Below, one piece after another: positions 1 through 64,000 of a stretch of 64,000 bases of DNA (the first letter of the stretch is position 1; the number at the start of each line of letters is the position of its first letter). The DNA lies in NCBI RefSeq assembly GCF_001894865.1, contig NZ_BCXA01000033.1, forward strand, positions 1 through 64,000, written 5' to 3'. The position numbers and the translations under genes were made by a program. Origin of the DNA: Rhodococcus maanshanensis NBRC 100610. GTDB lineage: Bacteria > Actinomycetota > Actinomycetes > Mycobacteriales > Mycobacteriaceae. The notes under the pieces were generated by a model. That model was not told the origin of the DNA, did not search any database, and saw nothing but the letters and a program-made list of their open reading frames with translations.

Positions 1-5
1 CCCTC

Positions 6-629
6 GTGTCTGTCTACTCGCTGCCTGAACTGCCCTACGACTACGCCGCCCTCGAGCCGCACATCTCCGGCAAGATCATGGAACTGCACCACGACAAGCA
101 CCACGCCGCCTACGTCGCAGGCGCCAACGCCGCACTCGACAAGCTCGCCGAACTCCGCGCCGCCGACGCCGTCGCCCCCGTGGTCAACCTGCACGAGAAG
201 AACCTCGCCTTCCACCTCGGCGGCCACACCAACCACACCGTCTTCTGGAACAACCTCAGCCCCGACGGCGGCGACAAGCCCGAAGGCGAACTCGCCGCAG
301 CCATCGACGACCAGTTCGGCGGCTTCGACGCCTTCCGCACCCACTTCAACGCCAACGCCAACGCCATCCAGGGCTCCGGCTGGTCCATCCTCGCCTGGGA
401 CTCCATCGGCCAGCGACTGATCATCGTCCAGCTCTACGACCAGCAGGGCAACATCTCCATCGGCCTCACCCCCCTGCTCATGCTCGACATGTGGGAGCAC
501 GCCTTCTACCTCGACTACCAGAACGTCAAGGGCGACTACGTCAACGCCTTCTGGAACATCGTCAACTGGAACGACGTCGCCGCCCGCTTCGACCGCGCCC
601 GCACCCAGACCGCAGGCCTCATCGTCTAA
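6..629 (+). CDS. sodA: Superoxide dismutase (Mn/Fe family)
   Basis: Superoxide dismutase converts superoxide to oxygen and hydrogen peroxide. The 207-residue protein is full length for the family. The four metal ligands are visible: His28 in the LHHDKHH helix, His77 in GGHTNH, and Asp161 and His165 in DMWEH. The residue aligned with His145 of the M. tuberculosis Fe enzyme is Gln146 (YDQQ), as in manganese-type mycobacterial enzymes, so manganese is the likelier metal (inference from the family). The GTG start lies at the window edge, so its upstream control is not visible. There is no signal peptide; the tuberculosis homologue is exported without a classical one. A strong hairpin follows the stop. 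Confidence 0.97.
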
Positions 630-695
630 GCGGATCCCCCGCCCGTGCGTGAGTCGTACCCCGATCGGGGTGCACATCACGCACAGTTCGACCCC

Positions 696-728
696 CTCCG
701 CCGCGCCCGACCTCCGGGCGCGGCGGAG
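696..728 (+). terminator. Rho-independent-like hairpin after sodA
   Basis: A perfect 14-bp GC-rich stem (696-709 with 715-728) with a 5-nt loop lies 67 nt after the sodA stop. There is no long T-run, which is common in actinobacterial terminators. Confidence 0.7.
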
Positions 729-760
729 TCGTTTCCGGCAAACGGTCGTATCGTTGAGGG

Positions 761-1603
761 ATGGACACCCTCGTCGAGGGTCTGACCTTTCCCGATGGGG
801 CACGCTGGCACGACCGGCACCTGTGGTTCTCGGACACGCACGCCGGTGAGGTGCTGGCGTACGACCCGGTGACGGGCGCGCTCAACACCATGGCCGAGGT
901 TCCCGGCCGACCCGCGGGCCTGGGCTTCCTCCCCGACGGACGGCTGCTGATCGCCTCCACCCGCGACCTGCTCGTGCTGCGCAGGGAATCGGACGGCACC
1001 CTGGTCGTGCACGCCGACCTCTCCGGCATCGCCACCTGGTACCTGCACGACATGTGTGTCGACCGGTTCGGACGCGCGTACGTCGGAAACGCCGGGGACG
1101 GCAGCGATCCCCCGCGGCCGCCGCGGCCCGCCGACCTGGCGATGATCGAACCCGACGGCACCGTCCACGACGTCGCGACCGCGATGGTGCTGGCGGGCGG
1201 CATGGTCGTGACCTCCGACGGCACCACCCTCATCGTCGCCGAGAGCCGATCCACCCCCGGCCGGCTGACCGGCTTCACCATCGAACCCGACGGCGGCCTC
1301 GAACAGCGACGGGTGATCGCCGAGTTCGACGCCACCGTGCAACCCGACGGCCTCGCGATCGACGCCGAGGACGGCGTCTGGGTCGCCTCCCCGTTCGGTG
1401 ACGAGATCTTCCGCGTCGACGCCGACGGCGCCATCACGGACCGCCTGTCCGCGCCCAACCCCTACTCGCTCGCGCTGGGCGGGCCCGACGGTCGCGACCT
1501 GTTCGTCTGCACCGCCCAAACGTGGGTTCCCGAGGAAGCGGAACGAGACAGGGGCGGCGCCGTACGGCGGGTCCGGGTGCGGGTTCCCGCCCCGCAAGCG
1601 TAG
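761..1603 (+). CDS. SMP-30/gluconolactonase/LRE family protein
   Basis: A 280-residue beta-propeller lactonase-like protein. The N-terminus (EGLTFPDGARWHDRHLWFSD) is the usual SMP-30 opening blade with the metal-ligand Glu. The later segments WYLHDMCVDRFGRAYVGN and PDGLAIDAEDGVWVA carry the Asn/Asp positions that bind the divalent metal in this family. The members known hydrolyse sugar or other lactones; the substrate here cannot be told. The ATG is preceded almost directly by GAGGG, so the ribosome binding site spacing is poor and leaderless initiation is possible. It appears monocistronic. Confidence 0.9.
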   Translation: MDTLVEGLTFPDGARWHDRHLWFSDTHAGEVLAYDPVTGALNTMAEVPGRPAGLGFLPDGRLLIASTRDLLVLRRESDGTLVVHADLSGIATWYLHDMCVDRFGRAYVGNAGDGSDPPRPPRPADLAMIEPDGTVHDVATAMVLAGGMVVTSDGTTLIVAESRSTPGRLTGFTIEPDGGLEQRRVIAEFDATVQPDGLAIDAEDGVWVASPFGDEIFRVDADGAITDRLSAPNPYSLALGGPDGRDLFVCTAQTWVPEEAERDRGGAVRRVRVRVPAPQA

Positions 1604-1618
1604 GACGTCCCACGGCCG

Positions 1619-1650
1619 GGCTGGCACTCCATCCCGCTTGTCTGCCAGCC
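1619..1650 (+). terminator. Weak inverted repeat after the SMP-30 gene
   Basis: An 8-bp perfect inverted repeat (GGCTGGCA with TGCCAGCC) with a 16-nt loop lies 15 nt after the stop. It could be a weak terminator. Confidence 0.35.
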
Positions 1651-1720
1651 GAGTTCGGCGCATCCTGGAGGTGTCACGGGATGCGCTCCCGGGGCACCGT
1701 CGCGCGGAAGGGGGACGGAC

Positions 1721-2248
1721 GTGAACCAGCACGGACACATCGGCGTCTCGCCGTTCCATGCCGCCGGGGCCCTTCGCGGGTTCATCATCTCCGGCCGGTG
1801 GCCGGACACCACCAAGGAGTGGGCTCAGCTCCTGGTGTTCGCGGTCCGGGTCGCCTGCGTACCCGGATTACTCCCCACCTCAACGGTTTTCGGCGCTCAC
1901 GAAGACGTTCCCGAGGACCCGGAACCGGGCACCGTCGGTCTCGTGGTCGCAGAGGGCCCGGTGATCGGCGAATCCGCCCTCACGCCAGGGTGTTTCGCGG
2001 AGCATCAACCGCCCGCCCTGCTGGTCCTGCACCCGCCGTCAGAGACCATGCCGTCTCTACCCGAGTGCGTGGGCGCGGCCTCGGGCTGCCTGTTGCTGCC
2101 GGGCGTGCCGCATCTCGGACTGGACCACCGGGCGACCTGGGTGGAGGCGGACGCCGACGGCACCGTCACGTCCCTGGTCAGCCGGATGAGCCTCGATCCC
2201 AACACCGACCCCGACACCGCCGTTTTGGCCATGCTGCTTGCCTCCTGA
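1721..2248 (+). CDS. Hypothetical protein, 175 residues
   Basis: I do not recognise this family. It starts at GTG behind AAGGGGG. The protein appears soluble, has no signal peptide or obvious membrane segment, and is acidic in the middle (HEDVPEDPEPG). It contains two Cys residues in ECVGAASGC. Codon use is normal for the window (GC at third positions), which supports a real gene. It lies 285 bp before the Mn exporter and is probably transcribed separately, because the riboswitch of the exporter begins 83 nt after its stop. Confidence 0.7.
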   Translation: MNQHGHIGVSPFHAAGALRGFIISGRWPDTTKEWAQLLVFAVRVACVPGLLPTSTVFGAHEDVPEDPEPGTVGLVVAEGPVIGESALTPGCFAEHQPPALLVLHPPSETMPSLPECVGAASGCLLLPGVPHLGLDHRATWVEADADGTVTSLVSRMSLDPNTDPDTAVLAMLLAS

Positions 2249-2330
2249 CGCGGACCGGAAGAACAAAGTTCGGTCTCCCAAACTTGTTGTGCGCTTTGCG
2301 ATCTCGTTGACCTGGGGTAGTCTTACGCCT

Positions 2331-2456
2331 AGCGAAGGGGAGTAGCCCCCAATCGAGCAGTCGACATACTGGTCAGCATCGTCAGATCCGATGCGCCCGG
2401 CTGCCCGAACCGGCGCCGTCGTTCACGCGACAGGCACGGTGGGCGAGACCTTCGGC
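2331..2456 (+). promoter_or_regulatory. yybP-ykoY-type manganese riboswitch aptamer
   Basis: Three conserved yybP-ykoY marks are visible in order. GGGGAGTAGC lies at 2337-2346, TCGTCA lies at 2379-2384 in a GCATCG/CGATGC hairpin, and GAGACCTTCGG lies at 2445-2455. The outer P1 stem forms between CGAAGG (2333-2338) and CCTTCG (2449-2454). The gene downstream is a Mn exporter of the family usually controlled by this riboswitch. Binding of Mn2+ is established for the class; for this copy it is inferred. Confidence 0.9.
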
Positions 2457-2530
2457 TGTCGACGTCCACACGTCGGCGGCCGGAGGAACAGTTCCCAACA
2501 TCCTCCGAAACCAGATAACGGAGGAGGTCC
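2454..2530 (+). promoter_or_regulatory. Riboswitch expression platform with repeated SD-like segments
   Basis: A 12-bp hairpin including G-U pairs (2454-2465 with 2470-2481) begins at the last base of P1. The 7-mer CGGAGGA occurs at 2481-2487 and again at 2519-2525, where it is the Shine-Dalgarno. TCCTCCG at 2501-2507 can pair perfectly with either copy. This is the arrangement of a sequestrator and anti-sequestrator, so translation of the exporter is the likely controlled step. Confidence 0.65.
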
Positions 2531-2532
2531 GC

Positions 2533-3237
2533 ATGCTTGCCGCGTTGCTGCTCAGCTTCGGCGTCATCTTCGTCGCCGAACTCGGCGACAAATCCCAGCT
2601 CATGGCGATGACGTTCGCGCTGCGCTACAAGTGGTGGGTGGTGATCGGCGGCATCACCGTCGCCACCACCGTCGTGCACCTGGTCTCGGTCGGCGTCGGC
2701 CACTACCTCGGCGTGGCCATTCCCACGAACCTGATCAGCACCCTCGGCGGCATCGCCTTCGTGATCTTCGCCCTGTGGACCCTTCGCGGCGACAGCCTCA
2801 GCGACGACGAGCAGAACAAGGCCTCCCGGGTCGGCGCCTCGGCGTTCCTCGCGGTCGCCTCGGCCTTCTTCCTGGCCGAGCTCGGCGACAAGACCATGCT
2901 CGCCACCATCACGCTGGCCGCGGACAACGACTGGGTCGGCGTGTGGATCGGCTCGACGGTCGGCATGGTCGCGGCCGACGCTCTCGCGATCGTCGTCGGC
3001 GCCGTGCTCGGCAAGCACCTGCCCGAGCGGTTCATCCAGCTCGCCGCCGCGACCCTGTTCTTCGTCTTCGGCGTGATGCTGCTGCTCCAGGGCCTGTTCC
3101 CGGGCAGCGCGGCCGGCCCGATCGCCGGCGGCGCGATCCTCGCGGTCGCGGTCGTGGCGGGCGTCGTCCGCTGGGCGCGCTCGAGAACAATCGCCCCCGC
3201 ACCGGTCGAGGAGACCCGCGAGCCCCTCGACCGGTGA
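2533..3237 (+). CDS. TMEM165/GDT1 family manganese exporter
   Basis: A 234-residue membrane protein with about six to seven helices in two homologous halves. Each half carries the family signature E-x-G-D-K-[ST]: ELGDKSQLMA near residue 16 and ELGDKTMLAT near residue 116. These acidic motifs form the cation site. Members export Mn2+ (MneA/MntX type) or exchange Ca2+/Mn2+ with H+. The start is fixed by GGAGGAGG seven to eight bases upstream. The riboswitch in its leader supports a role in manganese efflux. The short basic tail after the last helix is cytoplasmic. It converges on the next gene with only 18 bp between stops. Confidence 0.93.
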   Translation: MLAALLLSFGVIFVAELGDKSQLMAMTFALRYKWWVVIGGITVATTVVHLVSVGVGHYLGVAIPTNLISTLGGIAFVIFALWTLRGDSLSDDEQNKASRVGASAFLAVASAFFLAELGDKTMLATITLAADNDWVGVWIGSTVGMVAADALAIVVGAVLGKHLPERFIQLAAATLFFVFGVMLLLQGLFPGSAAGPIAGGAILAVAVVAGVVRWARSRTIAPAPVEETREPLDR

Positions 3238-3255
3238 CGGGGTAGACCGCTGTCG

Positions 3256-4008
3256 CTAACTGCCAGAACCACCCAGCTCAGGCATGACATCGATCGTGGG
3301 CGAAGGCAACCACTCCGTGACCGGGACCCCCGTACCGATGAAACCCACCGCCGCCTCCCCGTCACGCACGAGCTCGGTCGCCTGGTAGTTGACCTTCACG
3401 TGGACCATTCCGGATGAGAAACCGCCCCCCGCGCGTTCGACGCTCGGGATGTCCCAACCCCCTGCAGGGGGCGTGGCGGTGACGTCGCCGGTGACGGGGT
3501 CGACCGTGAACGTCGCGTCGAGCGCGGTCACGCTGCCACTGTCCACGGCTCCTGCCTCATCGTGCGTGTAGGCCGTGACGTCACCGCCGGCGAAGACGAA
3601 GCCATCCGGGTTTTTGATCGTGGCGCTCGTGACCACCTTGTCGGGCCGCGAGGGGTGTAGGCCGCCGTTGGGCATCGCGAACGCGAAGAACTGTGCATCG
3701 AGCTGGACGTTTTCGCCCCGTTTGAGGCTGTGGGGCCCACTGAAGACCGCCCCCAACTCGCCGCGATTCGAGCTGTGGAACGTACCGTTGTCGCAGGGCA
3801 TCGGGTCTGGATCGCCTGGCACACAGGTGGCGTGGTCCGTCGAGGTACTTCCCAGCATGGTTAGAGCCAAGAAATTGATCATCGGTTCTGCCGATTCGGG
3901 GGCCGTGGATGCCGCGGCCGCGGTACCCAGCCCCGCGCCCCCGGCGACAACGGTCAGCGCCGCGAGCACCGCCCCACCCGCACGCGCCAGCTGTCCAGCA
4001 ATTGCCAT
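3256..4008 (-). CDS. Secreted protein, large paralogue 1 of the array
   Basis: A 250-residue secreted protein of unknown function. The ATG at 4008 is chosen because AAGGAG lies 10 nt upstream; the open frame runs further up but has no ribosome binding site there. Residues 1-32 form a signal peptide (basic start, GGAVLAALTVVAGGAGL, Ala-rich cleavage site). The mature part is beta-rich and carries DPVTGDVTATPPAGGWDIPS, almost identical to a segment of the next gene, so the two are paralogues. Cys pairs in CVPGDPDPMPC suggest a disulfide. The tail is Gly/Ser-rich. Upstream it carries the shared array promoter element. Confidence 0.8.
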   Translation of the reverse strand: MAIAGQLARAGGAVLAALTVVAGGAGLGTAAAASTAPESAEPMINFLALTMLGSTSTDHATCVPGDPDPMPCDNGTFHSSNRGELGAVFSGPHSLKRGENVQLDAQFFAFAMPNGGLHPSRPDKVVTSATIKNPDGFVFAGGDVTAYTHDEAGAVDSGSVTALDATFTVDPVTGDVTATPPAGGWDIPSVERAGGGFSSGMVHVKVNYQATELVRDGEAAVGFIGTGVPVTEWLPSPTIDVMPELGGSGS

Positions 4009-4076
4009 TGACCTGATCTCCTTCGATCGTGGAACACCGGCGAGCCCTGTACCCACCCCGCCCCGGTAGCCCGCCA

Positions 4077-4147
4077 AGAGTAAGCGGCGAGACTGGTGCC
4101 CGGCATCGGAATTGGTGTGCCAGTTTGCGCAGGTCAAAGCGTTAAAC
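4077..4147 (-). promoter_or_regulatory. Array promoter region 1 (motif A plus -10-like box)
   Basis: Motif A on the plus strand is CAGGTCAAAGCGTTAAAC at 4130-4147. A -10-like TACTCT (minus strand) lies at 4077-4082, with 47 bp between them. It lies 69 bp upstream of the ATG. Confidence 0.65.
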
Positions 4148-4273
4148 ACTGTCGAGAACGGTCCACTTCCGGGCCAGACGAGGAATCCCCCACCGCCCCT
4201 CGACCATCAGGCAGGGTGAACCGCAGCGAGACCACCACCGCCACGCCGCCCAGGGGCGGCGCGGCGTTGGCAA

Positions 4274-4924
4274 TCAGTTTCCTGAGCTGCCGAGGCCACC
4301 GATACCCGATGTGACTCGGGTTGCCCCCGTCGCCAGCCACCCCTCCGACGCCGGGACGTCGGTGCCGGTGAACGTCACCCCGGTGGTGCCAGCGAGATAC
4401 GACTCGACCACCTTGTAGCGCAAGCCGACAAACAGGGACCCGCTGAGGGAGCCGGCATCGGTTGCCGACGTCGGGATGGCCCAGCCACCTGCGGGCGCCG
4501 TTACCGTCACATCCCCCGTGACGGGATCCACCACCGCGGTCGAGTCCAGCTTCGCATCCGCCGCGAATCGCGGGCGGGAAGTCACCTCGGCCCCGACGAA
4601 TTCAAACCCTCGCGGAGCATGGTGAGTGACGCTCATTACTGCCAACCCGGGTATGCCATCCCGAGCAGTGAAGCTCGGGTAGTACGTGACCTCACTGCCC
4701 ACTTCAGCCTTGGCGGGACCCTGGTATCCCAGCAGAATGTTGCCTTTCGCGCCGTGATCCAGGAAGGCCTCGCCGCATAGCTCTTCGTAGAGCCCGGAGC
4801 ATGAGCTTCCGAACCCTCCGCCAGGCGCGCCCCCCGCGACGCCCGCACCCATCGTCGCCCCACCTACGACAACGGCCAGCGCCGCGAGCACCGAACCACC
4901 CCTACGCACCAGCTGTCCGACCAT
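4274..4924 (-). CDS. Secreted protein, large paralogue 2 of the array
   Basis: A 216-residue secreted protein of unknown function. The ATG at 4924 follows GGAG with 10 nt between. The N-terminus (MVGQLVRRGGSVLAALAVVV) matches the signal peptide of the other array members, with cleavage near residue 33. The segments DPVTGDVTVTAPAGGW and GTTGVTFTGTDVPASEGWL align with the neighbouring 3256-4008 product. Two Cys residues follow the signal peptide (SSCSGLYEELCG). The mature domain resembles an Ig-like/adhesin beta-sandwich in pattern, but no named family is assigned. The C-terminus is GGLGSSGN, close to the GGSGS end of its neighbour. Confidence 0.8.
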   Translation of the reverse strand: MVGQLVRRGGSVLAALAVVVGGATMGAGVAGGAPGGGFGSSCSGLYEELCGEAFLDHGAKGNILLGYQGPAKAEVGSEVTYYPSFTARDGIPGLAVMSVTHHAPRGFEFVGAEVTSRPRFAADAKLDSTAVVDPVTGDVTVTAPAGGWAIPTSATDAGSLSGSLFVGLRYKVVESYLAGTTGVTFTGTDVPASEGWLATGATRVTSGIGGLGSSGN

Positions 4925-4984
4925 CGACAATGTCTCCTTCACTGTTGAGAGAACAGGCCCACCGCCCGCCCCACGAACTCGCCA

Positions 4985-5054
4985 AGAGTAAGGGGCGAAA
5001 CGGCGCGCCGCGTCGGAATCGCGTATCGCTTTTGCGCAGGTCAAAGCGTTAAAC
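4985..5054 (-). promoter_or_regulatory. Array promoter region 2 (motif A plus -10-like box)
   Basis: Motif A is at 5037-5054, identical to copy 1 over 18 bp and flanked by the same GCGC and ACTGTC. The -10-like TACTCT is at 4985-4990, 46 bp away. Confidence 0.65.
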
Positions 5055-5170
5055 ACTGTCCCGAAACGGTCCCCGCCGCGCCGGGGCTCCCGAGCACGAG
5101 GCCGCCAGCCGCAAACCGAAGATTCGACGGATACTGGAAGGGTCTCGCAGGCACCCACAGGAGGGGTGAC

Positions 5171-5563
5171 ATGACCGAACGAGTTCCCCCGGAACCGATC
5201 GCGGCCGCCAAAGTGGTGCTGCTGCAGACCCGCAAACGGGACGGCAGCTGGGTCGACACCCCCGTGAACATCGCGGTCGACGGAACCCACGCGTATTTCC
5301 GGACACCCGGCAGGGCCTCGAAGAACAAGCGGCTGCGGAACTTCCCCGACGTGCGGATGTGGCCCTGCACGTGGTCGGGCAAGCCGACCGGCGAGGAGGC
5401 GGATGCGACCGCGCACCTGCTCACCGGCGCCCAGGCCGACGCCGCCGCCCAGGCCATCGACCGCCGCTTCCCGATCCTGCAGCGTGTCATGGTGCGGGCG
5501 GCGCACAAGGTCATGCGCACCCCCACGCTCCACTACGAGCTGACAGACTTCCACGCGCCGTGA
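5171..5563 (+). CDS. PPOX-class F420-dependent oxidoreductase, Rv2061-like
   Basis: A 130-residue split-barrel flavin/deazaflavin-binding protein. The order of motifs fits the Rv2061-type family: KVVLLQTRKRDGSWVDTPV, then the FRTPGRASKNKRLRN loop that contacts the cofactor phosphate, then MWPCTWSGKPTGEEADATA. Such proteins use F420 (or FMN) to reduce small substrates; the substrate is unknown. The ATG follows AGGAGG at a good distance. The DksA-like gene starts 58 nt after the stop in the same direction, so the two may be co-transcribed. They interrupt the secreted-protein array. Confidence 0.85.
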   Translation: MTERVPPEPIAAAKVVLLQTRKRDGSWVDTPVNIAVDGTHAYFRTPGRASKNKRLRNFPDVRMWPCTWSGKPTGEEADATAHLLTGAQADAAAQAIDRRFPILQRVMVRAAHKVMRTPTLHYELTDFHAP

Positions 5564-5621
5564 ACGGGACCGGGTCACGGCCCGACGGAAGCATCGGCTG
5601 CGCCGCGGCGTTGTACCGGAC

Positions 5622-5969
5622 ATGACCAAGTCCGCCGCTGCCACCGCCCGCGGCAGGATCGCGGCGGAACGTGCCGCGACCGTGCATCGGATCGAATCGC
5701 TGAACGCCCGATTGAACGACATCCTCGATGGCTCGGAGCTGAGCACAAACGACGACGAGCACGATCCCGAGGGCTCGACCATCGCGTTCGAACGCGCCCA
5801 GGTCGCATCGCTGCTCGGGGACGCGCGGCAGGACCTCGAGGATCTCGACGCCGCCCTGCGCCGGGTCGACGACGGCAGCTACGGGATATGCGTGAAGTGC
5901 GGGCAATCGATCGGCGCCGAGCGGCTCGACGTGCTGCCCGCCGCATTGCGCTGCATCGACTGCTCCTGA
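5622..5969 (+). CDS. TraR/DksA family C4 zinc-finger protein
   Basis: A 115-residue protein with a coiled-coil N-terminal region (residues about 10-85, acidic NDDEHDPEGS in the middle) and a C-terminal zinc finger, CVKCGQSI...RCIDCS, with all four Cys present. DksA/TraR proteins enter the secondary channel of RNA polymerase. Small actinobacterial members such as this are poorly characterised, and the acidic tip residues of DksA are not clearly conserved. It ends at a bidirectional terminator facing the next array gene. Confidence 0.88.
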   Translation: MTKSAAATARGRIAAERAATVHRIESLNARLNDILDGSELSTNDDEHDPEGSTIAFERAQVASLLGDARQDLEDLDAALRRVDDGSYGICVKCGQSIGAERLDVLPAALRCIDCS

Positions 5970-6010
5970 CACGGCGCCCGTCGGCCCTAGGCCGTCGCGG
6001 CAGCAATCGA

Positions 6011-6047
6011 GGTGGTGGTCGCGCCCGGTTCGGCCGCGACCACCACC
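6011..6047. terminator. Bidirectional hairpin between convergent genes
   Basis: A perfect 13-bp stem (6011-6023 with 6035-6047) with an 11-nt loop stands between the DksA-like gene and the minus-strand gene ending at 6097. Confidence 0.75.
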
Positions 6048-6096
6048 GTGGATCAGGAGCAGTTGCCGACGATCGATGCCACCATCGCCCTCCCCG

Positions 6097-6384
6097 TCAC
6101 GGGAGGAACGGACAATCCCGGTCCTGTCTGAGCGAGCATGTCTGCCCACTAGTGACGCTGTCGGAATCTGACGAGCCGGCGGCGACCTTCATCAGATCAG
6201 TAAACAACAGCACAGGGGCGGAGACGACACCGTTCAGGATGTCGAAGGAGCCGCTGGCGAGTCCGCCCACACTGCCGGGGGCTTCCTCGGCCGAGGCGGT
6301 GCCCCCACCGAGGGCCAGACCGCCGCCGAGCAGTGCCGCGGCAACAAGGACGGACGCGCCACGGCGCGCCAGAGTTCGAAACAT
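6097..6384 (-). CDS. Small secreted protein, array member 3
   Basis: A 95-residue secreted protein. Residues 1-33 are a signal peptide nearly identical to other members (MFRTLARRGASVLVAAALL, then GGGTASA and cleavage before EE). The mature part is about 60 residues, Ser/Val/Gly-rich, and ends in CSLRQDRDCPFLP. The C-terminal two-Cys DCP ending is shared with two other array members. A GAGGG site precedes the ATG. Unlike the other six members, motif A is not present in the 136 bp upstream; only a degenerate form of the second block (CCGCGCCAGAATTACACGAA on the plus strand) remains. Function unknown. Confidence 0.8.
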   Translation of the reverse strand: MFRTLARRGASVLVAAALLGGGLALGGGTASAEEAPGSVGGLASGSFDILNGVVSAPVLLFTDLMKVAAGSSDSDSVTSGQTCSLRQDRDCPFLP

Positions 6385-6520
6385 GAAGATTCCCTCGTTT
6401 CAAGTAGTGATGACCCGGGCGGCCACACCCCATCGGAGCGCCAACCGGCCGCGCCAGAATTACACGAAATAGCTTGTTCCACAACAATATTTGATGATCA
6501 CGCCGATCATCCCGAGATGA

Positions 6521-7135
6521 TCAGCTGAGGGGGACCATCAGGTTGCCGCCCGTCACCGTGCCCACCGGTGGCGACACAACCGGAGTGAAGCCGGGCCCCT
6601 CGAGGGTGAACCCGCTGACACCGGCGCCTTCGATCAACTTCTGAGAATGGGCCGCTGTGTAGGTGAGGTCGAACTGGAGTCCGTCGCCAACTCTCACCGG
6701 GTTTCCGGAAGGATCGGTGAAGGTGCCGGTGCGAGCCTCCGGATCATGCACGTGATCGAGCACGATCGGGTCGAGGCGGTCCTGATTGCCGGCAGTCACA
6801 TGACTGATCCGATTGGTGGTGACACCGGTCAACGCGAAATTGAGCGGCTTGTTGTGGACCAGCTTGGTGATTCCCCGGTCAGGGTCGCCCACATTCTTGA
6901 CGGTGATTCGAAAGGTCGCCGGATCGCCCCCGACGGCCCTTTCGGGGTACCGATAGGTGATCTCGAAGCCTTCGTGGGTCAACATCTGTTCCAGGTGCTT
7001 TTCGCTCGGGCATACCGAGCCGCATCCGGCGCTCACCTCCGCACCCGAGGTGCCCATACCGATCGTGAGCCCGCCGGTGGCGATCGCCGCGACGGCAAGG
7101 ATCGATGCGCTGCGGCGCATCATGTTGTTGGACAA
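6521..7135 (-). CDS. Secreted protein, array member 4 (divergent)
   Basis: A roughly 204-residue secreted protein. I place the start at TTG 7135 because GGAG lies 7 nt before it; ATG 7156 (7 residues longer) and ATG 7123 have no well-placed site. The signal peptide is shorter in similarity to the others (MMRRSASILAVAAIATGGL). The mature part has CGSVCPSEK near its start (likely disulfide), then a beta-rich domain with TFRITVKNVGDPDRG, which is reminiscent of the DUF11/CARDB-type repeats of surface proteins. No firm family. It has the array promoter element upstream. Confidence 0.75.
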   Translation of the reverse strand: MSNNMMRRSASILAVAAIATGGLTIGMGTSGAEVSAGCGSVCPSEKHLEQMLTHEGFEITYRYPERAVGGDPATFRITVKNVGDPDRGITKLVHNKPLNFALTGVTTNRISHVTAGNQDRLDPIVLDHVHDPEARTGTFTDPSGNPVRVGDGLQFDLTYTAAHSQKLIEGAGVSGFTLEGPGFTPVVSPPVGTVTGGNLMVPLS

Positions 7136-7202
7136 TATGTTTCTCCATTTCGACATGCGATGACCGGGCGCCACAGCCGCCGGACACCCCCCCGACCGCG
7201 CC

Positions 7203-7272
7203 AGAATAGGACGAATCGGTCAGTCCCGCAGCCGAATCGAGCCGCGACTCTCCGCAGGTCAAAGCGTTAAAC
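7203..7272 (-). promoter_or_regulatory. Array promoter region 3 (motif A plus -10-like box)
   Basis: Motif A is at 7255-7272 and the -10-like TATTCT at 7203-7208, 46 bp apart. The -10-like box lies in the longer conserved block TTCGTCCTATTCTGGCGCGG (minus strand). Confidence 0.65.
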
Positions 7273-7343
7273 CCGACCCGGGCGACAGCACATCGCAGGA
7301 CGACGAGCGCGGCCGTGAGCACCTTCCACTCAGTAGATGAATC

Positions 7344-7370
7344 CGCCCGCCCGGGAACCCCGGGCGGGCG
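7344..7370 (-). terminator. Terminator hairpin of array member 5
   Basis: A perfect 12-bp stem (7344-7355 with 7359-7370) with a 3-nt loop lies 17 nt after the stop at 7387. Similar GGAACCC-loop hairpins follow two other members. Confidence 0.75.
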
Positions 7371-7386
7371 ACCGAAACGGCGTGCA

Positions 7387-7743
7387 CTATCCCGAAGTGC
7401 CACCGCCATCGGGCATGGAGGTACCCGGAGGGCGCCCGTTGATCCAGTCGTCCCAGGCAATCGATCCGATCGGGGTGCCCGGAGGCGGGCAGTTGGCCGC
7501 GCATCCCGTCCATACGTTGCCGGGCTCGACGGAGCCGACCGCCCCGAGCGCGGAATCAAGACCCAGGAGGGAGCCCAAGGCGACGGCCAGGAGGGCGAGG
7601 TCGACGACGCCGCCGACGGAGCCCACCGGGGCGGAGGAGGATTCCGCGGCGGATGCCGCGCCCCCGCCGAGGCCCAGACCACCGCCGAGCACAGCCGCGG
7701 CAACAAGGACGGACGCGCCTCGGCGCGCCAGTGTACGAGACAT
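7387..7743 (-). CDS. Small secreted protein, array member 5
   Basis: A 118-residue secreted protein. The start ATG 7743 has GAAGGA upstream. The signal peptide MSRTLARRGASVLVAAAVLG is shared with members 3, 6 and 7. The mature part has a hydrophobic stretch (GVVDLALLAVALGSLLGL), a Cys pair (GCAANCPPPGTP), and AWDDWINGRPPGTSMPDG. The last segment resembles PYDAWVNNGSIDTGSAPSG of member 6. The C-terminus is Gly/Ser-rich. Function unknown. Confidence 0.78.
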   Translation of the reverse strand: MSRTLARRGASVLVAAAVLGGGLGLGGGAASAAESSSAPVGSVGGVVDLALLAVALGSLLGLDSALGAVGSVEPGNVWTGCAANCPPPGTPIGSIAWDDWINGRPPGTSMPDGGGTSG

Positions 7744-7809
7744 GAAGATTCCTTCGTTCCACGTGATGACGGGACGGCCAACACCCACGGAACGCCCCCC
7801 GACCGCGCC

Positions 7810-7879
7810 AGCATAGGACGAATCGACCAGGTCTACGGCCGAACGGAAACTCGACTTTCCGCAGTTCAAAGCGTTAAAC
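7810..7879 (-). promoter_or_regulatory. Array promoter region 4 (motif A plus -10-like box)
   Basis: Motif A (CAGTTCAAAGCGTTAAAC, one change) is at 7862-7879 and the -10-like TATGCT at 7810-7815, 46 bp apart. Confidence 0.65.
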
Positions 7880-7948
7880 GCGAACCAGGAGAAGCACGCC
7901 TCGACAACACCGGGCACGAACACGAGGACCCGGCGATCAGCACACGAA

Positions 7949-7978
7949 ACCGCCCGCCAGGGAACCCGGGCGGGCGGT
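7949..7978 (-). terminator. Terminator hairpin of array member 6
   Basis: A 14-bp stem with one mismatch (7949-7962 with 7965-7978) lies about 85 nt after the stop at 8063. Its sequence is related to the hairpin at 7344. Confidence 0.65.
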
Positions 7979-8062
7979 ACACGATCGACTGGGTGCGGCT
8001 GTTCCACGCCGTGACAAGCGGGAACCGGATCGCGCCCCTACAACCATGCGAGAGCGCCTCGT

Positions 8063-8350
8063 CTAAAGCGGGCAGTCCTCGTCCCGCGGGGTACAAAAAA
8101 CAGTGCCGGATGGGGCGCTGCCGGTGTCTATGGACCCGTTGTTGACCCAGGCGTCATAAGGTATCTGGCTGATCGTCACCAGGGAGCCGATCGCATCGCC
8201 CACATTCCCAAGTAATACGTCCACGGCTGCTGAGCCGGTGATGGGGAGTTCATCGGCCGACGCCGTGCCCGCTCCGATGACCAGACCGCCGCCCAGCAGA
8301 GCAGCAGCGGCAAGGACGGACGCGCCACGGCGCGCCAGAATTCGCAACAT
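8063..8350 (-). CDS. Small secreted protein, array member 6
   Basis: A 95-residue secreted protein. The ATG at 8350 follows AAGGGG with 7 nt between. The signal peptide is MLRILARRGASVLAAAALL, with cleavage after ASA near residue 32. The mature part has a hydrophobic stretch (AAVDVLLGNVGDAIGSLVTI), a DAWVNN segment shared with member 5, and ends in FCTPRDEDCPL. The terminal C-x6-C-P pattern matches members 3 and 7. Function unknown. Confidence 0.8.
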   Translation of the reverse strand: MLRILARRGASVLAAAALLGGGLVIGAGTASADELPITGSAAVDVLLGNVGDAIGSLVTISQIPYDAWVNNGSIDTGSAPSGTVFCTPRDEDCPL

Positions 8351-8420
8351 TCAAATCCCCTTCGTTCGAAGTTTGATGACCGGGGCGGCCACAACCCACG
8401 GAACGCCCCCCGACCGCGCC

Positions 8421-8491
8421 AGCATAGGACGAAGCGGCCAGGCCGGACAGCCGAATCGTGCATGGAATTTCCCCAGGTCAAAGCGTTAAAC
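8421..8491 (-). promoter_or_regulatory. Array promoter region 5 (motif A plus -10-like box)
   Basis: Motif A is at 8474-8491, identical to the consensus, and the -10-like TATGCT at 8421-8426, 47 bp apart. Confidence 0.65.
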
Positions 8492-8562
8492 ACGACCGGG
8501 TGACGACTCACCGTCCATCACGACGAGGATGACCACTAAGGCTCGACGATCAACACACGACA

Positions 8563-8591
8563 CCGCCCGCCCAGGAACCCTGAGCAGGCGG
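8563..8591 (-). terminator. Terminator hairpin of array member 7
   Basis: A 13-bp stem with two mismatches (8563-8575 with 8579-8591) lies after the gene ending at 8677. It is a decayed copy of the other array hairpins. Confidence 0.55.
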
Positions 8592-8676
8592 CATCGCGGC
8601 CGAATGGATGCGGCTGTTCCATGCCGCGACCGGGAACCGGCCGCGCGCCCGCGCAACCATGCGAGAAGTGCCTCGA

Positions 8677-8940
8677 TTAGATCGGGCAGTCCGCGCCCTG
8701 CCCACGACACGAAAAGGACACGCTGCCGTCATCTTCGGAGCTGCCGGCGGCGGCGGTGAGCACGGAAGAGAAGGCCCTGGCCATCTCGGAAGTGAGGATA
8801 TTGATCATCTCGACGGAGCCGCTCGCGCTTCCTGGGACTTCCTCGGCCGAAGCCGTGCCCCCGCCGAGGGCCAGACCGCCGCCGAGCACAGCCGCGGCGA
8901 CAAGGACGGACGCGCCTCGGCGCGCCAGGCTTCGCAACAT
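8677..8940 (-). CDS. Small secreted protein, array member 7
   Basis: An 87-residue secreted protein. The signal peptide MLRSLARRGASVLVAAAVLG ends in GGGTASA before EEVPG, almost the same as member 3. The mature part of about 55 residues has VEMINILTSEMARAFSSVL, an acidic Ser patch (GSSEDDGS) also seen in member 3 (GSSDSDS), and ends in SCRGQGADCPI. AAGGGG precedes the ATG. Its upstream motif A is the most diverged copy. Function unknown. Confidence 0.8.
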   Translation of the reverse strand: MLRSLARRGASVLVAAAVLGGGLALGGGTASAEEVPGSASGSVEMINILTSEMARAFSSVLTAAAGSSEDDGSVSFSCRGQGADCPI

Positions 8941-9010
8941 TCAAATCCCCTTCGTTCGAAGTGTGATGACCGGGGCGGCCACAACCCACGGAACGCCCCC
9001 CGACCGCGTC

Positions 9011-9080
9011 AGACTAGGGCCGGCCGGCCGGCGCCGCAGCGAAATCGAGAATCGGCATCTTCGCAGGTCAACCGTTATAC
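9011..9080 (-). promoter_or_regulatory. Array promoter region 6 (diverged motif A plus -10-like box)
   Basis: A diverged motif A (CAGGTCAACCGTTATAC) is at 9064-9080 and the -10-like TAGTCT at 9011-9016, 47 bp apart. Confidence 0.5.
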
Positions 9081-9219
9081 GCAACGACTAGCGTCGGCCG
9101 GAACGGTCAGGCTGGCACACTGTTCGGTGAACCGTCGTTAACCAGACTCACGACCGGGCGCTATCGTTCAGGTCACTACCGGTCGGCCAACGGTGGCCGC
9201 CAGAAAAGAGGATCGAACA

Positions 9220-9987
9220 GTGGAACTCCAGGGAACCGCGGCACTGGTCACCGGTGCGGCCTCCGGTCTCGGCGCCGCCACCGCCAAGCGCTTCGCCGAC
9301 GCAGGCGCCACCGTCTTCGGGCTGGATCTGGCCCAGTCCATCGAGCGCGCGGGCGACAGCGTCCCGGCCGGCGTCACCCTCATCCCCACCGATGTCACCA
9401 GCGGCGACGAGGTCCAGGCCGCCGTCGACCAGATCGTCGCCTCCGGCGTGCCGCTGCGCACCGTCGTGAACTGCGCGGGCGTCGGCTGGGCCGGCCGCAT
9501 CCTGTCCAAGAACGGCCCGCACGACCTGGAGCTGTTCCGCACGGTCATCACCGTCAACCTGCTCGGCACCTTCAACGTGATGCGCCTGGCCGCCGACGCG
9601 ATCGCCAAGACCGACACCGTCGACGAGTCCGGCCAGCGCGGCGTCGTCATCAACACCGCCTCCGTCGCCGCATTCGAGGGCCAGATCGGCCAGATCGCCT
9701 ACTCCGCCTCCAAGGGCGGCGTCCACGGCATGACCGTCCCTGCCGCTCGCGACCTGGCGCAGTTCGGCATCCGCGTCAACACCATCGCCCCCGGCATCAT
9801 CGACACCCCGATGCTCGCGGGCGTCACCGACGAGTACCGCAAGGGCCTCGAGGCCGGCGTGCCGTTCCCGTCCCGCCTGGGCAACCCCTCCGAGTACGCG
9901 CAGCTCGCGCAGATGATCGTCGAACACGACTACCTCAACGGCGAGACCATCCGCATGGACGGCGCGCTCCGGATGGCGCCGCGCTAG
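9220..9987 (+). CDS. SDR family oxidoreductase, 3-hydroxyacyl-CoA dehydrogenase-like
   Basis: A 255-residue short-chain dehydrogenase. The start GTG 9220 follows AGAGGA; an in-frame GTG at 9193 has no site. The Rossmann motif TGAASGLG is at residues 11-18, NCAG replaces the usual NNAG, and the catalytic Tyr and Lys are in YSASKGG. The ending (VNTIAPGIIDTPML...PFPSRLGNPSEYAQL...NGETIRMDGALRM) is typical of type II 3-hydroxyacyl-CoA dehydrogenases (HSD17B10-like) that act in fatty acid, branched amino acid or steroid side-chain oxidation. The Asp at the end of beta-2 (GLDLA) indicates NAD+ rather than NADP+. Substrate unknown. Confidence 0.9.
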   Translation: MELQGTAALVTGAASGLGAATAKRFADAGATVFGLDLAQSIERAGDSVPAGVTLIPTDVTSGDEVQAAVDQIVASGVPLRTVVNCAGVGWAGRILSKNGPHDLELFRTVITVNLLGTFNVMRLAADAIAKTDTVDESGQRGVVINTASVAAFEGQIGQIAYSASKGGVHGMTVPAARDLAQFGIRVNTIAPGIIDTPMLAGVTDEYRKGLEAGVPFPSRLGNPSEYAQLAQMIVEHDYLNGETIRMDGALRMAPR

Positions 9988-9999
9988 GCAGCTCCGCTG

Positions 10000-10058
10000 C
10001 CCGTGCGTGGTCGGCGGGTCCCAGGACTCGTCAACCGCGCACGGGCGCCGCAGGCGCC
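10000..10058. terminator. Possible bidirectional terminator
   Basis: An outer 8-bp inverted repeat (CCCGTGCG 10000-10007 with CGCACGGG 10038-10045) and a compact GGCGCC/GGCGCC hairpin at 10044-10058 fill the gap between two convergent genes. Confidence 0.4.
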
Positions 10059-11689
10059 TACAGTTCCGAGGCCAGCGGGGTCTCCGCCGCCGCGCGCTCG
10101 GTCATCCACTCCCGCAGCACCCGCGTCGCCTGCACGTCGTCCTCGTTGTAGACGAACAACCGCTCGCGCTGTTCGAGATCCGGCTCGTGGTCGTAGCCGA
10201 CGGCATCCCGGTACCAGCTCATCGACGCCTCGCCGCCTGCGTCCGCGTCCCGCCAATTGAACCCGGCGACGGGCGCAATCTTCTTGAGTCCCTTACCATT
10301 CGGGCAGACAAACTGGTCGCTCACCGCCTGGTAGACATCCACCCAGTCCGGGCTGTCGATGAAGGCGCGGATCTGCGCGACCGTCGGGATGCCCGGCATC
10401 CCGGCGAACCGGGTCGCCGAGTCGAGCAGCCACTTGTCTTCCGCCGCACGGGAATAGCAATAGGCCGCGAAGGTCTTGCCAGCGGCGAGGGTCTGCTCCC
10501 GCACCCCCATCAGCCACCCCCAGAACTCCGCGAAAGACCTACCCTCGTCCCGGGTCGGCAACGGGTCCCAGGTGACGAACGGCCGGTACGGCTGGGTGAC
10601 GCCGTCCGCGGTCAGCAGCGTGCCCCACAGGTAGGCGCCGTGCTCCTGGTAGCTCTCCATGTCCACATCGACCTCGACGTCGGCCCGGCGCACCGTGACC
10701 TCGGGCTGCCGCCGCACCAGCGGGACCCCGCCCAGCCAGGCCTTCGCGATCACCACCGTGTCCTCGAACCCGTTGCCCTGCCACTCCTCCGGCGCCGGTC
10801 CGTCCCAGGCCGCGAGGTCGTCGATGGTGTAGACCCCGGCCGCGCGCAGCGTCTCGGCCCGCGAGCCCGTCGCCACCAGGCTGACGTCCCGCGCGGCAGT
10901 CAGGTTCTCCTTGCACCGCGACCACCAGGGGCAGGACCGGCACTCGCCGATCTGCGACGGGGAGGTGAAGCGGTCGCCACGCGCGACGGCGAGCCGGTCG
11001 GCGAACCGCTCGTCGTAGACGTCCATCACCGCGGCCAGGTCGTGCACCAGGAAACGCTCGCCGCCGTACCCGATGACACCGCCGAGCATCGACGGGCTCG
11101 CGACGCCCTGCGCCTGGAGCATGCGCTGCAGGTGGGCCAGGCGGAGCTGATCGCGGAGCTGGGCGCGCACCTTCCGGTCCGGGTCCACGCTCGGCGCCCA
11201 GTCGTCCAGCCCGGAGGTGACCGCGCCGCTGCCCGGGTCGGTGACCTTGTGGTTCACCACGATGGCCGGGATGTATCCCCCACCGTCGGCGTCCCGGATC
11301 AACAGCTCCGCCCGCCCGCGCCTGCCGGTGTCGAACTCGAGCGGCAACACCGCGCCCCAGATCCGGTCCGCACCCTCCGCGCACGCCCGCAGGGTCGCCG
11401 CGGCCCGCTCGCGCGTCGGGCCGGACTGATCGATGAGCACCCAGCTGTGACCGCCCGGCGCCATCAACCGCCGGAGCATGTCCTCCCGGTGCGACTGGGC
11501 CGATTCCCGGCGCTGCTGGACGCCGATGTCCTCCGGCGCCGAGGCGATCAGCTCGGGATACGCCGAATCCAGGTGGACCCGGTGCCGGCACGTGGTGAGC
11601 GTCCTGGGGTCGATGAGCACCGACCGAGTGCCGTTACGGCCCGGCTCGGCGTCCTGGTGCGGATCCCGGGGGTCCTGCGAAGAGTTCAC
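10058..11689 (-). CDS. TM0106 family RecB-like putative nuclease
   Basis: A roughly 543-residue protein matching the TM0106-type family of RecB-like nucleases. The N-terminal half has the PD-(D/E)xK-type region with a Cys cluster (CRSCPWWSRCKENL) of the kind that binds an iron-sulfur cluster in Cas4/AddB-like nucleases. The C-terminal half resembles an RNase H-fold exonuclease domain (FVTWDPLPT, YCYSRAAEDKWLL, NEDDVQATRVLREWM). The frame stays open to 12010 but overlaps the next gene; GTG 11689 before NSSQDPRDP is the best available start though it lacks a clear ribosome binding site. Cellular role unknown. Confidence 0.82.
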   Translation of the reverse strand: MNSSQDPRDPHQDAEPGRNGTRSVLIDPRTLTTCRHRVHLDSAYPELIASAPEDIGVQQRRESAQSHREDMLRRLMAPGGHSWVLIDQSGPTRERAAATLRACAEGADRIWGAVLPLEFDTGRRGRAELLIRDADGGGYIPAIVVNHKVTDPGSGAVTSGLDDWAPSVDPDRKVRAQLRDQLRLAHLQRMLQAQGVASPSMLGGVIGYGGERFLVHDLAAVMDVYDERFADRLAVARGDRFTSPSQIGECRSCPWWSRCKENLTAARDVSLVATGSRAETLRAAGVYTIDDLAAWDGPAPEEWQGNGFEDTVVIAKAWLGGVPLVRRQPEVTVRRADVEVDVDMESYQEHGAYLWGTLLTADGVTQPYRPFVTWDPLPTRDEGRSFAEFWGWLMGVREQTLAAGKTFAAYCYSRAAEDKWLLDSATRFAGMPGIPTVAQIRAFIDSPDWVDVYQAVSDQFVCPNGKGLKKIAPVAGFNWRDADAGGEASMSWYRDAVGYDHEPDLEQRERLFVYNEDDVQATRVLREWMTERAAAETPLASEL

Positions 11690-11879
11690 GATGACGAGAT
11701 TATGGTCCGTCGCACCGACAACCCGCACCGCGCCTACCGGGACCGGAGCCCGCGGAGCGACCGGACCGCGCCGGAGCGGGCCCTGCCGGACTCGCCGCCG
11801 TGGCCCGGGGCGGTCGCGGATAGGCTGTCGGGGACGAGGTGTGCCGAAGCTCGAGCGCCAAGAATGAGGGGCCTTACGC

Positions 11880-12497
11880 ATGGGTTTGTTCAGGAAACGT
11901 AAGACACGCGCGACCCGGCGTGCCGAGGCGAAGGCCCTCAAGCACAAGGCGAAGGTCGAGGCGAAGCTCGGCGCCCGCAACGATCGCAAGAAGATGCGCA
12001 CCGAGGCCAAGTCGGCGAAGAAGGTCGAGAAGGCTCAGCTCGCGACGCTGAAGGCGCAGGAGAAGGCCGCCACCCGCGGCAAGCTCAGCGTCGGCCAGGT
12101 CCGCAAGTACCTCGGCATCGCCCGGCTGCTGACGCCGGTGCTCGCCCCCCTCGTCTACCGCGGCGCCACCGTGCTGCGCGCCCAGCTCGACCAGCAGCGC
12201 GCCAACAAGATGGGTATCGCCGCCGAGGAGCTGGGCACCTACACCGGGCACGGCGCCCACCTCAGCGCCCGGATCGCAGGCGCCGAGCGGTCCGCGAACG
12301 CCATCGCCGCCCAGTACCCCGACCCCGAGACCACCCGGTTCACCGGCGCCGTCCTCGGTCGGCTGGCCGAGCTCAACACGGCCGTCCGCGCCGCCGAGCA
12401 GATGCCGGTCCAGCGCCGCAGGGCCGCCCACCACGCGATCTCGGCCGAGCTCGACGGCGTCGAGGCCGACCTGCTCGCCCGCCTCGGCGTCCGCTGA
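11880..12497 (+). CDS. Conserved actinobacterial protein (DUF6474-like)
   Basis: A 205-residue protein. Residues 1-70 are extremely Lys/Arg/Ala-rich and probably a long helix or coiled coil (RKRKTRATRRAEAKALKHKAKVE). The rest is Ala-rich helical with VRKYLGIARLLTPVLAPLVY, a possible membrane-associated helix. I recognise it only as a family found throughout Nocardia and relatives, probably DUF6474. The ATG lies a short way after a -10-like TAGGCT at 11821-11826. It runs divergently from the nuclease gene. Confidence 0.75.
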   Translation: MGLFRKRKTRATRRAEAKALKHKAKVEAKLGARNDRKKMRTEAKSAKKVEKAQLATLKAQEKAATRGKLSVGQVRKYLGIARLLTPVLAPLVYRGATVLRAQLDQQRANKMGIAAEELGTYTGHGAHLSARIAGAERSANAIAAQYPDPETTRFTGAVLGRLAELNTAVRAAEQMPVQRRRAAHHAISAELDGVEADLLARLGVR

Positions 12498-12520
12498 CCC
12501 CAGGCTCGACCACTCCGAAG

Positions 12521-13054
12521 ATGCCGACCGCCCGCCCCGCCCACCCCGCCCGCCTGCGCGCCGCGGCGGTCGGGGCGCTCACCGCGGCGCTCTCCGTGGC
12601 CGGCCATGGGGTCGCGGGCGGCGGGTACCCGGACTCCTCGACCCTGACGCTGCTGGTGCTGTGCTGCGCCGCCGTCGGCGCGCTCACCGGCAGCCTGCGC
12701 GGCGGGCGGGTCGCGCTGCTCGGGGCGCTGGCCGCCGGGCAGCTCGTCGGGCATCTCGCGCTCTCGACCGCCCTCACCGCGCACCAGTTCCACGCCCCGG
12801 AGCTCTCCCCCCGCGGGCTGACGATGCTCGCCGCCCACACCGTCGCGACGGCGCTGTGTGCCGCACTGATCCTGGCCGCGGAGGCCGTGTACGGCCCGAT
12901 CACCCGGGTGCTGCGGTCCGTCCTGCGTCGCTGGAATCCGCTGCCGCGCACCAACTTCTCGCTTCGCACCGCGCCGACAGACCCGATCGCGCCGGTGACA
13001 CTGCTGTACTTCTGCATCTCGAGACGGGGACCGCCCGCGGCGGTACCCGCATAG
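12521..13054 (+). CDS. Small membrane protein of the copper operon
   Basis: A 177-residue protein with four or five hydrophobic helices in residues 10-130 (AAAVGALTAALSVAGHGVAGG, LTLLVLCCAAVGALTGSL, VALLGALAAGQLVGHLAL, LAAHTVATALCAALILAAEAV). It carries several intramembrane His residues. Nocardia and Streptomyces often place such a short protein before ycnI, so a role in copper handling is suggested by position only. It starts 24 nt after the previous stop, which suggests co-transcription. Confidence 0.75.
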   Translation: MPTARPAHPARLRAAAVGALTAALSVAGHGVAGGGYPDSSTLTLLVLCCAAVGALTGSLRGGRVALLGALAAGQLVGHLALSTALTAHQFHAPELSPRGLTMLAAHTVATALCAALILAAEAVYGPITRVLRSVLRRWNPLPRTNFSLRTAPTDPIAPVTLLYFCISRRGPPAAVPA

Positions 13055-13102
13055 CGGACTCGGCGACCCGAGCCCGCCCTCCCTCTCGAGAGAAAGAACC
13101 CC

Positions 13103-13762
13103 ATGACCACCCTCATTTCCCGCGCCCTCCTCACGGTCGGCGCCACCGGCGGTGTCCTGCTGCTCGGCACCGGACTCGCCTCCGCTCACGTCTCCGTCAG
13201 CGCCCCCGGCGCCGAGCAGGGCGGCTACACCGTCCTGACCTTCAAGGTGCCCACCGAGTCGGAGACCGCGGGCACCACCAAGCTGACGGTGGCGCTGCCC
13301 AATCTGGCTTCCGCCCGCACCGAGCCGATGCCCGGCTGGACGTCGCAGGTCACCAAGGACGCCGCCTCCGGCGAGGCCACCTCGGTCACCTGGACCGCCG
13401 ATCCCGGCGTCAGCGTCGGACCCGGCCAGTTCCAGCAGTTCCTGCTGTCCACGGGACCGCTGCCGGAGCAGGACGAGGTGTCCTTCGCCGCCACGCAGAC
13501 CTACAGCGACGGCCAGGTCGTGAACTGGGACCAGCAGCCCGGCCCCGACGGCAGCGAGCCCGACAAGCCGGCGCCCGCCCTCGCGCTGGCCCCCGCGTCG
13601 GAGTCCGAGGACGGCCACGGCGCTGCGACCGCTTCCGCCGCCATCAGCGACGACGACGGCGTCGACACCACGGCCCGTTGGCTCGGCGGCATCGGCCTGG
13701 TGCTCGGCGCGCTCGGCGCCGCGCTCGGCGTCGGCGCGACCGTCCGCGGGCGGCGCTCATGA
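13103..13762 (+). CDS. YcnI family copper-binding membrane protein (DUF1775)
   Basis: A 219-residue protein. It has a signal peptide (residues 1-27, ending GLASA), a mature N-terminus beginning with His (HVSVSAPGAEQGGYTV), a DUF1775 domain to about residue 150, a variable linker, and one C-terminal membrane helix (WLGGIGLVLGALGAALGVGA). In B. subtilis YcnI the N-terminal His and a Trp/Glu form a Cu(II) site; His28 and Trp90 (PGWTSQV) are candidates here. AGAGAAAG precedes the ATG. Its stop overlaps the copC start by ATGA, so translation is coupled. Confidence 0.93.
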   Translation: MTTLISRALLTVGATGGVLLLGTGLASAHVSVSAPGAEQGGYTVLTFKVPTESETAGTTKLTVALPNLASARTEPMPGWTSQVTKDAASGEATSVTWTADPGVSVGPGQFQQFLLSTGPLPEQDEVSFAATQTYSDGQVVNWDQQPGPDGSEPDKPAPALALAPASESEDGHGAATASAAISDDDGVDTTARWLGGIGLVLGALGAALGVGATVRGRRS

Positions 13763-14289
13763 GCGCCCGGGTCCGCGTCCTGGCCGTGACGATGTTCGCG
13801 GCGGTGGCCGCGCTGTTCGGCGCGGGCGTCGCCGGGGCCCACGCGGTGGTGACCGCGTCCACCCCCGCGGACGGCTCGTCCGTCGCGGTTGGCCCGGAGC
13901 AGGCCGTCATCACGTTCAACGAACCGATGCAGCCCAGCTTCGCCACCCTCACCGTGGTCGGCCCGGACGGCAACCTGTGGTCGAAGGGGGAGCCCACCGT
14001 GCAGGGCCCATCGGTCAGCGTCCCGGTCGGTGAGCTCGGCCCCACCGGCGTCTACACGATCGCCTACCGGGTGACCTCAGCCGACGGCCACCCCGTCAGC
14101 GGGACCCGCACCTTCACCCTCACCGAGCAGGGCTCGGGCACCCCGGGCGCGAGGCCGGGCGGCGACAAGGCCGACGCCGAGGGCGGCGACTCGGACGGGC
14201 TGCCGATGTGGCCGTTCATCGTCGCGGGTGTGCTGGTGTTCGGCGGCGGCCTGGCGTTCGCGCTGCGCCGGCCCAGCGGCAAGAGCTGA
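13759..14289 (+). CDS. copC: CopC domain copper resistance protein
   Basis: A 176-residue protein with a signal peptide, a mature part beginning HAVVTASTPADGS, a CopC beta-sandwich (residues about 28-122), a Gly/Asp-rich linker and a C-terminal membrane helix (MWPFIVAGVLVFGGGLAFAL). The N-terminal His and the His in SADGHPVSGTRTF are the Cu(II)-site residues of CopC proteins. The membrane anchor is usual in Gram-positive members. It overlaps ycnI and is followed 5 nt later by copD, so the four genes 12521-15257 form one operon for copper uptake or sequestration. Confidence 0.93.
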   Translation: MSARVRVLAVTMFAAVAALFGAGVAGAHAVVTASTPADGSSVAVGPEQAVITFNEPMQPSFATLTVVGPDGNLWSKGEPTVQGPSVSVPVGELGPTGVYTIAYRVTSADGHPVSGTRTFTLTEQGSGTPGARPGGDKADAEGGDSDGLPMWPFIVAGVLVFGGGLAFALRRPSGKS

Positions 14290-14294
14290 CCGCG

Positions 14295-15257
14295 GTGGCC
14301 TCGGCGGGCGCCCGGCGGCAGTGGCAGATCTCGCCACGATGGCTGCTGTTCGCCGCGCCCGCCGGCCTGGCCGGGGTCGGGATGGCCTGGCTGCTGGCCC
14401 ACCCGGCCGGCCCCGACCCGTCGAGCCTGATCCGGGTGCTCGCCGTCCTCCTCGGGGCGACGGTGCTCGGCCTGACGACACTGGAGTGGCTGCAGCGGTC
14501 CGAGACGCGGCCGGTGATCGCGCGCGGCGAGCTGTGGCGGCCGATCGCGGCGCTGGCCGGGGCCTGGACCCTGGCCGAGGTCGCCCTGGTGGTCGCCGCG
14601 GCGGCGGAGACCACCGAGATCGGGGCGGGCGCGCTCTCCTCGACCACGTTCGGCCGGTTTCTCGGCGACGTCAACGCGGGCCAGATCGGCGGCGCCACCG
14701 TGGCCTGCACCGCCGCGATCGCGGTGATCGCGGCGCTGGCCTTCCGGCGCGGCGCGAACTGGCCGATCACCTCCGTCGCGGTGCTAGCCGCGGTCGCGCT
14801 CGCGGCCCGTCCCGTCACCGGGCACATGTCGGCGCAGACCCTCGGTTCGCTGCTCGGCGCCGCGCACGCGCTCGCCGCCGCGCTGTGGCTGGGACCGCTC
14901 GTCGCGATGGCGTTGCTGCTGCGGGCCAGGGGCGCATGGGCCACGCTGCTGCCGCACTACTCGGAGCTGGCCTGGCGGTGCGTCGCGGTGCTGACGGTGA
15001 CCGGGGTGATCGACGCCGCGGTCAAACTCGGCGGCGTCGGCGCGCTGTTCGACACCGGCTACGGGCGGATCGTGCTGGCCAAGTCCGCGGCGCTGCTCGC
15101 GCTCGGCGCGCTCGGCTGGTGGTGGCGACGGACCTGGGTGCCCGCGGCGGGAGCGCACCGTATGCAGGCGGCCGACTCGCTGCGGCGCGCGGTGCTGGAG
15201 GTGCTGGCGATGGCCGTCGCCTTCGGACTGGCCGCCGCGCTCGCCACCACCGCCTGA
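14295..15257 (+). CDS. copD: CopD family copper transport membrane protein
   Basis: A 320-residue integral membrane protein with about eight or nine helices. The family region lies in the last 120 residues (VTGHMSAQTLGSLLGAAHALAAALWLGPL, then LTVTGVIDAAVKLGGVGALFDTGYGRIVLAKSAALLALGALG). The His residues of GHM and AAHALAA match the conserved positions of CopD/PcoD, which is thought to take copper from CopC across the membrane. GTG 14295 is chosen since it follows the copC stop by 5 nt; a longer frame from 14208 would overlap copC. Confidence 0.9.
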   Translation: MASAGARRQWQISPRWLLFAAPAGLAGVGMAWLLAHPAGPDPSSLIRVLAVLLGATVLGLTTLEWLQRSETRPVIARGELWRPIAALAGAWTLAEVALVVAAAAETTEIGAGALSSTTFGRFLGDVNAGQIGGATVACTAAIAVIAALAFRRGANWPITSVAVLAAVALAARPVTGHMSAQTLGSLLGAAHALAAALWLGPLVAMALLLRARGAWATLLPHYSELAWRCVAVLTVTGVIDAAVKLGGVGALFDTGYGRIVLAKSAALLALGALGWWWRRTWVPAAGAHRMQAADSLRRAVLEVLAMAVAFGLAAALATTA

Positions 15258-15295
15258 ACTGTGCGGGTGTCGGCGGGCGAGGTTATAACTGCGTC

Positions 15296-15655
15296 ATGCC
15301 CTCCGAGCAGGATGTACGCGCACTGATGCTGGCCCTCCCCGAGGCGGAGGAGATCGTGGTCGACAACTGGGGCAACCAGCCGACGTTCCGGGTGCGCAAG
15401 AAGATGTTCGCGATGGTCGGATACGGCGCGCCCACCGCGTGCCTCAAGGCCACCCGCGACGATCAGGCCGCGCTGCTCGCGCAGGACCCCGAGACCTTCC
15501 TGGTCGCCCCGTTCTTCGGGCGCTGGGGCTGGATCGACGTCGTCCTCGACCGCGTCGATCCGCAGGAGCTGGCCGAACTCGTCGAGGAGGCGTGGCGGCT
15601 GACCGCCCCGAAGCGGGTGGTCGCCGCCTACGACCGCGACCGGGCGGCCGGCTAG
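15296..15655 (+). CDS. MmcQ/YjbR family DNA-binding protein
   Basis: A 119-residue protein of the MmcQ/YjbR (CyaY-like fold) family. The typical features are the Glu-rich start of the first helix (LMLALPEAEEIVVDNWGNQPTFRVRKKMFAMV), CLKATRDDQAALLAQDPETF and the RWGWIDVVLDRVDPQELAELVEEAW helix. The biochemical role of the family is unclear. A TATAAC box sits about 7 nt before the ATG (15286-15291), so the transcript is probably leaderless. Its TAG stop shares the palindrome CTAG with the stop of the convergent exporter gene. Confidence 0.88.
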   Translation: MPSEQDVRALMLALPEAEEIVVDNWGNQPTFRVRKKMFAMVGYGAPTACLKATRDDQAALLAQDPETFLVAPFFGRWGWIDVVLDRVDPQELAELVEEAWRLTAPKRVVAAYDRDRAAG

Positions 15656-17289
15656 GTCTCCTTGCGGGACCGCGCGTTCAGCGCGGTCGCGCTGACCAGG
15701 CCGAGCGCCAGGAACCCGGACGCCACGAACAGCGAGGTGCGGGTCGAGTCGCCGAATCCCTCCGACAGCGCCGCGGTCACCTCGGGCCCGGACGGGCCGA
15801 GCTTGCCCTCCTCGCCCTGCTCGCGGAGCCCGGAGATGGTGCCGCCCGCGGAGTCCCTTGTCGCCGTGACGAGCTGTTCCTGCACCGGCGGCGGCACCGC
15901 CGTGACCGGCTCGAGGCTGTCGCTGAGGTTCTGCGCCAACGAGACCGAGAGCACCGCACCCAGCACCGCGGACCCGAGCGCGGCGCCGAGCTGGCGCACG
16001 GTGCTCTGCGTCGCCGAGCCCTGGCCCGACTTCTCCGCAGGGATGTCGGCGAGCACGGTCCCGGTCAGCTGCGCCGACGCGAGACCCAGGCCCGCGCCGT
16101 ACACCGCCAGCAGCACGGCGAGCAGCCACGGGGACACCGTCGCCGAGATGAACAGCGCCACCACGACCACGCCGACCGCCTCGAGCGCGAGGCCGAGGAT
16201 CACCGTCTTCGGCGCGCCGATCGCGCCTGCGACGTGCCGGGCCGCGGCGCCGGAGGCGAAGGCGCCCAGCGCCATCGCGGCCAGCACCAGACCTGCGCCC
16301 ATCGTGGTCAGGCCGAGCGCGTTCACGAGGAACAGCGGGAGCACCAACAGCAGGCCGAACTCGCCGATCGCCACGGTGAGCGCGGTCAGGTTGCCCCAGC
16401 TGAACGTCGGAACCGAGAACAGGCTCAGGTCGAGGATCGCGGACCGGTGGCTGCCGCGGGCCCGGTGCCGCTCCCAGACCACGAACAGCACGAGGCTCGC
16501 CAGGCCGATCGCGCCGACAACCGGGACCACCGACACCGGCGCGTCCGCGGGCCATTCGAGCCCGAACACGCTGAACGGAGCGATCGGCTTCCACCAGCCG
16601 AGGCTCTGCCCCTCGATCAGGGCGAAGATGACGCCGCCGAAGCCGATCGCACTGAGCAGCAGCCCGTCCACGTCGAGGCCGGGTTCGGTGATGGTGGCCT
16701 TGGTCTCGCGGACCGCGTACAGGGCACCGATGATCACCGCGATGCCGATCGGGACGTTCACGATGAAGATCCACGGCCAGGTGAAGTAGGTGGTGAGCCA
16801 GCCGCCGAGCAGGGGGCCGACCGCAGCCATGCCCGAGATCACCGCTCCCCACACGGCGAACGCCACGATCCGGTCCTTGCCGCGGAAGGTCGCGTTCACG
16901 CTGGAGAGGGTCGTCGGGAGCACGAATGCTCCACCGACGCCCTGGATGACGCGGGCGATGATGAGCGAGGTCGCGTTGGTGGCGAGCGCGGCGAACACGC
17001 TGCCCGCCAGGAACACCAGCACACCGAGGATGAACATGTTGCGGCGGCCGAGCCGGTCGCCGAGCCGTCCGGCCGTGAGCAGCAGGGCCGCGAACACCAC
17101 CGAGTAGACGCTGTTGACCCACTGGGCGTCGGTCAGGTCGAGATCGAGGTCGGTGATGATCACCGGCAGCGCGACGCCGACGATGGTGCCGTCCACCACG
17201 ATCATGGACAGTCCCGCGGCGAGCACCCCGAGTCCGATCCAGGCGCGCCGGTCGGCCCTCGGTTCCAAGTCGGTTGACTCGGTGGTCAT
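15652..17289 (-). CDS. MFS transporter, DHA2 (EmrB/QacA) family
   Basis: A 545-residue drug:H+ antiporter-type transporter with about 14 helices. The DHA2 marks are seen: DGTIVGVALPVI in helix 1, the loop motif GRLGDRLGRRNMFILG, and IQGVGGAFVLPTTLS. A large extracellular loop occurs near the C-terminus (residues about 455-510). The ATG 17289 follows GGAAGGGG. Members export dyes, antiseptics or antibiotics; the substrate cannot be predicted. No local regulator is adjacent; the plus-strand neighbour converges on it. Confidence 0.93.
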   Translation of the reverse strand: MTTESTDLEPRADRRAWIGLGVLAAGLSMIVVDGTIVGVALPVIITDLDLDLTDAQWVNSVYSVVFAALLLTAGRLGDRLGRRNMFILGVLVFLAGSVFAALATNATSLIIARVIQGVGGAFVLPTTLSSVNATFRGKDRIVAFAVWGAVISGMAAVGPLLGGWLTTYFTWPWIFIVNVPIGIAVIIGALYAVRETKATITEPGLDVDGLLLSAIGFGGVIFALIEGQSLGWWKPIAPFSVFGLEWPADAPVSVVPVVGAIGLASLVLFVVWERHRARGSHRSAILDLSLFSVPTFSWGNLTALTVAIGEFGLLLVLPLFLVNALGLTTMGAGLVLAAMALGAFASGAAARHVAGAIGAPKTVILGLALEAVGVVVVALFISATVSPWLLAVLLAVYGAGLGLASAQLTGTVLADIPAEKSGQGSATQSTVRQLGAALGSAVLGAVLSVSLAQNLSDSLEPVTAVPPPVQEQLVTATRDSAGGTISGLREQGEEGKLGPSGPEVTAALSEGFGDSTRTSLFVASGFLALGLVSATALNARSRKET

Positions 17290-17446
17290 GGGGGTGCCCC
17301 TTCCACGTGAACAGCGGGCGCCGAACGGCGCCACCACGATTCCATCATCGCCACCACCCCCCGTCGCCGCGAAATGCAGGGGGCGCGCCGAGTTTCATAC
17401 TTTCGATGGATTCGCCGCGGCGCCGAGCGGGATCCGGGCAGGTGCC

Positions 17447-17890
17447 CTACGCCTCCAGGAACGCCTTCATCCGCCCCAGCGTGGTCTCCATGCCCGCCCG
17501 CATCAGCGTGTCCCGGTCACGACCGAGCACCTTCGAGCGCTGCACGATCCGCACCCACAGCGCAGGCGTCCCGTAGATCTCCCTGGTCTCGGTGAGCCGG
17601 GTGCCTGCTCCGTTCGGCTCGATCAGGTAGCTCCAGCGCGCCTTCGGCTGGTCCGCCTCGAACGAGAACCGCTCGCCGGGAACCACATCGACCACCGTGC
17701 AGTGCGTGGTCCACCGCACCGGGCCGTGCCGGTTGCTGCCGGTGAAGGTCGCGCCGGCGGTCACCGGTTCACCGCCGGTCCACCGGCCGCCGGTGTTCTC
17801 CGGGCTGAACCGGCCCATGCCCGCGATGTCGGTGACCACATCCCACACCGCCGACGGCGTGGCCTCGATGAGAACGCTCGCGCGATCCAT
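17447..17890 (-). CDS. SRPBCC family protein (polyketide cyclase-like)
   Basis: A 147-residue START/Bet v1-fold protein. It opens with ASVLIEATPSAVWDVVTDIAGMGRFSPE, the standard first strand and helix of the fold, continues with ARWSYLIEPNGAGTRLTETREIYG, and ends in a long helix (METTLGRMKAFLEA). Such proteins bind small hydrophobic ligands. The ATG at 17890 lies 4 nt after the stop of gabD2, so it is the last gene of an operon with the dehydrogenase. Confidence 0.87.
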   Translation of the reverse strand: MDRASVLIEATPSAVWDVVTDIAGMGRFSPENTGGRWTGGEPVTAGATFTGSNRHGPVRWTTHCTVVDVVPGERFSFEADQPKARWSYLIEPNGAGTRLTETREIYGTPALWVRIVQRSKVLGRDRDTLMRAGMETTLGRMKAFLEA

Positions 17891-17894
17891 CCGG

Positions 17895-19448
17895 TCAGCG
17901 TCCGGGGACGTACTGCAGCACCTTGATGAAGGGCGCCAGCACCTTTGCCCACACCTTCGGCGGAAGTCCGCGCGGCCCACCGAGATTCAGCACCCGCGTG
18001 GTCGCGATGGTCTGCGACTCGGTGTACTTGAGCAGACCCTCGGGACCGTGCCTGCGGCCGACGCCGGACACACCCATGCCGCCCATCGGCGCCGCGGTGC
18101 TGCCCCAGGCGGGTGCGTACCCCTCGTCGACGTTGACGGTGCCTGCGCGGACCCGGGCCGCGATGGCCTCGCCCTCGGCCTTGCTGCCCGCCCAGACGCT
18201 GGCGTTGAGGCCGTACTCGGTGTCATTGGCCAGCCGGATCGCCTCGTTCACGTCGGGGACCGGGTAGATCGACACCAGCGGACCGAAGGTCTCGTTGCGG
18301 GCGCACTCCATCTCGTCGGTGACGCCGGTGAGCACCGTCGGCTCGTAGAAGAGCGGGCCCAGGTCGGGGCGCGCCTTGCCGCCCGCGACCACGGTGGCGC
18401 CCTTGACCACGGCGTCGTCGACGTGGCCGGACACGGTCTTGACCTGTGCCTCGGAGACAAGACTGCCCATCTCGATGCCGAACTCGTAGCCGGGGGCCAG
18501 GGTCATGTTCCTGACCCGCTCACCGAAGAGCTTGGTGAACTCGTCGGCGACCGGCTGCTCGACGTAGATCCGCTCGATGGAGATGCACAACTGGCCGGAG
18601 TTCGAGTAGCAGGCGCGGACCGCGGCATCGGCCACCTCGCGCAGGTTGGCGCCCTTGGTGACGATCATCGGGTTCTTGCCACCGAGTTCGGCGGAGAAGC
18701 CGATCAGCCGGCGGCCGGCCTGCTCGGCGAGCAGCTGGCCGGTTGCGGTGGATCCCGTGAACATCAGGTACTCGGTGTTCTCGACGATCGCGGTGCCGAC
18801 CACGGATCCGGGGCCGGGGACCACCGCGAACACCTCGCGCGGCAGCCCGGCCTGGTACATCAGGTCGACGCAGGCGAGCGCGCAGTACGGGGTCTGGCTG
18901 TCCGGCTTGATGACCACCGCGTTGCCTGCCATCAGAGCGGCGATGGCGTCGGACACCGCGAGGGTCATCGGGTAGTTCCACGGCGAGATGACGCCGACGA
19001 CGCCCTTCGGGTGATGGTGCACCACGGTCTTGGTGAGGCCGGGCAGCATGCCCTGGACCCGCTTCGGCTTGAGCGCCTTCGGCGCGAGCCGGGCGTAGTA
19101 CCGGGCGGTCATGGCGATGTCGAGGACCTCCTCCAGGGCGGCGGCCCTGGACTTGCCGGTCTCCGCCTGCGCCATGTCCATCAGCGCGTCGCGGTTCTCC
19201 AGCACCAGCTCGCGGTAGCGATGGAAGACGCGGGCGCGGTCGTCGGCGGAACGCTTGGCCCACTCCCGCTGCGCCACCCGGGCGCGCTCGATCGCGGCCA
19301 CCGCGTCCTCCGCGGTGCCGACCGGGACGGTCGTCAGTTCGCGGCCGGTGAAGGCCTCGACGACGGGGCGGGTCGGGCGGCTCGCCGCATCCGGGATGGC
19401 GATGAGGTCGGCGAGCCGCGCGAAGGTCGCGGCGGACGGAGCAGGCAT
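17895..19448 (-). CDS. gabD2: Succinate-semialdehyde dehydrogenase (NADP+), GabD2-like
   Basis: A 517-residue aldehyde dehydrogenase closely resembling GabD2 of M. tuberculosis (518 residues) from end to end, including the start MPAPSA and the end VLNLGGPRGLPPKVW. The catalytic Glu is in ELGGKNP and the catalytic Cys in NSGQLCISIER; the cofactor-site segments SPWNYPMTL and FTGSTATG are present. It oxidises succinic semialdehyde to succinate, bypassing the missing 2-oxoglutarate step or acting in GABA breakdown. A GGGG-type site precedes the ATG. It is followed by the SRPBCC gene and preceded by a fatty acyl ligase in the same direction. Confidence 0.93.
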   Translation of the reverse strand: MPAPSAATFARLADLIAIPDAASRPTRPVVEAFTGRELTTVPVGTAEDAVAAIERARVAQREWAKRSADDRARVFHRYRELVLENRDALMDMAQAETGKSRAAALEEVLDIAMTARYYARLAPKALKPKRVQGMLPGLTKTVVHHHPKGVVGVISPWNYPMTLAVSDAIAALMAGNAVVIKPDSQTPYCALACVDLMYQAGLPREVFAVVPGPGSVVGTAIVENTEYLMFTGSTATGQLLAEQAGRRLIGFSAELGGKNPMIVTKGANLREVADAAVRACYSNSGQLCISIERIYVEQPVADEFTKLFGERVRNMTLAPGYEFGIEMGSLVSEAQVKTVSGHVDDAVVKGATVVAGGKARPDLGPLFYEPTVLTGVTDEMECARNETFGPLVSIYPVPDVNEAIRLANDTEYGLNASVWAGSKAEGEAIAARVRAGTVNVDEGYAPAWGSTAAPMGGMGVSGVGRRHGPEGLLKYTESQTIATTRVLNLGGPRGLPPKVWAKVLAPFIKVLQYVPGR

Positions 19449-19529
19449 TTCATACCCCTACTGGTGAGTAGTTCTTGCGGTTACACACAACCTACCTGGT
19501 CCGTGGCCGGCGTCACAGGGGAGTGCGCC

Positions 19530-21119
19530 TCAGCCCTGCGCGACCGTCTCCTTGGCCCAGCGGTAGTCCGCCTTGCCGCTCGGCGACCGCACGATCGACG
19601 GCACCACCACGATCGACCGCGGGATCTTGTACCCCGCGACGTGCTCGCGGCAGTACTCGGCGATCTCGGCGGGGTCGGCGCCCTGATCGCCCTCGCGCAG
19701 CTGCACCACCGCGGCGACCCGCTCGCCGAACCGGGCGTCGGGCACCCCGGCGACGAGGGCGTCGACCACCGCCGGGTGCGTCTTGAGGGCCTGTTCCACC
19801 TCCTCGGGGAACACCTTCTCGCCGCCGGAGTTGATGCACATCGAGCCGCGGCCGAGCAGCACGATGGTGCCGTCCGCCTCCATCCGCCCCATGTCGCCGA
19901 GGATGGCCATCCGCACCCCCTCCACCACCGGGAACGTCGCGGCCGTCTTCTCCTCGTCGCCGAAGTACGCGACCGGCACGTGACCGCGGCGCGCGATGTA
20001 GCCCATCTCGTCCGAGCCCGGCGCGATGGCCCGGCCCCGCTCGTCGACGAGCAGCATGTTCGGGTTGGCCCTGATCCGCTTGGCGCCGTCGTCACCGAAC
20101 TCGACGACCCCGTCGTTGCCGGACTCGGAGGCGCCGAAGGCGTCCTTGATGACCAGCCCCGGCACCAGCTCACGCAGCCGGTCCTTGAGCTGCGGCGAGA
20201 ACAGCGCACCGCCGGAGCCGATCAGCTTGAGCGAGGACAGGTCGTACTCCCCCGCGTGCGCCGTCATGGCGTCCGCGATCGGCCCGGCGATGGCGTCGCC
20301 GACGACGGTGATGCCCGCGATCTTCTCGGCCTCGATCAGCCGCAGCACCTCGACGGGGTCGAAGCTGCGCGCGATCACCCGCGGCGCCCCCATGAGGAAG
20401 GCGGTCAGCAGCGAGTAGACCGCAGCCCCGTGCATGAGCGGCGGAATGAGCATCAGCACGGCCGGATTCGTGTTCGCCGCCGCGGCCTCGACCACCTCCG
20501 CCACGCTGGTGCGGGGTGGGCCGCTCAGGTTCGCGCCGGACAGCGCGGCGTAGAAGAAGTCCTCGTGCCGCCAGACCACGCCCTTTGGCATGCCCGTGGT
20601 GCCGCCGGTGTAGATGATGAAGTGGTCGTCCTGGCTGCGTGGCGGGAAGTCCCGATCCGGGGACTGCGCCGCCAGCGCCGCCTCGTAGTCGGCGCCGACC
20701 GTCAACAGGTGCCCCACGCCAGGGCAGCGCGACAGGGCGGCGGTGGCGGTCGGCAGGTACTCCTCCTCGACGATGAGGGCGACGATCTCGGAGTTGTTGT
20801 AGAGGTAGACCAGCTCCGCGTCGGTGTACCGGAAGTTGACGTTGATCGGCACCGCCCGGATCTTCAGGCAGGCGAGCAGGCCCTCGACGTACTCGATGCT
20901 GTTGCGCATGTGGATGCCGACGTGCTGGCCCGGCCGCACCCCGACCGACTGCAGATGGTGGGCGAGCCGATTGGCCCGCTGCTCGAGCTCCGCGTAGGTG
21001 CGGCGCTGTGACGTGCCAGGACCGGCGCCCGCGGGGTCCGGCGATCCGAAGATCAACGGCACGCGGTCGGGAATCGCGTCCGCGACCGCCTCGTACAGAT
21101 CGGCAATATTGAGCGACAC
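19530..21119 (-). CDS. Acyl-CoA synthetase (FadD19-like)
   Basis: A 529-residue adenylate-forming ligase that activates a carboxylic acid to its CoA thioester through an acyl-AMP. The P-loop motif is YTGGTTGMPKGVVWRHED, the A5 region FGASESGND, and the C-terminal motif GRGSMCINSGGEKVFPEEVE with the catalytic Lys in SPSGKADYRW. The overall sequence, with the start LNIADLYEAVADAIPDRV and the end RSPSGKADYRWAKE, is closest to mycobacterial FadD19, which activates C24 steroid side chains; the substrate here is an inference. GTG 21119 follows AAGGA; longer frames lack a site. Confidence 0.9.
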   Translation of the reverse strand: MSLNIADLYEAVADAIPDRVPLIFGSPDPAGAGPGTSQRRTYAELEQRANRLAHHLQSVGVRPGQHVGIHMRNSIEYVEGLLACLKIRAVPINVNFRYTDAELVYLYNNSEIVALIVEEEYLPTATAALSRCPGVGHLLTVGADYEAALAAQSPDRDFPPRSQDDHFIIYTGGTTGMPKGVVWRHEDFFYAALSGANLSGPPRTSVAEVVEAAAANTNPAVLMLIPPLMHGAAVYSLLTAFLMGAPRVIARSFDPVEVLRLIEAEKIAGITVVGDAIAGPIADAMTAHAGEYDLSSLKLIGSGGALFSPQLKDRLRELVPGLVIKDAFGASESGNDGVVEFGDDGAKRIRANPNMLLVDERGRAIAPGSDEMGYIARRGHVPVAYFGDEEKTAATFPVVEGVRMAILGDMGRMEADGTIVLLGRGSMCINSGGEKVFPEEVEQALKTHPAVVDALVAGVPDARFGERVAAVVQLREGDQGADPAEIAEYCREHVAGYKIPRSIVVVPSIVRSPSGKADYRWAKETVAQG

Positions 21120-21220
21120 GACCGAGATCCTTGCTTCAGATGAGATGGTTCGCGACCAGCTAACACGAATGATGTGCTCCCCGAGACGACTTCGCCATCC
21201 GCGTCTCGCCTCCCGGGAAC

Positions 21221-22093
21221 TCAGGGTCGGCGGGCCGCCCATCCGGTCCGGCTGCCCCGGAGCCTCAGGTCGCTGCGCCGCTGCAGCGAGCCGGGTCGGT
21301 CACCCCCCAGGAGCTGGTCGAGGGTGTCGAGGTCGTCGGCGGCCAGACTGTCGCCGAGGGAGGCGCGCACGCGAGTCAGGAATGTCTGCGCGTACCGCGC
21401 CATGCTCGCCTGCGAGGGACTCACGTCGAAGGTGAAGGTGCGCTGCTCGGCGATCTCGAACCCTGCCGCCTCCAGGTGCGGCCGCCAGTTCGGGTGCGCA
21501 TTCCAGTTCGCCCGGGCGATGGCCTCGTGGCACCGTGATTCCAGTCCGGGTCTGCCCACACCCACGTCATCGGGCAGGAAGCGCGGCAACGCGTCCATCT
21601 CGATGACCGCGAGCAAGCCGCCCGGGTTCAGGGCGTCGTAGATGTCGCGGAGCACCCGGTCCGGGTCGGCGACATGATGCAACGACAACGCGGCCCAGGC
21701 GACGTCGACCTCGCCGACCGCGGGCCAGCCTGCGTCGAGGTCGGCCTGCAAGACGCGCAGCCGGTCGACCAGACCGCCCTCGCGTGCCGATGCCAGGAGG
21801 CGCTCGAGCATCGCCTGCGACGAGTCAATCGCGATCAACTCGGCCTCGGGGAACCGGCGCGCGAGTTCCAGTGTGCCGGTGCCCGTCCCGGCACCGATGT
21901 CGGCGACCGCGCGCGGGGCGTCGGGGGCGAGCTGCCCCACCCAGTCCGTCACCTCACCCAGGCGAGCGCCGTGCACCTCCGCGTCCAGGTCCAGCATGTC
22001 CGCCAGGCCCGACTCGTCGTGGTGTCCGTGTTCGTGGTGATGGCCGTGTGCGTGGCCGTGGGTATGTCCATGCTGGTGGGAGTGCTGCGTCAT
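21221..22093 (-). CDS. Class I SAM-dependent methyltransferase with His-rich N-terminus
   Basis: A 290-residue methyltransferase. Residues 1-26 are an unusual His/Gly stretch (MTQHSHQHGHTHGHAHGHHH) that should bind transition metals. The methyltransferase core follows: motif I VADIGAGTGTGTLELARRFP, motif II acidic residue in LIAIDSSQ, motif post-I LQADLDAGWPAVGEVDVAWAALSLHHVADP, and motif IV GGLLAVIEMD. The target is unknown. It is divergent from the XRE-cupin regulator with 47 bp between the starts, so the regulator probably controls it. Confidence 0.87.
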   Translation of the reverse strand: MTQHSHQHGHTHGHAHGHHHEHGHHDESGLADMLDLDAEVHGARLGEVTDWVGQLAPDAPRAVADIGAGTGTGTLELARRFPEAELIAIDSSQAMLERLLASAREGGLVDRLRVLQADLDAGWPAVGEVDVAWAALSLHHVADPDRVLRDIYDALNPGGLLAVIEMDALPRFLPDDVGVGRPGLESRCHEAIARANWNAHPNWRPHLEAAGFEIAEQRTFTFDVSPSQASMARYAQTFLTRVRASLGDSLAADDLDTLDQLLGGDRPGSLQRRSDLRLRGSRTGWAARRP

Positions 22094-22120
22094 GGCTCCA
22101 CCCTAGGCGCGTCATGCGCA

Positions 22121-22142
22121 ATAGGCATACCATCTTGCCTAT
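22121..22142. promoter_or_regulatory. Inverted repeat between divergent methyltransferase and regulator
   Basis: A perfect 7-bp inverted repeat (ATAGGCA 22121-22127 with TGCCTAT 22136-22142, 8-nt spacer) fills the short divergent region and reaches the ATG of the regulator. This is a likely autoregulatory operator. Confidence 0.55.
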
Positions 22143-22737
22143 GACGCAAGAAGTCACCATGGACGCCATGATCCGGCAGCGCATCCGCGGCCTTCGCCTG
22201 GCCAGGGGCTGGTCGCTGGACGCCCTCGCGGCGCGCTGCTTCCTGAGCCCCTCCACCCTGAGCCGCATCGAGACCGGGCACCGCAGGATCGCCCTCGATC
22301 AGCTGGTCCCCATCGCCCGGGCCCTCGGCACCACCCTCGATCAACTGGTCGAGTCGGCGGACGACGAGGACGTGGTGATCCGTCCGCAGCCCGAACACAC
22401 GCCGGGGGTGACGACCTGGCTCCTCTCCCGCGACCGGGCCCTGCCAGGTGTGACCGTGGCGAAGATGCGCATCACCCCCGACCGTCCGACCACGGCGGAC
22501 CAGCTGGGGGTGCACCCGGGACGCGACTGGTTCACCGTGCTGTCCGGCACCGCCCGGCTGCACCTGGGCGAGCGAACACTGCTGGTCCAGGCCGGTGAGG
22601 CGGCCGAGTTCTCGACCATGGTCCCGCATGCCATCGGGGCGCACGGCGGCCCCGTGGAGATCCTCACCATCTTCGACCGGGACGGGGAACGAGCCCACCT
22701 GCACGGTCCGGACAGCGGTCCGCACCCGCACCCGTAA
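22141..22737 (+). CDS. XRE family regulator with cupin domain
   Basis: A 198-residue regulator. Residues about 9-68 are a Cro/C1 helix-turn-helix (IRQRIRGLRLARGWSLDALA, then FLSPSTLSRIETGHRRI). Residues 100-180 form a cupin barrel with a metal-ligand pattern (HPGRDWFTVLSGTARLHLG, then HAIGAHGG). The C-terminus is His-rich (HLHGPDSGPHPHP). Such regulators sense a small ligand or metal through the cupin. An internal ATG at 22159 (MDAMIRQ) is an alternative start. The His-rich tails of this protein and of the divergent methyltransferase suggest that the pair has to do with metals. Confidence 0.88.
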   Translation: MTQEVTMDAMIRQRIRGLRLARGWSLDALAARCFLSPSTLSRIETGHRRIALDQLVPIARALGTTLDQLVESADDEDVVIRPQPEHTPGVTTWLLSRDRALPGVTVAKMRITPDRPTTADQLGVHPGRDWFTVLSGTARLHLGERTLLVQAGEAAEFSTMVPHAIGAHGGPVEILTIFDRDGERAHLHGPDSGPHPHP

Positions 22738-22806
22738 CGGACCACACGCCCCGAAACCGTCGCGCTGCCCTCCCGACACGGTTGGTCCGGCGGCTAGCCT
22801 GGACTC

Positions 22807-24306
22807 ATGGACCCACCGGGTACCAGGTACGTCGAGCGCGACGGTCACGCGCTTGCCTACCAGGTCGTGGGCGAGGGCGACGTCGACGTGGTCTGGTATT
22901 TCGAGCTCAACATGCACCTCGACCTGCTGTGGACGGACCCGCAGATCCACTACCTGCTCGACCGGGGAACGACTTTTGCCCGCACGGCATACCTCCAGCG
23001 CCGCGGGGTCGGCCTGTCCGACCCGGTCGACCACATCCCCACCCTCGAACAACAGGCCGGTGACCTGCTCGCGGTCATGGACGAGATCGGGATGCGGTCG
23101 GCAACACTCGTCGGAGTCGCCAGCGCGTGTGGACCGGTGGCGCTCCTCGCCGCTCGAGCGCCCGAGCGTGTCGCCGGCCTCGTGCTCATCCAGGCGTTCG
23201 CCGAGCGCCTGCTCGGGACCGGGACACCGCCCGGTTGGGATCCAGCCGACATCGAGAGGTTCATCGGCGGGTGGCGATCGGCGTATGCACACTGGGGATC
23301 TGGCGCGAGCGTTCCGATGTGGGATCCGGCGGTGGACTCACCGTTCAACCGACGCCTGATGGCATTGCTGGAGCGCTGTACATCGACGCCCGCGACCGCA
23401 CAGGCGCACTTCGAACACATTCTCCGTGTGGGCTATTCCGAGGCCCTGCCCTCGATCCAATGCCCCACCCGAGTTCTGCTCGTGCCCGCGAGTCCGGTCT
23501 CGAGGGGGGCGTCGCGCCATGTGGCCGATTTGATCCCGAACGGCAGCTTCCATCTTCTGCCGCAGGCTCCTGCGGGCGCCTCGTTGGGCGAGGCCTGGGT
23601 GCCGATTCTCGATCACGTGGAAGTGGTCGCAACCGGAGAGCACCACCCGGGTCACGCCGACCGCTTCCTCGCCGCACTTCTGTTCACCGACCCGGTCGGA
23701 TCGACGGAGGTCCTGGCACGCATCGGCGACGACGCCTACCGCGATCTGCTGGCCGCGCACGAACGCAGCGTCCGAGTCGAGGTGGAGCAGGCGGGCGGAA
23801 GCCTGGTCAACGTCACCGGCGACGGCACCTTCAGCGTCTTCGACGGCCCGGTCGCCGCGATCCGCTGCGCCGAGCGGGTGCGCAGGGGCGCAAGGGAACT
23901 CGGCCTCGAGGTCCGCGCGGGGGTGCACACCGGCGACGTACAGCGCGCAGGCCCGGAGTTGACGGGGATGACCGTGCACGTCGGCGCGCGGATCGGAGCG
24001 GCGGCGGCAGCGGGCGAGGTGCTGGTCTCGCGCGCGGCCCGCGACCTGTCGATGGGATCCGGGCTCTCCTTCGTCGACCACGGGGAACGGAAGCTGAAGG
24101 GAGTGCCCGGGCGATGGCGGCTGTACGCCCTCGCCGGTGCCGATCACACACCACGGACCGTCTCGCGGAAGGCGCCGCGCCTGAGCCTGATCGATCAGGC
24201 CCTGCTCAGGACCGCCAGGCGGGCGCCGCAGGTGTTGCGGGCGGCGGTCAGCATGGCCTACGCGCGGCAGCGGTGGTCCTCCCGACAGGGTTGGTCCGGC
24301 GACTAG
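22807..24306 (+). CDS. Alpha/beta hydrolase-class III cyclase fusion, copy 1
   Basis: A 499-residue two-domain protein. Residues 1-270 have an alpha/beta-hydrolase fold (YVERDGHALAYQVVGEGD, RRGVGLSDPVDHIPTLEQQ). Residues about 285-450 form a class III adenylate/guanylate cyclase homology domain (LLFTDPVGSTEVLARIGD, GDGTFSVFDGP, VRAGVHTGDVQ, HVGARIGAAAAAGEVLVS). The usual GxSxG nucleophile elbow is absent (VGVASACG). In the cyclase domain both metal Asp residues and the Arg remain, but the substrate-selecting Lys is Asn (VNVTGD) and the transition-state Asn is His (VHVGAR). The first metal motif reads FTDPVGS instead of FTDIAGS. It is the most diverged of three tandem copies. A TAGCCT box 9 nt before the ATG suggests a leaderless mRNA. 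Confidence 0.9.
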   Translation: MDPPGTRYVERDGHALAYQVVGEGDVDVVWYFELNMHLDLLWTDPQIHYLLDRGTTFARTAYLQRRGVGLSDPVDHIPTLEQQAGDLLAVMDEIGMRSATLVGVASACGPVALLAARAPERVAGLVLIQAFAERLLGTGTPPGWDPADIERFIGGWRSAYAHWGSGASVPMWDPAVDSPFNRRLMALLERCTSTPATAQAHFEHILRVGYSEALPSIQCPTRVLLVPASPVSRGASRHVADLIPNGSFHLLPQAPAGASLGEAWVPILDHVEVVATGEHHPGHADRFLAALLFTDPVGSTEVLARIGDDAYRDLLAAHERSVRVEVEQAGGSLVNVTGDGTFSVFDGPVAAIRCAERVRRGARELGLEVRAGVHTGDVQRAGPELTGMTVHVGARIGAAAAAGEVLVSRAARDLSMGSGLSFVDHGERKLKGVPGRWRLYALAGADHTPRTVSRKAPRLSLIDQALLRTARRAPQVLRAAVSMAYARQRWSSRQGWSGD

Positions 24307-24315
24307 CCTGGAATC

Positions 24316-25824
24316 ATGGACCCACCGGGTACCAGGTACGTCGAGCGCGACGGTCACGCGCTTGCCTACCAGGTCGTGGGCGAGAGCGGCGCCGACGTGG
24401 TCCTGTTCCTCGAGATCGGCCTGCACCCCGATCTCATGTGGACCGATCCGCACATCCACTATGTCTTCGAGCGTGCCGCGACCTTCTGCCGGATGGTGTA
24501 TTTCCAGCGCCGCGGTTTCGGACTGTCGGACCCTGTCGACCACGTCCCCACCCTCGAGCAGCAGGCCGACGACGTGCTCGCGGTGATGGACGCGATCGGC
24601 ATGCAACGCGCCACCCTCGTCGGCATCGGCAGCACCTGCGGCGCTCTCGCGTTGATCGCGGCCCGCACCCCGGACCGGGTGGTCGGGTTGGTGTTCCAGC
24701 AGCCGTTCGTCGAGGGTGCGCTCCGCGAGGGCGTGGACCTGCCCCGGGGTTGGACCGTCGAGGCGCGGGACCGCTTCGTCGACGGGTGGCGGGCCGTCTA
24801 CGACAACTGGGGTTCGGGCCTGGTCATCGCGATGTGGGACCCCAGCCAGGACTCGCCGTTCAATCGGCGGCTGATGGCGCTGCTCGAACGCTGCTCGGCG
24901 ACCCCCGCCACGGCCCGCGCACACCTCGAATGGTTGTTCCGGATCGACTATTTCGATGTGCTCGGGTCCATCCAGTGCGGGACGCGTGTGCTCCACTCCG
25001 CGCAGAGCGCGGTCCCGTTGGCGGCCTCGGGGCACATCACCGAGGCGATCCCGCACGGCACACTGCACGTACTTCCGCCGCTTCCGCCCGGCACCTCGAT
25101 GGGTCAGGCCTGGATCGAGGTCCTCGATCACATCGAGGAGGTCGCGACCGGGGTCCATCGGCCCGTCGACGCCGAGCGCTATCTCGCCTCGGTGCTGTTC
25201 ACCGACATCGCCGGATCCACCGAGACGCTGGCCCGGATCGGCGACGCCCCCTACCGCGACCTGCGCGCCACCCACGAACGGCAGGTCCGCAACGAGGTCG
25301 AACTGGCCGATGGCCGGCTCGTGAACGTCGCGGGCGACGGCACCCTCAGCGTGTTCGACGGCCCGGCGGCGGCGATCCGCTGTGCGCGAACCGTCTGCAG
25401 GCAGGCCGAGGACCTGGGGCTGGCTGTGCGCGCGGGCGTGCACACCGGCGAGGTCGAGGGCATCGGGACGGAGCTGACCGGGATCACCGTGCACATCGGC
25501 GCCCGGATCGGGGCCGCGGCCGGGCCGGGCGAGGTGCTGGTCTCGCGCGCGGTGCGGGACCAGGTGGTCGGCTCCGGCCTCTCGTTCATCGACCACGGAA
25601 CGCACGAACTCAAGGGCGTCCCCGGCCGATGGCAGCTGTACGCCCTCGCCACCACCGATGCGGCGACCGAGGGCGATTCCTCGACCGAATCGCGAAAAAC
25701 CCTGAGCCTCACCATCATCGATCGGGCGGTGCTCCGCATGGCCCGCCGCGCCCCGCACGTCCTGCGCGCCGCGGCCGGGATGGCCAATGCGCGGCAGCGC
25801 CGACTGTCCCGTCGATCCGACTGA
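24316..25824 (+). CDS. Alpha/beta hydrolase-class III cyclase fusion, copy 2
   Basis: A 502-residue paralogue of the preceding gene with the same two domains. The first 60 bases of coding sequence and about 30 bases before it are nearly identical at the DNA level to copy 1. The elbow reads GIGSTCG, so the position of the catalytic Ser is Gly and no GxSxG exists. The cyclase part has FTDIAGSTE, VNVAGDG (Asn for Lys) and VHIGARIG (His for Asn). It starts 9 nt after copy 1 and has its own TAGCCT box, so it could be transcribed with copy 1 or separately. Copies 2 and 3 are more alike than either is to copy 1. Confidence 0.9.
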   Translation: MDPPGTRYVERDGHALAYQVVGESGADVVLFLEIGLHPDLMWTDPHIHYVFERAATFCRMVYFQRRGFGLSDPVDHVPTLEQQADDVLAVMDAIGMQRATLVGIGSTCGALALIAARTPDRVVGLVFQQPFVEGALREGVDLPRGWTVEARDRFVDGWRAVYDNWGSGLVIAMWDPSQDSPFNRRLMALLERCSATPATARAHLEWLFRIDYFDVLGSIQCGTRVLHSAQSAVPLAASGHITEAIPHGTLHVLPPLPPGTSMGQAWIEVLDHIEEVATGVHRPVDAERYLASVLFTDIAGSTETLARIGDAPYRDLRATHERQVRNEVELADGRLVNVAGDGTLSVFDGPAAAIRCARTVCRQAEDLGLAVRAGVHTGEVEGIGTELTGITVHIGARIGAAAGPGEVLVSRAVRDQVVGSGLSFIDHGTHELKGVPGRWQLYALATTDAATEGDSSTESRKTLSLTIIDRAVLRMARRAPHVLRAAAGMANARQRRLSRRSD

Positions 25825-25842
25825 CCCGACTAGCCTGGAATC

Positions 25843-27345
25843 ATGGACCCACCGGGTACCAGGTACGTCGAGCGCGACGGGCACGCGCTGGCCTATCAGG
25901 TCGTGGGCGAGAGCGGCGCCGACGTGGTCCTGTTCCTCGAGATCGGTCTGCACCCGGACCTGATGTGGACCGATCCGCACATCCACTACCTCTTCGAGCG
26001 GACGGCGACCTTCTCGCGCACCGTCTACTTCCAGCGCCGCGGCCTCGGCCTGTCCGACCCCGTCGACCACATCCCCACCCTCGAACAGCAGGCCGACGAC
26101 GTGCTCGCGGTGATGGACGCGATCGGCATGCAACGCGCCACCATGGTGGGCATCGGCAGCACCTGTGGGCCCCTGGTGCTGCTGGCCGCCCGCGCGCCCG
26201 AGCGGGTGAACGGCCTGCTGCTGCAGCAACCGTTCATCGAGGGCATGCTCCGCGACGGCCCTGACATCCCGCACGGCTGGGACCCCGACTCCCTGGCCCG
26301 CTACGTCGAGGGCTGGCGGAAGGTCTACGACAACTGGGGTTCCGGCCAGCTCATGTCGATGTGGGACCCCAGCCAGGACTCGCCGTTCAATCGCAGGCTG
26401 CTGGCGCTGCTCGAACGCTGCTCCGCGCCGCCCGCGGCCGCCCGCGCGCACCTCGAGTGGCTGCTCCGGATCGACTGCTCCGACGCCCTCCCCCTCGTCC
26501 AGTGCACGACGCGGGTGCTCCACCCGGCGGCCAGCTCAATGCCCGAGGCGGTCTCCCGCTACGTCACCGACTCGATCCCGCACGCCACGCTGCACACGCT
26601 GGAGGCCGCGGCACCCGGTGCGTCGCTCGGCGAGGCCTGGATACCGATCATCGACCACATCGAGGAGGTCGCGACCGGGGTCCATCGGCCCGTCGACGCC
26701 GAGCGCTATCTCGCCTCGGTGCTGTTCACCGACATCGCCGGGTCCACCGAGACGCTGGCCCGGATCGGCGACGGCCCCTATCGCGACCTGCGCGCCACCC
26801 ATGAACGGCAGGTCCGCAACGAGGTCGAGCTGGCCGGTGGCCGGCTGGTGAACGTCGCGGGCGACGGCACGCTCAGCGTGTTCGACGGCCCGGCGGCCGC
26901 GGTCCGGTGCGCCCGGATCGTGTGCCGGCAGGCCGAGGACCTGGGGCTGGCTGTGCGCGCGGGCGTGCACACCGGCGAGGTCGAGGGCATCGGAGCCGAA
27001 CTGACCGGAATGACCGTGCACATCGGCGCCCGGATCGGGGCCGCGGCCGGGCCGGGCGAGGTGCTGGTCTCGCGGACCGTCCGGGACCTGGTGGTCGGGT
27101 CCGGCCTCTCCTTCGTCGACCACGGAACGCACGAACTCAAGGGCGTCCCCGGCCGATGGCAGCTGTACGCCCTGGCGGCCACCGACGCCCCGGCCGAGGG
27201 CGAGCCGTCATCCGCATCGCGAAAGCCTCTGAGCCTGAACATGATCGATCGGGCGGTGCTGCAAACCGCCCGCCGAGCACCGCACGTCCTGCGCGCCGCG
27301 GTCGGGATGGCCAACGCGCGGCAGCGGCGCCGCTCCCGGCAGTGA
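25843..27345 (+). CDS. Alpha/beta hydrolase-class III cyclase fusion, copy 3
   Basis: A 500-residue paralogue of copies 1 and 2. It starts with the same MDPPGTRYVERDGHALAYQV and the same CTAGCCTGGAATC leader. The hydrolase elbow is GIGSTCG (no GxSxG). The cyclase domain has FTDIAGSTETLARIGDGPYR, VNVAGDGTLSVFDGP and GMTVHIGARIGAAAGPGE, with the same Lys-to-Asn and Asn-to-His changes. The basic C-terminal tail (RRAPHVLRAAVGMANARQRR) is conserved in all copies and may be a membrane- or nucleic-acid-binding helix. Enzyme activity is uncertain. Confidence 0.9.
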   Translation: MDPPGTRYVERDGHALAYQVVGESGADVVLFLEIGLHPDLMWTDPHIHYLFERTATFSRTVYFQRRGLGLSDPVDHIPTLEQQADDVLAVMDAIGMQRATMVGIGSTCGPLVLLAARAPERVNGLLLQQPFIEGMLRDGPDIPHGWDPDSLARYVEGWRKVYDNWGSGQLMSMWDPSQDSPFNRRLLALLERCSAPPAAARAHLEWLLRIDCSDALPLVQCTTRVLHPAASSMPEAVSRYVTDSIPHATLHTLEAAAPGASLGEAWIPIIDHIEEVATGVHRPVDAERYLASVLFTDIAGSTETLARIGDGPYRDLRATHERQVRNEVELAGGRLVNVAGDGTLSVFDGPAAAVRCARIVCRQAEDLGLAVRAGVHTGEVEGIGAELTGMTVHIGARIGAAAGPGEVLVSRTVRDLVVGSGLSFVDHGTHELKGVPGRWQLYALAATDAPAEGEPSSASRKPLSLNMIDRAVLQTARRAPHVLRAAVGMANARQRRRSRQ

Positions 27346-27356
27346 GCGGACGCGGA

Positions 27357-27638
27357 TCACGGACCGAGCGAAATACGTTCGCTCAGTTCCCGATTCGCCT
27401 GCCTCAGCCTGCGGACCTCACCCTCGAGGTCCCGGACTCGCTGCGGGAGGTCCTCCTCCGACACGACTCGCGGCCGGCCCAGCTCGTCGTTGACCCAGCG
27501 CACCACGGTGTTCGCGTGCGCGCCCACGTCCGCAGCGATGGCGGCGCAGCACTCCAGCCGCGACCGGTACTGGTCGCGGGTCTGCCGGTAGGTGTGGATC
27601 GCCCAGGTGCGGGTCGAATCCGTGTAGCCGCGGCTCAT
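27357..27638 (-). CDS. IS3 OrfA-like small HTH/leucine-zipper protein
   Basis: A 93-residue protein with an N-terminal helix-turn-helix region (AAIAADVGAHANTVVRWVNDELG) followed by a predicted coiled coil (LPQRVRDLEGEVRRLRQANREL). This order is that of OrfA of IS3-type transposases, where the end usually reads into an OrfB frame. No OrfB, terminal inverted repeats or target duplication are visible, and the frame simply ends. It may be a domesticated or truncated OrfA, or an unrelated small regulator. It lies 6 nt after the stop of the gene upstream (27645-28394), which suggests co-transcription. Confidence 0.55.
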   Translation of the reverse strand: MSRGYTDSTRTWAIHTYRQTRDQYRSRLECCAAIAADVGAHANTVVRWVNDELGRPRVVSEEDLPQRVRDLEGEVRRLRQANRELSERISLGP

Positions 27639-27644
27639 GCCGGG

Positions 27645-28394
27645 TCACTTCCCCTCTCGAAGCGTGATGGACGTGATGGCGGCCCCTGTCGGCGACGCCG
27701 GGTCCGCCGCGGTGGTGAAGGTGTGGCGGTAGTGATTGGCGCTGTTGTCGGGCCGTCGGTCGAACACGTCGACCGCGTACCTTCCCTCACCGATCCGCTT
27801 CACGAGTAGGCAATGCGTTGTACCGGTGGGGATCTGAGAGATTCCCTGCCCGATCTGCTCCGCGGAGGCGACGAGGGCATTGGGCGCGACGTAGGTGCGG
27901 GCCCTGACCCCGTCGCGGGCCACGTAGTAGGCGTCCTCGAATCCCGCGATCGTCGCGGCGCCGTGGTCCGACGAGTCGGGTGAGACCAGCTCCCCGTCGG
28001 CGAATCCGGCGCACCATGTCGCCTCGACGGGCTCGTCGGACGCGTCGGACGCCGCGGGAGAGGTGGCAGGCGAGACCATGCCGTCGGACGCCCCCCGGTC
28101 GGCCAGCAGCAACGCGGTCGCCGCGCCGCCCGCGACGACCACCGCGACGACGGCGCCCAGTGCCACGTCGACCCGGTGCCGCCGCAGCCACCCCGGCTGG
28201 GACTGCGGCGGCACCCAGCCGGTGTCGATGACCGGCGGCGCACCGTCCTGCGGTTTGTCGAACCAGGCACCCGGTGCGCCCGGGTCGGAGGTGCCCGGCT
28301 TCGGGCCGGCTATCGGGACCCATGGGGGCGGGCGACGCTGATCTGACGACGATTCGCCGAATCGACCGCCGGGCGGCGGTTGTCGCGTGCCCAC
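27645..28394 (-). CDS. Membrane-anchored extracytoplasmic protein, unknown
   Basis: A 249-residue protein. Residues 1-75 are cytoplasmic and Pro/Gly-rich with several Trp residues (PPPWVPIAGPKPG, DTGWVPPQSQPGW). A single helix follows at about 80-100 (VALGAVVAVVVAGGAATALLL), then a Ser/Asp-rich linker and an extracellular domain with two Cys (ATWCAGF and THCLLVKRIGEGRYAVDVFDRR). This layout is common in Nocardia proteins of unknown function. The start may be GTG 28394. No enzyme motif was found. Confidence 0.75.
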   Translation of the reverse strand: MGTRQPPPGGRFGESSSDQRRPPPWVPIAGPKPGTSDPGAPGAWFDKPQDGAPPVIDTGWVPPQSQPGWLRRHRVDVALGAVVAVVVAGGAATALLLADRGASDGMVSPATSPAASDASDEPVEATWCAGFADGELVSPDSSDHGAATIAGFEDAYYVARDGVRARTYVAPNALVASAEQIGQGISQIPTGTTHCLLVKRIGEGRYAVDVFDRRPDNSANHYRHTFTTAADPASPTGAAITSITLREGK

Positions 28395-28430
28395 GATGTC
28401 GAACCTCCTGTTGCCGGTGCGCTGGCGGCC

Positions 28431-29585
28431 CTAGACGGCCAGGCCGTCCCGGCCCGCGGCCAACGCCTCGCCGACCATGCCCGCGGCGGGACCGAACGCG
28501 TGATTCAGCTCCACCGCGGCGGCGTCGAGTCCGGCGATGACCTGCTCGCCACCCGGCTGGGCGAGGGTCGCCTCGCGGGCAACGACCGCCTGGCCGGTGA
28601 CCTGCTCCGCGAGCTGCGGGGCCGCAACGACCGCATCGACCACGGCGGTGGCCGCGGCCGGCTGCTCGATGGCGAGCCGGGCGTACTCCTCGCCTGCCTG
28701 CAGCTTCAGCGCCGCGGCGTCGGGCTCGGTGACGTTCGGCAGGACGAGCTCGGTCGGGGTGCCGAGGCTGTCGCCCGCGCCGAAGGCGGTACCCGCGGCG
28801 CCGCCCGCCACGCCACCCACGACCGCGCCAACCGCAGCCGCGGGGATTCCGGCCGCGGCGGCGCCGATCGCGGCGCCTGCTGCGGTGCCGACGGGACCGG
28901 CCGCGACCCAGCCGAATCCTGGAATGAACGCGTTGCCGACGGCCAGGCCCGCGTTACCGCCGATGGTGCCTCCGATGAGGGCCCCGCCGACCGCGAACGG
29001 GACACCGGCGGTGACCGCGCCTGTGACCGCGCCTGCCGCCGCGCCGCCGACCGTCGCCGCGGCGATGCGGTCCGAGCGGCTGGCATCCACGCCGATGGAC
29101 TTCCAGAACGTGTTGACCTGCGCCTCGATCACGGCGGAGGTGTTGTTCGTCCGGTTGAGGTACTCGTCGGAGAGCCAGTTCGGCTGGTCGGAGACGTAGT
29201 CACCGATCCGCAGCCGCTCCTTCGGCGCCTCGATGGGGGCCACCACCTCGACCGCGACGGGCAGGTGCAGTTCCTGGAACTCCACCGGCGCGACGGGCTC
29301 GGTGTAGTCGTAGGTGGGCACCGGACGGGTGGGCACCTCGGCGTACTCAACCGGAGGCGCGATCCAGTAGGTCTTCGGCTCCGGGGCGGGCTCGACCTCG
29401 GGCGCAGGCTCGGGAGCTGGGGCGGACTCCGCCACGACGCCGGGCTGCTCGGCCTCCGGCACCATCACACCGGGCTGGGCGAAAGCCGGTCCCGCGCAGG
29501 TGATCGCGATCGCCAGCGGGATCACACCCACCACCGTCGCACGCTCGGTGCGCGCGCGATGACGGGCGCCATTGTGGTGGTTCAT
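28431..29585 (-). CDS. Secreted Gly/Ala-zipper protein ('insoluble domain' type)
   Basis: A 384-residue protein. ATG 29585 follows GGAG. The signal peptide covers residues about 1-36 (GVIPLAIAITCAGPAFAQPG). A Pro/Glu-rich stretch (APAPEPAPEVEPAPEPK) comes next, then a conserved segment (RIGDYVSDQPNWLSDEYLNRTNN). Residues 180-285 are a long run of glycine-zipper helices (GGAAAGAVTGAVTAGVPFAV, AAGAAIGAAAAGIPAAAVGA), such as are found in proteins that insert in or cross membranes. The C-terminal part is Ala-rich helical. Family members in Rhodococcus/Nocardia are often labelled insoluble domain protein. Function unknown. Confidence 0.78.
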   Translation of the reverse strand: MNHHNGARHRARTERATVVGVIPLAIAITCAGPAFAQPGVMVPEAEQPGVVAESAPAPEPAPEVEPAPEPKTYWIAPPVEYAEVPTRPVPTYDYTEPVAPVEFQELHLPVAVEVVAPIEAPKERLRIGDYVSDQPNWLSDEYLNRTNNTSAVIEAQVNTFWKSIGVDASRSDRIAAATVGGAAAGAVTGAVTAGVPFAVGGALIGGTIGGNAGLAVGNAFIPGFGWVAAGPVGTAAGAAIGAAAAGIPAAAVGAVVGGVAGGAAGTAFGAGDSLGTPTELVLPNVTEPDAAALKLQAGEEYARLAIEQPAAATAVVDAVVAAPQLAEQVTGQAVVAREATLAQPGGEQVIAGLDAAAVELNHAFGPAAGMVGEALAAGRDGLAV

Positions 29586-30092
29586 TGGTTCTCCTTCGAA
29601 GTTTCGTGGTGGTGGCACCACCACGTGAGGTCGCGATGGTGCCGACGCGATCCGAGGCCGCAATGGGCCGCGCGGTGCCGCCGATCGGCGTGACCGCGAA
29701 TGGATGACGTGGTTGCTGGGTCAGCGAAGAGGAGAAGAACCGTGTCGGCCGAGAGCACGACGGGTCAGCGCCGCAAGGCGCGGGACGCGATAGATGACCT
29801 GGTCCGGCGCAAAGCGCGGGACGATTCCCCCGAAATACATATTCCCCCCGGAATACATTGCCTGCCCCGAGTCGGAGCCGGTCTCGCTGCGGTGTTGCCT
29901 CCGGGGCCGCACAACAGGCCTCCGGTACTCCCGGAAGGGAGCAAACCAGAAATTTAGGACACGTACCGGTCGGTCTGCAACTCGGGTCCCCCGCTCTCGC
30001 CTCGAGCGGGCGGTTTCGATGGCGCACCGCCGCCGGGTCGATCCGTCACCCGGCGGGCGTTCGGCCCGACTCGGGTGCCCTACCCTATGACC
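29586..30092. other. 507-bp intergenic stretch with palindromes and a possible small ORF
   Basis: The stretch separates divergent genes. At 29606-29624 a perfect palindrome (GTGGTGGTG, G, CACCACCAC) lies in the probable leader of the minus-strand gene. Around 29835-29861 there is an AT-richer patch with AATACAT twice and the inverted repeat TATTCC/GGAATA, possibly an operator or promoter. A small ORF with a good ribosome binding site occupies 29742-29957. Nothing else was recognised. Confidence 0.5.
29742..29957 (+). CDS. Possible small ORF, 71 residues
   Basis: GTG 29742 is preceded by GAGGAG at 7-8 nt, which is a strong site. The product starts with a basic helical segment in which RRKARD occurs twice, 11 residues apart (GQRRKARDAIDDLVRRKARD). 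It then turns into Pro-rich sequence without clear coding bias. It may be a real small protein or the remnant of a longer gene. Confidence 0.3.
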   Translation: MSAESTTGQRRKARDAIDDLVRRKARDDSPEIHIPPGIHCLPRVGAGLAAVLPPGPHNRPPVLPEGSKPEI

Positions 30093-30491
30093 ATGCCCGA
30101 CCAGCGCAAACCCTCCCTCACGCAGTACCTCGGCTACCTGTTCGGCCGTACCCTGCCCGACTCCATGCAGGACTGGGTACGCAACGACCTGGTGGGCCCC
30201 GGTGCCTCGGTGCGCTACGTGCTGCGTTTCACACTGCCGCTGATCCCGCTGTTCCTGGCGTTCTACCTGCTCATCCCCGGCGAGCGGTGGATCCCACTGG
30301 CGATGATGGCGCTGCTGCTGTTCCCCGTGCTGTATTTCGCGATCGCGCTGATGAACATCTACCGCAGGCACCGGCTGCTCGCCCACGGCCTGGACCCGGA
30401 ACTGCTCAACGAGAAGGCGCAGCGTCGGGCGGACAGCACCCGCGACGACTATGAGCAGCGCCACGGCCGCGGCGGGCCCGCGGCGAACTAG
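30093..30491 (+). CDS. DUF5313 family membrane protein
   Basis: A 132-residue protein of the DUF5313 family, found in mycolata. The N-terminus ([39 protein letters not shown]) is the family signature, followed by two membrane helices ([14 protein letters not shown] and [21 protein letters not shown]) and a charged tail. ATG 30093 is preferred because a TACCCT box at 30081-30086 would begin a leaderless transcript there; GTG 30075 and ATG 30087 are alternatives. Function unknown. The rraA gene follows 34 nt later. Confidence 0.85.
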
Positions 30492-30525
30492 GGTGGATGC
30501 GTTCAACAGACGAAGGGAAGAACAG

Positions 30526-31005
30526 ATGACTGAGCAGGTAGCGACCGCAGATCTGGCCGACGAGATCGGCCCCGACATCCGCAGCTGTGACACTCAGTTC
30601 ATCCAGTTCGGCGGCCGCGCAGTCTTTTCCGGCCGCATCACCACCATCAAGTGCTTCCAGGACAACCTGCTGGTGAAGCAGACCCTCGGCGAGCCCGGCA
30701 ACGGTGGCGTGCTGGTGGTGGACGGCGACGCGAGCGTGCACACCGCGCTGGTCGGCGACATCATCGGCGGCAAGGGCGTCGCCAACGGCTGGGCGGGCGT
30801 GATCGTCAACGGCGCGGTCCGCGACTCGGCGATCCTGCGCACCCTCGAGATCGGCATCAAGGCCCTCGGCACCAACCCGCGCAAGAGCACCCAGACCGGC
30901 TCGGGCGAGAAGAACGTGCCGGTCTCCTTCGGCGGCGTCACCTTCAACCCCGGCGAGATGGTCTACAGCGACGACGACGGCGTCGTCGTCCGCGCGGAGG
31001 CGTAA
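30526..31005 (+). CDS. rraA: RraA family protein (regulator of RNase E activity A)
   Basis: A 159-residue RraA-fold protein, close to Rv3853 of M. tuberculosis. Conserved segments are [53 protein letters not shown] and [11 protein letters not shown], and the end YSDDDGVVV. In E. coli RraA binds RNase E; related proteins are class II HMG/CHA aldolases, and the residues G-x20-R-D that define that aldolase site are partly seen here (GAVRD). It was once labelled menG, wrongly. GAAGGGAAG precedes the ATG. A palindromic repeat lies just after the stop. Confidence 0.93.
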
Positions 31006-31011
31006 CCCCGG

Positions 31012-31078
31012 CCCGCCGAGTATGCAGTCGCCGCCGCATCCGCCGAGTGCGGTACGCGGTAGGTGCACACTCGGCGGG
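31012..31078. repeat. Palindromic repeat element, copy 1
   Basis: CCCGCCGAGT (31012-31021) pairs perfectly with ACTCGGCGGG (31069-31078), and the arms extend inward with a few mismatches. An inner CCGCA/TGCGG hairpin gives a branched structure. It contains AGGTGCACACTCG, shared with copy 2. It may also terminate rraA. Confidence 0.6.
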
Positions 31079-31096
31079 TGCGCGGAGGCTGTCGGT

Positions 31097-31618
31097 TCAA
31101 CCGACCACGGTGACCAGGTCGCCGATCTGCACGTTCTCGTAGAACCACTGCGCATTCTCGGGGCTCAGGTTGATGCAGCCGTGGCTGACGTTCTCGACCC
31201 CCTGCGATTCGACCGACCACGGCGCGGCGTGCACGAAGATGCCGCCCCAGGTGATGCGGACCGCGTACTCGACATACAGCCGATATCCCTCGGGCGAGTC
31301 GATGGGCACGCCGTAGGTCGACGAGTCCATCACCATGTCGCGGAACTTCTCCAGCACCCGGAAGGTCCCCAGCGGGGTCTCGTGGCCGGGCTTACCCATC
31401 GAGGCCGGCATGGTCCGCACCGGTTGCCCGTCGATGCTGACCGTGAACTGGTGCGTCGAGACGTTCGCGACCGCGGACACCGCGCCGCCCTGCGTCCGCC
31501 CGATCTGGACGGCCGATGCGGTGACGCCGCCGAATCCCATGTGCAGCACCATCATCACGATCATGGTGACGGTCACCCGAACGTACCGGGACGTCCTGCG
31601 CTGTGGTGTTGTCCTCAT
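31097..31618 (-). CDS. L,D-transpeptidase (YkuD domain)
   Basis: A 173-residue exported protein. ATG 31618 is chosen behind AAGGG; the frame is open further up but runs into a repeat and the neighbouring gene. Residues 12-40 are a signal peptide or anchor (VTVTMIVMMVLHMGFGGVTASA). The rest is a YkuD domain with the catalytic motif HGCINLSPENAQWF (nucleophile Cys) and the upstream His in FVHAAPWS. Such enzymes make 3-3 crosslinks in peptidoglycan or attach proteins to it. No Ig-like or LysM domain is present, so it is a minimal form. It is not obviously linked to its neighbours. Confidence 0.92.
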   Translation of the reverse strand: MRTTPQRRTSRYVRVTVTMIVMMVLHMGFGGVTASAVQIGRTQGGAVSAVANVSTHQFTVSIDGQPVRTMPASMGKPGHETPLGTFRVLEKFRDMVMDSSTYGVPIDSPEGYRLYVEYAVRITWGGIFVHAAPWSVESQGVENVSHGCINLSPENAQWFYENVQIGDLVTVVG

Positions 31619-31716
31619 CGCCGTGCCGCCCTTCGAGAAGACGTGGCTGGCCCATCCAGTGTGGCACCGCGAGACGCCATAGAACAGTGCCCGGCAGCTG
31701 ACGCCCTCACCGCAGC

Positions 31717-31773
31717 CGAGTGTGCACCTGGCGACGCGACCACCCGCGATATCCGCCGACAGGTGCACACTCG
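31717..31773. repeat. Palindromic repeat element, copy 2
   Basis: CGAGTGTGCACCTG (31717-31730) is perfectly complementary to CAGGTGCACACTCG (31760-31773) over 14 bp, with a 29-nt loop. It lies at the 3' end of the PhoX gene (stop at 31777), upstream of the L,D-transpeptidase. Confidence 0.6.
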
Positions 31774-31776
31774 CCG

Positions 31777-33207
31777 CTACGAGCCGAAGACCGAACCCCC
31801 CGCCGCGCGACGCCACGGCCCGGTGATCGCAAGGACCAGGCCGGGTGTCTGAATGTTCGCGTACAGGGTCTTCCCGTCGGCACTGAACGCCGGGCCGCAG
31901 AACTCACTGTCGTTCAGCTCATTACGGGCGATCGGGAACGGCTGCCCCTCCTCCGTCACACCGATCAGGTGGCTGATGCCCTCGCCGTCCTCGGCGAGGA
32001 TCATGCCGCCGTGCGGGGAAACGGTGATGTTGTCGGGGCCGTCGTAGTTCCCGGTGTCGACGGCCGGGTCCGGGTTCACACCGAAGAGGGTCTTGAGCTC
32101 GACCGTCTCGGTGGCGGGGTTGTAGAACCAGACCTGGCCGTCGTGCTCGGCGACGCTGCCGTCACTGGTGCGGGCGAAGCTGGCGACGAAGTAGACACCG
32201 CCATCGCCCCACCACTGACCCTCGAGCTTGCGACTGCGCGTGACCTGGTCGTTCGTGAACTGCTTGCGCACCGACGTGGACTTCGCGTCCCGGTCGGGAA
32301 CGTCGACCCACTGCACCGTGTAGCGGACGCCCGGTTCGGTGGCCCGGGACAGGTCCGGCACGTGGGTACCGCCGGAGAGGCACTTCATCGCCTGCAGGCT
32401 GCCCGCGGTGTCCCCGCCGGCCGACTGGGCGAGCGCGTGGAGCGCGCCAGGGCCGCCGACGAAACCCTGCGGCGGGGTCCACCGGTAGTACAGGCCGTTC
32501 GGGTTGGATGCGTCCTCGGTGAGGTAGATGGCACTCGTCGCCGGGTCGACGGCGACCGCCTCGTGCGCGTACCGGCCCAGGAACTTCAGCGGAATCGGGC
32601 TCTTGCCGACGTTCGCAGCCTGGCTGGCCGGGGCGACCTCGAAGACGTAGCCGTGGTCGCGGGTGAAGCCGTTCGATCCGGCGCGGGCCTCGGTTTCCTC
32701 GCAGGTGAGCCAGGTGCCCCACGGGGTGATGCCACCGGCACAGTTGTTCACGGTTCCGGCCACGCTGACGTACTGGCCCTGACGTGCCCCGTTCGGCCCG
32801 ACCGTGGCGGTGGTGGTGCCGCCGCGGGCACCCGGGTCGTAGGTGAGACCGTCGACCACCGGGACACCGAAGGGCTCGTTGCTGCCGACCTCGTGATTCG
32901 TCACGATGGTGGCACCGTTTCCGTTCGCGAACACGCCGTTCGCGTCGGGGTCGCTCGGGACCGGCGAGCCGTCGTCGAGCAGGGTTTCTCCCGAGCGAGA
33001 GACGACCGTGTAGGAGAATCCCGCGGGCAGCGACAGGATCTTGTTGGGGTCGGGAACGAGCGGGCCGTACCCGGGCGCCGTCCCCGGCACCGCGGCCGCG
33101 ACCTGGGGCCGGAACAGGGTGTCAACGCTTCCCGCGAGTGCGACGCCGAGCCCGGTGAGCGCGGTGCGTCCGAGAAACGCCCTGCGGTTGAGTGGTGAGG
33201 TGGTCAC
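31777..33207 (-). CDS. PhoX family phosphatase (DUF839), Tat-exported
   Basis: A roughly 476-residue protein. The Tat signal NRRAFLGRTALTGLGVALAG is at the N-terminus, preceded by GTG 33207 with AAGGGA in place; ATG 33222 gives 5 more residues but no site. The DUF839 beta-propeller contains WGTWLTCEETEA, YAHEAVAVDPATSAIYLTED and PDNITVSPHGGMILAEDGEG, which carry the acidic metal ligands and the Cys of PhoX enzymes. PhoX is a Ca2+/Fe3+-dependent alkaline phosphatase; substrate range here is unknown. The C-terminus GGSVFGS resembles the ends of the two Ig-repeat proteins at 48-52 kb. Confidence 0.88.
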   Translation of the reverse strand: MTTSPLNRRAFLGRTALTGLGVALAGSVDTLFRPQVAAAVPGTAPGYGPLVPDPNKILSLPAGFSYTVVSRSGETLLDDGSPVPSDPDANGVFANGNGATIVTNHEVGSNEPFGVPVVDGLTYDPGARGGTTTATVGPNGARQGQYVSVAGTVNNCAGGITPWGTWLTCEETEARAGSNGFTRDHGYVFEVAPASQAANVGKSPIPLKFLGRYAHEAVAVDPATSAIYLTEDASNPNGLYYRWTPPQGFVGGPGALHALAQSAGGDTAGSLQAMKCLSGGTHVPDLSRATEPGVRYTVQWVDVPDRDAKSTSVRKQFTNDQVTRSRKLEGQWWGDGGVYFVASFARTSDGSVAEHDGQVWFYNPATETVELKTLFGVNPDPAVDTGNYDGPDNITVSPHGGMILAEDGEGISHLIGVTEEGQPFPIARNELNDSEFCGPAFSADGKTLYANIQTPGLVLAITGPWRRAAGGSVFGS

Positions 33208-33442
33208 GTCCGATCCCTTCATCGATGAACAACGATGACCGGACGCTATTCAGTGCACTGACGCACTTCGTGCATGCTTCGTGTCCTCCCCGTGAACCGG
33301 GAGGGAATTACTGACGCCGGGGGTTCACGTCCACGTCACGCGACGCGAAAGCCCAAGGATTCGTGGACAATTCGGACACCCCGTGCGGAGTTGTGCGCCC
33401 GATACCCATCCGGTGCCCTGCGAGCCCCGGGCGCGGTGTCCC

Positions 33443-33500
33443 GCCGATTGTGCAGTTGTCGGGGCATCGGCCGAGTGGGGCGTGCGGTAGGTGCACTCTC
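33443..33500. repeat. Palindromic repeat element, copy 3
   Basis: It contains GTCGGGGCATCGGCCGAGTGG, the reverse complement of the centre of copy 4 with one difference, plus TGTGCAGTTGTCGG and TAGGTGCACTCTCG at its ends, as in the other copies. It lies 8 bp after the stop of the TetR gene in the 285-bp gap before PhoX. Confidence 0.55.
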
Positions 33501-33507
33501 GACGAGG

Positions 33508-34098
33508 TCAGCGCTGCCGCAGGGAGCCCAGCAGATGGTCGAGCGTCGCCAGCGCCGATTCCCGGTCCCGACCGGGGACCTCCGACTGGGCCACCCAGAG
33601 CACCGCCTCGTTCATCGCACCGGACAGCAGGTGTGCGGCCGGTTCGGCGAGTCCGGGAGCGATTGTGCCCTCCGCCTGCAACTCGTCGAGCACCTCCTGC
33701 AGCAGGCGACCCGAGTTGGCCGCGTCGAGCTCCCGCCAGCGCTGCCAGCCGAGCACGGCAGGCGCATCGATCAGCATGATCCGATGGACCCTGCGGTCCG
33801 ACCCGGCGCGGACGAACTCGTGGCAGCCCACGACGAGGGCGTCCCACAGATTCCCCGCCGCGGCCGCGGCGTGACCGACACGCTCGGCGACCTCGCGTTG
33901 CACCTGTTCCACGACGGCGTCGAACAGTCCCGCCTTGCTGCCGAAGTGGTGGTAGACCGCACCGCGCGTGAGACCGGATTGCCTTGCGACGTCGTCGAGT
34001 CCGACCGCGCCGTATCCGCGGTCGGCGAACATCTCGACGGCCACCGCGAGCAGCGCTCGCGTCGTCGTCGCGGTCTGCTCCTTCTTCGACGGACTCAA
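33508..34098 (-). CDS. TetR family transcriptional regulator
   Basis: A 196-residue repressor-type regulator. The start TTG 34098 follows AAGGGG at 6 nt; the frame continues upstream through the operator, which argues against a longer protein. The DNA-binding domain is at residues about 10-58 (ALLAVAVEMFADRGYGAVGL, then GLTRGAVYHHFGSKAGLFDAV). The C-terminal ligand domain is typical in length. It is divergent from a VOC-family gene with a large inverted repeat between, so it probably represses itself and that gene. Ligand unknown. Confidence 0.9.
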   Translation of the reverse strand: MSPSKKEQTATTTRALLAVAVEMFADRGYGAVGLDDVARQSGLTRGAVYHHFGSKAGLFDAVVEQVQREVAERVGHAAAAAGNLWDALVVGCHEFVRAGSDRRVHRIMLIDAPAVLGWQRWRELDAANSGRLLQEVLDELQAEGTIAPGLAEPAAHLLSGAMNEAVLWVAQSEVPGRDRESALATLDHLLGSLRQR

Positions 34099-34122
34099 TC
34101 CGACCCCTTCGCTGACCCATTG

Positions 34123-34173
34123 ATACGTACGCAGTGTATGCGTATGGTGCAGACACATACATTGCGTACGTAT
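34123..34173. promoter_or_regulatory. TetR operator: 18-bp inverted repeats in the divergent promoter
   Basis: ATACGTACGCAGTGTATG (34123-34140) is matched by its inverted copy at 34156-34173 with 17 of 18 positions, spacer 15 bp. Each arm contains the palindrome core ACGTACG or CGTACGT. The element covers the region between TTG 34098 and ATG 34195. Confidence 0.75.
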
Positions 34174-34194
34174 CTATCGTGAACGGAGAGCCTC

Positions 34195-34602
34195 ATGGCA
34201 AAGACGAGCTTCTATCCGGTGATCTGCACGGACACCGTCGGTGAATCGGCGGACTTCTTTCGCCGCTGGTTCGACTTCGAGTCGACATTCGAATCCGATT
34301 GGTACGTAAGCCTTCGACGCGAACCCGACCTCGAACTCGCGATCCTCGATCACACCCACGAGACCATCCCCGACGGGTACCGCTCGCGCGCACAGGGCCT
34401 CATCCTCAATTTCGAGGTCGAGGACGTGGACGCCGAGTACGAGCGCCTCGTGACACTCGGACGCCACCCCGCGGTGCTCGACATCCGCACGGAGGACTTC
34501 GGGCAGCGGCACTTCATCATCGCCGGCCCCGGCGGCATCCTCATCGACATCATCACCCCGACTCCGCCCACCGCGGAGTTCGAGCAGCAATACGTCGAGT
34601 AG
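34195..34602 (+). CDS. VOC superfamily (glyoxalase/bleomycin resistance-like) protein
   Basis: A 135-residue protein with two beta-alpha-beta-beta-beta units. It opens with [24 protein letters not shown], continues with the [21 protein letters not shown] helix, and ends [13 protein letters not shown]. The metal-ligand His/Glu set of dioxygenases is incomplete, so a binding or resistance function is as likely as catalysis. ATG 34195 follows GGAGAG. It is probably induced when the divergent TetR protein binds its ligand. Confidence 0.87.
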
Positions 34603-34845
34603 GGCCCGCCCGCGTTCAATTTTCTCGGACGTTGCCGAGCGGGGCGCGCCACCGATTCGTGCGCCCCGCCTCGCCTGAGCGGCCAAACCGCGCCCTTTCC
34701 AGGGCTTGTCGCCAACGCACCGATCGCGCGATAGCGCCGCGGACAGAATCGAGACGTGGTAGAACGTGTTCCAGTTTGGTGTCGCGATCGGGCGGCTCCA
34801 CCTCGAACGTGGCCGAGCCGGCCGCTCGCACGATGAAGGATCTCG

Positions 34846-35637
34846 ATGCACTGGTACACCGGGAACACGGTCTACGACACCGTCCTGACGATCGCCTTCG
34901 CCTTCGCGGCATTCGTCATCATCGGCGGCTTCTTCGCCCAGAGTTCGTACGGCCGATTCAGCTCGACCAACCTCGGGTTCAACCTCAACCCGAAGCTGGG
35001 CTGGTGGCTGATGGAGATCCCCGCGACGGTGGTCTTCGCCATCTTCTTCCTGACAGGCCCGAACCGGTTCGAGCCCACCTCGCTGGTCCTCGCCGGGATC
35101 TGGCTGCTGCACTACGCGAACCGCGGCTGGTTCTTCCCGCTGTCGATCCGGCAGGTCCCGGGCAAGCGCAGCACCTTCAATGTCTCCGTCATCGGCATGG
35201 GCATGCTGGTGACCTGCATGCACGGCTACCTCAACGGCGCCTTCTTCAGCCACGACTACCTGAACCAGTACGGAACCGAGTGGCTGACCGACCCCCGATT
35301 CCTCATCGGCGTGGTGATCTACCTGGGCGGGTTCGCCCTGCTGGTGTCGTCCGAGTCGATCGTGCGCAATCTCCGGGACAAGCAGAACCCCGGCGCGACC
35401 GAGTACAAGATCCCGTACGGCGGCGGGTTCCGGTTCGTCACCAGCCCGGCCTACCTCGGCGAGCTCATCGCCTGGGCCGGGTTCGCCCTGCTGACCTGGT
35501 CCCTGGCGGGCGTCGTCATCTTCCTGATCACCGCGGGCAACCTGATCCCCCGAGCGATCGCGACCCACAAGTGGTACCGCGAGAAGTTCGAGGACTACCC
35601 CACCGACCGCAAGGCCCTCGTCCCGCTCGTGGTCTGA
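34846..35637 (+). CDS. Steroid 5-alpha-reductase-like membrane protein
   Basis: A 263-residue membrane protein with six or seven helices. The C-terminal part (YKIPYGGGFRFVTSPAYLGE, then THKWYREKFEDYPTDRKALV) is the signature region of 3-oxo-5-alpha-steroid 4-dehydrogenases, which bind NADPH and reduce the delta-4 double bond of 3-ketosteroids. Conserved Tyr, Glu and His residues of the family are present in SPAYLGE and HKWY. Nocardia and Rhodococcus are steroid degraders, so a steroid or a related enone is a sensible substrate (inference). No neighbour is clearly part of that pathway. The ATG lies 15 nt after an in-frame AAGGA. Confidence 0.88.
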   Translation: MHWYTGNTVYDTVLTIAFAFAAFVIIGGFFAQSSYGRFSSTNLGFNLNPKLGWWLMEIPATVVFAIFFLTGPNRFEPTSLVLAGIWLLHYANRGWFFPLSIRQVPGKRSTFNVSVIGMGMLVTCMHGYLNGAFFSHDYLNQYGTEWLTDPRFLIGVVIYLGGFALLVSSESIVRNLRDKQNPGATEYKIPYGGGFRFVTSPAYLGELIAWAGFALLTWSLAGVVIFLITAGNLIPRAIATHKWYREKFEDYPTDRKALVPLVV

Positions 35638-35641
35638 CCGC

Positions 35642-35698
35642 CGAGCGTGCAGTTGTCGGCGTCTCCACTCGGACGATGCCCCGACAGCTGCACGCTCG
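35642..35698. repeat. Palindromic repeat element, copy 4
   Basis: CGAGCGTGCAGTTGTCGG (35642-35659) pairs with CCGACAGCTGCACGCTCG (35681-35698) over 18 bp with one G-T wobble and a 21-nt loop. It is the best preserved palindrome of the four and may serve as terminator for the gene before it. Confidence 0.65.
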
Positions 35699-35723
35699 AC
35701 TCGTCGAGTTGAGGCGACGGGTG

Positions 35724-36128
35724 CTACCAGTCGGATCTCAAGACCGGACCCCGGTTCGAAAAGTAGTCGTCGTCGGCTTCGTCGACATCGGGGTGAACGG
35801 AGGCACGATCTGACCTTCGAGAATCCGACCCCAACTGGCTGAGTTGTCTGTCGCCTTCAGCGGCAAGGTCAGCTCTCTGTTCCTCGGACAACTCCGTGAA
35901 CTTTCTTGCACCTGCTGCAACGAGAGGATCCAATTCCCGCGCAAAGACGGGGGATGAGGCAACATCTCGCAGCCCGCGGCGCCCGGAGAGGACGTCCTCG
36001 ACCAGTTCCTTGAACTCCCTGTCATGGCTACGCTCGGACAGCTTTTGAAGAACATCCCGCAGATGCCGGGAAACTCCAGGGTCGCCTCCGGCCAGATCGA
36101 TTACCGGCTCTCCACCTTCAACCTTCAC
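35724..36128 (-). CDS. Hypothetical protein, third gene of EspC/WXG100 operon
   Basis: A 134-residue, charged, mostly helical protein without signal peptide or known motif (LRDVLQKLSERSHDREFKEL, FTELSEEQRADLAAEGDR). GTG 36128 directly follows the stop of the gene before it, so translation is coupled. The position after two type VII secretion-type proteins suggests a secretion chaperone, an immunity protein or a further substrate, but nothing in the sequence decides between these. The C-terminus is Asp-rich (DVDEADDDYFSNRG). Confidence 0.7.
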   Translation of the reverse strand: MKVEGGEPVIDLAGGDPGVSRHLRDVLQKLSERSHDREFKELVEDVLSGRRGLRDVASSPVFARELDPLVAAGARKFTELSEEQRADLAAEGDRQLSQLGSDSRRSDRASVHPDVDEADDDYFSNRGPVLRSDW

Positions 36129-36845
36129 CTATGCCCCCGGATGATCGTACGAAGCCCCAGGCAGCGACCCCACGTCGACGCCGTTGATTCCGGCAAGGTA
36201 CCCGGCGATCAGGCCGATCGCCCCCTGCGCGACGTTCCACGCCGCAGTCCAACAAGTCACGACACTGTCCCAGGTCGCCAGAATTCGAGTGACCTGGAAG
36301 GCCGCCGCAGCACCCAGCGCAACACCGCCCACAACCGTTGCACTGAGCGCAGCTGTGGCGGCAAGCTCCACACCGAACACAATTAGTTGGTCCGTCAATG
36401 TCGAGAGCAACCCCTTGATCGCCTGCTGCGTCTCGTACATTCCCAGAGCCATCTGGTCCAGTTGACCAGCGATCGCGCTCATTCCACGGGACTGCGCATC
36501 CAAGCCGTCAGCAAGCCCTGCAAAGTAACTCGTAGCCGCGTCCGCCGCGTTGCCTCTCCACGAATGAGCCACATCTGCGGAAGCAGCCTTGACCGCATCG
36601 GCATGCGCGAGGTTGAAATCTGCGAGGTTCTTGACTGCATCACCCGCCTTGCGCACCGCTTCCCAATCGCCCGCAACCTGCTGTGCTGCGAGCTCGTACG
36701 GATTCCAATCGAAAACCGTGGTCAGGGCCTTCTCAAACCAATACGACGGACTGATGTACTGGAGGCCAACGATGTCTTCGAGTGCATCCGGAATCGGATC
36801 GGCCGCTCCTGGCTGTGCGAGGTGCGCGCTCGGTTGTTCAGTCAT
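36129..36845 (-). CDS. WXG100-like protein of 238 residues
   Basis: A longer WXG100-type protein. Residues about 45-135 carry the helix-turn-helix hairpin with HSWRGNAADAATSYFAGLADGL (the W-x-G turn). A hydrophobic region follows (residues about 145-215: LIVFGVELAATAALSATVVGGVALGAAAAF and AAWNVAQGAIGLIAGYLAGI). The layout resembles PPE/LXG-type or ESX substrate proteins with a membrane-active tail. ATG 36845 overlaps the end of the EspC-like gene by 8 nt. Base composition is lower in GC than the flanking genes. No ESX machinery genes are in the window, so secretion would depend on a locus elsewhere. Confidence 0.75.
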   Translation of the reverse strand: MTEQPSAHLAQPGAADPIPDALEDIVGLQYISPSYWFEKALTTVFDWNPYELAAQQVAGDWEAVRKAGDAVKNLADFNLAHADAVKAASADVAHSWRGNAADAATSYFAGLADGLDAQSRGMSAIAGQLDQMALGMYETQQAIKGLLSTLTDQLIVFGVELAATAALSATVVGGVALGAAAAFQVTRILATWDSVVTCWTAAWNVAQGAIGLIAGYLAGINGVDVGSLPGASYDHPGA

Positions 36846-37155
36846 GCCGCGATCCGTACGTTCGGTCCAGCTCGAACGCCGTGACATTCTCGGTAGCCCG
36901 GTACATCTGAGCAGTCCTGCGCAGCTCAGAACTGGCATCCGAGTTCAGTCGTTCGAGAGTGCGATAGGTGTCGCTGAGTGAATCTCTTATCGAGGATGCG
37001 GCTTCCACTGCCGTGACGAATATCCGCCCATCACCGTAGTCAATCGCCAACCACCGGTTCAGATAGTCCAGTGCCTGCCTGGATTGCTCGGAAAGCTCGC
37101 CCATTCGCGCTGCGAACCTGTCGATATCGTCGGGTTCGACGACCAAGTCACTCAT
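36838..37155 (-). CDS. EspC-like type VII secretion-associated protein
   Basis: A 105-residue all-helical protein similar in length and pattern to the EspC/DUF2580 family (LVVEPDDIDRFAARMGELSEQSRQAL, then SSIRDSLSDTYRTLERLNSDASSELRRTAQMYRATEN). It has no signal peptide, as expected for type VII-associated proteins. ATG 37155 is chosen over upstream starts in the frame as it fits family length. It is the first gene of a three-gene coupled operon. Confidence 0.72.
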   Translation of the reverse strand: MSDLVVEPDDIDRFAARMGELSEQSRQALDYLNRWLAIDYGDGRIFVTAVEAASSIRDSLSDTYRTLERLNSDASSELRRTAQMYRATENVTAFELDRTYGSRHD

Positions 37156-37445
37156 TGAATCCACCCCCGGATTCGGGACGCTACCACGCCGGGCCACCCG
37201 GCCCGTCGACGGACGAACTGGTTGCCGACTTCAACCGCGTACGCAATCATTGGCCGGTGCAAGCTGCCACGCCTCCGGAGATTCGTCTGCCGATTCGCCC
37301 ACAGGCCGACGATGATCTCCACGGGCCAGCAGCAACGAAACACCTTCTGCGCGATCGAAATTACGAGTTGATCCAACCTGCGCCGGACGTATGCGTTGCG
37401 CACGGACAGGCCGCAGCAGGACGCCGCAGTACGCATTTTTCGTCA

Positions 37446-37868
37446 GTGCCGGTACTGCCGTTCACGGGACCGGGTTACCCCAGGTGGAAGCGCATCACTT
37501 GCTTCATCGCCTTTTGGCAAATCATCGAGTGGAACCGCATCCGCGCGCAGTCTCTTTTCCTCTGGGATGAATGGCCGTTCTGCGATGAATGCTTGCGTTA
37601 CCGACGGAGGCGCTTCGGATTCTCTCTGCTGGCATTCGTAGCCGGCATATTTCTGTTCTGCACGCTCTTCGCACTCAGAGGGCGAGGCGAGGACGGGATG
37701 ATGACGATCATCTTCTTCAGCTCAGTGGCAGTGTTCGTCGCAGGCCTCTTCAGCCTTCCTCAGACTGACAAACTCGCCCACGGCCGCGTCGCCATGGACG
37801 GATCGGCTCTCATCGTGTCGAATCCGCACCCCGACTTCGAGGGCGAGATTACTCAAGCGACCACCTAG
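37446..37868 (+). CDS. Hypothetical membrane protein in lower-GC block
   Basis: A roughly 140-residue protein whose start is uncertain; the frame is open from 37071 and GTG 37446 is one guess. It has a cytoplasmic part with WDEWPFCDECLRYRRRR, where C-x2-C may bind metal, two helices (FGFSLLAFVAGIFLFCTLFAL and MTIIFFSSVAVFVAGLFSL), and a C-terminal soluble tail. A second frame upstream encodes another C-x2-C segment (RQCRYCRSRDR), so a frameshift or a decayed longer gene is possible. Its stop overlaps the convergent S4 gene. Confidence 0.45.
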   Translation: MPVLPFTGPGYPRWKRITCFIAFWQIIEWNRIRAQSLFLWDEWPFCDECLRYRRRRFGFSLLAFVAGIFLFCTLFALRGRGEDGMMTIIFFSSVAVFVAGLFSLPQTDKLAHGRVAMDGSALIVSNPHPDFEGEITQATT

Positions 37869-38083
37869 CGCGACACCCGCACGCTGATCCCACCGATCTC
37901 CACCACGTCGCCCTCGTGCAACTGGCGGCCGCGGCGGACCTCTTCCTCGCCGTTCACGCTGACCAGACCGTCGGCGATGACGGCCTTGGCATCGGCGCCC
38001 GATTCGATCAGGTTCGCCAGTTTGAGGAACTGGCCGAGGCGGATCGACTCGTCGCGGATCGGTACATCTTGGGGCGCAGGCAC
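37865..38083 (-). CDS. S4 domain RNA-binding protein (YaaA/RqcP-like)
   Basis: A 71-72 residue protein that is almost entirely an S4 RNA-binding domain: IRLGQFLKLANLIESGADAKAVIADGLVSVNGEEE, then RRGRQLHEGDVVEIGG. Small single-domain S4 proteins bind tRNA or ribosomal RNA; some act in ribosome-associated quality control. The start is uncertain between GTG 38083 and GTG 38101. It is divergent from lysX with less than 50 bp between the starts. Confidence 0.85.
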   Translation of the reverse strand: MPAPQDVPIRDESIRLGQFLKLANLIESGADAKAVIADGLVSVNGEEEVRRGRQLHEGDVVEIGGISVRVSR

Positions 38084-38130
38084 TCGTTCATCATCCCCCA
38101 CACCGCGGGAGAACCCTTCACACTGGGTAG

Positions 38131-41100
38131 ATGACGCCGACCACCACGACCGAAACGTCGCTCGAGTCCGCTCATCCGACACCCAAGCGCCTGGGCAGAC
38201 CCACCACCGGGCGCCTCAGGGAGGTGCCGCACATCGCCGGTGTGGTGATCGGCATCTACGCGACCCTGGTCTTCCTGTGGAGCATCTCCCCCGTGCTGCG
38301 GTACCTCTTCCGGGGCCCGCGCGAGTACATCGACACCTACTACTTCGACGCACCGGACACCAGCATCTCCTGGGCTTTGGTGCTGGCGCTGCTCGCGGCG
38401 GCCCTGGCCAGCCGCAAGCGCATCGCGTGGTGGTTGCTCACCATCTACCTGGTGCTCATCGCCGTCGCGAATCTCGCCCAGGCGATCGCCGACAAGGACA
38501 TGAACGCGGCGCTGGCCCTCGTCGTCCACCTCGCGGTGATCGGCGTGCTCATCGCCGCGCGCAAGGAGTTCTACACGCGGGTCCGGCGCGGCGCGGGCTG
38601 GAAGGCGCTCGGGGTGCTGCTCCTCGGCCTCGCCATCGGCACCCTGGTCGGCTGGGCCCTGGTCGAGGTGTTCCCGGGAACCCTGCCGTCGGATCAGCGG
38701 CTCCTCTGGTCGCTCAACCGGGTCGCGGGCGTCGTGGTCTTGGACAATGAGCAGTTCGACGGGCGCACACACGGTTTCGTGAACACCCTGCTCGGGTTGT
38801 TCGGTGCCCTCGCACTGCTGGCCGCGGTGATCACCCTGTTCCGGTCACAGCGCTCGAACAACGCACTGACCGGGGACGACGAGTCGGCGCTGCGCGGACT
38901 GCTCGCCCGCTCGGGCGCCGACGATTCGCTCGGCTACTTCGCGACCCGCCGCGACAAGGCCGTGATCTTCGCGCCGAGCGGCAAGGCGGCGGTCACCTAC
39001 CGGGTCGAACTCGGCGTCTGCCTGGCCAGCGGCGACCCGATCGGCGACGAGGAGGCCTGGCCGCACGCGGTGGACGCGTGGCTGGACCTGGCCTCCAAAT
39101 ACGGGTGGACCCCGGCCGTGATGGGGGCCAGCGAGCTCGGCGCCACCGCCTACGCGCGCGCCGGGCTTACCGTCCTCCAGCTCGGTGACGAGGCGATCCT
39201 GCACACCCGCGAGTTCAATCTCAACGGCCGCGAGATGCGTCAGGTCCGGCAGGCGGTCAATCGGGTTCGCAAGCAGGGCGTCACCGTCCGGATGCGACGC
39301 CATCGCGACATCCCGCCCGAGGAGATGGCGCAGGTGATCGCCAGGGCGGATGCCTGGCGCGACACCGAGACCGAGCGCGGCTTCTCGATGGCCCTTGGCA
39401 GGCTCGGCGACGTCGCCGACGGCGACTGCCTGCTGGTCGAGGCCATCGGCGAGACGGACCCGGGCGCGCAGGACTCGGCCGAGGGCGAGGTGCTCGGCAT
39501 GCTCTCGCTGGTGCCGTGGGGTCCGACCGGGGTGTCGCTCGACCTGATGCGCCGGAACCCGAAGGCGCCCAACGGTGTCGTGGAGCTGATGGTGACCGAG
39601 CTCGCCACCGGCGCGGACCGGTTCGGCGTCAACAAGGTGTCGCTGAACTTCGCCGTGTTCCGGTCGGTCTTCGAGGAGGGTGCCCGGATCGGCGCCGGAC
39701 CGGTGCTGCGGGTGTGGCGATCGATCCTGGTGTTCTTCTCCAAGTGGTGGCAGCTCGAGGCGCTGTACCGCTCCAACGTGAAATACCAACCGGATTGGGC
39801 CCCGCGCTACCTGTGCTTCTCCGACAGTCGGGTGCTGCCGAAGGTCGGCATGGCGTCCGCGGTGGCGGAGGGCTTCGTCACGCTGCCGCGCTTCGGGCGC
39901 CGCGACATCAGCAAGCACACCGGCACCCACGTCGCGGTGCCGCAGGCGGTGGCGGCGTCGGGGCTGCTGCACTCCGACGGCAGCGCGCCCGACGACGTCG
40001 CCACGCTCGCCACCGAGACCGTCGGCCCCCGTCGCCCGGAACAGGTCCGGGTACGGATGGACAAGCTGGACCGGATGGCCGCCGACGGCATCGACCCGTA
40101 TCCGGTGGCCTACCCGCCCACCCACACCGTCGCCGCGGCCGCCTCGTCGCCGGAGGGCACCCGGGTACGGATCGCCGGGCGGCTCATGCGGATCCGCGCC
40201 TACGGCGGCGTCGCATTCGCCGAGGTCCGCGACTGGTCCGGCGACCTGCAGGTGCTGTTCGACCGAACCACCGTCGGCGACCGGCTCGACGAGTTCACCG
40301 CGGACTTCGACCTCGGCGACCTCATCGAGGTGAGCGGCACCATCGGACGCAGCCGCAAGGGCGAACTGTCCGTGCTCGCCGCCGAGTGGCGGATGAACGG
40401 CAAGTGCCTGCACCCGCTGCCGGACAAGTGGAAGGGCCTGTCCGACCCGGAGACCCGGGTGCGCCAGCGCTACCTGGACCTCGCCATCAATTCCGAGGCC
40501 AGGGACCTGCTCACCGCCCGCAGCGTGGTGGTGAAGTCGCTGCGGGACTCGCTCACCTCGCGCGCCTTCTTGGAGGTCGAGACGCCGATCCTGCAGCAGG
40601 TGCACGGCGGCGCGAACGCGGCCCCGTTCCTCACCCACATCAACGCCTACAACCTGGACCTGTACCTGCGCATCGCGCCGGAGCTCTACCTCAAGCGGCT
40701 GTGCGTGGCCGGCATGGAGCGGGTCTTCGAGATCGGCCGGGTGTTCCGCAACGAGGGGGTGGACTTCAAGCACAACCCCGAGTTCACGATCCTGGAGGCC
40801 TACGAGGCGCACAGCGACTACGAGCGGATGATGGTGCTGTGCCGGGAGTTGATCCAGGCCGCGGCGGTGGCCGCACACGGCCGGGAGGTCATCCTGCGCC
40901 CCGGACCGGACGGCGTGCCGGTCGAGGTCGACATCTCCGGCGACTGGCCGGTCAAGACCATGCACGGCGCGGTCGCCGAGAAGCTGGGCGTCGAGGTGAC
41001 CCCCGAGACCCCCATCGAGGAATTGCGGCGGCTGTGCGACGAGAACGGGATCCCGCACCAGTCCGACTGGGACGCGGGCGCGGTGGCACAGGAGATGTAC

Positions 41101-41487
41101 GAGCACCTGGTGGAGGACCAGACCGAGTTCCCCACCTTCTACACCAACTTCCCCACCTCGATGTCGCCGCTGACCCGGCCGCACCCCACCATCCCCGGCG
41201 TCGCCGCGAAGTGGGACCTGGTGGCCTGGGGCGTCGAACTCGGCACCGCCTACAGCGAGCTCACCGATCCGGTCGACCAGCGTCGGCGGCTCACCGAGCA
41301 GTCGCTGCTGGCGGCCGGCGGTGACGAGGAGGCGATGGAGCTGGACGAGGACTTCCTGCAGGCCCTCGAGCACGCGATGCCGCCGACCGGCGGGATCGGG
41401 ATGGGCGTGGACCGGATCGTCATGCTCATCACCGGCGGCAGCATCCGGGAATCACTGGCGTTCCCCCTGGCCAAGCCGCGACAGTGA
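38131..41487 (+). CDS. lysX: Lysyl-phosphatidylglycerol synthase/lysyl-tRNA synthetase fusion
   Basis: A 1118-residue two-part enzyme. Residues 30-235 contain about six or seven membrane helices (MprF-like). Residues 250-560 are the DUF2156 aminoacyl transferase that moves lysine from lysyl-tRNA to phosphatidylglycerol. After a linker, residues 660-770 are the OB-fold and 775-1115 the class II lysyl-tRNA synthetase core, with motif 2 [11 protein letters not shown] and motif 3 [11 protein letters not shown]. In M. tuberculosis LysX makes lysyl-PG and protects against cationic peptides. The fusion supplies its own charged tRNA. The stop overlaps the next start by GTGA. Confidence 0.96.
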
Positions 41488-42191
41488 CCGACACCGACAC
41501 CGCGCCCGACACCCAGCGGTGGGTCCGCCGGATCCTGATCGGACTGCTGGCGCTCGGGGCGGTGCTGTACTCGTCCTGGATGCTGGAGTGGGTGCTGCCG
41601 ACCGGCCTCGACCCGAGCCGGGCCTACGTCAGTGAACTCGCCGCGCTGGATCAGCCGTACGGCTTCCTCTTCCGCACCGGGGACCTGCTCACCGGCATAG
41701 TGCTCGCCACCGCGGCGGGGTTCGGCCTGGCGCTGCGGCCACGCCGGCTGCTGACCACGATCGGCTGGGTCGGCCTCGCGGTGTTCGCGGTCAGCACTTT
41801 CCTGGACTCCCGGATGCCGCTGGCCTGCTCCGCCCACGGCAGCAGCGAGTGCGCGAGCCGCGAGGAGGCCGGCCTGCTGCACGCCGTCCGGTCGCTCCAC
41901 GCCATCACCAGCTCGGCCGCCGCGACCGCCGCGGCCGTGTCGGTGTTCGCCTTCATCCTCGCCGCTTACCGCTACGGGTGGCCGCGGCCGCTGCGTTGGT
42001 ACGGGCTGGGCGTCGTCGGCCTCTACACGGTTGGCACCGTGTGGACCCTCTTCGCCGTCGACATGGACGGTCGGGGCGACGAGGTCTGGCTCCTCGGCTA
42101 CGCACAGCGACTGCAGCTGATCGCGGTCACCGGCTGGATCGTGTTCGCCGCACTGATCGCCGCGCAGGAAGGCCGACGGGGTTCCACGTGA
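41484..42191 (+). CDS. DUF998 membrane protein
   Basis: A 235-residue protein with six helices, of the DUF998 family ([27 protein letters not shown], then [23 protein letters not shown]). The family pattern has a conserved Ser-Glu-x2-A after helix 1 (VSELAA) and a Cys/Asp pair in the third loop. Function unknown. It overlaps lysX (GTGA) and the next gene (GTGA), so the three are translated together; a role with LysX in the envelope is possible. Confidence 0.88.
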
Positions 42192-43006
42192 AACCACCGG
42201 GAACCTTCGTCGAGGTCGGCGGCAGATCCCTGCACATGCTGGTGGAGGGGTCCGGCCCGCCGGTGGTGCTCGTCGGCGGCCTCGCGGGCAACTGGTTCGA
42301 CTGGGACGCGGTCGCGGCCCTGCTCGCCCGGGCCTGCACGGTGGTGCGGTTCGACCGGCCCGGGTTCGGGCTCAGCCCCGCCTCCGACGAGCCGCCGACG
42401 GTCCGCGGGGAAGCCGACCGGATCGGTGCGGTGCTCGACGCGGTCGGGGTGCCCGCGCCCGTGACGGTGGTGGGCCACTCGATGGGCGGCTGGTACGCCG
42501 AGGGGTTCGCCCGGACGCACCCCGGCCGGGCCGCGGCCCTGGTGCTGCTGGACACCAGCATCCCCGCGCGCCACCCCGTCGCACTCCCCCGCCGGTGGCG
42601 GCTCGGCGTCTCGACCGGCCTCGCTCGAGGCGCCTCCGCGTGCGGGCTCCAGCGGCTGGCCGGTCCATGGGTGCGCCTGGCCACCCACGGCGCTCCCGAC
42701 GAGGCGGCGGTCGACTGGATCCGGCAGACCTTCACCGACCCCGACTACCTGCGATCGGCCCTGATCGAGAACGCGGCGTACCCGGACCTCGGCGTGGAGC
42801 TCGAGCAGCTCCGCCCCCTCGGCCCCCTGCCCCCGACCCTCGTGGTGGCGGCCGACTCCGGCCGGTCGCGCCGCTGGGTCCGCGCGCAGCGGCGGCTCGC
42901 CGACCGGCTCGGCGCCGGGTTCGAATCGCTGCGGCCCGCCCGGCACAACATGATGGCGGACCGTCCGGCCTCGGTCGCTGCCCTGATCGCCAGCATGACA
43001 GTCTGA
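42188..43006 (+). CDS. Alpha/beta hydrolase
   Basis: A 272-residue alpha/beta-fold hydrolase. The oxyanion/entry region is VVLVGGLAGNWFDWDAV, the nucleophile Ser is in VVGHSMGGWYAE, and the acid and His are likely in ADSGRSRRW and ARHNMMADRP. GTG 42188 overlaps the stop of the DUF998 gene. Substrate unknown; coupling to lysX and DUF998 hints at a lipid or envelope substrate. Confidence 0.9.
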   Translation: MKPPGTFVEVGGRSLHMLVEGSGPPVVLVGGLAGNWFDWDAVAALLARACTVVRFDRPGFGLSPASDEPPTVRGEADRIGAVLDAVGVPAPVTVVGHSMGGWYAEGFARTHPGRAAALVLLDTSIPARHPVALPRRWRLGVSTGLARGASACGLQRLAGPWVRLATHGAPDEAAVDWIRQTFTDPDYLRSALIENAAYPDLGVELEQLRPLGPLPPTLVVAADSGRSRRWVRAQRRLADRLGAGFESLRPARHNMMADRPASVAALIASMTV

Positions 43007-43010
43007 CCGG

Positions 43011-43625
43011 GTGCAACTGCTGCTGATCCGTCACGCGCTGCCCGAACGAATCCTCGCGGCCGAGTCCGCCGACGGTGCGGACCCGGGCCTCACCGCGGAG
43101 GGTCACGCGCAGGCCGGACGGCTCCCCGGCGCCCTCGACCCCTACCCGATCTCCGCGATCGTCAGCAGCCCGCAGCGACGCGCCCTCGAGACGGCGGCCC
43201 CGGTCGCGGCAGCCCGCGGACTGACCGTGGCCGCCGATGCCGGGCTCGCCGAGTACGACCACCGCCGAGCGCATTACGTGCCCATCCACGAGGCGAAGAC
43301 GATCGCCCCGGAGGCCTACGCCCGCATCCTGGCCGGGCACCTCCCCGACTTCGTCGACGAGCCGGAGTTCCGGTCCCGGGTCCACGAGGGCCTGGACCGG
43401 GTGATCGCCGGGGCCGCCCACGACGACACCGTGGCCGTGTTCGCGCACGGCGGCGTCATCAACGTGTACCTGCAGGGCCTGCTCGGCCTCGACCGGCCGC
43501 TCACCTTCCCGATCGACTATGCGTCGATCACCCGTGTCCTGGTGTCCCGCAACGGCAATGCGCGGGTGGCCTCGGTGAACGAGACCGGCCACGTGCGGGA
43601 CCTGCTGATCCGGCACCGCCCGTAG
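43011..43625 (+). CDS. Histidine phosphatase family protein
   Basis: A 204-residue phosphoglycerate-mutase-like phosphatase. The catalytic signature is LLLIRHALPER with the phospho-His, SSPQRRALETA carries the second Arg, and VAVFAHGGVINV the second His. The GTG start is 5 nt after the hydrolase stop, so it extends the lysX operon. Substrate unknown. Confidence 0.92.
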   Translation: MQLLLIRHALPERILAAESADGADPGLTAEGHAQAGRLPGALDPYPISAIVSSPQRRALETAAPVAAARGLTVAADAGLAEYDHRRAHYVPIHEAKTIAPEAYARILAGHLPDFVDEPEFRSRVHEGLDRVIAGAAHDDTVAVFAHGGVINVYLQGLLGLDRPLTFPIDYASITRVLVSRNGNARVASVNETGHVRDLLIRHRP

Positions 43626-43641
43626 CGACCGGATCCCGGAC

Positions 43642-43938
43642 TCAGACCTCGATCGGGGTCAGCGGGTGGATCTGCGGCGCACCCGCCAGGTGGGAACCGA
43701 ACGTGCCCAGCGCGGCCTGCAGGTGCGGCGTCGCCATGTGCGCCTGCAGTGCCTCCTGACCGGTCCACACCTCGACCGTGACGAAAGTGCCGGGGGCCGA
43801 AGACGATTCGTACAGCTCGTAGCCGAGGCAGCCGTCCTCACCACGACTGGCGGCGGCGAGGGTGGACAGGCCGTCCCGCACGATCCGCTCCGAACCGGGC
43901 TTTGCGGCGATGGTGGCCACCACCTTCAGATCCGACAT
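43642..43938 (-). CDS. Antibiotic biosynthesis monooxygenase (ABM) domain protein
   Basis: A 98-residue ferredoxin-like dimeric protein. The pattern is MSDLKVVATIAAKPGSERIV, then DGCLGYELYES, FVTVEVWTGQEALQAHMATPH, typical of ABM proteins such as YgiN or heme-degrading relatives. No cofactor is needed in the quinol-type members. ATG 43938 follows GAGGGAG. It converges on the histidine phosphatase gene. Confidence 0.9.
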   Translation of the reverse strand: MSDLKVVATIAAKPGSERIVRDGLSTLAAASRGEDGCLGYELYESSSAPGTFVTVEVWTGQEALQAHMATPHLQAALGTFGSHLAGAPQIHPLTPIEV

Positions 43939-44028
43939 CGACTCCCTCTCCCTCACGGCCACCCCGTGCGGCCCTTTCCGGTCACGCTACTTGCCCTCGG
44001 GCGCCCTCGTCGGGCTTATCCGAACCCC

Positions 44029-44061
44029 AAACTGGACGCTTGTACGTAAAAACTGGACGCT
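44029..44061. repeat. Direct repeat pair in a divergent intergenic region
   Basis: AAACTGGACGCT occurs at 44029-44040 and 44050-44061, exactly 21 bp apart, each followed within 2-3 nt by GTAC. It lies in the 297-bp gap (43939-44235) between the ABM gene and the esterase gene. I see nothing else in that gap. Two binding sites on one face of the helix are a reasonable reading. Confidence 0.5.
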
Positions 44062-44235
44062 CAGTACAGAAGCCGTCGGATTTCTCGTGCGGTGCGCCCG
44101 GTGGCAGGGCGGGCGATCCGCCCTAATGTCCTTGAAATGTCAGTGACCGCCATCACATTTTGACCGCGCAGGCGGCGTCAACGCCGCGCGCACCGATGAC
44201 GATCGCGTTCCCTGCGAAGCCCCAAGGATGTCAAC

Positions 44236-45321
44236 GTGACCAGCAGTGAAGTTGTGGAATTTGCCAGTGCCGGCGACCGCGAGTTCGGTCCGGTGCAGGC
44301 CCGGTTCGTCGACGGCGCCGTCGCGCCGCAGCCGGGACACCTCCCGACCACGGTTGATCGCCAGGAGATCCACGGCACCAGCATGCAGTCGCGCATGCTG
44401 GCCCACGCGCTGCGAATGACGGTCCGCCCGGTCATCTCGATGTGGGCGAAGGCGTCGACGCTGCCCTGGCCGATGAAGTTCCTCGACGACATCAGCGCCG
44501 TGATGCATCCCCCGATCGAGGGCACCCGCAGCCACACGATCCTGCTCGACAACTGCAGCGCACAGTGGGTCAAGGCGGACGGCGCCGAGAGCGATCGCGT
44601 CGTCCTCTACCTACACGGCGGCGGATTCATGTTCTGCGGGATCGGCACCCACCAGCGCCTGGTCTCGCGGATCTCGGCCGCCGCACAGGCGCCGGTCCTG
44701 ATGGTCGACTACCGGATGCTCCCGGCGCACAGCATCGGCGACGCGATCGAGGACGGGGTCAACGGCTACCGCTGGCTGCTGGCCAAGGGCTACCGGCCCG
44801 ATCAGATCGTCATCGCGGGCGACTCGGCGGGCGGCTACCTGTCCTTCATGATCCCGCTGGCCCTCCGCGAGCAGGGCCTGCCCGGTCCGGCAGGCATCGT
44901 GGCGCTCTCGCCCCTCACCGAGATGGATCCGGCCCGCAAGACCGAGCACCGCAACGCAGGCCGCGACGCCATGCTCCCGAGCCATGCGCTCGGCGAGCTC
45001 GCCCGCATCTCCGGCCGCACCGACAGCCGGTCGGGGTCGGTCCGCGACCTGCTGCGGATGTGCCCGGTCGACAGCGACCTGCGGGGCCTGCCGCCGGTGC
45101 TGATCCAGGTCGGGTCGCACGAGCTGCTGCTGCCGGATTCGGAGCTGATGGCCGACCGGCTCGCCGAGGCGGGCGTGCCCTGCGAGCTCCAGGTGTGGCG
45201 CAAGCAGGTGCACGTATTCCAGGCGGCCGCCGACGTGGTGCCGGAGGCACAGCGCGCGATCGACGAGATCGCCTACTTCATCAGGTCGGCGACGCGGGAA
45301 CCGCTGAGCCTGGTCCGCTAG
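44236..45321 (+). CDS. Hormone-sensitive-lipase family esterase
   Basis: A 361-residue alpha/beta hydrolase of the Lip/HSL family. The oxyanion motif is YLHGGGFMFCG, the nucleophile motif IAGDSAGGYLSF, and the acid/His regions VGSHELLLPDSE and KQVHVFQ. It acts on short to medium acyl esters. An N-terminal segment of about 95 residues precedes the hydrolase domain. GTG 44236 follows AAGGAT. Its TAG stop lies in the palindrome CTAG shared with the convergent regulator, which may control it. Confidence 0.9.
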   Translation: MTSSEVVEFASAGDREFGPVQARFVDGAVAPQPGHLPTTVDRQEIHGTSMQSRMLAHALRMTVRPVISMWAKASTLPWPMKFLDDISAVMHPPIEGTRSHTILLDNCSAQWVKADGAESDRVVLYLHGGGFMFCGIGTHQRLVSRISAAAQAPVLMVDYRMLPAHSIGDAIEDGVNGYRWLLAKGYRPDQIVIAGDSAGGYLSFMIPLALREQGLPGPAGIVALSPLTEMDPARKTEHRNAGRDAMLPSHALGELARISGRTDSRSGSVRDLLRMCPVDSDLRGLPPVLIQVGSHELLLPDSELMADRLAEAGVPCELQVWRKQVHVFQAAADVVPEAQRAIDEIAYFIRSATREPLSLVR

Positions 45322-46607
45322 CCGCCGGTGCTCGGGGCGGCCGAATCCGGTGCCGCCTCGAGCACGGCCGCGCCGAGCCAGTGACACAGCGCCAGCGCGA
45401 TCTCCAGGTCGAGACGGCCGTCTCTGAGCTTGTGCCCGAGCTGATCCTCGGCCTTGCGGAGCCGGTACACCACCGAGTTCTTGTGCATTGTCAGCTGTTC
45501 CGCGGTCGCGGTGTAGCTGGCACCGTTGGCCAGGAACACGCGGATCGTCTCGCGCAGCCGCTCGCTCGCGGCATCGTCCACGGCCAACGATCCGAGGATG
45601 TCGCGCACCCATCTCACGGTGGCCGGCATGTCCGCGCACATCAGCGCGATCGCGCCGACCTCCGTGCTGGAGACGACGAGCGGACCGTGACGCGCCGAGT
45701 TCTTCGCCACCAGCTGCGCCGACATCGCCTGCTCGTGGGTGCGCCGGAACCCGGCCACCCCCTCGGCAGGCACCCCGAACGCGATCGTGACCGGGCGCTC
45801 CCAGCCGGCCACGATCGGCTCGATCGCCGAGAGGTCGACCGACGCCGCGACGGACAACCAGGCCCACGCCTCGTTGTCGGCGCGCGGCAGGACCAGTGGC
45901 GGCCCTGCGCAGCCGAGCCCTTTCGCGAGGGCGCCGACCGAACGCTCGAGGAAGCCCGTCTCGTCGTCACCGGATCCGGCGTGCTCGGTCGACAGCACCA
46001 TGCCCAGATGGCGCTGGGACAGCCGGTATCCGAGGGTCAGTTCGGCGGCGGGCAGGTCCGTGACCCGGCCCGTCAGGAGCGTTCCGATGCAGGCTTCCCG
46101 CGAGACGCTGCTGCGACGCAGCCACTGTTCACGCTCGACCTCGTAGGCGGCCGCCAGCTGGTGCGCCACCCGGTCGCCGTAACCGGCGGTGTCGGTCATG
46201 ATCAGCACCGCCGCCTGCGCGACCACCGCGGCATCGTCGGTGAGCAGTTCCATCTGCTCGAGGCACCACCGCATCACGGTGTCGGTGGACAGGCGGTTGG
46301 CCCGCTCCATCGCAGCGGGCGAGACCCCGCGTTGCGCGAGTCGCCGCACGTGCTCGAACGCCGCAGCCGGTGCATCCGTTCGCCCCGCCTCGATCCGGTG
46401 CTGCAGGATCTGGCGGATCGACGCCAGCGACTCCACCGTGGCGGCGGCCTGCATGGTGGCGATCAGCGGATCCCGGGCCTCCTCCATCTCCGAGGTCAGC
46501 CGGTCGATCACCCGCGCCGCGAGTTCCTCGCTCTGCGTCTCCATCGCCGACGCGAGCGCGACAACGAGCTCCCGCGCACCCAAGGCCGCTTCACTTGACG
46601 ATCGCAT
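45318..46607 (-). CDS. PucR-type helix-turn-helix regulator
   Basis: A 429-residue regulator. Residues 1-180 are a helical sensing region (RsbT co-antagonist/RsbRD-like), the middle 190-340 a GGDEF-like CdaR region without active-site motif, and residues 365-420 the PucR C-terminal helix-turn-helix (VFLANGASYTATAEQLTMHKNSVVYRLRKAEDQLG). Nocardia and mycobacteria have many such regulators, often next to lipid or steroid enzymes. The target may be the convergent esterase (inference from position only). Confidence 0.88.
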   Translation of the reverse strand: MRSSSEAALGARELVVALASAMETQSEELAARVIDRLTSEMEEARDPLIATMQAAATVESLASIRQILQHRIEAGRTDAPAAAFEHVRRLAQRGVSPAAMERANRLSTDTVMRWCLEQMELLTDDAAVVAQAAVLIMTDTAGYGDRVAHQLAAAYEVEREQWLRRSSVSREACIGTLLTGRVTDLPAAELTLGYRLSQRHLGMVLSTEHAGSGDDETGFLERSVGALAKGLGCAGPPLVLPRADNEAWAWLSVAASVDLSAIEPIVAGWERPVTIAFGVPAEGVAGFRRTHEQAMSAQLVAKNSARHGPLVVSSTEVGAIALMCADMPATVRWVRDILGSLAVDDAASERLRETIRVFLANGASYTATAEQLTMHKNSVVYRLRKAEDQLGHKLRDGRLDLEIALALCHWLGAAVLEAAPDSAAPSTGG

Positions 46608-46779
46608 GCCGCTGCTCCCTCACGCCCGACCGGCTGTCCGCCGGTCGCAGGCATTGTGCCGGACCCTGCTCTCCTTGACCAGAGAAACCGGTGAGTCCGG
46701 CGCCGGGGCCGGTCGATCACGCGATGAAGCGGGTTCATCGCGGGATCGGAGGCGGTGACGGGGAGCAACCCCTCGGGGA

Positions 46780-47700
46780 TCAGGCGCGGTCGCGCAGCCA
46801 GCCGGCCAGCCAGGAGGTCGGGGTGTTCCCGGCGGCGTCGACCGCGTAGCCCTGGTAATCCTGGTGGGCGCCGGACCCGTAGAACCGCTCGAGCTGCTTA
46901 CGGCGGCCCTTGTTCGCCTCGTCGGTGAGCTGGTTCTGCAGGGTCGGGATGCCGCCCGCGCCGAGCAGGTCGTTCCAGATCATCGTCGCCTCGTCGCCGT
47001 AGCGCGGCGAATCCGAGGAGCCGGGATCCGAGTTCTGCGCGAGGAATCCGGCCAGCCTGGTGACGAAGTCGGTGCGCTCGGTCGCGCAGTACAGGTCCCC
47101 TGGTGCGCAGAAGGTCACCGTGCGATCGCTGAGCCAGCCGAAACCGCCGATTCGCGGGCCGCCCGAGCCGATGCCCGGCACGGCCGGGCCGATCAGCACA
47201 TCGCTGTCCGCGCGGCGCGGGTCGGACAGCAGCCCGACGGCCGCCACCCTCTCGGGCCGGATGGTGCTGGTGCCGGTGCCGATCTCCGCGGCCAGATCGC
47301 CTGCCGCGTCCGCACCCTGGCTGTAGCCGATGATGCCGAAACGTGTGTTGGCGCAGTCCCGTTGCATCGCTTCGAGCATGCCCCGCGCGTTATCGGTGGC
47401 CTGCTTCTTCGACGCCCCGTACACCTCGGCCTCCCACGGGAACGCGGTCGCCGCATAGGTGACGTAGTCGGCCCGGATCTTCGACGCGGGAAGCGCATTC
47501 GTCACGGCGGCGAGCATGCCGGGGCCGGGACGCTTGTCCGGCTGCGTTGACGTCTCCCAGGTACCCGGGACGGCCACCACGTACATACTCGGGCAATTGC
47601 CTGCCGCCGGAGCGGCCTGGGCGGCCGTACCGGAGAGCACCGTCCCCACGGTGGCAGCAGCAAACGCGGACAGCACTGCGATGGACTTCTTCAGGCGCAT
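46780..47700 (-). CDS. Secreted cutinase family protein
   Basis: A 306-residue secreted serine esterase. ATG 47700 follows GAGGGGG. The signal peptide is at residues 1-30 (IAVLSAFAAATVGTVLSG, cleavage near AQAAP). The nucleophile lies in FGIIGYSQGADAAGD, the Asp in APGDLYC and the His in YGSGAHQDY. The two Cys pairs (NCPS with RDCAN, and FCAPGDLYC) are those of cutinase-like proteins. Mycobacterial relatives hydrolyse lipids, polyesters or phospholipids, and some act on mycolate esters. It is larger than fungal cutinases by about 100 residues. Confidence 0.92.
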   Translation of the reverse strand: MRLKKSIAVLSAFAAATVGTVLSGTAAQAAPAAGNCPSMYVVAVPGTWETSTQPDKRPGPGMLAAVTNALPASKIRADYVTYAATAFPWEAEVYGASKKQATDNARGMLEAMQRDCANTRFGIIGYSQGADAAGDLAAEIGTGTSTIRPERVAAVGLLSDPRRADSDVLIGPAVPGIGSGGPRIGGFGWLSDRTVTFCAPGDLYCATERTDFVTRLAGFLAQNSDPGSSDSPRYGDEATMIWNDLLGAGGIPTLQNQLTDEANKGRRKQLERFYGSGAHQDYQGYAVDAAGNTPTSWLAGWLRDRA

Positions 47701-47893
47701 TGTGCGAGCCCCCTCTTTCCTTCCGATTCCCGGCCTGGCCAGCACATGCTGCCATCGGGAGGTATCAAAAAGATGCACAGACGATTAACGAGACGCTACC
47801 GCAACCACCGGTGATCTCGCGCGCCGATCCCACCCTCTGCGACGCCTCCGGGGCGGCCGCGGGCGAGAGCCCGCCTGCGGGCAGAATCGAACC

Positions 47894-48076
47894 ATGGTCG
47901 ACACACCCGTGATCCTGACGATCGTCTCCGTCTGCGTCGGGTTCATCCTGTTCGTGACCGCCGCCAGCGGTGCCCGCGGACGCTGGCGGCGCGGCGTGGT
48001 GATCGCCCTCTTCGCGGCCGCGATCTGCTGCCTGACGGTCGTTCCGCTGACCGTCGCGCTCACCGCAGGGGTGTAG
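47894..48076 (+). CDS. Small membrane protein, 60 residues
   Basis: A small protein with two helices (VILTIVSVCVGFILFVTAA and VVIALFAAAICCLTVVPLTVAL) separated by a basic loop GARGRWRRG. A CAGAAT box ends 6 nt before the ATG and could drive a leaderless transcript. Function unknown; no known family. Confidence 0.6.
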   Translation: MVDTPVILTIVSVCVGFILFVTAASGARGRWRRGVVIALFAAAICCLTVVPLTVALTAGV

Positions 48077-48134
48077 CGAGCGCGGGTGCGCCGCCGGCCG
48101 TGAGCCGACGACGCACCCGGGCACTCGGCCTCGA

Positions 48135-49847
48135 TCAGGAGCCGAAGATGCTCTCCAGGCTGCCGAGTCCGCCGCCGTTCCCCGGACCGGTTGCGCCGGG
48201 CACCGTCAGCGTCTGCGGAGCCGAGGCGGAACTGGTGAACCCGGCGTCACCGGTGAACTCCGCCGTGACGTTGTAGGTGCCGGAGTTGTGGAACGTGGTG
48301 GGCAGCGTCGCCACCCCGTCGACCACGTCGACCGGACCACCGATCAGCGAGGTGCCGATCTTGAACTGCACCTTGCCCTTGGCGTTGGCCGGGTCGACCG
48401 TCGCCCTCAGCGTCACCGGGACGTTCTTCTCCACGGTGCCGGGTGCCGCGAGGGTGGTGGTGGTCTCCACGTCCGCGGGCGCGGGCGTGGTGACGCTCAC
48501 CGGGAAGGCGAGCGAGGTCGACGGCGCGAAACCCTGTGCACCGCTGAACTTCGCGACCACCCGATGGGTGCCCGTCGTGGTGAAGGTGTACGGGGCGACG
48601 GCGATGCCGTCGGTGCCGACCATGCCGGTCACCGGGGCCCCACCGTCGACGATGAAGTTCACCGTTCCGCCGGTGCCGGCGGGGGTGACCCGCGCCGTGA
48701 GGTTCACGTCCTGGCCGACCTTGGCGTCGGCCGGGGCCTCCACCGTGGTGGTGGTCACCGTGTCCGGCGGCGCGTCGGTGGTGACCTTGACGATCTTGGC
48801 CGCGGAGGTGGATCCCACGAATCCGGGTGCGCCGGAGTAGACCGCGGTGATCGAGTGGTCGCCGTCGGCGGTGAACGTCGTCGTGAGGGCCGCGCTGCCG
48901 CCTGCCACCGCGATCGGGTCGTCGAGCGTGGCGTCACCGTCCTTGAACTGCACCGTGCCCCCGTTTGCCGCGGGAGCGACGTTGGCGGTCAGGGTGACCG
49001 GGGTGCCGTTCTTGGCGGTGCCAGGGCCGGCGAGCGTGGTGGTGGTGGCCTTGTCCGCCTCGGTGATGCTGGTCGTCGCCAGCGGGCCCGCACCCCCGTT
49101 GAGGGGCGCGGTCTCGCTGTCACGCGGGGTGCACTGGGTCGGGGCCCATGCGGTGATGATCAGCGTCGCCTTCGGCAGGAACGTCAGGAAGTTCTTGTCG
49201 TTGGCCCACTTCCCCGCGTCACCGCCGGTGCGCAGCTTGATCTGGACGTTGCCAGAGGCCCCGGCCCGCAGTCGAGCCTTGACCTTGGGCAGCTGGAAGG
49301 TGGTGTTCGCGCCGCTCGCCGCGGGTGCGACGATGCCGCCCTCGGAGTTCTTGCTGGAGTTGGGACCGTTACCGATGACGGCGTTGTTGCCCGAGAGACG
49401 AATGATCGTCCCGTTGGGGTCGACAGTGCCGTTCTCGTTGACCCGCAAGACATTAGGTGCGACACCACTGAGTCCGGAACTGGTTCCCGGGACGATGTCC
49501 GCACCGAGGAACTCCGCGTTCTGCGGCACGTCGACGTCGATCTTGATCCGCGAGACGTTCTGCACGCTCGCCCCCGACACCGAGTTGGGGTAGGTGATCG
49601 GCGGGGGCGCGATGGTGACCTCGTACTCCTGACCGGCATCCACCGTCGTGGGGGCGTCGATCGTCACCGACGACGGCTGCGCCTGCACGGTCGGTCCGGC
49701 GACGGCCGACGGGGTCGCGAGGCAGGCGGCCGTGAAGTTGGTGGTGATCGGGGCGGCCTGGGCGGGCATGCCACCGAACACGGTGATCCCGACGACGGCC
49801 GCCGCGGTGATCGGGGTCGCTATCCGCCGAATTCTTCTGTTCTGCAT
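48135..49847 (-). CDS. Secreted Ig-like repeat protein 1
   Basis: A 570-residue secreted protein. ATG 49847 follows AGGAG. The signal peptide is at residues 1-31 (ITAAAVVGITVFGGMPAQA). Residues 32-270 are a beta-rich domain of unknown family (DAPTTVDAGQEYEVTIAPPP, a start like that of adhesin or dehydratase-like domains). Three bacterial Ig-like repeats of about 90 residues follow, each with TTTTL/V, GTVQFKDG or KVQFKIG, and a YSG/FTGxxGF turn. The tail is Gly-rich and ends LGSLESIFGS. It is probably cell-envelope-bound or released. It lies 89 bp after the next, related gene in the same direction. Confidence 0.85.
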   Translation of the reverse strand: MQNRRIRRIATPITAAAVVGITVFGGMPAQAAPITTNFTAACLATPSAVAGPTVQAQPSSVTIDAPTTVDAGQEYEVTIAPPPITYPNSVSGASVQNVSRIKIDVDVPQNAEFLGADIVPGTSSGLSGVAPNVLRVNENGTVDPNGTIIRLSGNNAVIGNGPNSSKNSEGGIVAPAASGANTTFQLPKVKARLRAGASGNVQIKLRTGGDAGKWANDKNFLTFLPKATLIITAWAPTQCTPRDSETAPLNGGAGPLATTSITEADKATTTTLAGPGTAKNGTPVTLTANVAPAANGGTVQFKDGDATLDDPIAVAGGSAALTTTFTADGDHSITAVYSGAPGFVGSTSAAKIVKVTTDAPPDTVTTTTVEAPADAKVGQDVNLTARVTPAGTGGTVNFIVDGGAPVTGMVGTDGIAVAPYTFTTTGTHRVVAKFSGAQGFAPSTSLAFPVSVTTPAPADVETTTTLAAPGTVEKNVPVTLRATVDPANAKGKVQFKIGTSLIGGPVDVVDGVATLPTTFHNSGTYNVTAEFTGDAGFTSSASAPQTLTVPGATGPGNGGGLGSLESIFGS

Positions 49848-49936
49848 GAATTCTCCTGAGATAGGGAAAGTCTGGATCCCACCCGGGCCCTGGGCGTGCA
49901 CGCGTCACGCCCAGGGCCGGTGGTGGGGTGGGTCGG

Positions 49937-51721
49937 CTAGCTACCGAAGAGGCTGGACAGTGATCCCGTGTCGAGGCTGCCCGTGCCACCGGGGGTGCCT
50001 GCGGCCGCGACGTTCACCACGGACGGCCCGGACACCGAGTCCTTGAACCCGGCGCCGCCGACGAAGGTGGCGGTGACGCCGAAGGTGCCCTCCTCCGCGA
50101 AGGTGTGCGACATCGTGGCCACGCCGTTGACGACGGCCACCGGGCCACCGATCGGGGTGGTGCCGACCTTGAACTGCACGGTGCCGTTGGCACCCGCGGG
50201 CGCGACAGTCGCCTTGAACTGCATGGCCTGTCCGACGGCCGCGTTGCCGGTGACCGCGAGGGCCGTGGTGGTGGCCTCACGGGTGTCCGGCTCGTTCACG
50301 GTGACGGTGAAGCCACTCGAGGTGGATCCGGTGAAGCCGGTGGTCCCCGTGAACTCGGCGACCACGTTGGCGGTGCCCGCGGCGCCGAAGGTGTGCGGCA
50401 GGATGGCGACGCCGTCACCGGTGCCCACCGGTGCTGTGCCCACCTCCGTGCCGTTGACCAGGAACTTGACGGTGCCGCCGGTCGGGATCGGGTGCACGGT
50501 GGCCGACAGGTTCACCGAGGTACCGACGACCGCGGTGACCGGCTCGAGCACGGTGGTGGTGGTGCCCCAGTCGGCGTCCTTGACGGTCAGCTCGGCAGGC
50601 GGGGACACCGAGTCGGTGTAGCCGGCGGTGCCGGTGAAGACGCCGACGAAGCTGTGGGTGCCCGCCTCGTCGAACTTGCGGGTGATCGAGGCCGTGCCGT
50701 TGACCACGGGGACCGGTTCGCCGACGTTGGTCGCGCCGTCCTTGAACTGCACGGTGCCGACCGCGGTCGCGGGGGTGACCGTCGCGGTGACCTGGACGTC
50801 GTCGCCGACCAGCGCGGTGGCCTGGACCTGGATCGCGGTGGTGGTGTCGGCGGTGACGTCGACGGTCTTCACCCCGGAGGTCGAGTCGTGGAAGCCGGGA
50901 CCGGCGGTGAACACGGCGGAGATGTTGTGCGCGCCAACCGAGTCGAAGGTGTGCGACAGCGTCGCGTTGCCGTTGGCCACGCCGACGGGGCCGCCGATGT
51001 TCGCGGCACCGTCCTTGAACTGCACGGTGCCGACCGCGTTGGCGGGCCCGACGTTGGCGGTGAGGTCGACCGGGGTGCCGGTCTTGGCGGTCGCGGGGAC
51101 CTGCAGGTCCGTTGTGGTGTTCACGGCGGGGTCGACGACACGTACCCACGCGCCCGCGGGGTTGGCGCCCGACTGCGTGCTGAACGCATAGACGTCGAAC
51201 ACGAAGCCGGCGTTGTAGTCGCCGAAGGCCTGGGTCGTGGGGATCTGGTAGGTGACGTCGAAGTTCACGTTGTCCAGGTAGCCCTTGGTGCCCAGGATCG
51301 GCACCGAGTTGCAGCCGCCGCCGGTGCACGTCGCCTTGACGCCCGCGGCGCCCTCGTTGGTGACGTTCGACTGCTTGCTGATCGTGTGCGAGAGGTACTG
51401 GAAGCCCGCGGGCTGGATCTGCCGGATCGCGGTCATGTACCGGCCGATGCCCGCGGTCTTCCAGATCTTGGCGGTGTAGGTCACGGTGTCGCCCGGGTGG
51501 ACGACGTTGACACCCGGCGTTGCGGGGTTGACCGCGGTCCCGTTCACGGCGGTCAGGCTGAGGTTCCAGCGCAAGTTGTCGGCCGTCTTGTCGCCCGACG
51601 ACGCGGGCGGCGGGGGTGTCTCCTGAGCGGCGGCGGTGGCCGCACCGCCGAGCATCAGTGTCATCGCGGCACCGGCCGCTATGAGGGGTGTCGCGAGGCG
51701 ACGGGTCATGGACAAGAGCAC
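49937..51721 (-). CDS. Secreted Ig-like repeat protein 2
   Basis: A 594-residue secreted protein. GTG 51721 is chosen as AGGAGG lies 5 nt upstream; ATG 51709 is an alternative. The signal peptide ends near AAAQE. Residues 45-220 form a DUF11-like domain (NVVHPGDTVTYTAKIWKTAG, FQYLSHTISKQSN). Four Ig-like repeats follow (TVQFKDGAANIGGPV, TVQFKDGATNVGEPV, TVKFLVNGTEVG, TVQFKVGTTPIGGPV). The end GSLSSLFGS matches that of the neighbouring protein. The two are paralogues in tandem. Confidence 0.85.
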   Translation of the reverse strand: MLLSMTRRLATPLIAAGAAMTLMLGGAATAAAQETPPPPASSGDKTADNLRWNLSLTAVNGTAVNPATPGVNVVHPGDTVTYTAKIWKTAGIGRYMTAIRQIQPAGFQYLSHTISKQSNVTNEGAAGVKATCTGGGCNSVPILGTKGYLDNVNFDVTYQIPTTQAFGDYNAGFVFDVYAFSTQSGANPAGAWVRVVDPAVNTTTDLQVPATAKTGTPVDLTANVGPANAVGTVQFKDGAANIGGPVGVANGNATLSHTFDSVGAHNISAVFTAGPGFHDSTSGVKTVDVTADTTTAIQVQATALVGDDVQVTATVTPATAVGTVQFKDGATNVGEPVPVVNGTASITRKFDEAGTHSFVGVFTGTAGYTDSVSPPAELTVKDADWGTTTTVLEPVTAVVGTSVNLSATVHPIPTGGTVKFLVNGTEVGTAPVGTGDGVAILPHTFGAAGTANVVAEFTGTTGFTGSTSSGFTVTVNEPDTREATTTALAVTGNAAVGQAMQFKATVAPAGANGTVQFKVGTTPIGGPVAVVNGVATMSHTFAEEGTFGVTATFVGGAGFKDSVSGPSVVNVAAAGTPGGTGSLDTGSLSSLFGS

Positions 51722-51879
51722 GGTTACCTCCTGAACGGCCCACCGGAGTGGGTTTGCAGTGGCGTGACTCACATCACAGAATCGGCCGAAGCCTAACCGT
51801 CACCAAACCGAGACGTCCCCGCTTTTCTGAACATTCGTCCATCTGACCGACAGCGCCGGAAATCACCCATTACGCAGCA

Positions 51880-51913
51880 AACCCGCCGCCCCGAGTGGTC
51901 GGGACGGCGGGTT
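51880..51913 (-). terminator. Terminator hairpin after gltD
   Basis: A 15-bp stem with one mismatch (51880-51894 with 51899-51913) and a 4-nt loop lies 34 nt after the gltD stop at 51947. Confidence 0.7.
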
Positions 51914-51946
51914 GCCGTTCGGTTACAGGCCGTTACCGGCCCGTGA

Positions 51947-53398
51947 TCATCGCTGCGGTGCCGCCGTGGGAACGATCGGCGAGGGCAGCGAGGTCTCGCC
52001 CTCGAGGAACTTGTCGACGGCGGCCGCGCAGGCGCGACCCTCCGCGATGGCCCACACGATGAGCGACTGGCCGCGGCCCATGTCACCGGCCACGAACACG
52101 CCGTCCACGTTGGTCGCCCACTCGCCGGAACGGGTCACGTTGCCGCGCTCGTTCAGGTCGACGCCCAGGTCCGTCAGCAGGCCCGGCTTCTCCGGTCCGA
52201 CGAAGCCCATCGCCAGCAGCACCAGGTCGGCCTCGAGCTCGAAGTCGGTGCCCTCCTGCTTCTCGAAGCGGCCGCCGACCATCTTGACCTCGTGGGCCTT
52301 GAGCCCGGTGACCTTGCCGTCCGCGCCGGTGAACTGCTCGGTGTTGACCGCGAACACCCGCTCGCCACCCTCCTCGTGCGCCGAGGAGACCCGGTACATG
52401 AGCGGGTACGTCGGCCACGGGGTGGAGTCCGCGCGGGCCTCCGGCGGACGCGGCATGATCTCGAACTGGTGCACGAGCTCCGCGCCCTGGCGCAGCGAGG
52501 TGCCGAGGCAGTCCGCGCCGGTGTCACCGCCGCCGATGATGACGACCTTCTTGCCCTCGGCGGTGATCGACGGTGCATCCGCATCGCCGAGCTGCACGCG
52601 GTTGGCGATCGGCAGGAACTCCATCGCCTGATGGATGCCGTCCAGCTCGCGGCCGGGGATCGGGAGGTCACGAGCCTCGGTGGCGCCACCGGCCAGCACG
52701 ACGGCGTCGAAGTCCGCACGCAGCTGCTCGGCCGAGATGTCCACGCCGACATTGACTCCCGGGCGGAAGATGGTGCCCTCGGACTCCATCTGGACCAGGC
52801 GCCGGTCGATGTGGCGCTTCTCCATCTTGAACTCGGGGATGCCGTAGCGCAGCAGACCACCGATGCGGTCGGCACGCTCGAACACGGTCACGGTGTGACC
52901 GGCCCTGGTCAGCTGCTGGGCGGCGGCCAGGCCGGCAGGCCCGGAGCCGACGATCGCGATCTTCTTGCCGGTCAGGCTGGACGGCCGAACCGGCTTGACC
53001 CAGCCCTCGTCGAAGGCGCGGTCGATGATCTCGACCTCGACCTGCTTGATGGTGACCGCATCCTGGTTGATGCCGAGCACGCAGGACGCCTCACAGGGCG
53101 CCGGGCACAACCGACCGGTGAACTCCGGGAAGTTGTTGGTCGCGTGCAGACGGTCGATGCTGTCGCGCCAGCGATCCTTGTGCACCAGGTCGTTCCACTC
53201 GGGGATCAGATTCCCGAGCGGGCAACCGTTGTGGCAGAACGGGATACCGCAGTCCATGCATCGGCTGGCCTGGGTGCGGAGGGTCTTCGAATCGAAGTCC
53301 TCGTACACCTCCTTCCAGTCCATCAGCCGCAGCGGCACCGGCCGCCGGACCGGCAGTTCGCGCGAGGTGTGCTTGAGGAAGCCGGTTGGATCACCCAC
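51947..53398 (-). CDS. gltD: Glutamate synthase small subunit
   Basis: A 483-residue NADPH-dependent subunit of glutamate synthase. It passes electrons from NADPH through FAD and 4Fe-4S clusters to GltB. The N-terminal Cys sets [17 protein letters not shown] and CPAPCEASC are the cluster ligands, [14 protein letters not shown] is the FAD dinucleotide motif, [13 protein letters not shown] the NADPH motif, and [18 protein letters not shown] the C-terminal FAD segment. It overlaps gltB by 8 nt and is translated with it. Confidence 0.97.
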
Positions 53399-56300
53399 GA
53401 GCTGCCTCCATGATTGCCTCGTCCACGTCAGTTCCGTTCTTCTTCGCGGTGTCGATCGCCACGAGCACCTTCTTGTAATCGCGCGGCATCACCTTCACGA
53501 AGTGATTCACCTGCTGAGACCAGTCCGAGAGGATGCGGGCGGCAACCTCGGACCCGGTCTCGTCCCGGTGCCGTTCGATGGCACCCTTCAGCCAGCCGAA
53601 GTCCTCGTGCTCGAGATCCTCGAGATCGACCAGTTCCGTGTTGAGATCCTTCTCGAAGGACTTGTCCGGGTTGTAGACGAACGCCACGCCACCGGACATG
53701 CCGGCACCGAAGTTGCGTCCGGTCGCGCCGAGCACGACCACCCGTCCGCCGGTCATGTACTCGCAGCCGTGGTCGCCCACGCCCTCGACCACGGCCGTCG
53801 CGCCGGAGTTCCTGACCGCGAAACGCTCGCCCGCGATGCCGCGGATCAGGGCCTCGCCGCCGGTGGCGCCGAACAGGATCACGTTGCCCGCGATGATGTT
53901 CTCCTCGGCGACGAACCCGTCGGCGGCCTGCAGCGGCGGGCGCACCACGATGCGTCCACCCGACAGTCCCTTGCCGACGAAGTCGTTGGCGTCGCCGAAG
54001 AGCCGCAGCGTCATGCCCTTCGGGACGAAGGCGCCGAAGCTGTTGCCCGCCGATCCGGTGAAGGTGATGTCGATGGTGTCCTCGGGCAGGCCCGCACCGC
54101 CGTACACCTTGGTCACCTCGTGGCCGAGCATGGTGCCGACCGTCCGGTTGACGTTGGTGATCTTCGACTCGAACTTCACCGGCTGACCGCTGTCGATGGC
54201 CGCACGACTCTGTGCGATCAACTGCTGGTCGAGGGCCTTCTCGAGACCGTGATCCTGCGAACCGGTGCAGTACAGATCCTGGTCCATGAAGCCCGACTCG
54301 GTCTTCGCCAGGATCGGCGACAGGTCCAGCTTGGACGCCTTCCAGTGCTCGAGGGCCTTGGTGGTGTCCAGCGCGTCGACCTGGCCGACAGCCTCGTTGA
54401 CGGTGCGGAAGCCGAGCTCGGCGAGCAGCTCACGCACCTCCTCCGCGATGAACATGAAGAAGTTCTCCACGAACTCGGGCTTGCCCGCGAAACGCTTGCG
54501 CAGCACCGGGTTCTGGGTCGCGACGCCAACGGGGCAGGTGTCGAGGTGGCACACGCGCATCATGATGCAGCCGGAGACCACCAGCGGCGCGGTGGCGAAT
54601 CCGAACTCCTCGCCGCCGAGCAGCGCGGCGATGACCACGTCGCGGCCCGTCTTGAGCTGACCGTCGACCTGCACCACGATCCGGTCGCGAAGACCGTTGA
54701 GCAGCAGCGTCTGCTGGGTCTCGGCGAGGCCGAGCTCCCACGGCGCGCCCGCGTGCTTGACCGAGGTCAGCGGGGTGGCGCCGGTGCCACCGTCGTGACC
54801 GGAGATCAGCACCACGTCGGCGTGCGCCTTCGAGACACCCGCCGCGACCGTGCCGACACCGACCTCGGAGACCAGCTTGACGTGGATGCGAGCCGCGGGG
54901 TTCGCGTTCTTCAGGTCGTGGATCAGCTGCGCGAGATCCTCGATCGAGTAGATGTCGTGGTGCGGCGGCGGCGAGATGAGGCCGACGCCAGGGGTGGACC
55001 CGCGCACCTCGGCGACCCACGGGTACACCTTGTGCGGCGGCAGCTGGCCGCCCTCGCCGGGCTTGGCACCCTGCGCCATCTTGATCTGGATATCGGTGCA
55101 GTTGCTGAGGTAGTGCGCGGTCACGCCGAACCGGCCGGACGCGACCTGCTTGATCGCGGACCGGCGCCAGTCGCCGTTCGCCTCGACCTCGAAGCGCGAG
55201 GGGTGCTCTCCGCCCTCACCCGAGTTGGAGCGACCGCCGAGACGGTTCATCGCGATGGCCAGCGTCTCGTGCGCCTCGGCGGAGATCGAGCCGTAGCTCA
55301 TCGCACCGGTCGAGAAGCGCTTGACGATCTCGGAGGCGGGCTCCACCTCGTCGATCGAGATCGGCTGGCGCACACCGCTCTTGAACTTGAACAGGCCACG
55401 AAGGGAGGCCAGGCGCTCCGACTGGTCGTCGACGAGCTTGGTGTACTCCTTGAAGATCTCGTACTGGCCGGTGCGGGTGGCGTGCTGGAGCTTGAACACC
55501 GTGTCCGGGTTGAACAGGTGGTATTCGCCCTCACGGCGCCACTGGTACTCGCCGCCCACCTCGAGCTCGCGGTGCGCGCGCTCCTCGGGACGGTTCAGGT
55601 ACGCGGACGCGTGCCGGATCGAGATGTCCGCGGCGAGCTCGTCCAGGCCGATGCCGCCCAGGTGCGAGTTCAGACCGGTGAAGTACTCGTCCACCAGCTC
55701 CTGCGACAGGCCGATCACCTGGAACAGCTGCGCGCCGGTGTAGGAGGCGAGCGTGGAGATGCCCATCTTGGACATCACCTTCAGCACGCCCTTGCCCGCG
55801 GCCTTGATGTAGTTCTTGACCGCGTCCTCGAAGGTGATACCGGTGAGGTCGCCGCCCTCGATCATGTCCTCGATCGTCTCGAAGGCCATGTACGGGTTGA
55901 TGGCCGCGGCACCGAAGCCGACGAGCGTGGCCATGTGGTGCACCTCGCGGGCGTCACCGGTCTCGATGACGAGTCCGACCTTGGTGCGCGAGCGCTCGCG
56001 GACCAGGTGGTGATGCACGGCCGAGGTCAGCAGCAGCGACGGGACCGGGGCGAACGTCTCGTTCGAGTTCCGGTCGGACAGCACGATGATCCGGGCCCCG
56101 CCCGCGATCGCCTGCGAGACCTGGAAGCGGATGTCGTCGAGCGCCTTGCGCAGGCCCTTGCCGCCGTCGGCGACCCGGTACAGGCCGGGCACGACAACCG
56201 AACGCAGGCCGGGGAAGTCACCGTCGTCGTTGACGTGGACCAGCTTGGCGAGGTCATCGTTATTGAGGATCGGCTGCGGCAGCGCGAGCAGGCGGCAGGA

Positions 56301-57992
56301 CGCCGGGCCCGGGTTGAGCAGGTCGCCCTCCGGTCCCATGCTGCCGCCGAGGCTGGTGACGACCTCTTCGCGGATCGCGTCCAGCGGCGGGTTGGTCACC
56401 TGCGCGAACAGCTGCGAGAAGTAGTCGAACAGCAGGCGCGGACGAGCCGACAGGACCGCGATCGGGGTGTCGGTGCCCATCGAACCGAGCGCCTCACCGC
56501 CGGTCTTGGCCATCGGCGCGATGAGGACGTTCAGCTCCTCGTTGGTGTACCCGAACATCTGCTGACGGATCAGCACCCGCTCGTGGTTCATGTGCACGTG
56601 GTCGCGCTCGGGCAGGTCGGCCATGTGGACCAGCCCGGCGTCGAGCCACTCCTGGTAGGGGTGCTCGGCCGCCAGCTCCGACTTGATCTCGTCGTCGCTG
56701 ATGATCCGGCCCTGCGCGGTGTCGACGAGGAACATCCGGCCCGGCTGCAGGCGGACCTTCTTGATCACCTTCGAGGGGTCGATGTCGAGGACGCCGACCT
56801 CGGAGGCCATCACGACCAGTCCGTCGTCGGTCACCCAGATGCGGCTCGGGCGCAGACCGTTGCGGTCCAGCACGGCGCCGATCACGGTGCCGTCGGTGAA
56901 GCACACCGAGGCGGGTCCGTCCCACGGCTCCATCAGCGCGGAGTGGTACTCGTAGAACGCCCGGCGGGCCGGGTCCATGCTCTCGTGCCGCTCCCACGCC
57001 TCGGGGATCATCATCAGCACGGCGTGCGGGAGGCTGCGGCCACCGAGGTGCAGCATCTCGAGCACCTCGTCGAAGCGCGCGGTGTCGCTGGCGCCCGGGG
57101 TGCAGATCGGGAAGATCTTCTCGATCGCACCCTCGCCGAACACGTCGGACTCGATGAGCGACTCGCGAGCGCGCATCCAGTTCTCGTTGCCGGTGACGGT
57201 GTTGATCTCACCGTTGTGCGCGACGCGCCGGAACGGGTGCGCCAGCGGCCACGACGGGAAGGTGTTGGTGGAGAAGCGCGAGTGCACGAGGCCGAGCGCC
57301 GACTCCATCCGCTCGTCCTGGAGGTCGAGGTAGAAGCTCTTGAGCTGCGGCGTGGTGAGCATGCCCTTGTAGACGAAGGTCTGGCCGGACAGGCTCGGGA
57401 AGTACACCGACTCGCGGCCGGGGCCGTCCTCGCCTGCTCCGCCGTCGCCGAGCTCGTGCTCGACGCGCTTGCGGATCACGTAGGCGCGCCGCTCCAGGGC
57501 CACGCCGGTGACCGACGCGTCGGCCGCGGCGACGAAGACCTGCCGGAACGTGGGCATCGCCTCGCGCGCCATCGCACCGAGCGAGGAGTCGTCGGTGGGG
57601 ACCTCGCGCCAGCCGAGGACCGTCAGGCCCTCTTCGGCGACGATCTTCTCCACGCCTGCGGCGGCCTCGTCGGCGGCCGCGGCGGCCTGCGGGAGGAACC
57701 CGATGCCGGTCGCGTAGGCGCCCTCGGCGGGCAGGTCGAAGTCGACGACCGCGCGCAGGAACGAGTCAGGGACCTGCAGCATGATGCCCGCGCCGTCGCC
57801 GGTGTTCGGCTCGGAACCGGCAGCACCACGGTGTTCGAGGTTCACCAGCGCGGTGATGGCCTTGTCGACGATGTCGCGGCTGCGGCGACCATGCATGTCG
57901 ACGACGAACGCGACACCACAGGCGTCGTGCTCGTTCGCGGGGTCATAGAGGCCCTGGGGTCCGTGAGACCTGTGGCCTGGAAATTGCTTCAT
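53391..57992 (-). CDS. gltB: Glutamate synthase large subunit
   Basis: A 1533-residue enzyme that with GltD makes two glutamates from glutamine and 2-oxoglutarate. The propeptide of 24 residues precedes Cys25 (HDACGVAF), the N-terminal nucleophile of the glutaminase domain (to about residue 440). The synthase domain has FMN and the 3Fe-4S ligand set [13 protein letters not shown] near residue 1150, and the C-terminal GXGXG beta-helix covers about 1270-1480 ([17 protein letters not shown]). All key residues seen are intact. An IdeR/DtxR-like half box lies about 230 bp upstream. Confidence 0.97.
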
Positions 57993-58224
57993 ACCTAGCC
58001 TTCGTGTGCGTCAGATGCACAGACGACCAGCAACGCTGATGGCCATCACGTGGCAATACAAAGCGCCGACGCAACACTGGGCCGGCGCGCCCATTCAGCT
58101 GCGGCGGCAGACGGTGATCGGGATGTGTCCCCGCCTCCGCCGACGTGGCTGAGTGACTATCTGGACGGTTGTGTGTCCAGCATGTTCCGAACACGATAAT
58201 TCAGCACCCCCGTGCCGCGCCAAC

Positions 58225-58243
58225 TTAGGTTAGCCTTTTTGGC
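58225..58243. promoter_or_regulatory. IdeR/DtxR-box-like sequence upstream of gltB
   Basis: TTAGGTTAGCCTTTTTGGC matches the 19-bp iron box TTAGGTTAGGCTAACCTAA at 12 of 19 positions, including 9 in a row. It lies in the 287-bp gap (57993-58279) about 233 bp before gltB. The rest of the gap holds no clear element. Confidence 0.4.
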
Positions 58244-58279
58244 CGCCTGACCAGTGCATAGACCGGGAACTCGCGGCAC

Positions 58280-58852
58280 TCATGGGCGGCCAGGATCCGC
58301 ACCGAGCAGGGCGCATGTGAGCGCCGCGATCTCACTCGCGGGATCGAATTGTGCTGCGGGCGTTGATAACTGGTGAAGGATCATCCCGTCCAGGTAGTCC
58401 GCCAGGATTCGGCATCCCCGATCCGGCTCGGCCGCCCCGAGCCCGGCCAGCAGGTCCGTCGCCCAGGTGAGTAGTTCGGCCCTGGCCCGGCCGAGCGGGG
58501 TCGCCAACTCCGGCTCCGCCACCGCGGCGACGAACAACGCGTACCGGGCAGCGGTCCGAACCCGGTCCGGCCCGGTCGCCGACCTGACGAACCCGGCCAG
58601 CCCGGCGGCGAACTCGTCCACCGAGGTGGGCCTCGGCACCGCCGCGAGCGCGCGCCAGTCCTCGCGATCGCGCTCGACCAGCCGGAACATGACGGCCTCC
58701 AGCAGCGATCCCCTGGTCCGGAAGTAGTTCGAGGTGGATCCCTGCGGGATGCCGGCGACCTCGTCGACGGCCCGGTGCGTGAGCCCGCGCATGCCGCGCG
58801 TGCCGAGCACCTCGATGGCGGCGTCGAGGACGCGTTCACGCTTACCGGACAT
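58280..58852 (-). CDS. TetR family transcriptional regulator
   Basis: A 190-residue TetR regulator. The DNA-binding domain covers residues 5-50 (RVLDAAIEVLGTRGMRGLTHRAVDEVAGIPQGSTSNYFRTRGSLL, where the recognition helix contains QGSTSNYF). It is divergent from a flavin monooxygenase gene with two palindromic operators between, so self-repression and repression of the monooxygenase are likely. The inducer is unknown but may be a substrate of the monooxygenase. Confidence 0.92.
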   Translation of the reverse strand: MSGKRERVLDAAIEVLGTRGMRGLTHRAVDEVAGIPQGSTSNYFRTRGSLLEAVMFRLVERDREDWRALAAVPRPTSVDEFAAGLAGFVRSATGPDRVRTAARYALFVAAVAEPELATPLGRARAELLTWATDLLAGLGAAEPDRGCRILADYLDGMILHQLSTPAAQFDPASEIAALTCALLGADPGRP

Positions 58853-58860
58853 AGCGCGAC

Positions 58861-58894
58861 ACTACAACAGTAGTAATGCCACTACATCCGTAGT
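58861..58894. promoter_or_regulatory. Double TetR operator
   Basis: Two perfect palindromes of the form ACTAC-N4-GTAGT lie at 58861-58874 and 58881-58894, with centres exactly 20 bp apart. They occupy the whole 54-bp gap between the two divergent starts. Confidence 0.85.
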
Positions 58895-58906
58895 AACGTG
58901 ACGTAC

Positions 58907-59959
58907 ATGAGGGGCACAGCAACCGTCGTCGGCGGCGGCATCGGCGGTCTCACCGCCGCGAACTACCTGATCCGGGCGGGATGGGAGGTTCGGGTGCACG
59001 AGCGCGCGGACGGACCACCCGCCACCGGCACCGCGCTCGGTTTGTGGCCGCAGGCGCTCGCCGCCCTCGACGCGATCGGACTCGGCGACCGGGTCCGCCA
59101 GCTCGGTGTGCCGCAGTCGTCCGGCTCGCTGCTGCGCCCGGACGGCACCGCGATCGCCCGTGTGACGGTGCGGGGCGGGTCGACCACCCTGCTGTCGCGG
59201 CCCGGGCTGCTGAGCACCCTGGCCGCGCCCCTCGGTCCGGGAGTGCTGCACTACGACAGCACCGGGGACCAGGGCGGCGACGGGGCGGACGTCGTGATCG
59301 CCGCGGACGGCATCAACAGCCGGATCCGGGACGCGGTGTTCGGCGAGCGTTACCGACCCCGCCCGCTCGGGATGGCCGCCTGGCGCGGCTGGGTGCCGGG
59401 CACCGCCGACAACTCCGCCGAGACCTGGGGGGACGGCGCCCTCTTCGGGATCAGCCCGCGCGACGGCGGCCTGACGAACTTCTTCGCCGCGGTCCGCATG
59501 AAACCGGACATCGCGGGAGTGGAGCCTGCGGAACGACCAGACAACTCCGACGGCGGAGCCGCGTTCCTGCGCGAGCGGTTCGGCACCTGGCACGCCGAGG
59601 TCCGGGCGGTCCTCGATCGGATCGACCCCGCCGTGCTGCTCCACCACGACCTCTACGAGAGCCCGGCGCTGCCGTCGTACGTGCGGGGCAACGTGGCCCT
59701 GATCGGCGACGCGGCCCACGCGATGGCACCGAACCTGGGCCGCGGTGCGTGCGAGGCGATGATCGACGCGGTGGCCCTCGGCAGGGCGCTGACCGAGAGC
59801 GCGGACGTGTCCGAGGCGTTGCGCCGCTACGACCGGCGCCGTCGACGGCCCACCCGCGCGCTGATGCGCGCCTCGAGGACCATGGGGAGGGTGGCGACCG
59901 CAACCCGGCTGACGCCGCTGCGGGATGTCGCGATCGGCCTGGTGACCAGGCTCGGATGA
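58907..59959 (+). CDS. FAD-dependent monooxygenase
   Basis: A 350-residue flavoprotein monooxygenase of the PHBH/UbiH type. The FAD motif ATVVGGGIGGLTAANYLIRAG is at the start, DGADVVIAADGINSRIRDAVFG is the DG motif and VALIGDAAHAMAPNLGRGACEAM the GD motif. It hydroxylates or oxidises a small aromatic or similar substrate with NAD(P)H. ATG 58907 is preferred; GTG 58898 would add 3 residues. Its promoter carries the TetR double operator, so its expression should be induced by the ligand of that repressor. Confidence 0.9.
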   Translation: MRGTATVVGGGIGGLTAANYLIRAGWEVRVHERADGPPATGTALGLWPQALAALDAIGLGDRVRQLGVPQSSGSLLRPDGTAIARVTVRGGSTTLLSRPGLLSTLAAPLGPGVLHYDSTGDQGGDGADVVIAADGINSRIRDAVFGERYRPRPLGMAAWRGWVPGTADNSAETWGDGALFGISPRDGGLTNFFAAVRMKPDIAGVEPAERPDNSDGGAAFLRERFGTWHAEVRAVLDRIDPAVLLHHDLYESPALPSYVRGNVALIGDAAHAMAPNLGRGACEAMIDAVALGRALTESADVSEALRRYDRRRRRPTRALMRASRTMGRVATATRLTPLRDVAIGLVTRLG

Positions 59960-59983
59960 CGACGAAATTGCCCCGAAATGACT

Positions 59984-60017
59984 ACTGACCGCAGCGAACA
60001 TGTCAGCTGCGGTCAGT
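59984..60017 (+). terminator. Terminator hairpin after the monooxygenase gene
   Basis: A perfect 11-bp stem (59984-59994 with 60007-60017) lies 24 nt after the stop. Confidence 0.7.
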
Positions 60018-60190
60018 GTTGTCGGTAACCATAGCGTGACCGGATCGTGACTCGATCGCACTGTGGTAAAGGTCACCAGACCAAGTGCCGATCACCGCGC
60101 AGGACCTCTGCTCGGCGAGCGGCACACCGACCGGACCGTCGATGAGGGAATCGGGTTCGAGTGGGCGCGACCTGTCGCTCTCGGACCGAC

Positions 60191-60231
60191 AAAAAAACGA
60201 GGCCACGATCTCTTTCGAGTTCGTGGCCTCG
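60191..60231 (-). terminator. Intrinsic terminator of tRNA-Leu
   Basis: On the minus strand a perfect 11-bp stem (60221-60231 with 60198-60208) is followed by seven T residues (60191-60197). This is the clearest classical terminator in the window. Confidence 0.88.
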
Positions 60232-60257
60232 TTCGTCGCAGTTCGTCGAACTGCTTA

Positions 60258-60343
60258 TGGTGGGCGAAGGGGGACTTGAACCCCCACGTCCCGAAGGACA
60301 CTGGCACCTGAAGCCAGCGCGTCTGCCATTCCGCCACTCGCCC
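60258..60343 (-). tRNA. leuT: tRNA-Leu (anticodon CAG)
   Basis: The minus strand folds into a class II tRNA. The acceptor stem is GGGCGAG with TTCGCCC, the anticodon loop TTCAGGT gives CAG, a variable arm (TGTCCTTCGGGACG) is present, and the T loop is GTTCAAG. The discriminator is A and CCA is encoded (60258-60260). The same tRNA precedes fhaA in M. tuberculosis. Confidence 0.96.
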
Positions 60344-60505
60344 GAGCGACGCCGGAAACATTAACACGTACCGGTCGGGAATGACGATTCGCCCCCCCGA
60401 CCTGCGAAGGAAGCGATCACCCCCACGGGCATCCGGCAAAGGTAGATATCATGCAGGGGCGGCATCGAGGCCGCGACACGCCACCGGGACCGGAGAGGAG
60501 CCACG

Positions 60506-61804
60506 ATGGGGATCGTCCAGCGATTCGAGCGCAAGCTGCAGGGCGCCGTCGGGGATGCCTTTGCCCGGGTCTTCGGCGGCGGCGTCATGCCCCAAGAGGT
60601 GGAATCCGCACTCCAGCAGGAGGCCACCGACCGGGTTCAGCACCTCGATGGCGGACACCTGCTGGCCCCCAACATGTACGTGATCACCATCAACGAATCC
60701 GATCACGACGAACTGGCGACGGACCGGGACTTGACAGTCAAGGCCTTCGCCCGACACCTTGAGGGCTTCATCCGCGACCAGGGATGGCAGACCTATGGCC
60801 CCATCACCGTGCGGTTCGAACCGAGCCCGGCGTTGCACACGGGCCAGTTCCGGACCAGCGGGACGGTGGACCCCGATGCGGGGCGGCCACCGGCTCGTAG
60901 CCCAGGCCCGGAAGTGCACGCAGTCCCGCTACCTCGACCCTCCGCTCATCCGAACCCAGGAGCTGGCCCCATGACGCAGAACTCAGGCTACGACGCCAAC
61001 CGCGAGCCCGCGGACAACGAGGGCCGGCCCGAATACCAGCCGGCATACGCCTCGAACAGCTACGCCAACGGCAACAGCTACCCCAGCGAGCAGCCGCGGA
61101 ACAACGGCTACGCGAGCGAGCAGCCGCGCAACGGCTACGAGCGGCCCTACGGCGGCGGCTACCAGGATCCGTACGCGCAGGGCGCGGGCGACCCGTACGC
61201 CCAGGGTGCGAGCGATCCGTACGCGCAGGGGGCGGGCGATCCGTACGCGCAGGGGGCAGGCGACCCGTACGCCCAGGGTGCGAGCGATCCGTACGCGCAG
61301 GGCGGCTACCAGCAGGGCGCGCCGGTCTACCCGCCGCAGTCCCCCGCCTACCCGCCGCAGCAGCAGGGCTCCGGCTACCCCGCACAGCAGGCCCCGCAGG
61401 CCCCCCAGGCCCCGCAGAGCTACGACTACCAGCAGAGCGCGTACGGCCAGGACTACCCGGCCTACGACCAGCAGCCCTACGGCGCGGGCGCGTACTCGGG
61501 CTTCGATGCCGACCGCACCTTCACGGTCACCCTGCAGCTCGAGGACGGCAGCGGCCGCAACTTCCAGCTCCGCGAGGGCCGCAACGTGATCGGCCGCGGC
61601 CAGGAGGCCCAGTTCCGGCTGCCCGACACCGGCGTCTCGCGTCGGCACATCGAGATCCGCTGGGACGGCCAGGTCGCGATGCTCTCCGATCTCGGCTCGA
61701 CCAACGGCACCACCGTGAACGGCGCGCCGGTTCAGGATTGGCAGCTCGCCGACGGTGACGTGATCCGCGCGGGCAACTCCGAGATCCTGGTCCGTATCCT
61801 CTGA
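60506..61804 (+). CDS. fhaA: FHA domain protein FhaA (DUF3662)
   Basis: A 432-residue cytoplasmic signalling protein. Residues 1-118 are the DUF3662 domain (GIVQRFERKLQGAVGDAFARVFGG, then VITINESDHDELATDRDLTVKAFARHL). Residues 150-330 are a Gln/Tyr/Pro/Gly-rich linker with six DPYAQGA repeats. Residues 345-430 form an FHA domain (NVIGRGQEAQFRLPDTGVSRRHIEI, DLGSTNGTTVNG), which binds phosphothreonine. In mycobacteria FhaA binds the phosphorylated pseudokinase MviN/MurJ and regulates peptidoglycan synthesis. GAGGAG precedes the ATG. fhaB follows 166 nt later. Confidence 0.96.
   Translation: MGIVQRFERKLQGAVGDAFARVFGGGVMPQEVESALQQEATDRVQHLDGGHLLAPNMYVITINESDHDELATDRDLTVKAFARHLEGFIRDQGWQTYGPITVRFEPSPALHTGQFRTSGTVDPDAGRPPARSPGPEVHAVPLPRPSAHPNPGAGPMTQNSGYDANREPADNEGRPEYQPAYASNSYANGNSYPSEQPRNNGYASEQPRNGYERPYGGGYQDPYAQGAGDPYAQGASDPYAQGAGDPYAQGAGDPYAQGASDPYAQGGYQQGAPVYPPQSPAYPPQQQGSGYPAQQAPQAPQAPQSYDYQQSAYGQDYPAYDQQPYGAGAYSGFDADRTFTVTLQLEDGSGRNFQLREGRNVIGRGQEAQFRLPDTGVSRRHIEIRWDGQVAMLSDLGSTNGTTVNGAPVQDWQLADGDVIRAGNSEILVRIL
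61166..61306 (+). repeat. Six 24-bp repeats inside fhaA
   Basis: Units of 24 bp encode DPYAQGAG or DPYAQGAS; unit starts run from 61166 to 61286 in steps of 24. Near-identity of codons between units suggests slippage-prone tandem duplication. Confidence 0.85.
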
Positions 61805-61970
61805 CCCGCCACGGCGGTAACAACCGAACCAGCGGAAGCCCCTTCGGATTCCGTATGGTGGTTGCGCACCCATATAGCGATCGACACAGGCCGTATCGCC
61901 ATAAGATGCTGCCAGTAAAAAGCCGGAGTTCGGGACCACCCGATCGCCACGAATGAGGAGGTGGACCGCC

Positions 61971-62435
61971 GTGCAGGGACTCATCCTGCAGTTGACCAGG
62001 GCGGGCTTCCTGCTGTTGCTGTGGCTGTTCGTCTGGGGCGTGCTCCGGGCCCTGCGCAGCGACGTCTACGCCGCCTCGGGTGTGCGTGTGCCGCCCCGAT
62101 ATTCGCGTAGCTCCTCGGTGCTGCCCTCCTTCGGCAAGCCGAAGGTGGCCAAGTTCCTCATCGTCACTCAGGGCGCGCTTGCCGGCACCCGCATCACGCT
62201 CAGCTCGCAGCCCGTCCTGATCGGGCGGGCCGACGATTCCACCCTCGTGCTCACCGACGACTACGCCTCCACCCGGCACGCTCGGCTCTCTCAGCGCGGA
62301 ACCGACTGGTACGTGGAGGATCTCGGATCGACCAACGGCACCTACCTGGACCGGGCGAAGGTGACCACCGCGGTGCGGGTGCCCCTCGGTACCCCGGTTC
62401 GCGTTGGCAAGACCGTGATCGAGCTGCGCCCGTGA
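61971..62435 (+). CDS. fhaB: FHA domain protein FhaB (FipA)
   Basis: A 154-residue protein with a membrane helix near residues 8-26 (TRAGFLLLLWLFVWGVL) and a C-terminal FHA domain (VLIGRADDSTLVLTDDYASTRHARLS, DLGSTNGTYLDRAKV). In mycobacteria it takes part in cell division and is a substrate of PknA/PknB. GTG 61971 follows GAGGAGG and gives the start MQGLILQLTRAG, as in the M. tuberculosis protein; the frame from 61953 lacks support. The stop overlaps pstP by GTGA. Confidence 0.96.
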   Translation: MQGLILQLTRAGFLLLLWLFVWGVLRALRSDVYAASGVRVPPRYSRSSSVLPSFGKPKVAKFLIVTQGALAGTRITLSSQPVLIGRADDSTLVLTDDYASTRHARLSQRGTDWYVEDLGSTNGTYLDRAKVTTAVRVPLGTPVRVGKTVIELRP

Positions 62436-63874
62436 CCCTCGTCCTCCGTTACGCGGCGCGCAGCGACCGTGGCCTGGTGCGCTCGAACAACGAAGATTCC
62501 GTGTACGCGGGCGCCCGTCTGCTCGCGCTCGCCGACGGCATGGGCGGCCACGCCGCCGGCGAGGTCGCCTCCCAGCTGATGATCGCGGCCCTCGCGCACC
62601 TCGACGACGACGAGCCCGGCGAGGACCTGCTCGGCAAGCTCGAGGCGGCGACCCGCGCGGGCAACGCCGCCATCGCCGATCAGGTCGAGGACGAGCCCGA
62701 ACTCGACGGCATGGGCACCACCCTGACCGCGATCCTGTTCGCGGGCAGCAGGCTCGGCCTTGTGCACATCGGCGACTCGCGCGCGTACCTGCTGCGCGAT
62801 GGCGTGCTCACCCAGATCACCCGCGACGACACCTTCGTCCAGTCCCTCGTCGACGAGGGACGGATCACCGCCGAGCAGGCGCACACCCACCCGCAGCGTT
62901 CGCTGATCATGCGGGCGCTGACCGGCAACGAGATCGAGCCGACCCTCACGGTCAGGGAGGCCCGCGCAGGCGACCGGTACCTGCTGTGCTCCGACGGACT
63001 CTCCGATGTCGTCAGCGACGAGACGATCTCGGAGGTGCTCGGCGAGGGTGAGCACGGCGAGTCCGCCGACCGGCTGATCGAATTGGCGCTGCGCAGCGGC
63101 GGTCCCGACAACGTCACGGTGGTCGTCGCCGACGTCATCGACCTCGACTACGGCCAGAGCCATCCCATCGTTGCCGGCGCCGCCTCCCACGAGGACGAGG
63201 AAGACTCACCGCCGCCGGACACCGCCGCAGGACGGGCCGCGGCCATGCGCCCGCCGCGGGCGACCCCGCGCCGGGTGACCGGCCCGGTCGACACCGAGGC
63301 CGCGAAGCCGAAGCGACGGCTGACCTGGATCCTGTTGGGGCTGGGGCTGATCGCCGTCGTGGTCGTGGGGCTCGTGATCGGGCGCAGCCTGATCCGCAGC
63401 AACTATTACGTGGGTGCGGACGACAGCCGGGTGACCGTGCTGCGTGGTGTCCCCGGCTCCGTGTTCGGGTACTCACTGCAGGAGGCGAACCTCGTCGGGT
63501 GCATCACCAACAGCGGCTCGCTGAGCCTGGTGACCCCGGACGCCGAGCCGACGAACTGCACCATGCTGATGGTCGACGACCTGCAGCCCTCGGCCCGTGA
63601 ACAGGTGCGGGCTGGCCTGCCGTCGGGCAGCCTCGACGACGCCAAGCGGCAGATGAGCCGTCTCGCCACCGCCGACCTGCTCCCGGTGTGCCAGACCACC
63701 ACCCCCGTGCCTCCCGCTCCCCCGGCGACCGGCGCACCCGCCGGCCCCGCCGCGCCCGGTGCCACGGCCACGCCGACCACCCAACCGCCGCCCTCCGCGG
63801 CGCCGCCGACGCCCACCCCCTCCGAGTTGGCTCAGGCACAGGTGCCCGGGCAGAACTGCAGGACCGGCCGCTGA
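62432..63874 (+). CDS. pstP: PP2C-type Ser/Thr protein phosphatase PstP
   Basis: A 480-residue membrane phosphatase. Residues 5-235 are the PP2C domain with metal Asp residues in ALADGMGGHAAG, IGDSRAYLL, CSDGLSDVV and GGPDNVTVV. A cytoplasmic linker follows, then a membrane helix at about 294-316 (WILLGLGLIAVVVVGLVIG) and an extracellular part with two Cys and a Pro/Thr-rich tail. It dephosphorylates PknA/PknB and their targets. GTG 62432 overlaps fhaB, and the stop overlaps rodA (TGATG), so the genes form one coupled unit. Confidence 0.97.
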   Translation: MTLVLRYAARSDRGLVRSNNEDSVYAGARLLALADGMGGHAAGEVASQLMIAALAHLDDDEPGEDLLGKLEAATRAGNAAIADQVEDEPELDGMGTTLTAILFAGSRLGLVHIGDSRAYLLRDGVLTQITRDDTFVQSLVDEGRITAEQAHTHPQRSLIMRALTGNEIEPTLTVREARAGDRYLLCSDGLSDVVSDETISEVLGEGEHGESADRLIELALRSGGPDNVTVVVADVIDLDYGQSHPIVAGAASHEDEEDSPPPDTAAGRAAAMRPPRATPRRVTGPVDTEAAKPKRRLTWILLGLGLIAVVVVGLVIGRSLIRSNYYVGADDSRVTVLRGVPGSVFGYSLQEANLVGCITNSGSLSLVTPDAEPTNCTMLMVDDLQPSAREQVRAGLPSGSLDDAKRQMSRLATADLLPVCQTTTPVPPAPPATGAPAGPAAPGATATPTTQPPPSAAPPTPTPSELAQAQVPGQNCRTGR

Positions 63875-64000
63875 TGTCTGTCTCCGCGGCACCATCGGGG
63901 CCCTCCTTCCCGAGTCCGGCCGGAGGGTTCGCGCCCGCACCCGTGCAATCGAACCGACGCAACGTCGAACTGCTGCTGATCTGCTGCGCCATCGCGATCA
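63874..64000 (+). CDS. rodA: FtsW/RodA/SpoVE family protein, 5' part only
   Basis: Only the first 42 residues lie in the window. They show a Pro/Ser/Ala-rich cytoplasmic start and the beginning of the first helix (NRRNVELLLICCAIAI), which is the usual start of RodA in mycolata. The position right after pstP, overlapping at TGATG, matches the conserved fhaA-fhaB-pstP-rodA-pbpA-pknA-pknB order. RodA is the glycan-strand polymerase of peptidoglycan. Confidence 0.85.
   Translation, partial: MSVSAAPSGPSFPSPAGGFAPAPVQSNRRNVELLLICCAIAI

What the first reader, a model, noticed from the sequence alone, without database searches (positions are those of the whole stretch)
3256..9080. Array of seven paralogous secreted proteins, six under one conserved upstream element at fixed distance
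Seven minus-strand genes share a signal peptide (x-LARRGASVL type) but have quickly diverging mature parts. Six of them carry CAGGTCAAAGCGTTAAAC (motif A, plus-strand spelling) at 4130, 5037, 7255, 7862, 8474 and, diverged, 9064. In every case a -10-like TAnnCT lies 46 or 47 bp from it on the gene side. No conserved -35 exists. This is what an activator site upstream of a weak promoter looks like, with about four and a half helix turns between. Motif A itself holds two GTYAAA half-sites 8 bp apart. I know of no described regulon with this element, so the array may be a co-regulated set of exported peptides.
Basis: partly seen in the sequence, partly recalled or inferred. Interest (0 to 1): 0.85.

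Follow-up and report, generated by a model that had tools for sequence, protein, structure and literature searches.

The report
Shared promoter for secreted-protein gene array
A small group of soil Rhodococcus species carries a variable cluster of genes for exported proteins, nearly all behind the same unusual two-part promoter, which suggests that an undescribed activator controls them together.

Summary
Six of seven minus-strand secreted-protein genes carry the element 46-47 bp from a TAnnCT -10, without a -35. The element is longer than reported: GTTTAACGCTTTGACCTGCGnAAA. A second conserved spot, nTTC, is locked to the -10, its first T 28 bp upstream. If that -10 is used, the two lie near -76 to -53 and -41 to -37.

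A promoter profile built from 24 sites gives 39 places with E<=0.03 in the six held genomes of the genus. All 39 precede a member of the same secreted families, 15 of 15 non-training ones included. Of 301 genomes of the taxonomic family, only three outside the genus match, weakly and not before such a gene. Shared descent of the promoter blocks explains part of this, but conservation comes in islands: flanks 0.44-0.49, element 0.85, mature parts about 0.5.

Best reading: a genus-specific regulon of exported proteins under activator-dependent promoters, laid out like LysR-type promoters. The activator is not identified. The proposed half-sites are not better than chance.

The parts
3256..4011 (-). 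g1: long-class secreted protein (Ig-like), 251 aa
   Evidence: element upstream
4274..4933 (-). g2: long-class secreted protein, 219 codons as taken; mature part modelled as all-beta sandwich (pLDDT 88.9)
6097..6384 (-). g3: short-class secreted protein, 95 aa; no element upstream; 137 bp behind g4
6521..7123 (-). g4: long-class secreted protein, about 200 aa
7387..7743 (-). g5: short-class secreted protein, 118 aa
8063..8350 (-). g6: short-class secreted protein, 95 aa
8677..8940 (-). g7: short-class secreted protein, 87 aa
4061..4147 (-). promoter unit of g1: element, nTTC spot, TACTCT -10
   Evidence: R1 E 5.3e-16, training site
4969..5054 (-). promoter unit of g2, TACTCT -10
   Evidence: R1 E 3.4e-18, training site
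7187..7272 (-). promoter unit of g4, TATTCT -10
   Evidence: R1 E 7.5e-19, training site
7795..7879 (-). promoter unit of g5, TATGCT -10
   Evidence: R1 E 2.9e-17, training site
8406..8491 (-). promoter unit of g6, TATGCT -10
   Evidence: R1 E 9.8e-16, training site
8996..9080 (-). promoter unit of g7, diverged one-base-shorter element, TAGTCT -10
   Evidence: R1 E 7.3e-12, training site
5622..5969 (+). DksA/TraR-type zinc-finger protein gene inside the array; possible co-regulator (speculative)
   Evidence: PF01258 E 4.8e-10; a copy in the array region of all six genomes

Best explanation
A genus-specific regulon of exported proteins. Most members are separate transcription units with an activator-dependent promoter: a 24-bp asymmetric element at about -76 to -53 in fixed orientation, a weaker second spot (nTTC) at about -41 to -37, no sigma -35, a TAnnnT -10 and a G-rich start. 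Shown: this architecture, its constraint across paralogues and species, and its tie to two classes of secreted protein. Inferred: that an activator binds both spots, stands in for the missing -35 and recruits RNA polymerase, and that the products (Ig-like sandwiches and short, often Cys-pair proteins) work at the cell surface or outside. The layout is that of LysR-type promoters; an AraC-type or other activator fits as well. The array changes by duplication of the promoter-plus-leader block at one locus.
For: All 39 profile hits with E<=0.03 in six genomes precede a family member in the right orientation; 15 of these were not in the profile. Island conservation: flanks 0.44-0.49, element 0.85, nTTC 0.73, -10 0.81, signal peptide 0.86, mature about 0.5; 0.20 bits per column upstream of the element. 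T at 28 bp before the -10 in 24 of 24 training sites and in 13 of 14 non-training sites where a -10 was called, of 16 looked at. No sigma-70 consensus. Of 35 signature genes, the 4 without the element lie close behind another family gene on the same strand. VirR of R. equi protects -76 to -55 and -51 to -29 (PMC11724031, passages).
Against: No regulator gene, transcript start or binding data. The promoter blocks are related by descent, so hits are not independent. Six distant long-class homologues, five in the genus, lack the element. G001 has only weak sites (E 0.009 and 0.021). Dyad, direct-repeat and T-N11-A tests are at chance level, which gives no support for a particular regulator family.
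Confidence: 0.7

Rival explanations
1. The element is conserved only because the promoter blocks are recent duplicates or are homogenised by gene conversion; it binds nothing.
For: Promoter and leader blocks align at 73-84% between paralogues in the window.
Against: The spacer between element and -10 and the bases upstream have diverged while the element has not; it is kept between species and in long and short classes alike.
Confidence: 0.07
2. An alternative sigma factor uses TTGACC of the element as -35 and the GATTC spot as -10.
For: TTGACC to CGATTC is about 17 bp in several sites.
Against: nTTC keeps a fixed distance to TAnnnT, not to the element, which shifts over 45-48; this leaves TAnnnT (22 of 24 training sites) unexplained.
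Confidence: 0.08
3. The element is a repressor, nucleoid-protein or UP-like site that tunes an otherwise constitutive promoter.
For: The element holds A/T-rich cores; UP-type sites upstream of -40 are recalled.
Against: It ends about 40 bp above the -10, far for a simple repressor, and is more specific than UP elements.
Confidence: 0.12
4. The element is a recombination site that lets cassettes be exchanged, as in integrons.
For: Array content varies and some cassettes lie on other contigs; GTTTAAC resembles attC cores (recalled).
Against: It lies at a fixed distance from a -10 and in one orientation before genes; no consensus structure.
Confidence: 0.03

Closest known systems
VirR (LysR-type) at the icgA promoter PicgA2 of Rhodococcus equi, in the control of the Vap secreted proteins
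   Same: Strong upstream site at -76 to -55 and weaker one at -51 to -29 (PMC11724031, passages), close to the inferred -76 to -53 and -41 to -37 here; a family of paralogous exported proteins (abstract in listing).
   Different: Here the element stands before nearly every secreted gene itself, not before a regulator operon; no dyad above chance; no regulator found. Relation to Vap proteins was not tested.
Ig-like beta-sandwich surface domains (cohesin, pilin, DUF11-like)
   Different: 9-18% identity in the seven best rows; no Pfam family in the ten long-class members beyond weak RibLong in three. The fold shows no function.

Membership tests
LysR-type-regulated promoter | recognition site near -65 plus activation site near -35 | tested here: inconclusive
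   Two conserved spots at matching distances from the -10, but the transcription start is inferred
LysR-type-regulated promoter | T-N11-A in a partial dyad | tested here: inconclusive
   T-N11-A present, but also in 3161 of 5000 shuffles; best dyad matched by 2421 of 5000
LysR-type-regulated promoter | a cognate LysR-type protein | not tested
   No regulator searched for by family in this genome; none seen by reading beside the array
AraC-type-regulated promoter | asymmetric site in fixed orientation above the promoter | tested here: inconclusive
   Orientation fixed in 39 of 39; no regulator known; the criterion is recalled
sigma-70 consensus promoter | TTGACA-like hexamer 16-18 bp before the -10 | tested here: not met
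   0 found in 3200-9300; columns -23 to -18 are weak and G/C-rich
structured cis-acting RNA | Rfam match or conserved base pairs | tested here: not met
   0 Rfam matches at gathering score in 1-14000; 0 pairs predicted for the 24 units
DUF11 (PF01345) | Pfam score at or above the gathering cut-off | tested here: not met
   No match in ten long-class mature parts; 19.4 bits against 24.6 in a G029 homologue

The most novel reading that the evidence does not exclude
A promoter-plus-signal-peptide cassette has become a lineage-specific export module: one dedicated, undescribed activator controls it, and unrelated mature parts (short Cys-pair proteins, Ig-like sandwiches, a Big_3_5-like domain) are exchanged behind it at a syntenic hotspot, with the array-borne DksA-like protein as local co-regulator of these -35-less promoters.
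Probability: 0.3. Interest if true: 0.75.

Novelty: new variant of a known kind. Interest (0 to 1): 0.56.

Why it matters
It turns anonymous hypothetical genes into a defined, searchable regulon and gives a clean system for finding an unknown activator and its signal. Constant promoter and leader with fast-changing cargo recalls toxin and surface-antigen families (recalled), and would let one test how bacteria diversify exported proteins while keeping their control constant.

Tried and rejected
Half-sites: a direct repeat as good occurs in 405 of 3000 shuffles, a dyad as good in 2421 of 5000. RNA element: no Rfam match, no consensus pairs; the 5'-UTR of 12 short-class sites gave -8.9 kcal/mol with few pairs and unlike single folds. 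Bare 16-mer with up to 2 mismatches: 45 places in six genomes against 11 for the reversed control; of the places outside known units I looked only at window 29107, which lies inside ORFs on both strands. No regulator gene was found with the element upstream, but most of those extra places were not examined. Six of the nine profile rows with E 0.18-0.89 were not examined; of the other three, one precedes a partial family member and two do not. Papers: three strings from the element gave 14 papers, 10 listed, none of the ten about it by title; searches on secreted arrays, hypervariable secreted families and the named species showed no such study in the titles listed (12 of 21 listed; 53; 72), listings only. 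Searches (DksA; LysR sites): listings only. Diphtheria toxin among the fold rows reflects the general sandwich fold; no relation is claimed.

Full report
Check. The plus-strand motif is present at the five stated places with at most one mismatch, and shuffles give none. The sixth, 9064, is a one-base-shorter form. In the own genome only one further place lies within two mismatches, on contig C17; it precedes a signal-peptide homologue of g2. Distances to the -10 are 46 or 47 in the window.

Anatomy. Twenty-four sites from five genomes were aligned. Column information shows GTTTAACGCTTTGACCTGCGnAAA, then weak sequence, then nTTC, then TAnnnT and a G-rich start. TAnnnT is met in 22 of 24; one site has TTGTCT and one -10 was placed by hand. 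The first T of nTTC lies 28 bp before the -10 in 24 of 24 training sites; in 16 other sites a -10 was called for 14, and 13 of these keep the T. A one-base-shorter element recurs in non-training sites, as in g7. Columns upstream of the element carry 0.20 bits on average, rising to 0.4-0.7 in the last six. In 12 short-class sites pairwise identity is 0.44-0.49 in the flanks, 0.85 in the element, 0.63 in CGnAAA, 0.73 at nTTC, 0.81 at the -10, 0.86 in the signal peptide and 0.49-0.51 in the mature part. RNA structure is not indicated.

Specificity. A sequence-only profile of these sites (R1), which covers the promoter and not the coding part, was run on the six held genomes of the genus: 48 rows with E<=1. 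All 39 rows with E<=0.03 precede a family member; 24 are training sites and 15 are not. At least three of the 39 lead copies that look degraded: two frameshifted by reading and one without a usual start. Of nine weaker rows one precedes a partial family member, two do not, and six were not examined. In a local run over 32 loci, chosen because of earlier hits or homology, 42 rows gave 41 distinct places. The script recognised 36; reading added L049 (homologue), two degraded copies and one partial copy; one row (E 0.33) fails. Over 301 genomes of the taxonomic family five genus genomes and three outsiders match at E<=0.001 (stricter filters); the outsiders are not followed by such genes. An exact composite pattern occurs in three records of the 84,980-species collection: Rhodococcus sp. 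RD6.2 (4 places), R. oryzae (1) and R. spelaei (1) (records near the window's own genome may be left out there). The main caveat is that the promoter blocks are themselves related by descent.

Which genes lack it. One search listed 36 signature ORFs; I dropped one (L007:4569-4841, antisense to another ORF). Of the 35 left, 31 have a profile hit within 200 bp and four do not; those four lie close behind another family gene on the same strand, g3 being 137 bp behind g4. GC-rich hairpins follow g5, g6 and g7 (z -2.7, -1.6, -3.9) and g2 (z -1.7), while the g4-g3 gap has a weak one (z -0.7). So most genes look like single units, with g3-type genes riding along; this is inferred.

Proteins. The short class keeps LARRGASVL-type signal peptides with short, divergent, often two-Cys mature parts. 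The long class gives an all-beta model (pLDDT 88.9) that matches cohesin and pilin domains. By sequence it is found in six of six genus genomes and faintly in two of 115 others. Pfam gives no family for the seven window proteins and only weak RibLong in three of ten long-class members. One R. spelaei member joins the same leader to a Big_3_5-like domain (E 4e-5, under the cut-off).

Locus history. In all six genomes the array lies between SMP-30-like and GDT1-like genes on one side and an SDR gene on the other; beyond the SDR the recB-like, DUF6474-like and YcnI-like genes are seen in five, and were outside the stretch fetched for G001 (these labels are my reading, no family search). Pieces similar to GDT1 lie between array genes in G002 and G004 and beside the C17 copy, so some duplications took the neighbour along. 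R. oryzae has transporter genes (by reading) within its array. Of eight sister-genus regions, four hold both GDT1 and SDR, 0.6 to 4.1 kb apart, with other genes between by reading; R1 finds nothing in the eight. A DksA-like gene lies in the array region of all six genomes.

Mechanism. Taking the -10 to start at -12, the element covers about -76 to -53 and nTTC -41 to -37. VirR of R. equi protects -76 to -55 and -51 to -29 (PMC11724031, passages). The layout works like a LysR-type promoter, but symmetry tests are at chance level, so membership is not claimed; AraC-type activators fit as well (recalled). An activator-dependent promoter is the most likely reading (0.7); the protein and its signal are unknown. 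The most novel reading, a promoter-plus-leader cassette with exchangeable cargo and a local DksA-like co-regulator, is not excluded (0.3).

Noticed in passing
L115, L116, L117, L118, upstream of distant long-class homologues: A shared inverted repeat GGACGCTTGTCC next to a TATAA-like -10 before a conserved homologue without the element, in four genomes; looks like an operator.
   Followed up: partly
window 5622-5969: DksA/TraR-type gene inside the array in all six genomes of the genus; homologues in other genera were found on other contigs than GDT1 where both were hit.
   Followed up: partly
window 5171-5563: Rv2061-type F420-dependent oxidoreductase gene (NCBIfam E 7e-29) in the array; also in the array regions of G003 and G005.
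   Followed up: no
L044 8594-9017 and 10440-10814; L042 8183-8398 and 10329-10571; L007 7242-7484: Fragments similar to the neighbouring GDT1-like gene between array genes, traces of past duplications.
   Followed up: partly
window 8063-8350 and L090 11300-11560: g6 and an R. oryzae gene share the leader and the start of the mature part (LPITGSAAVDVLLGNV) but have unrelated C-termini: a likely chimera.
   Followed up: no
L007 5760-6213, next to the C17 copy: Transposase-like reading frame (my reading) beside the dispersed secreted gene and GDT1 fragment.
   Followed up: no
L122-L124, L126 between GDT1 and SDR: Different genes at the same place in sister genera (kinases, MFS with MarR, deaminase, by reading): an insertion hotspot.
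   Followed up: partly
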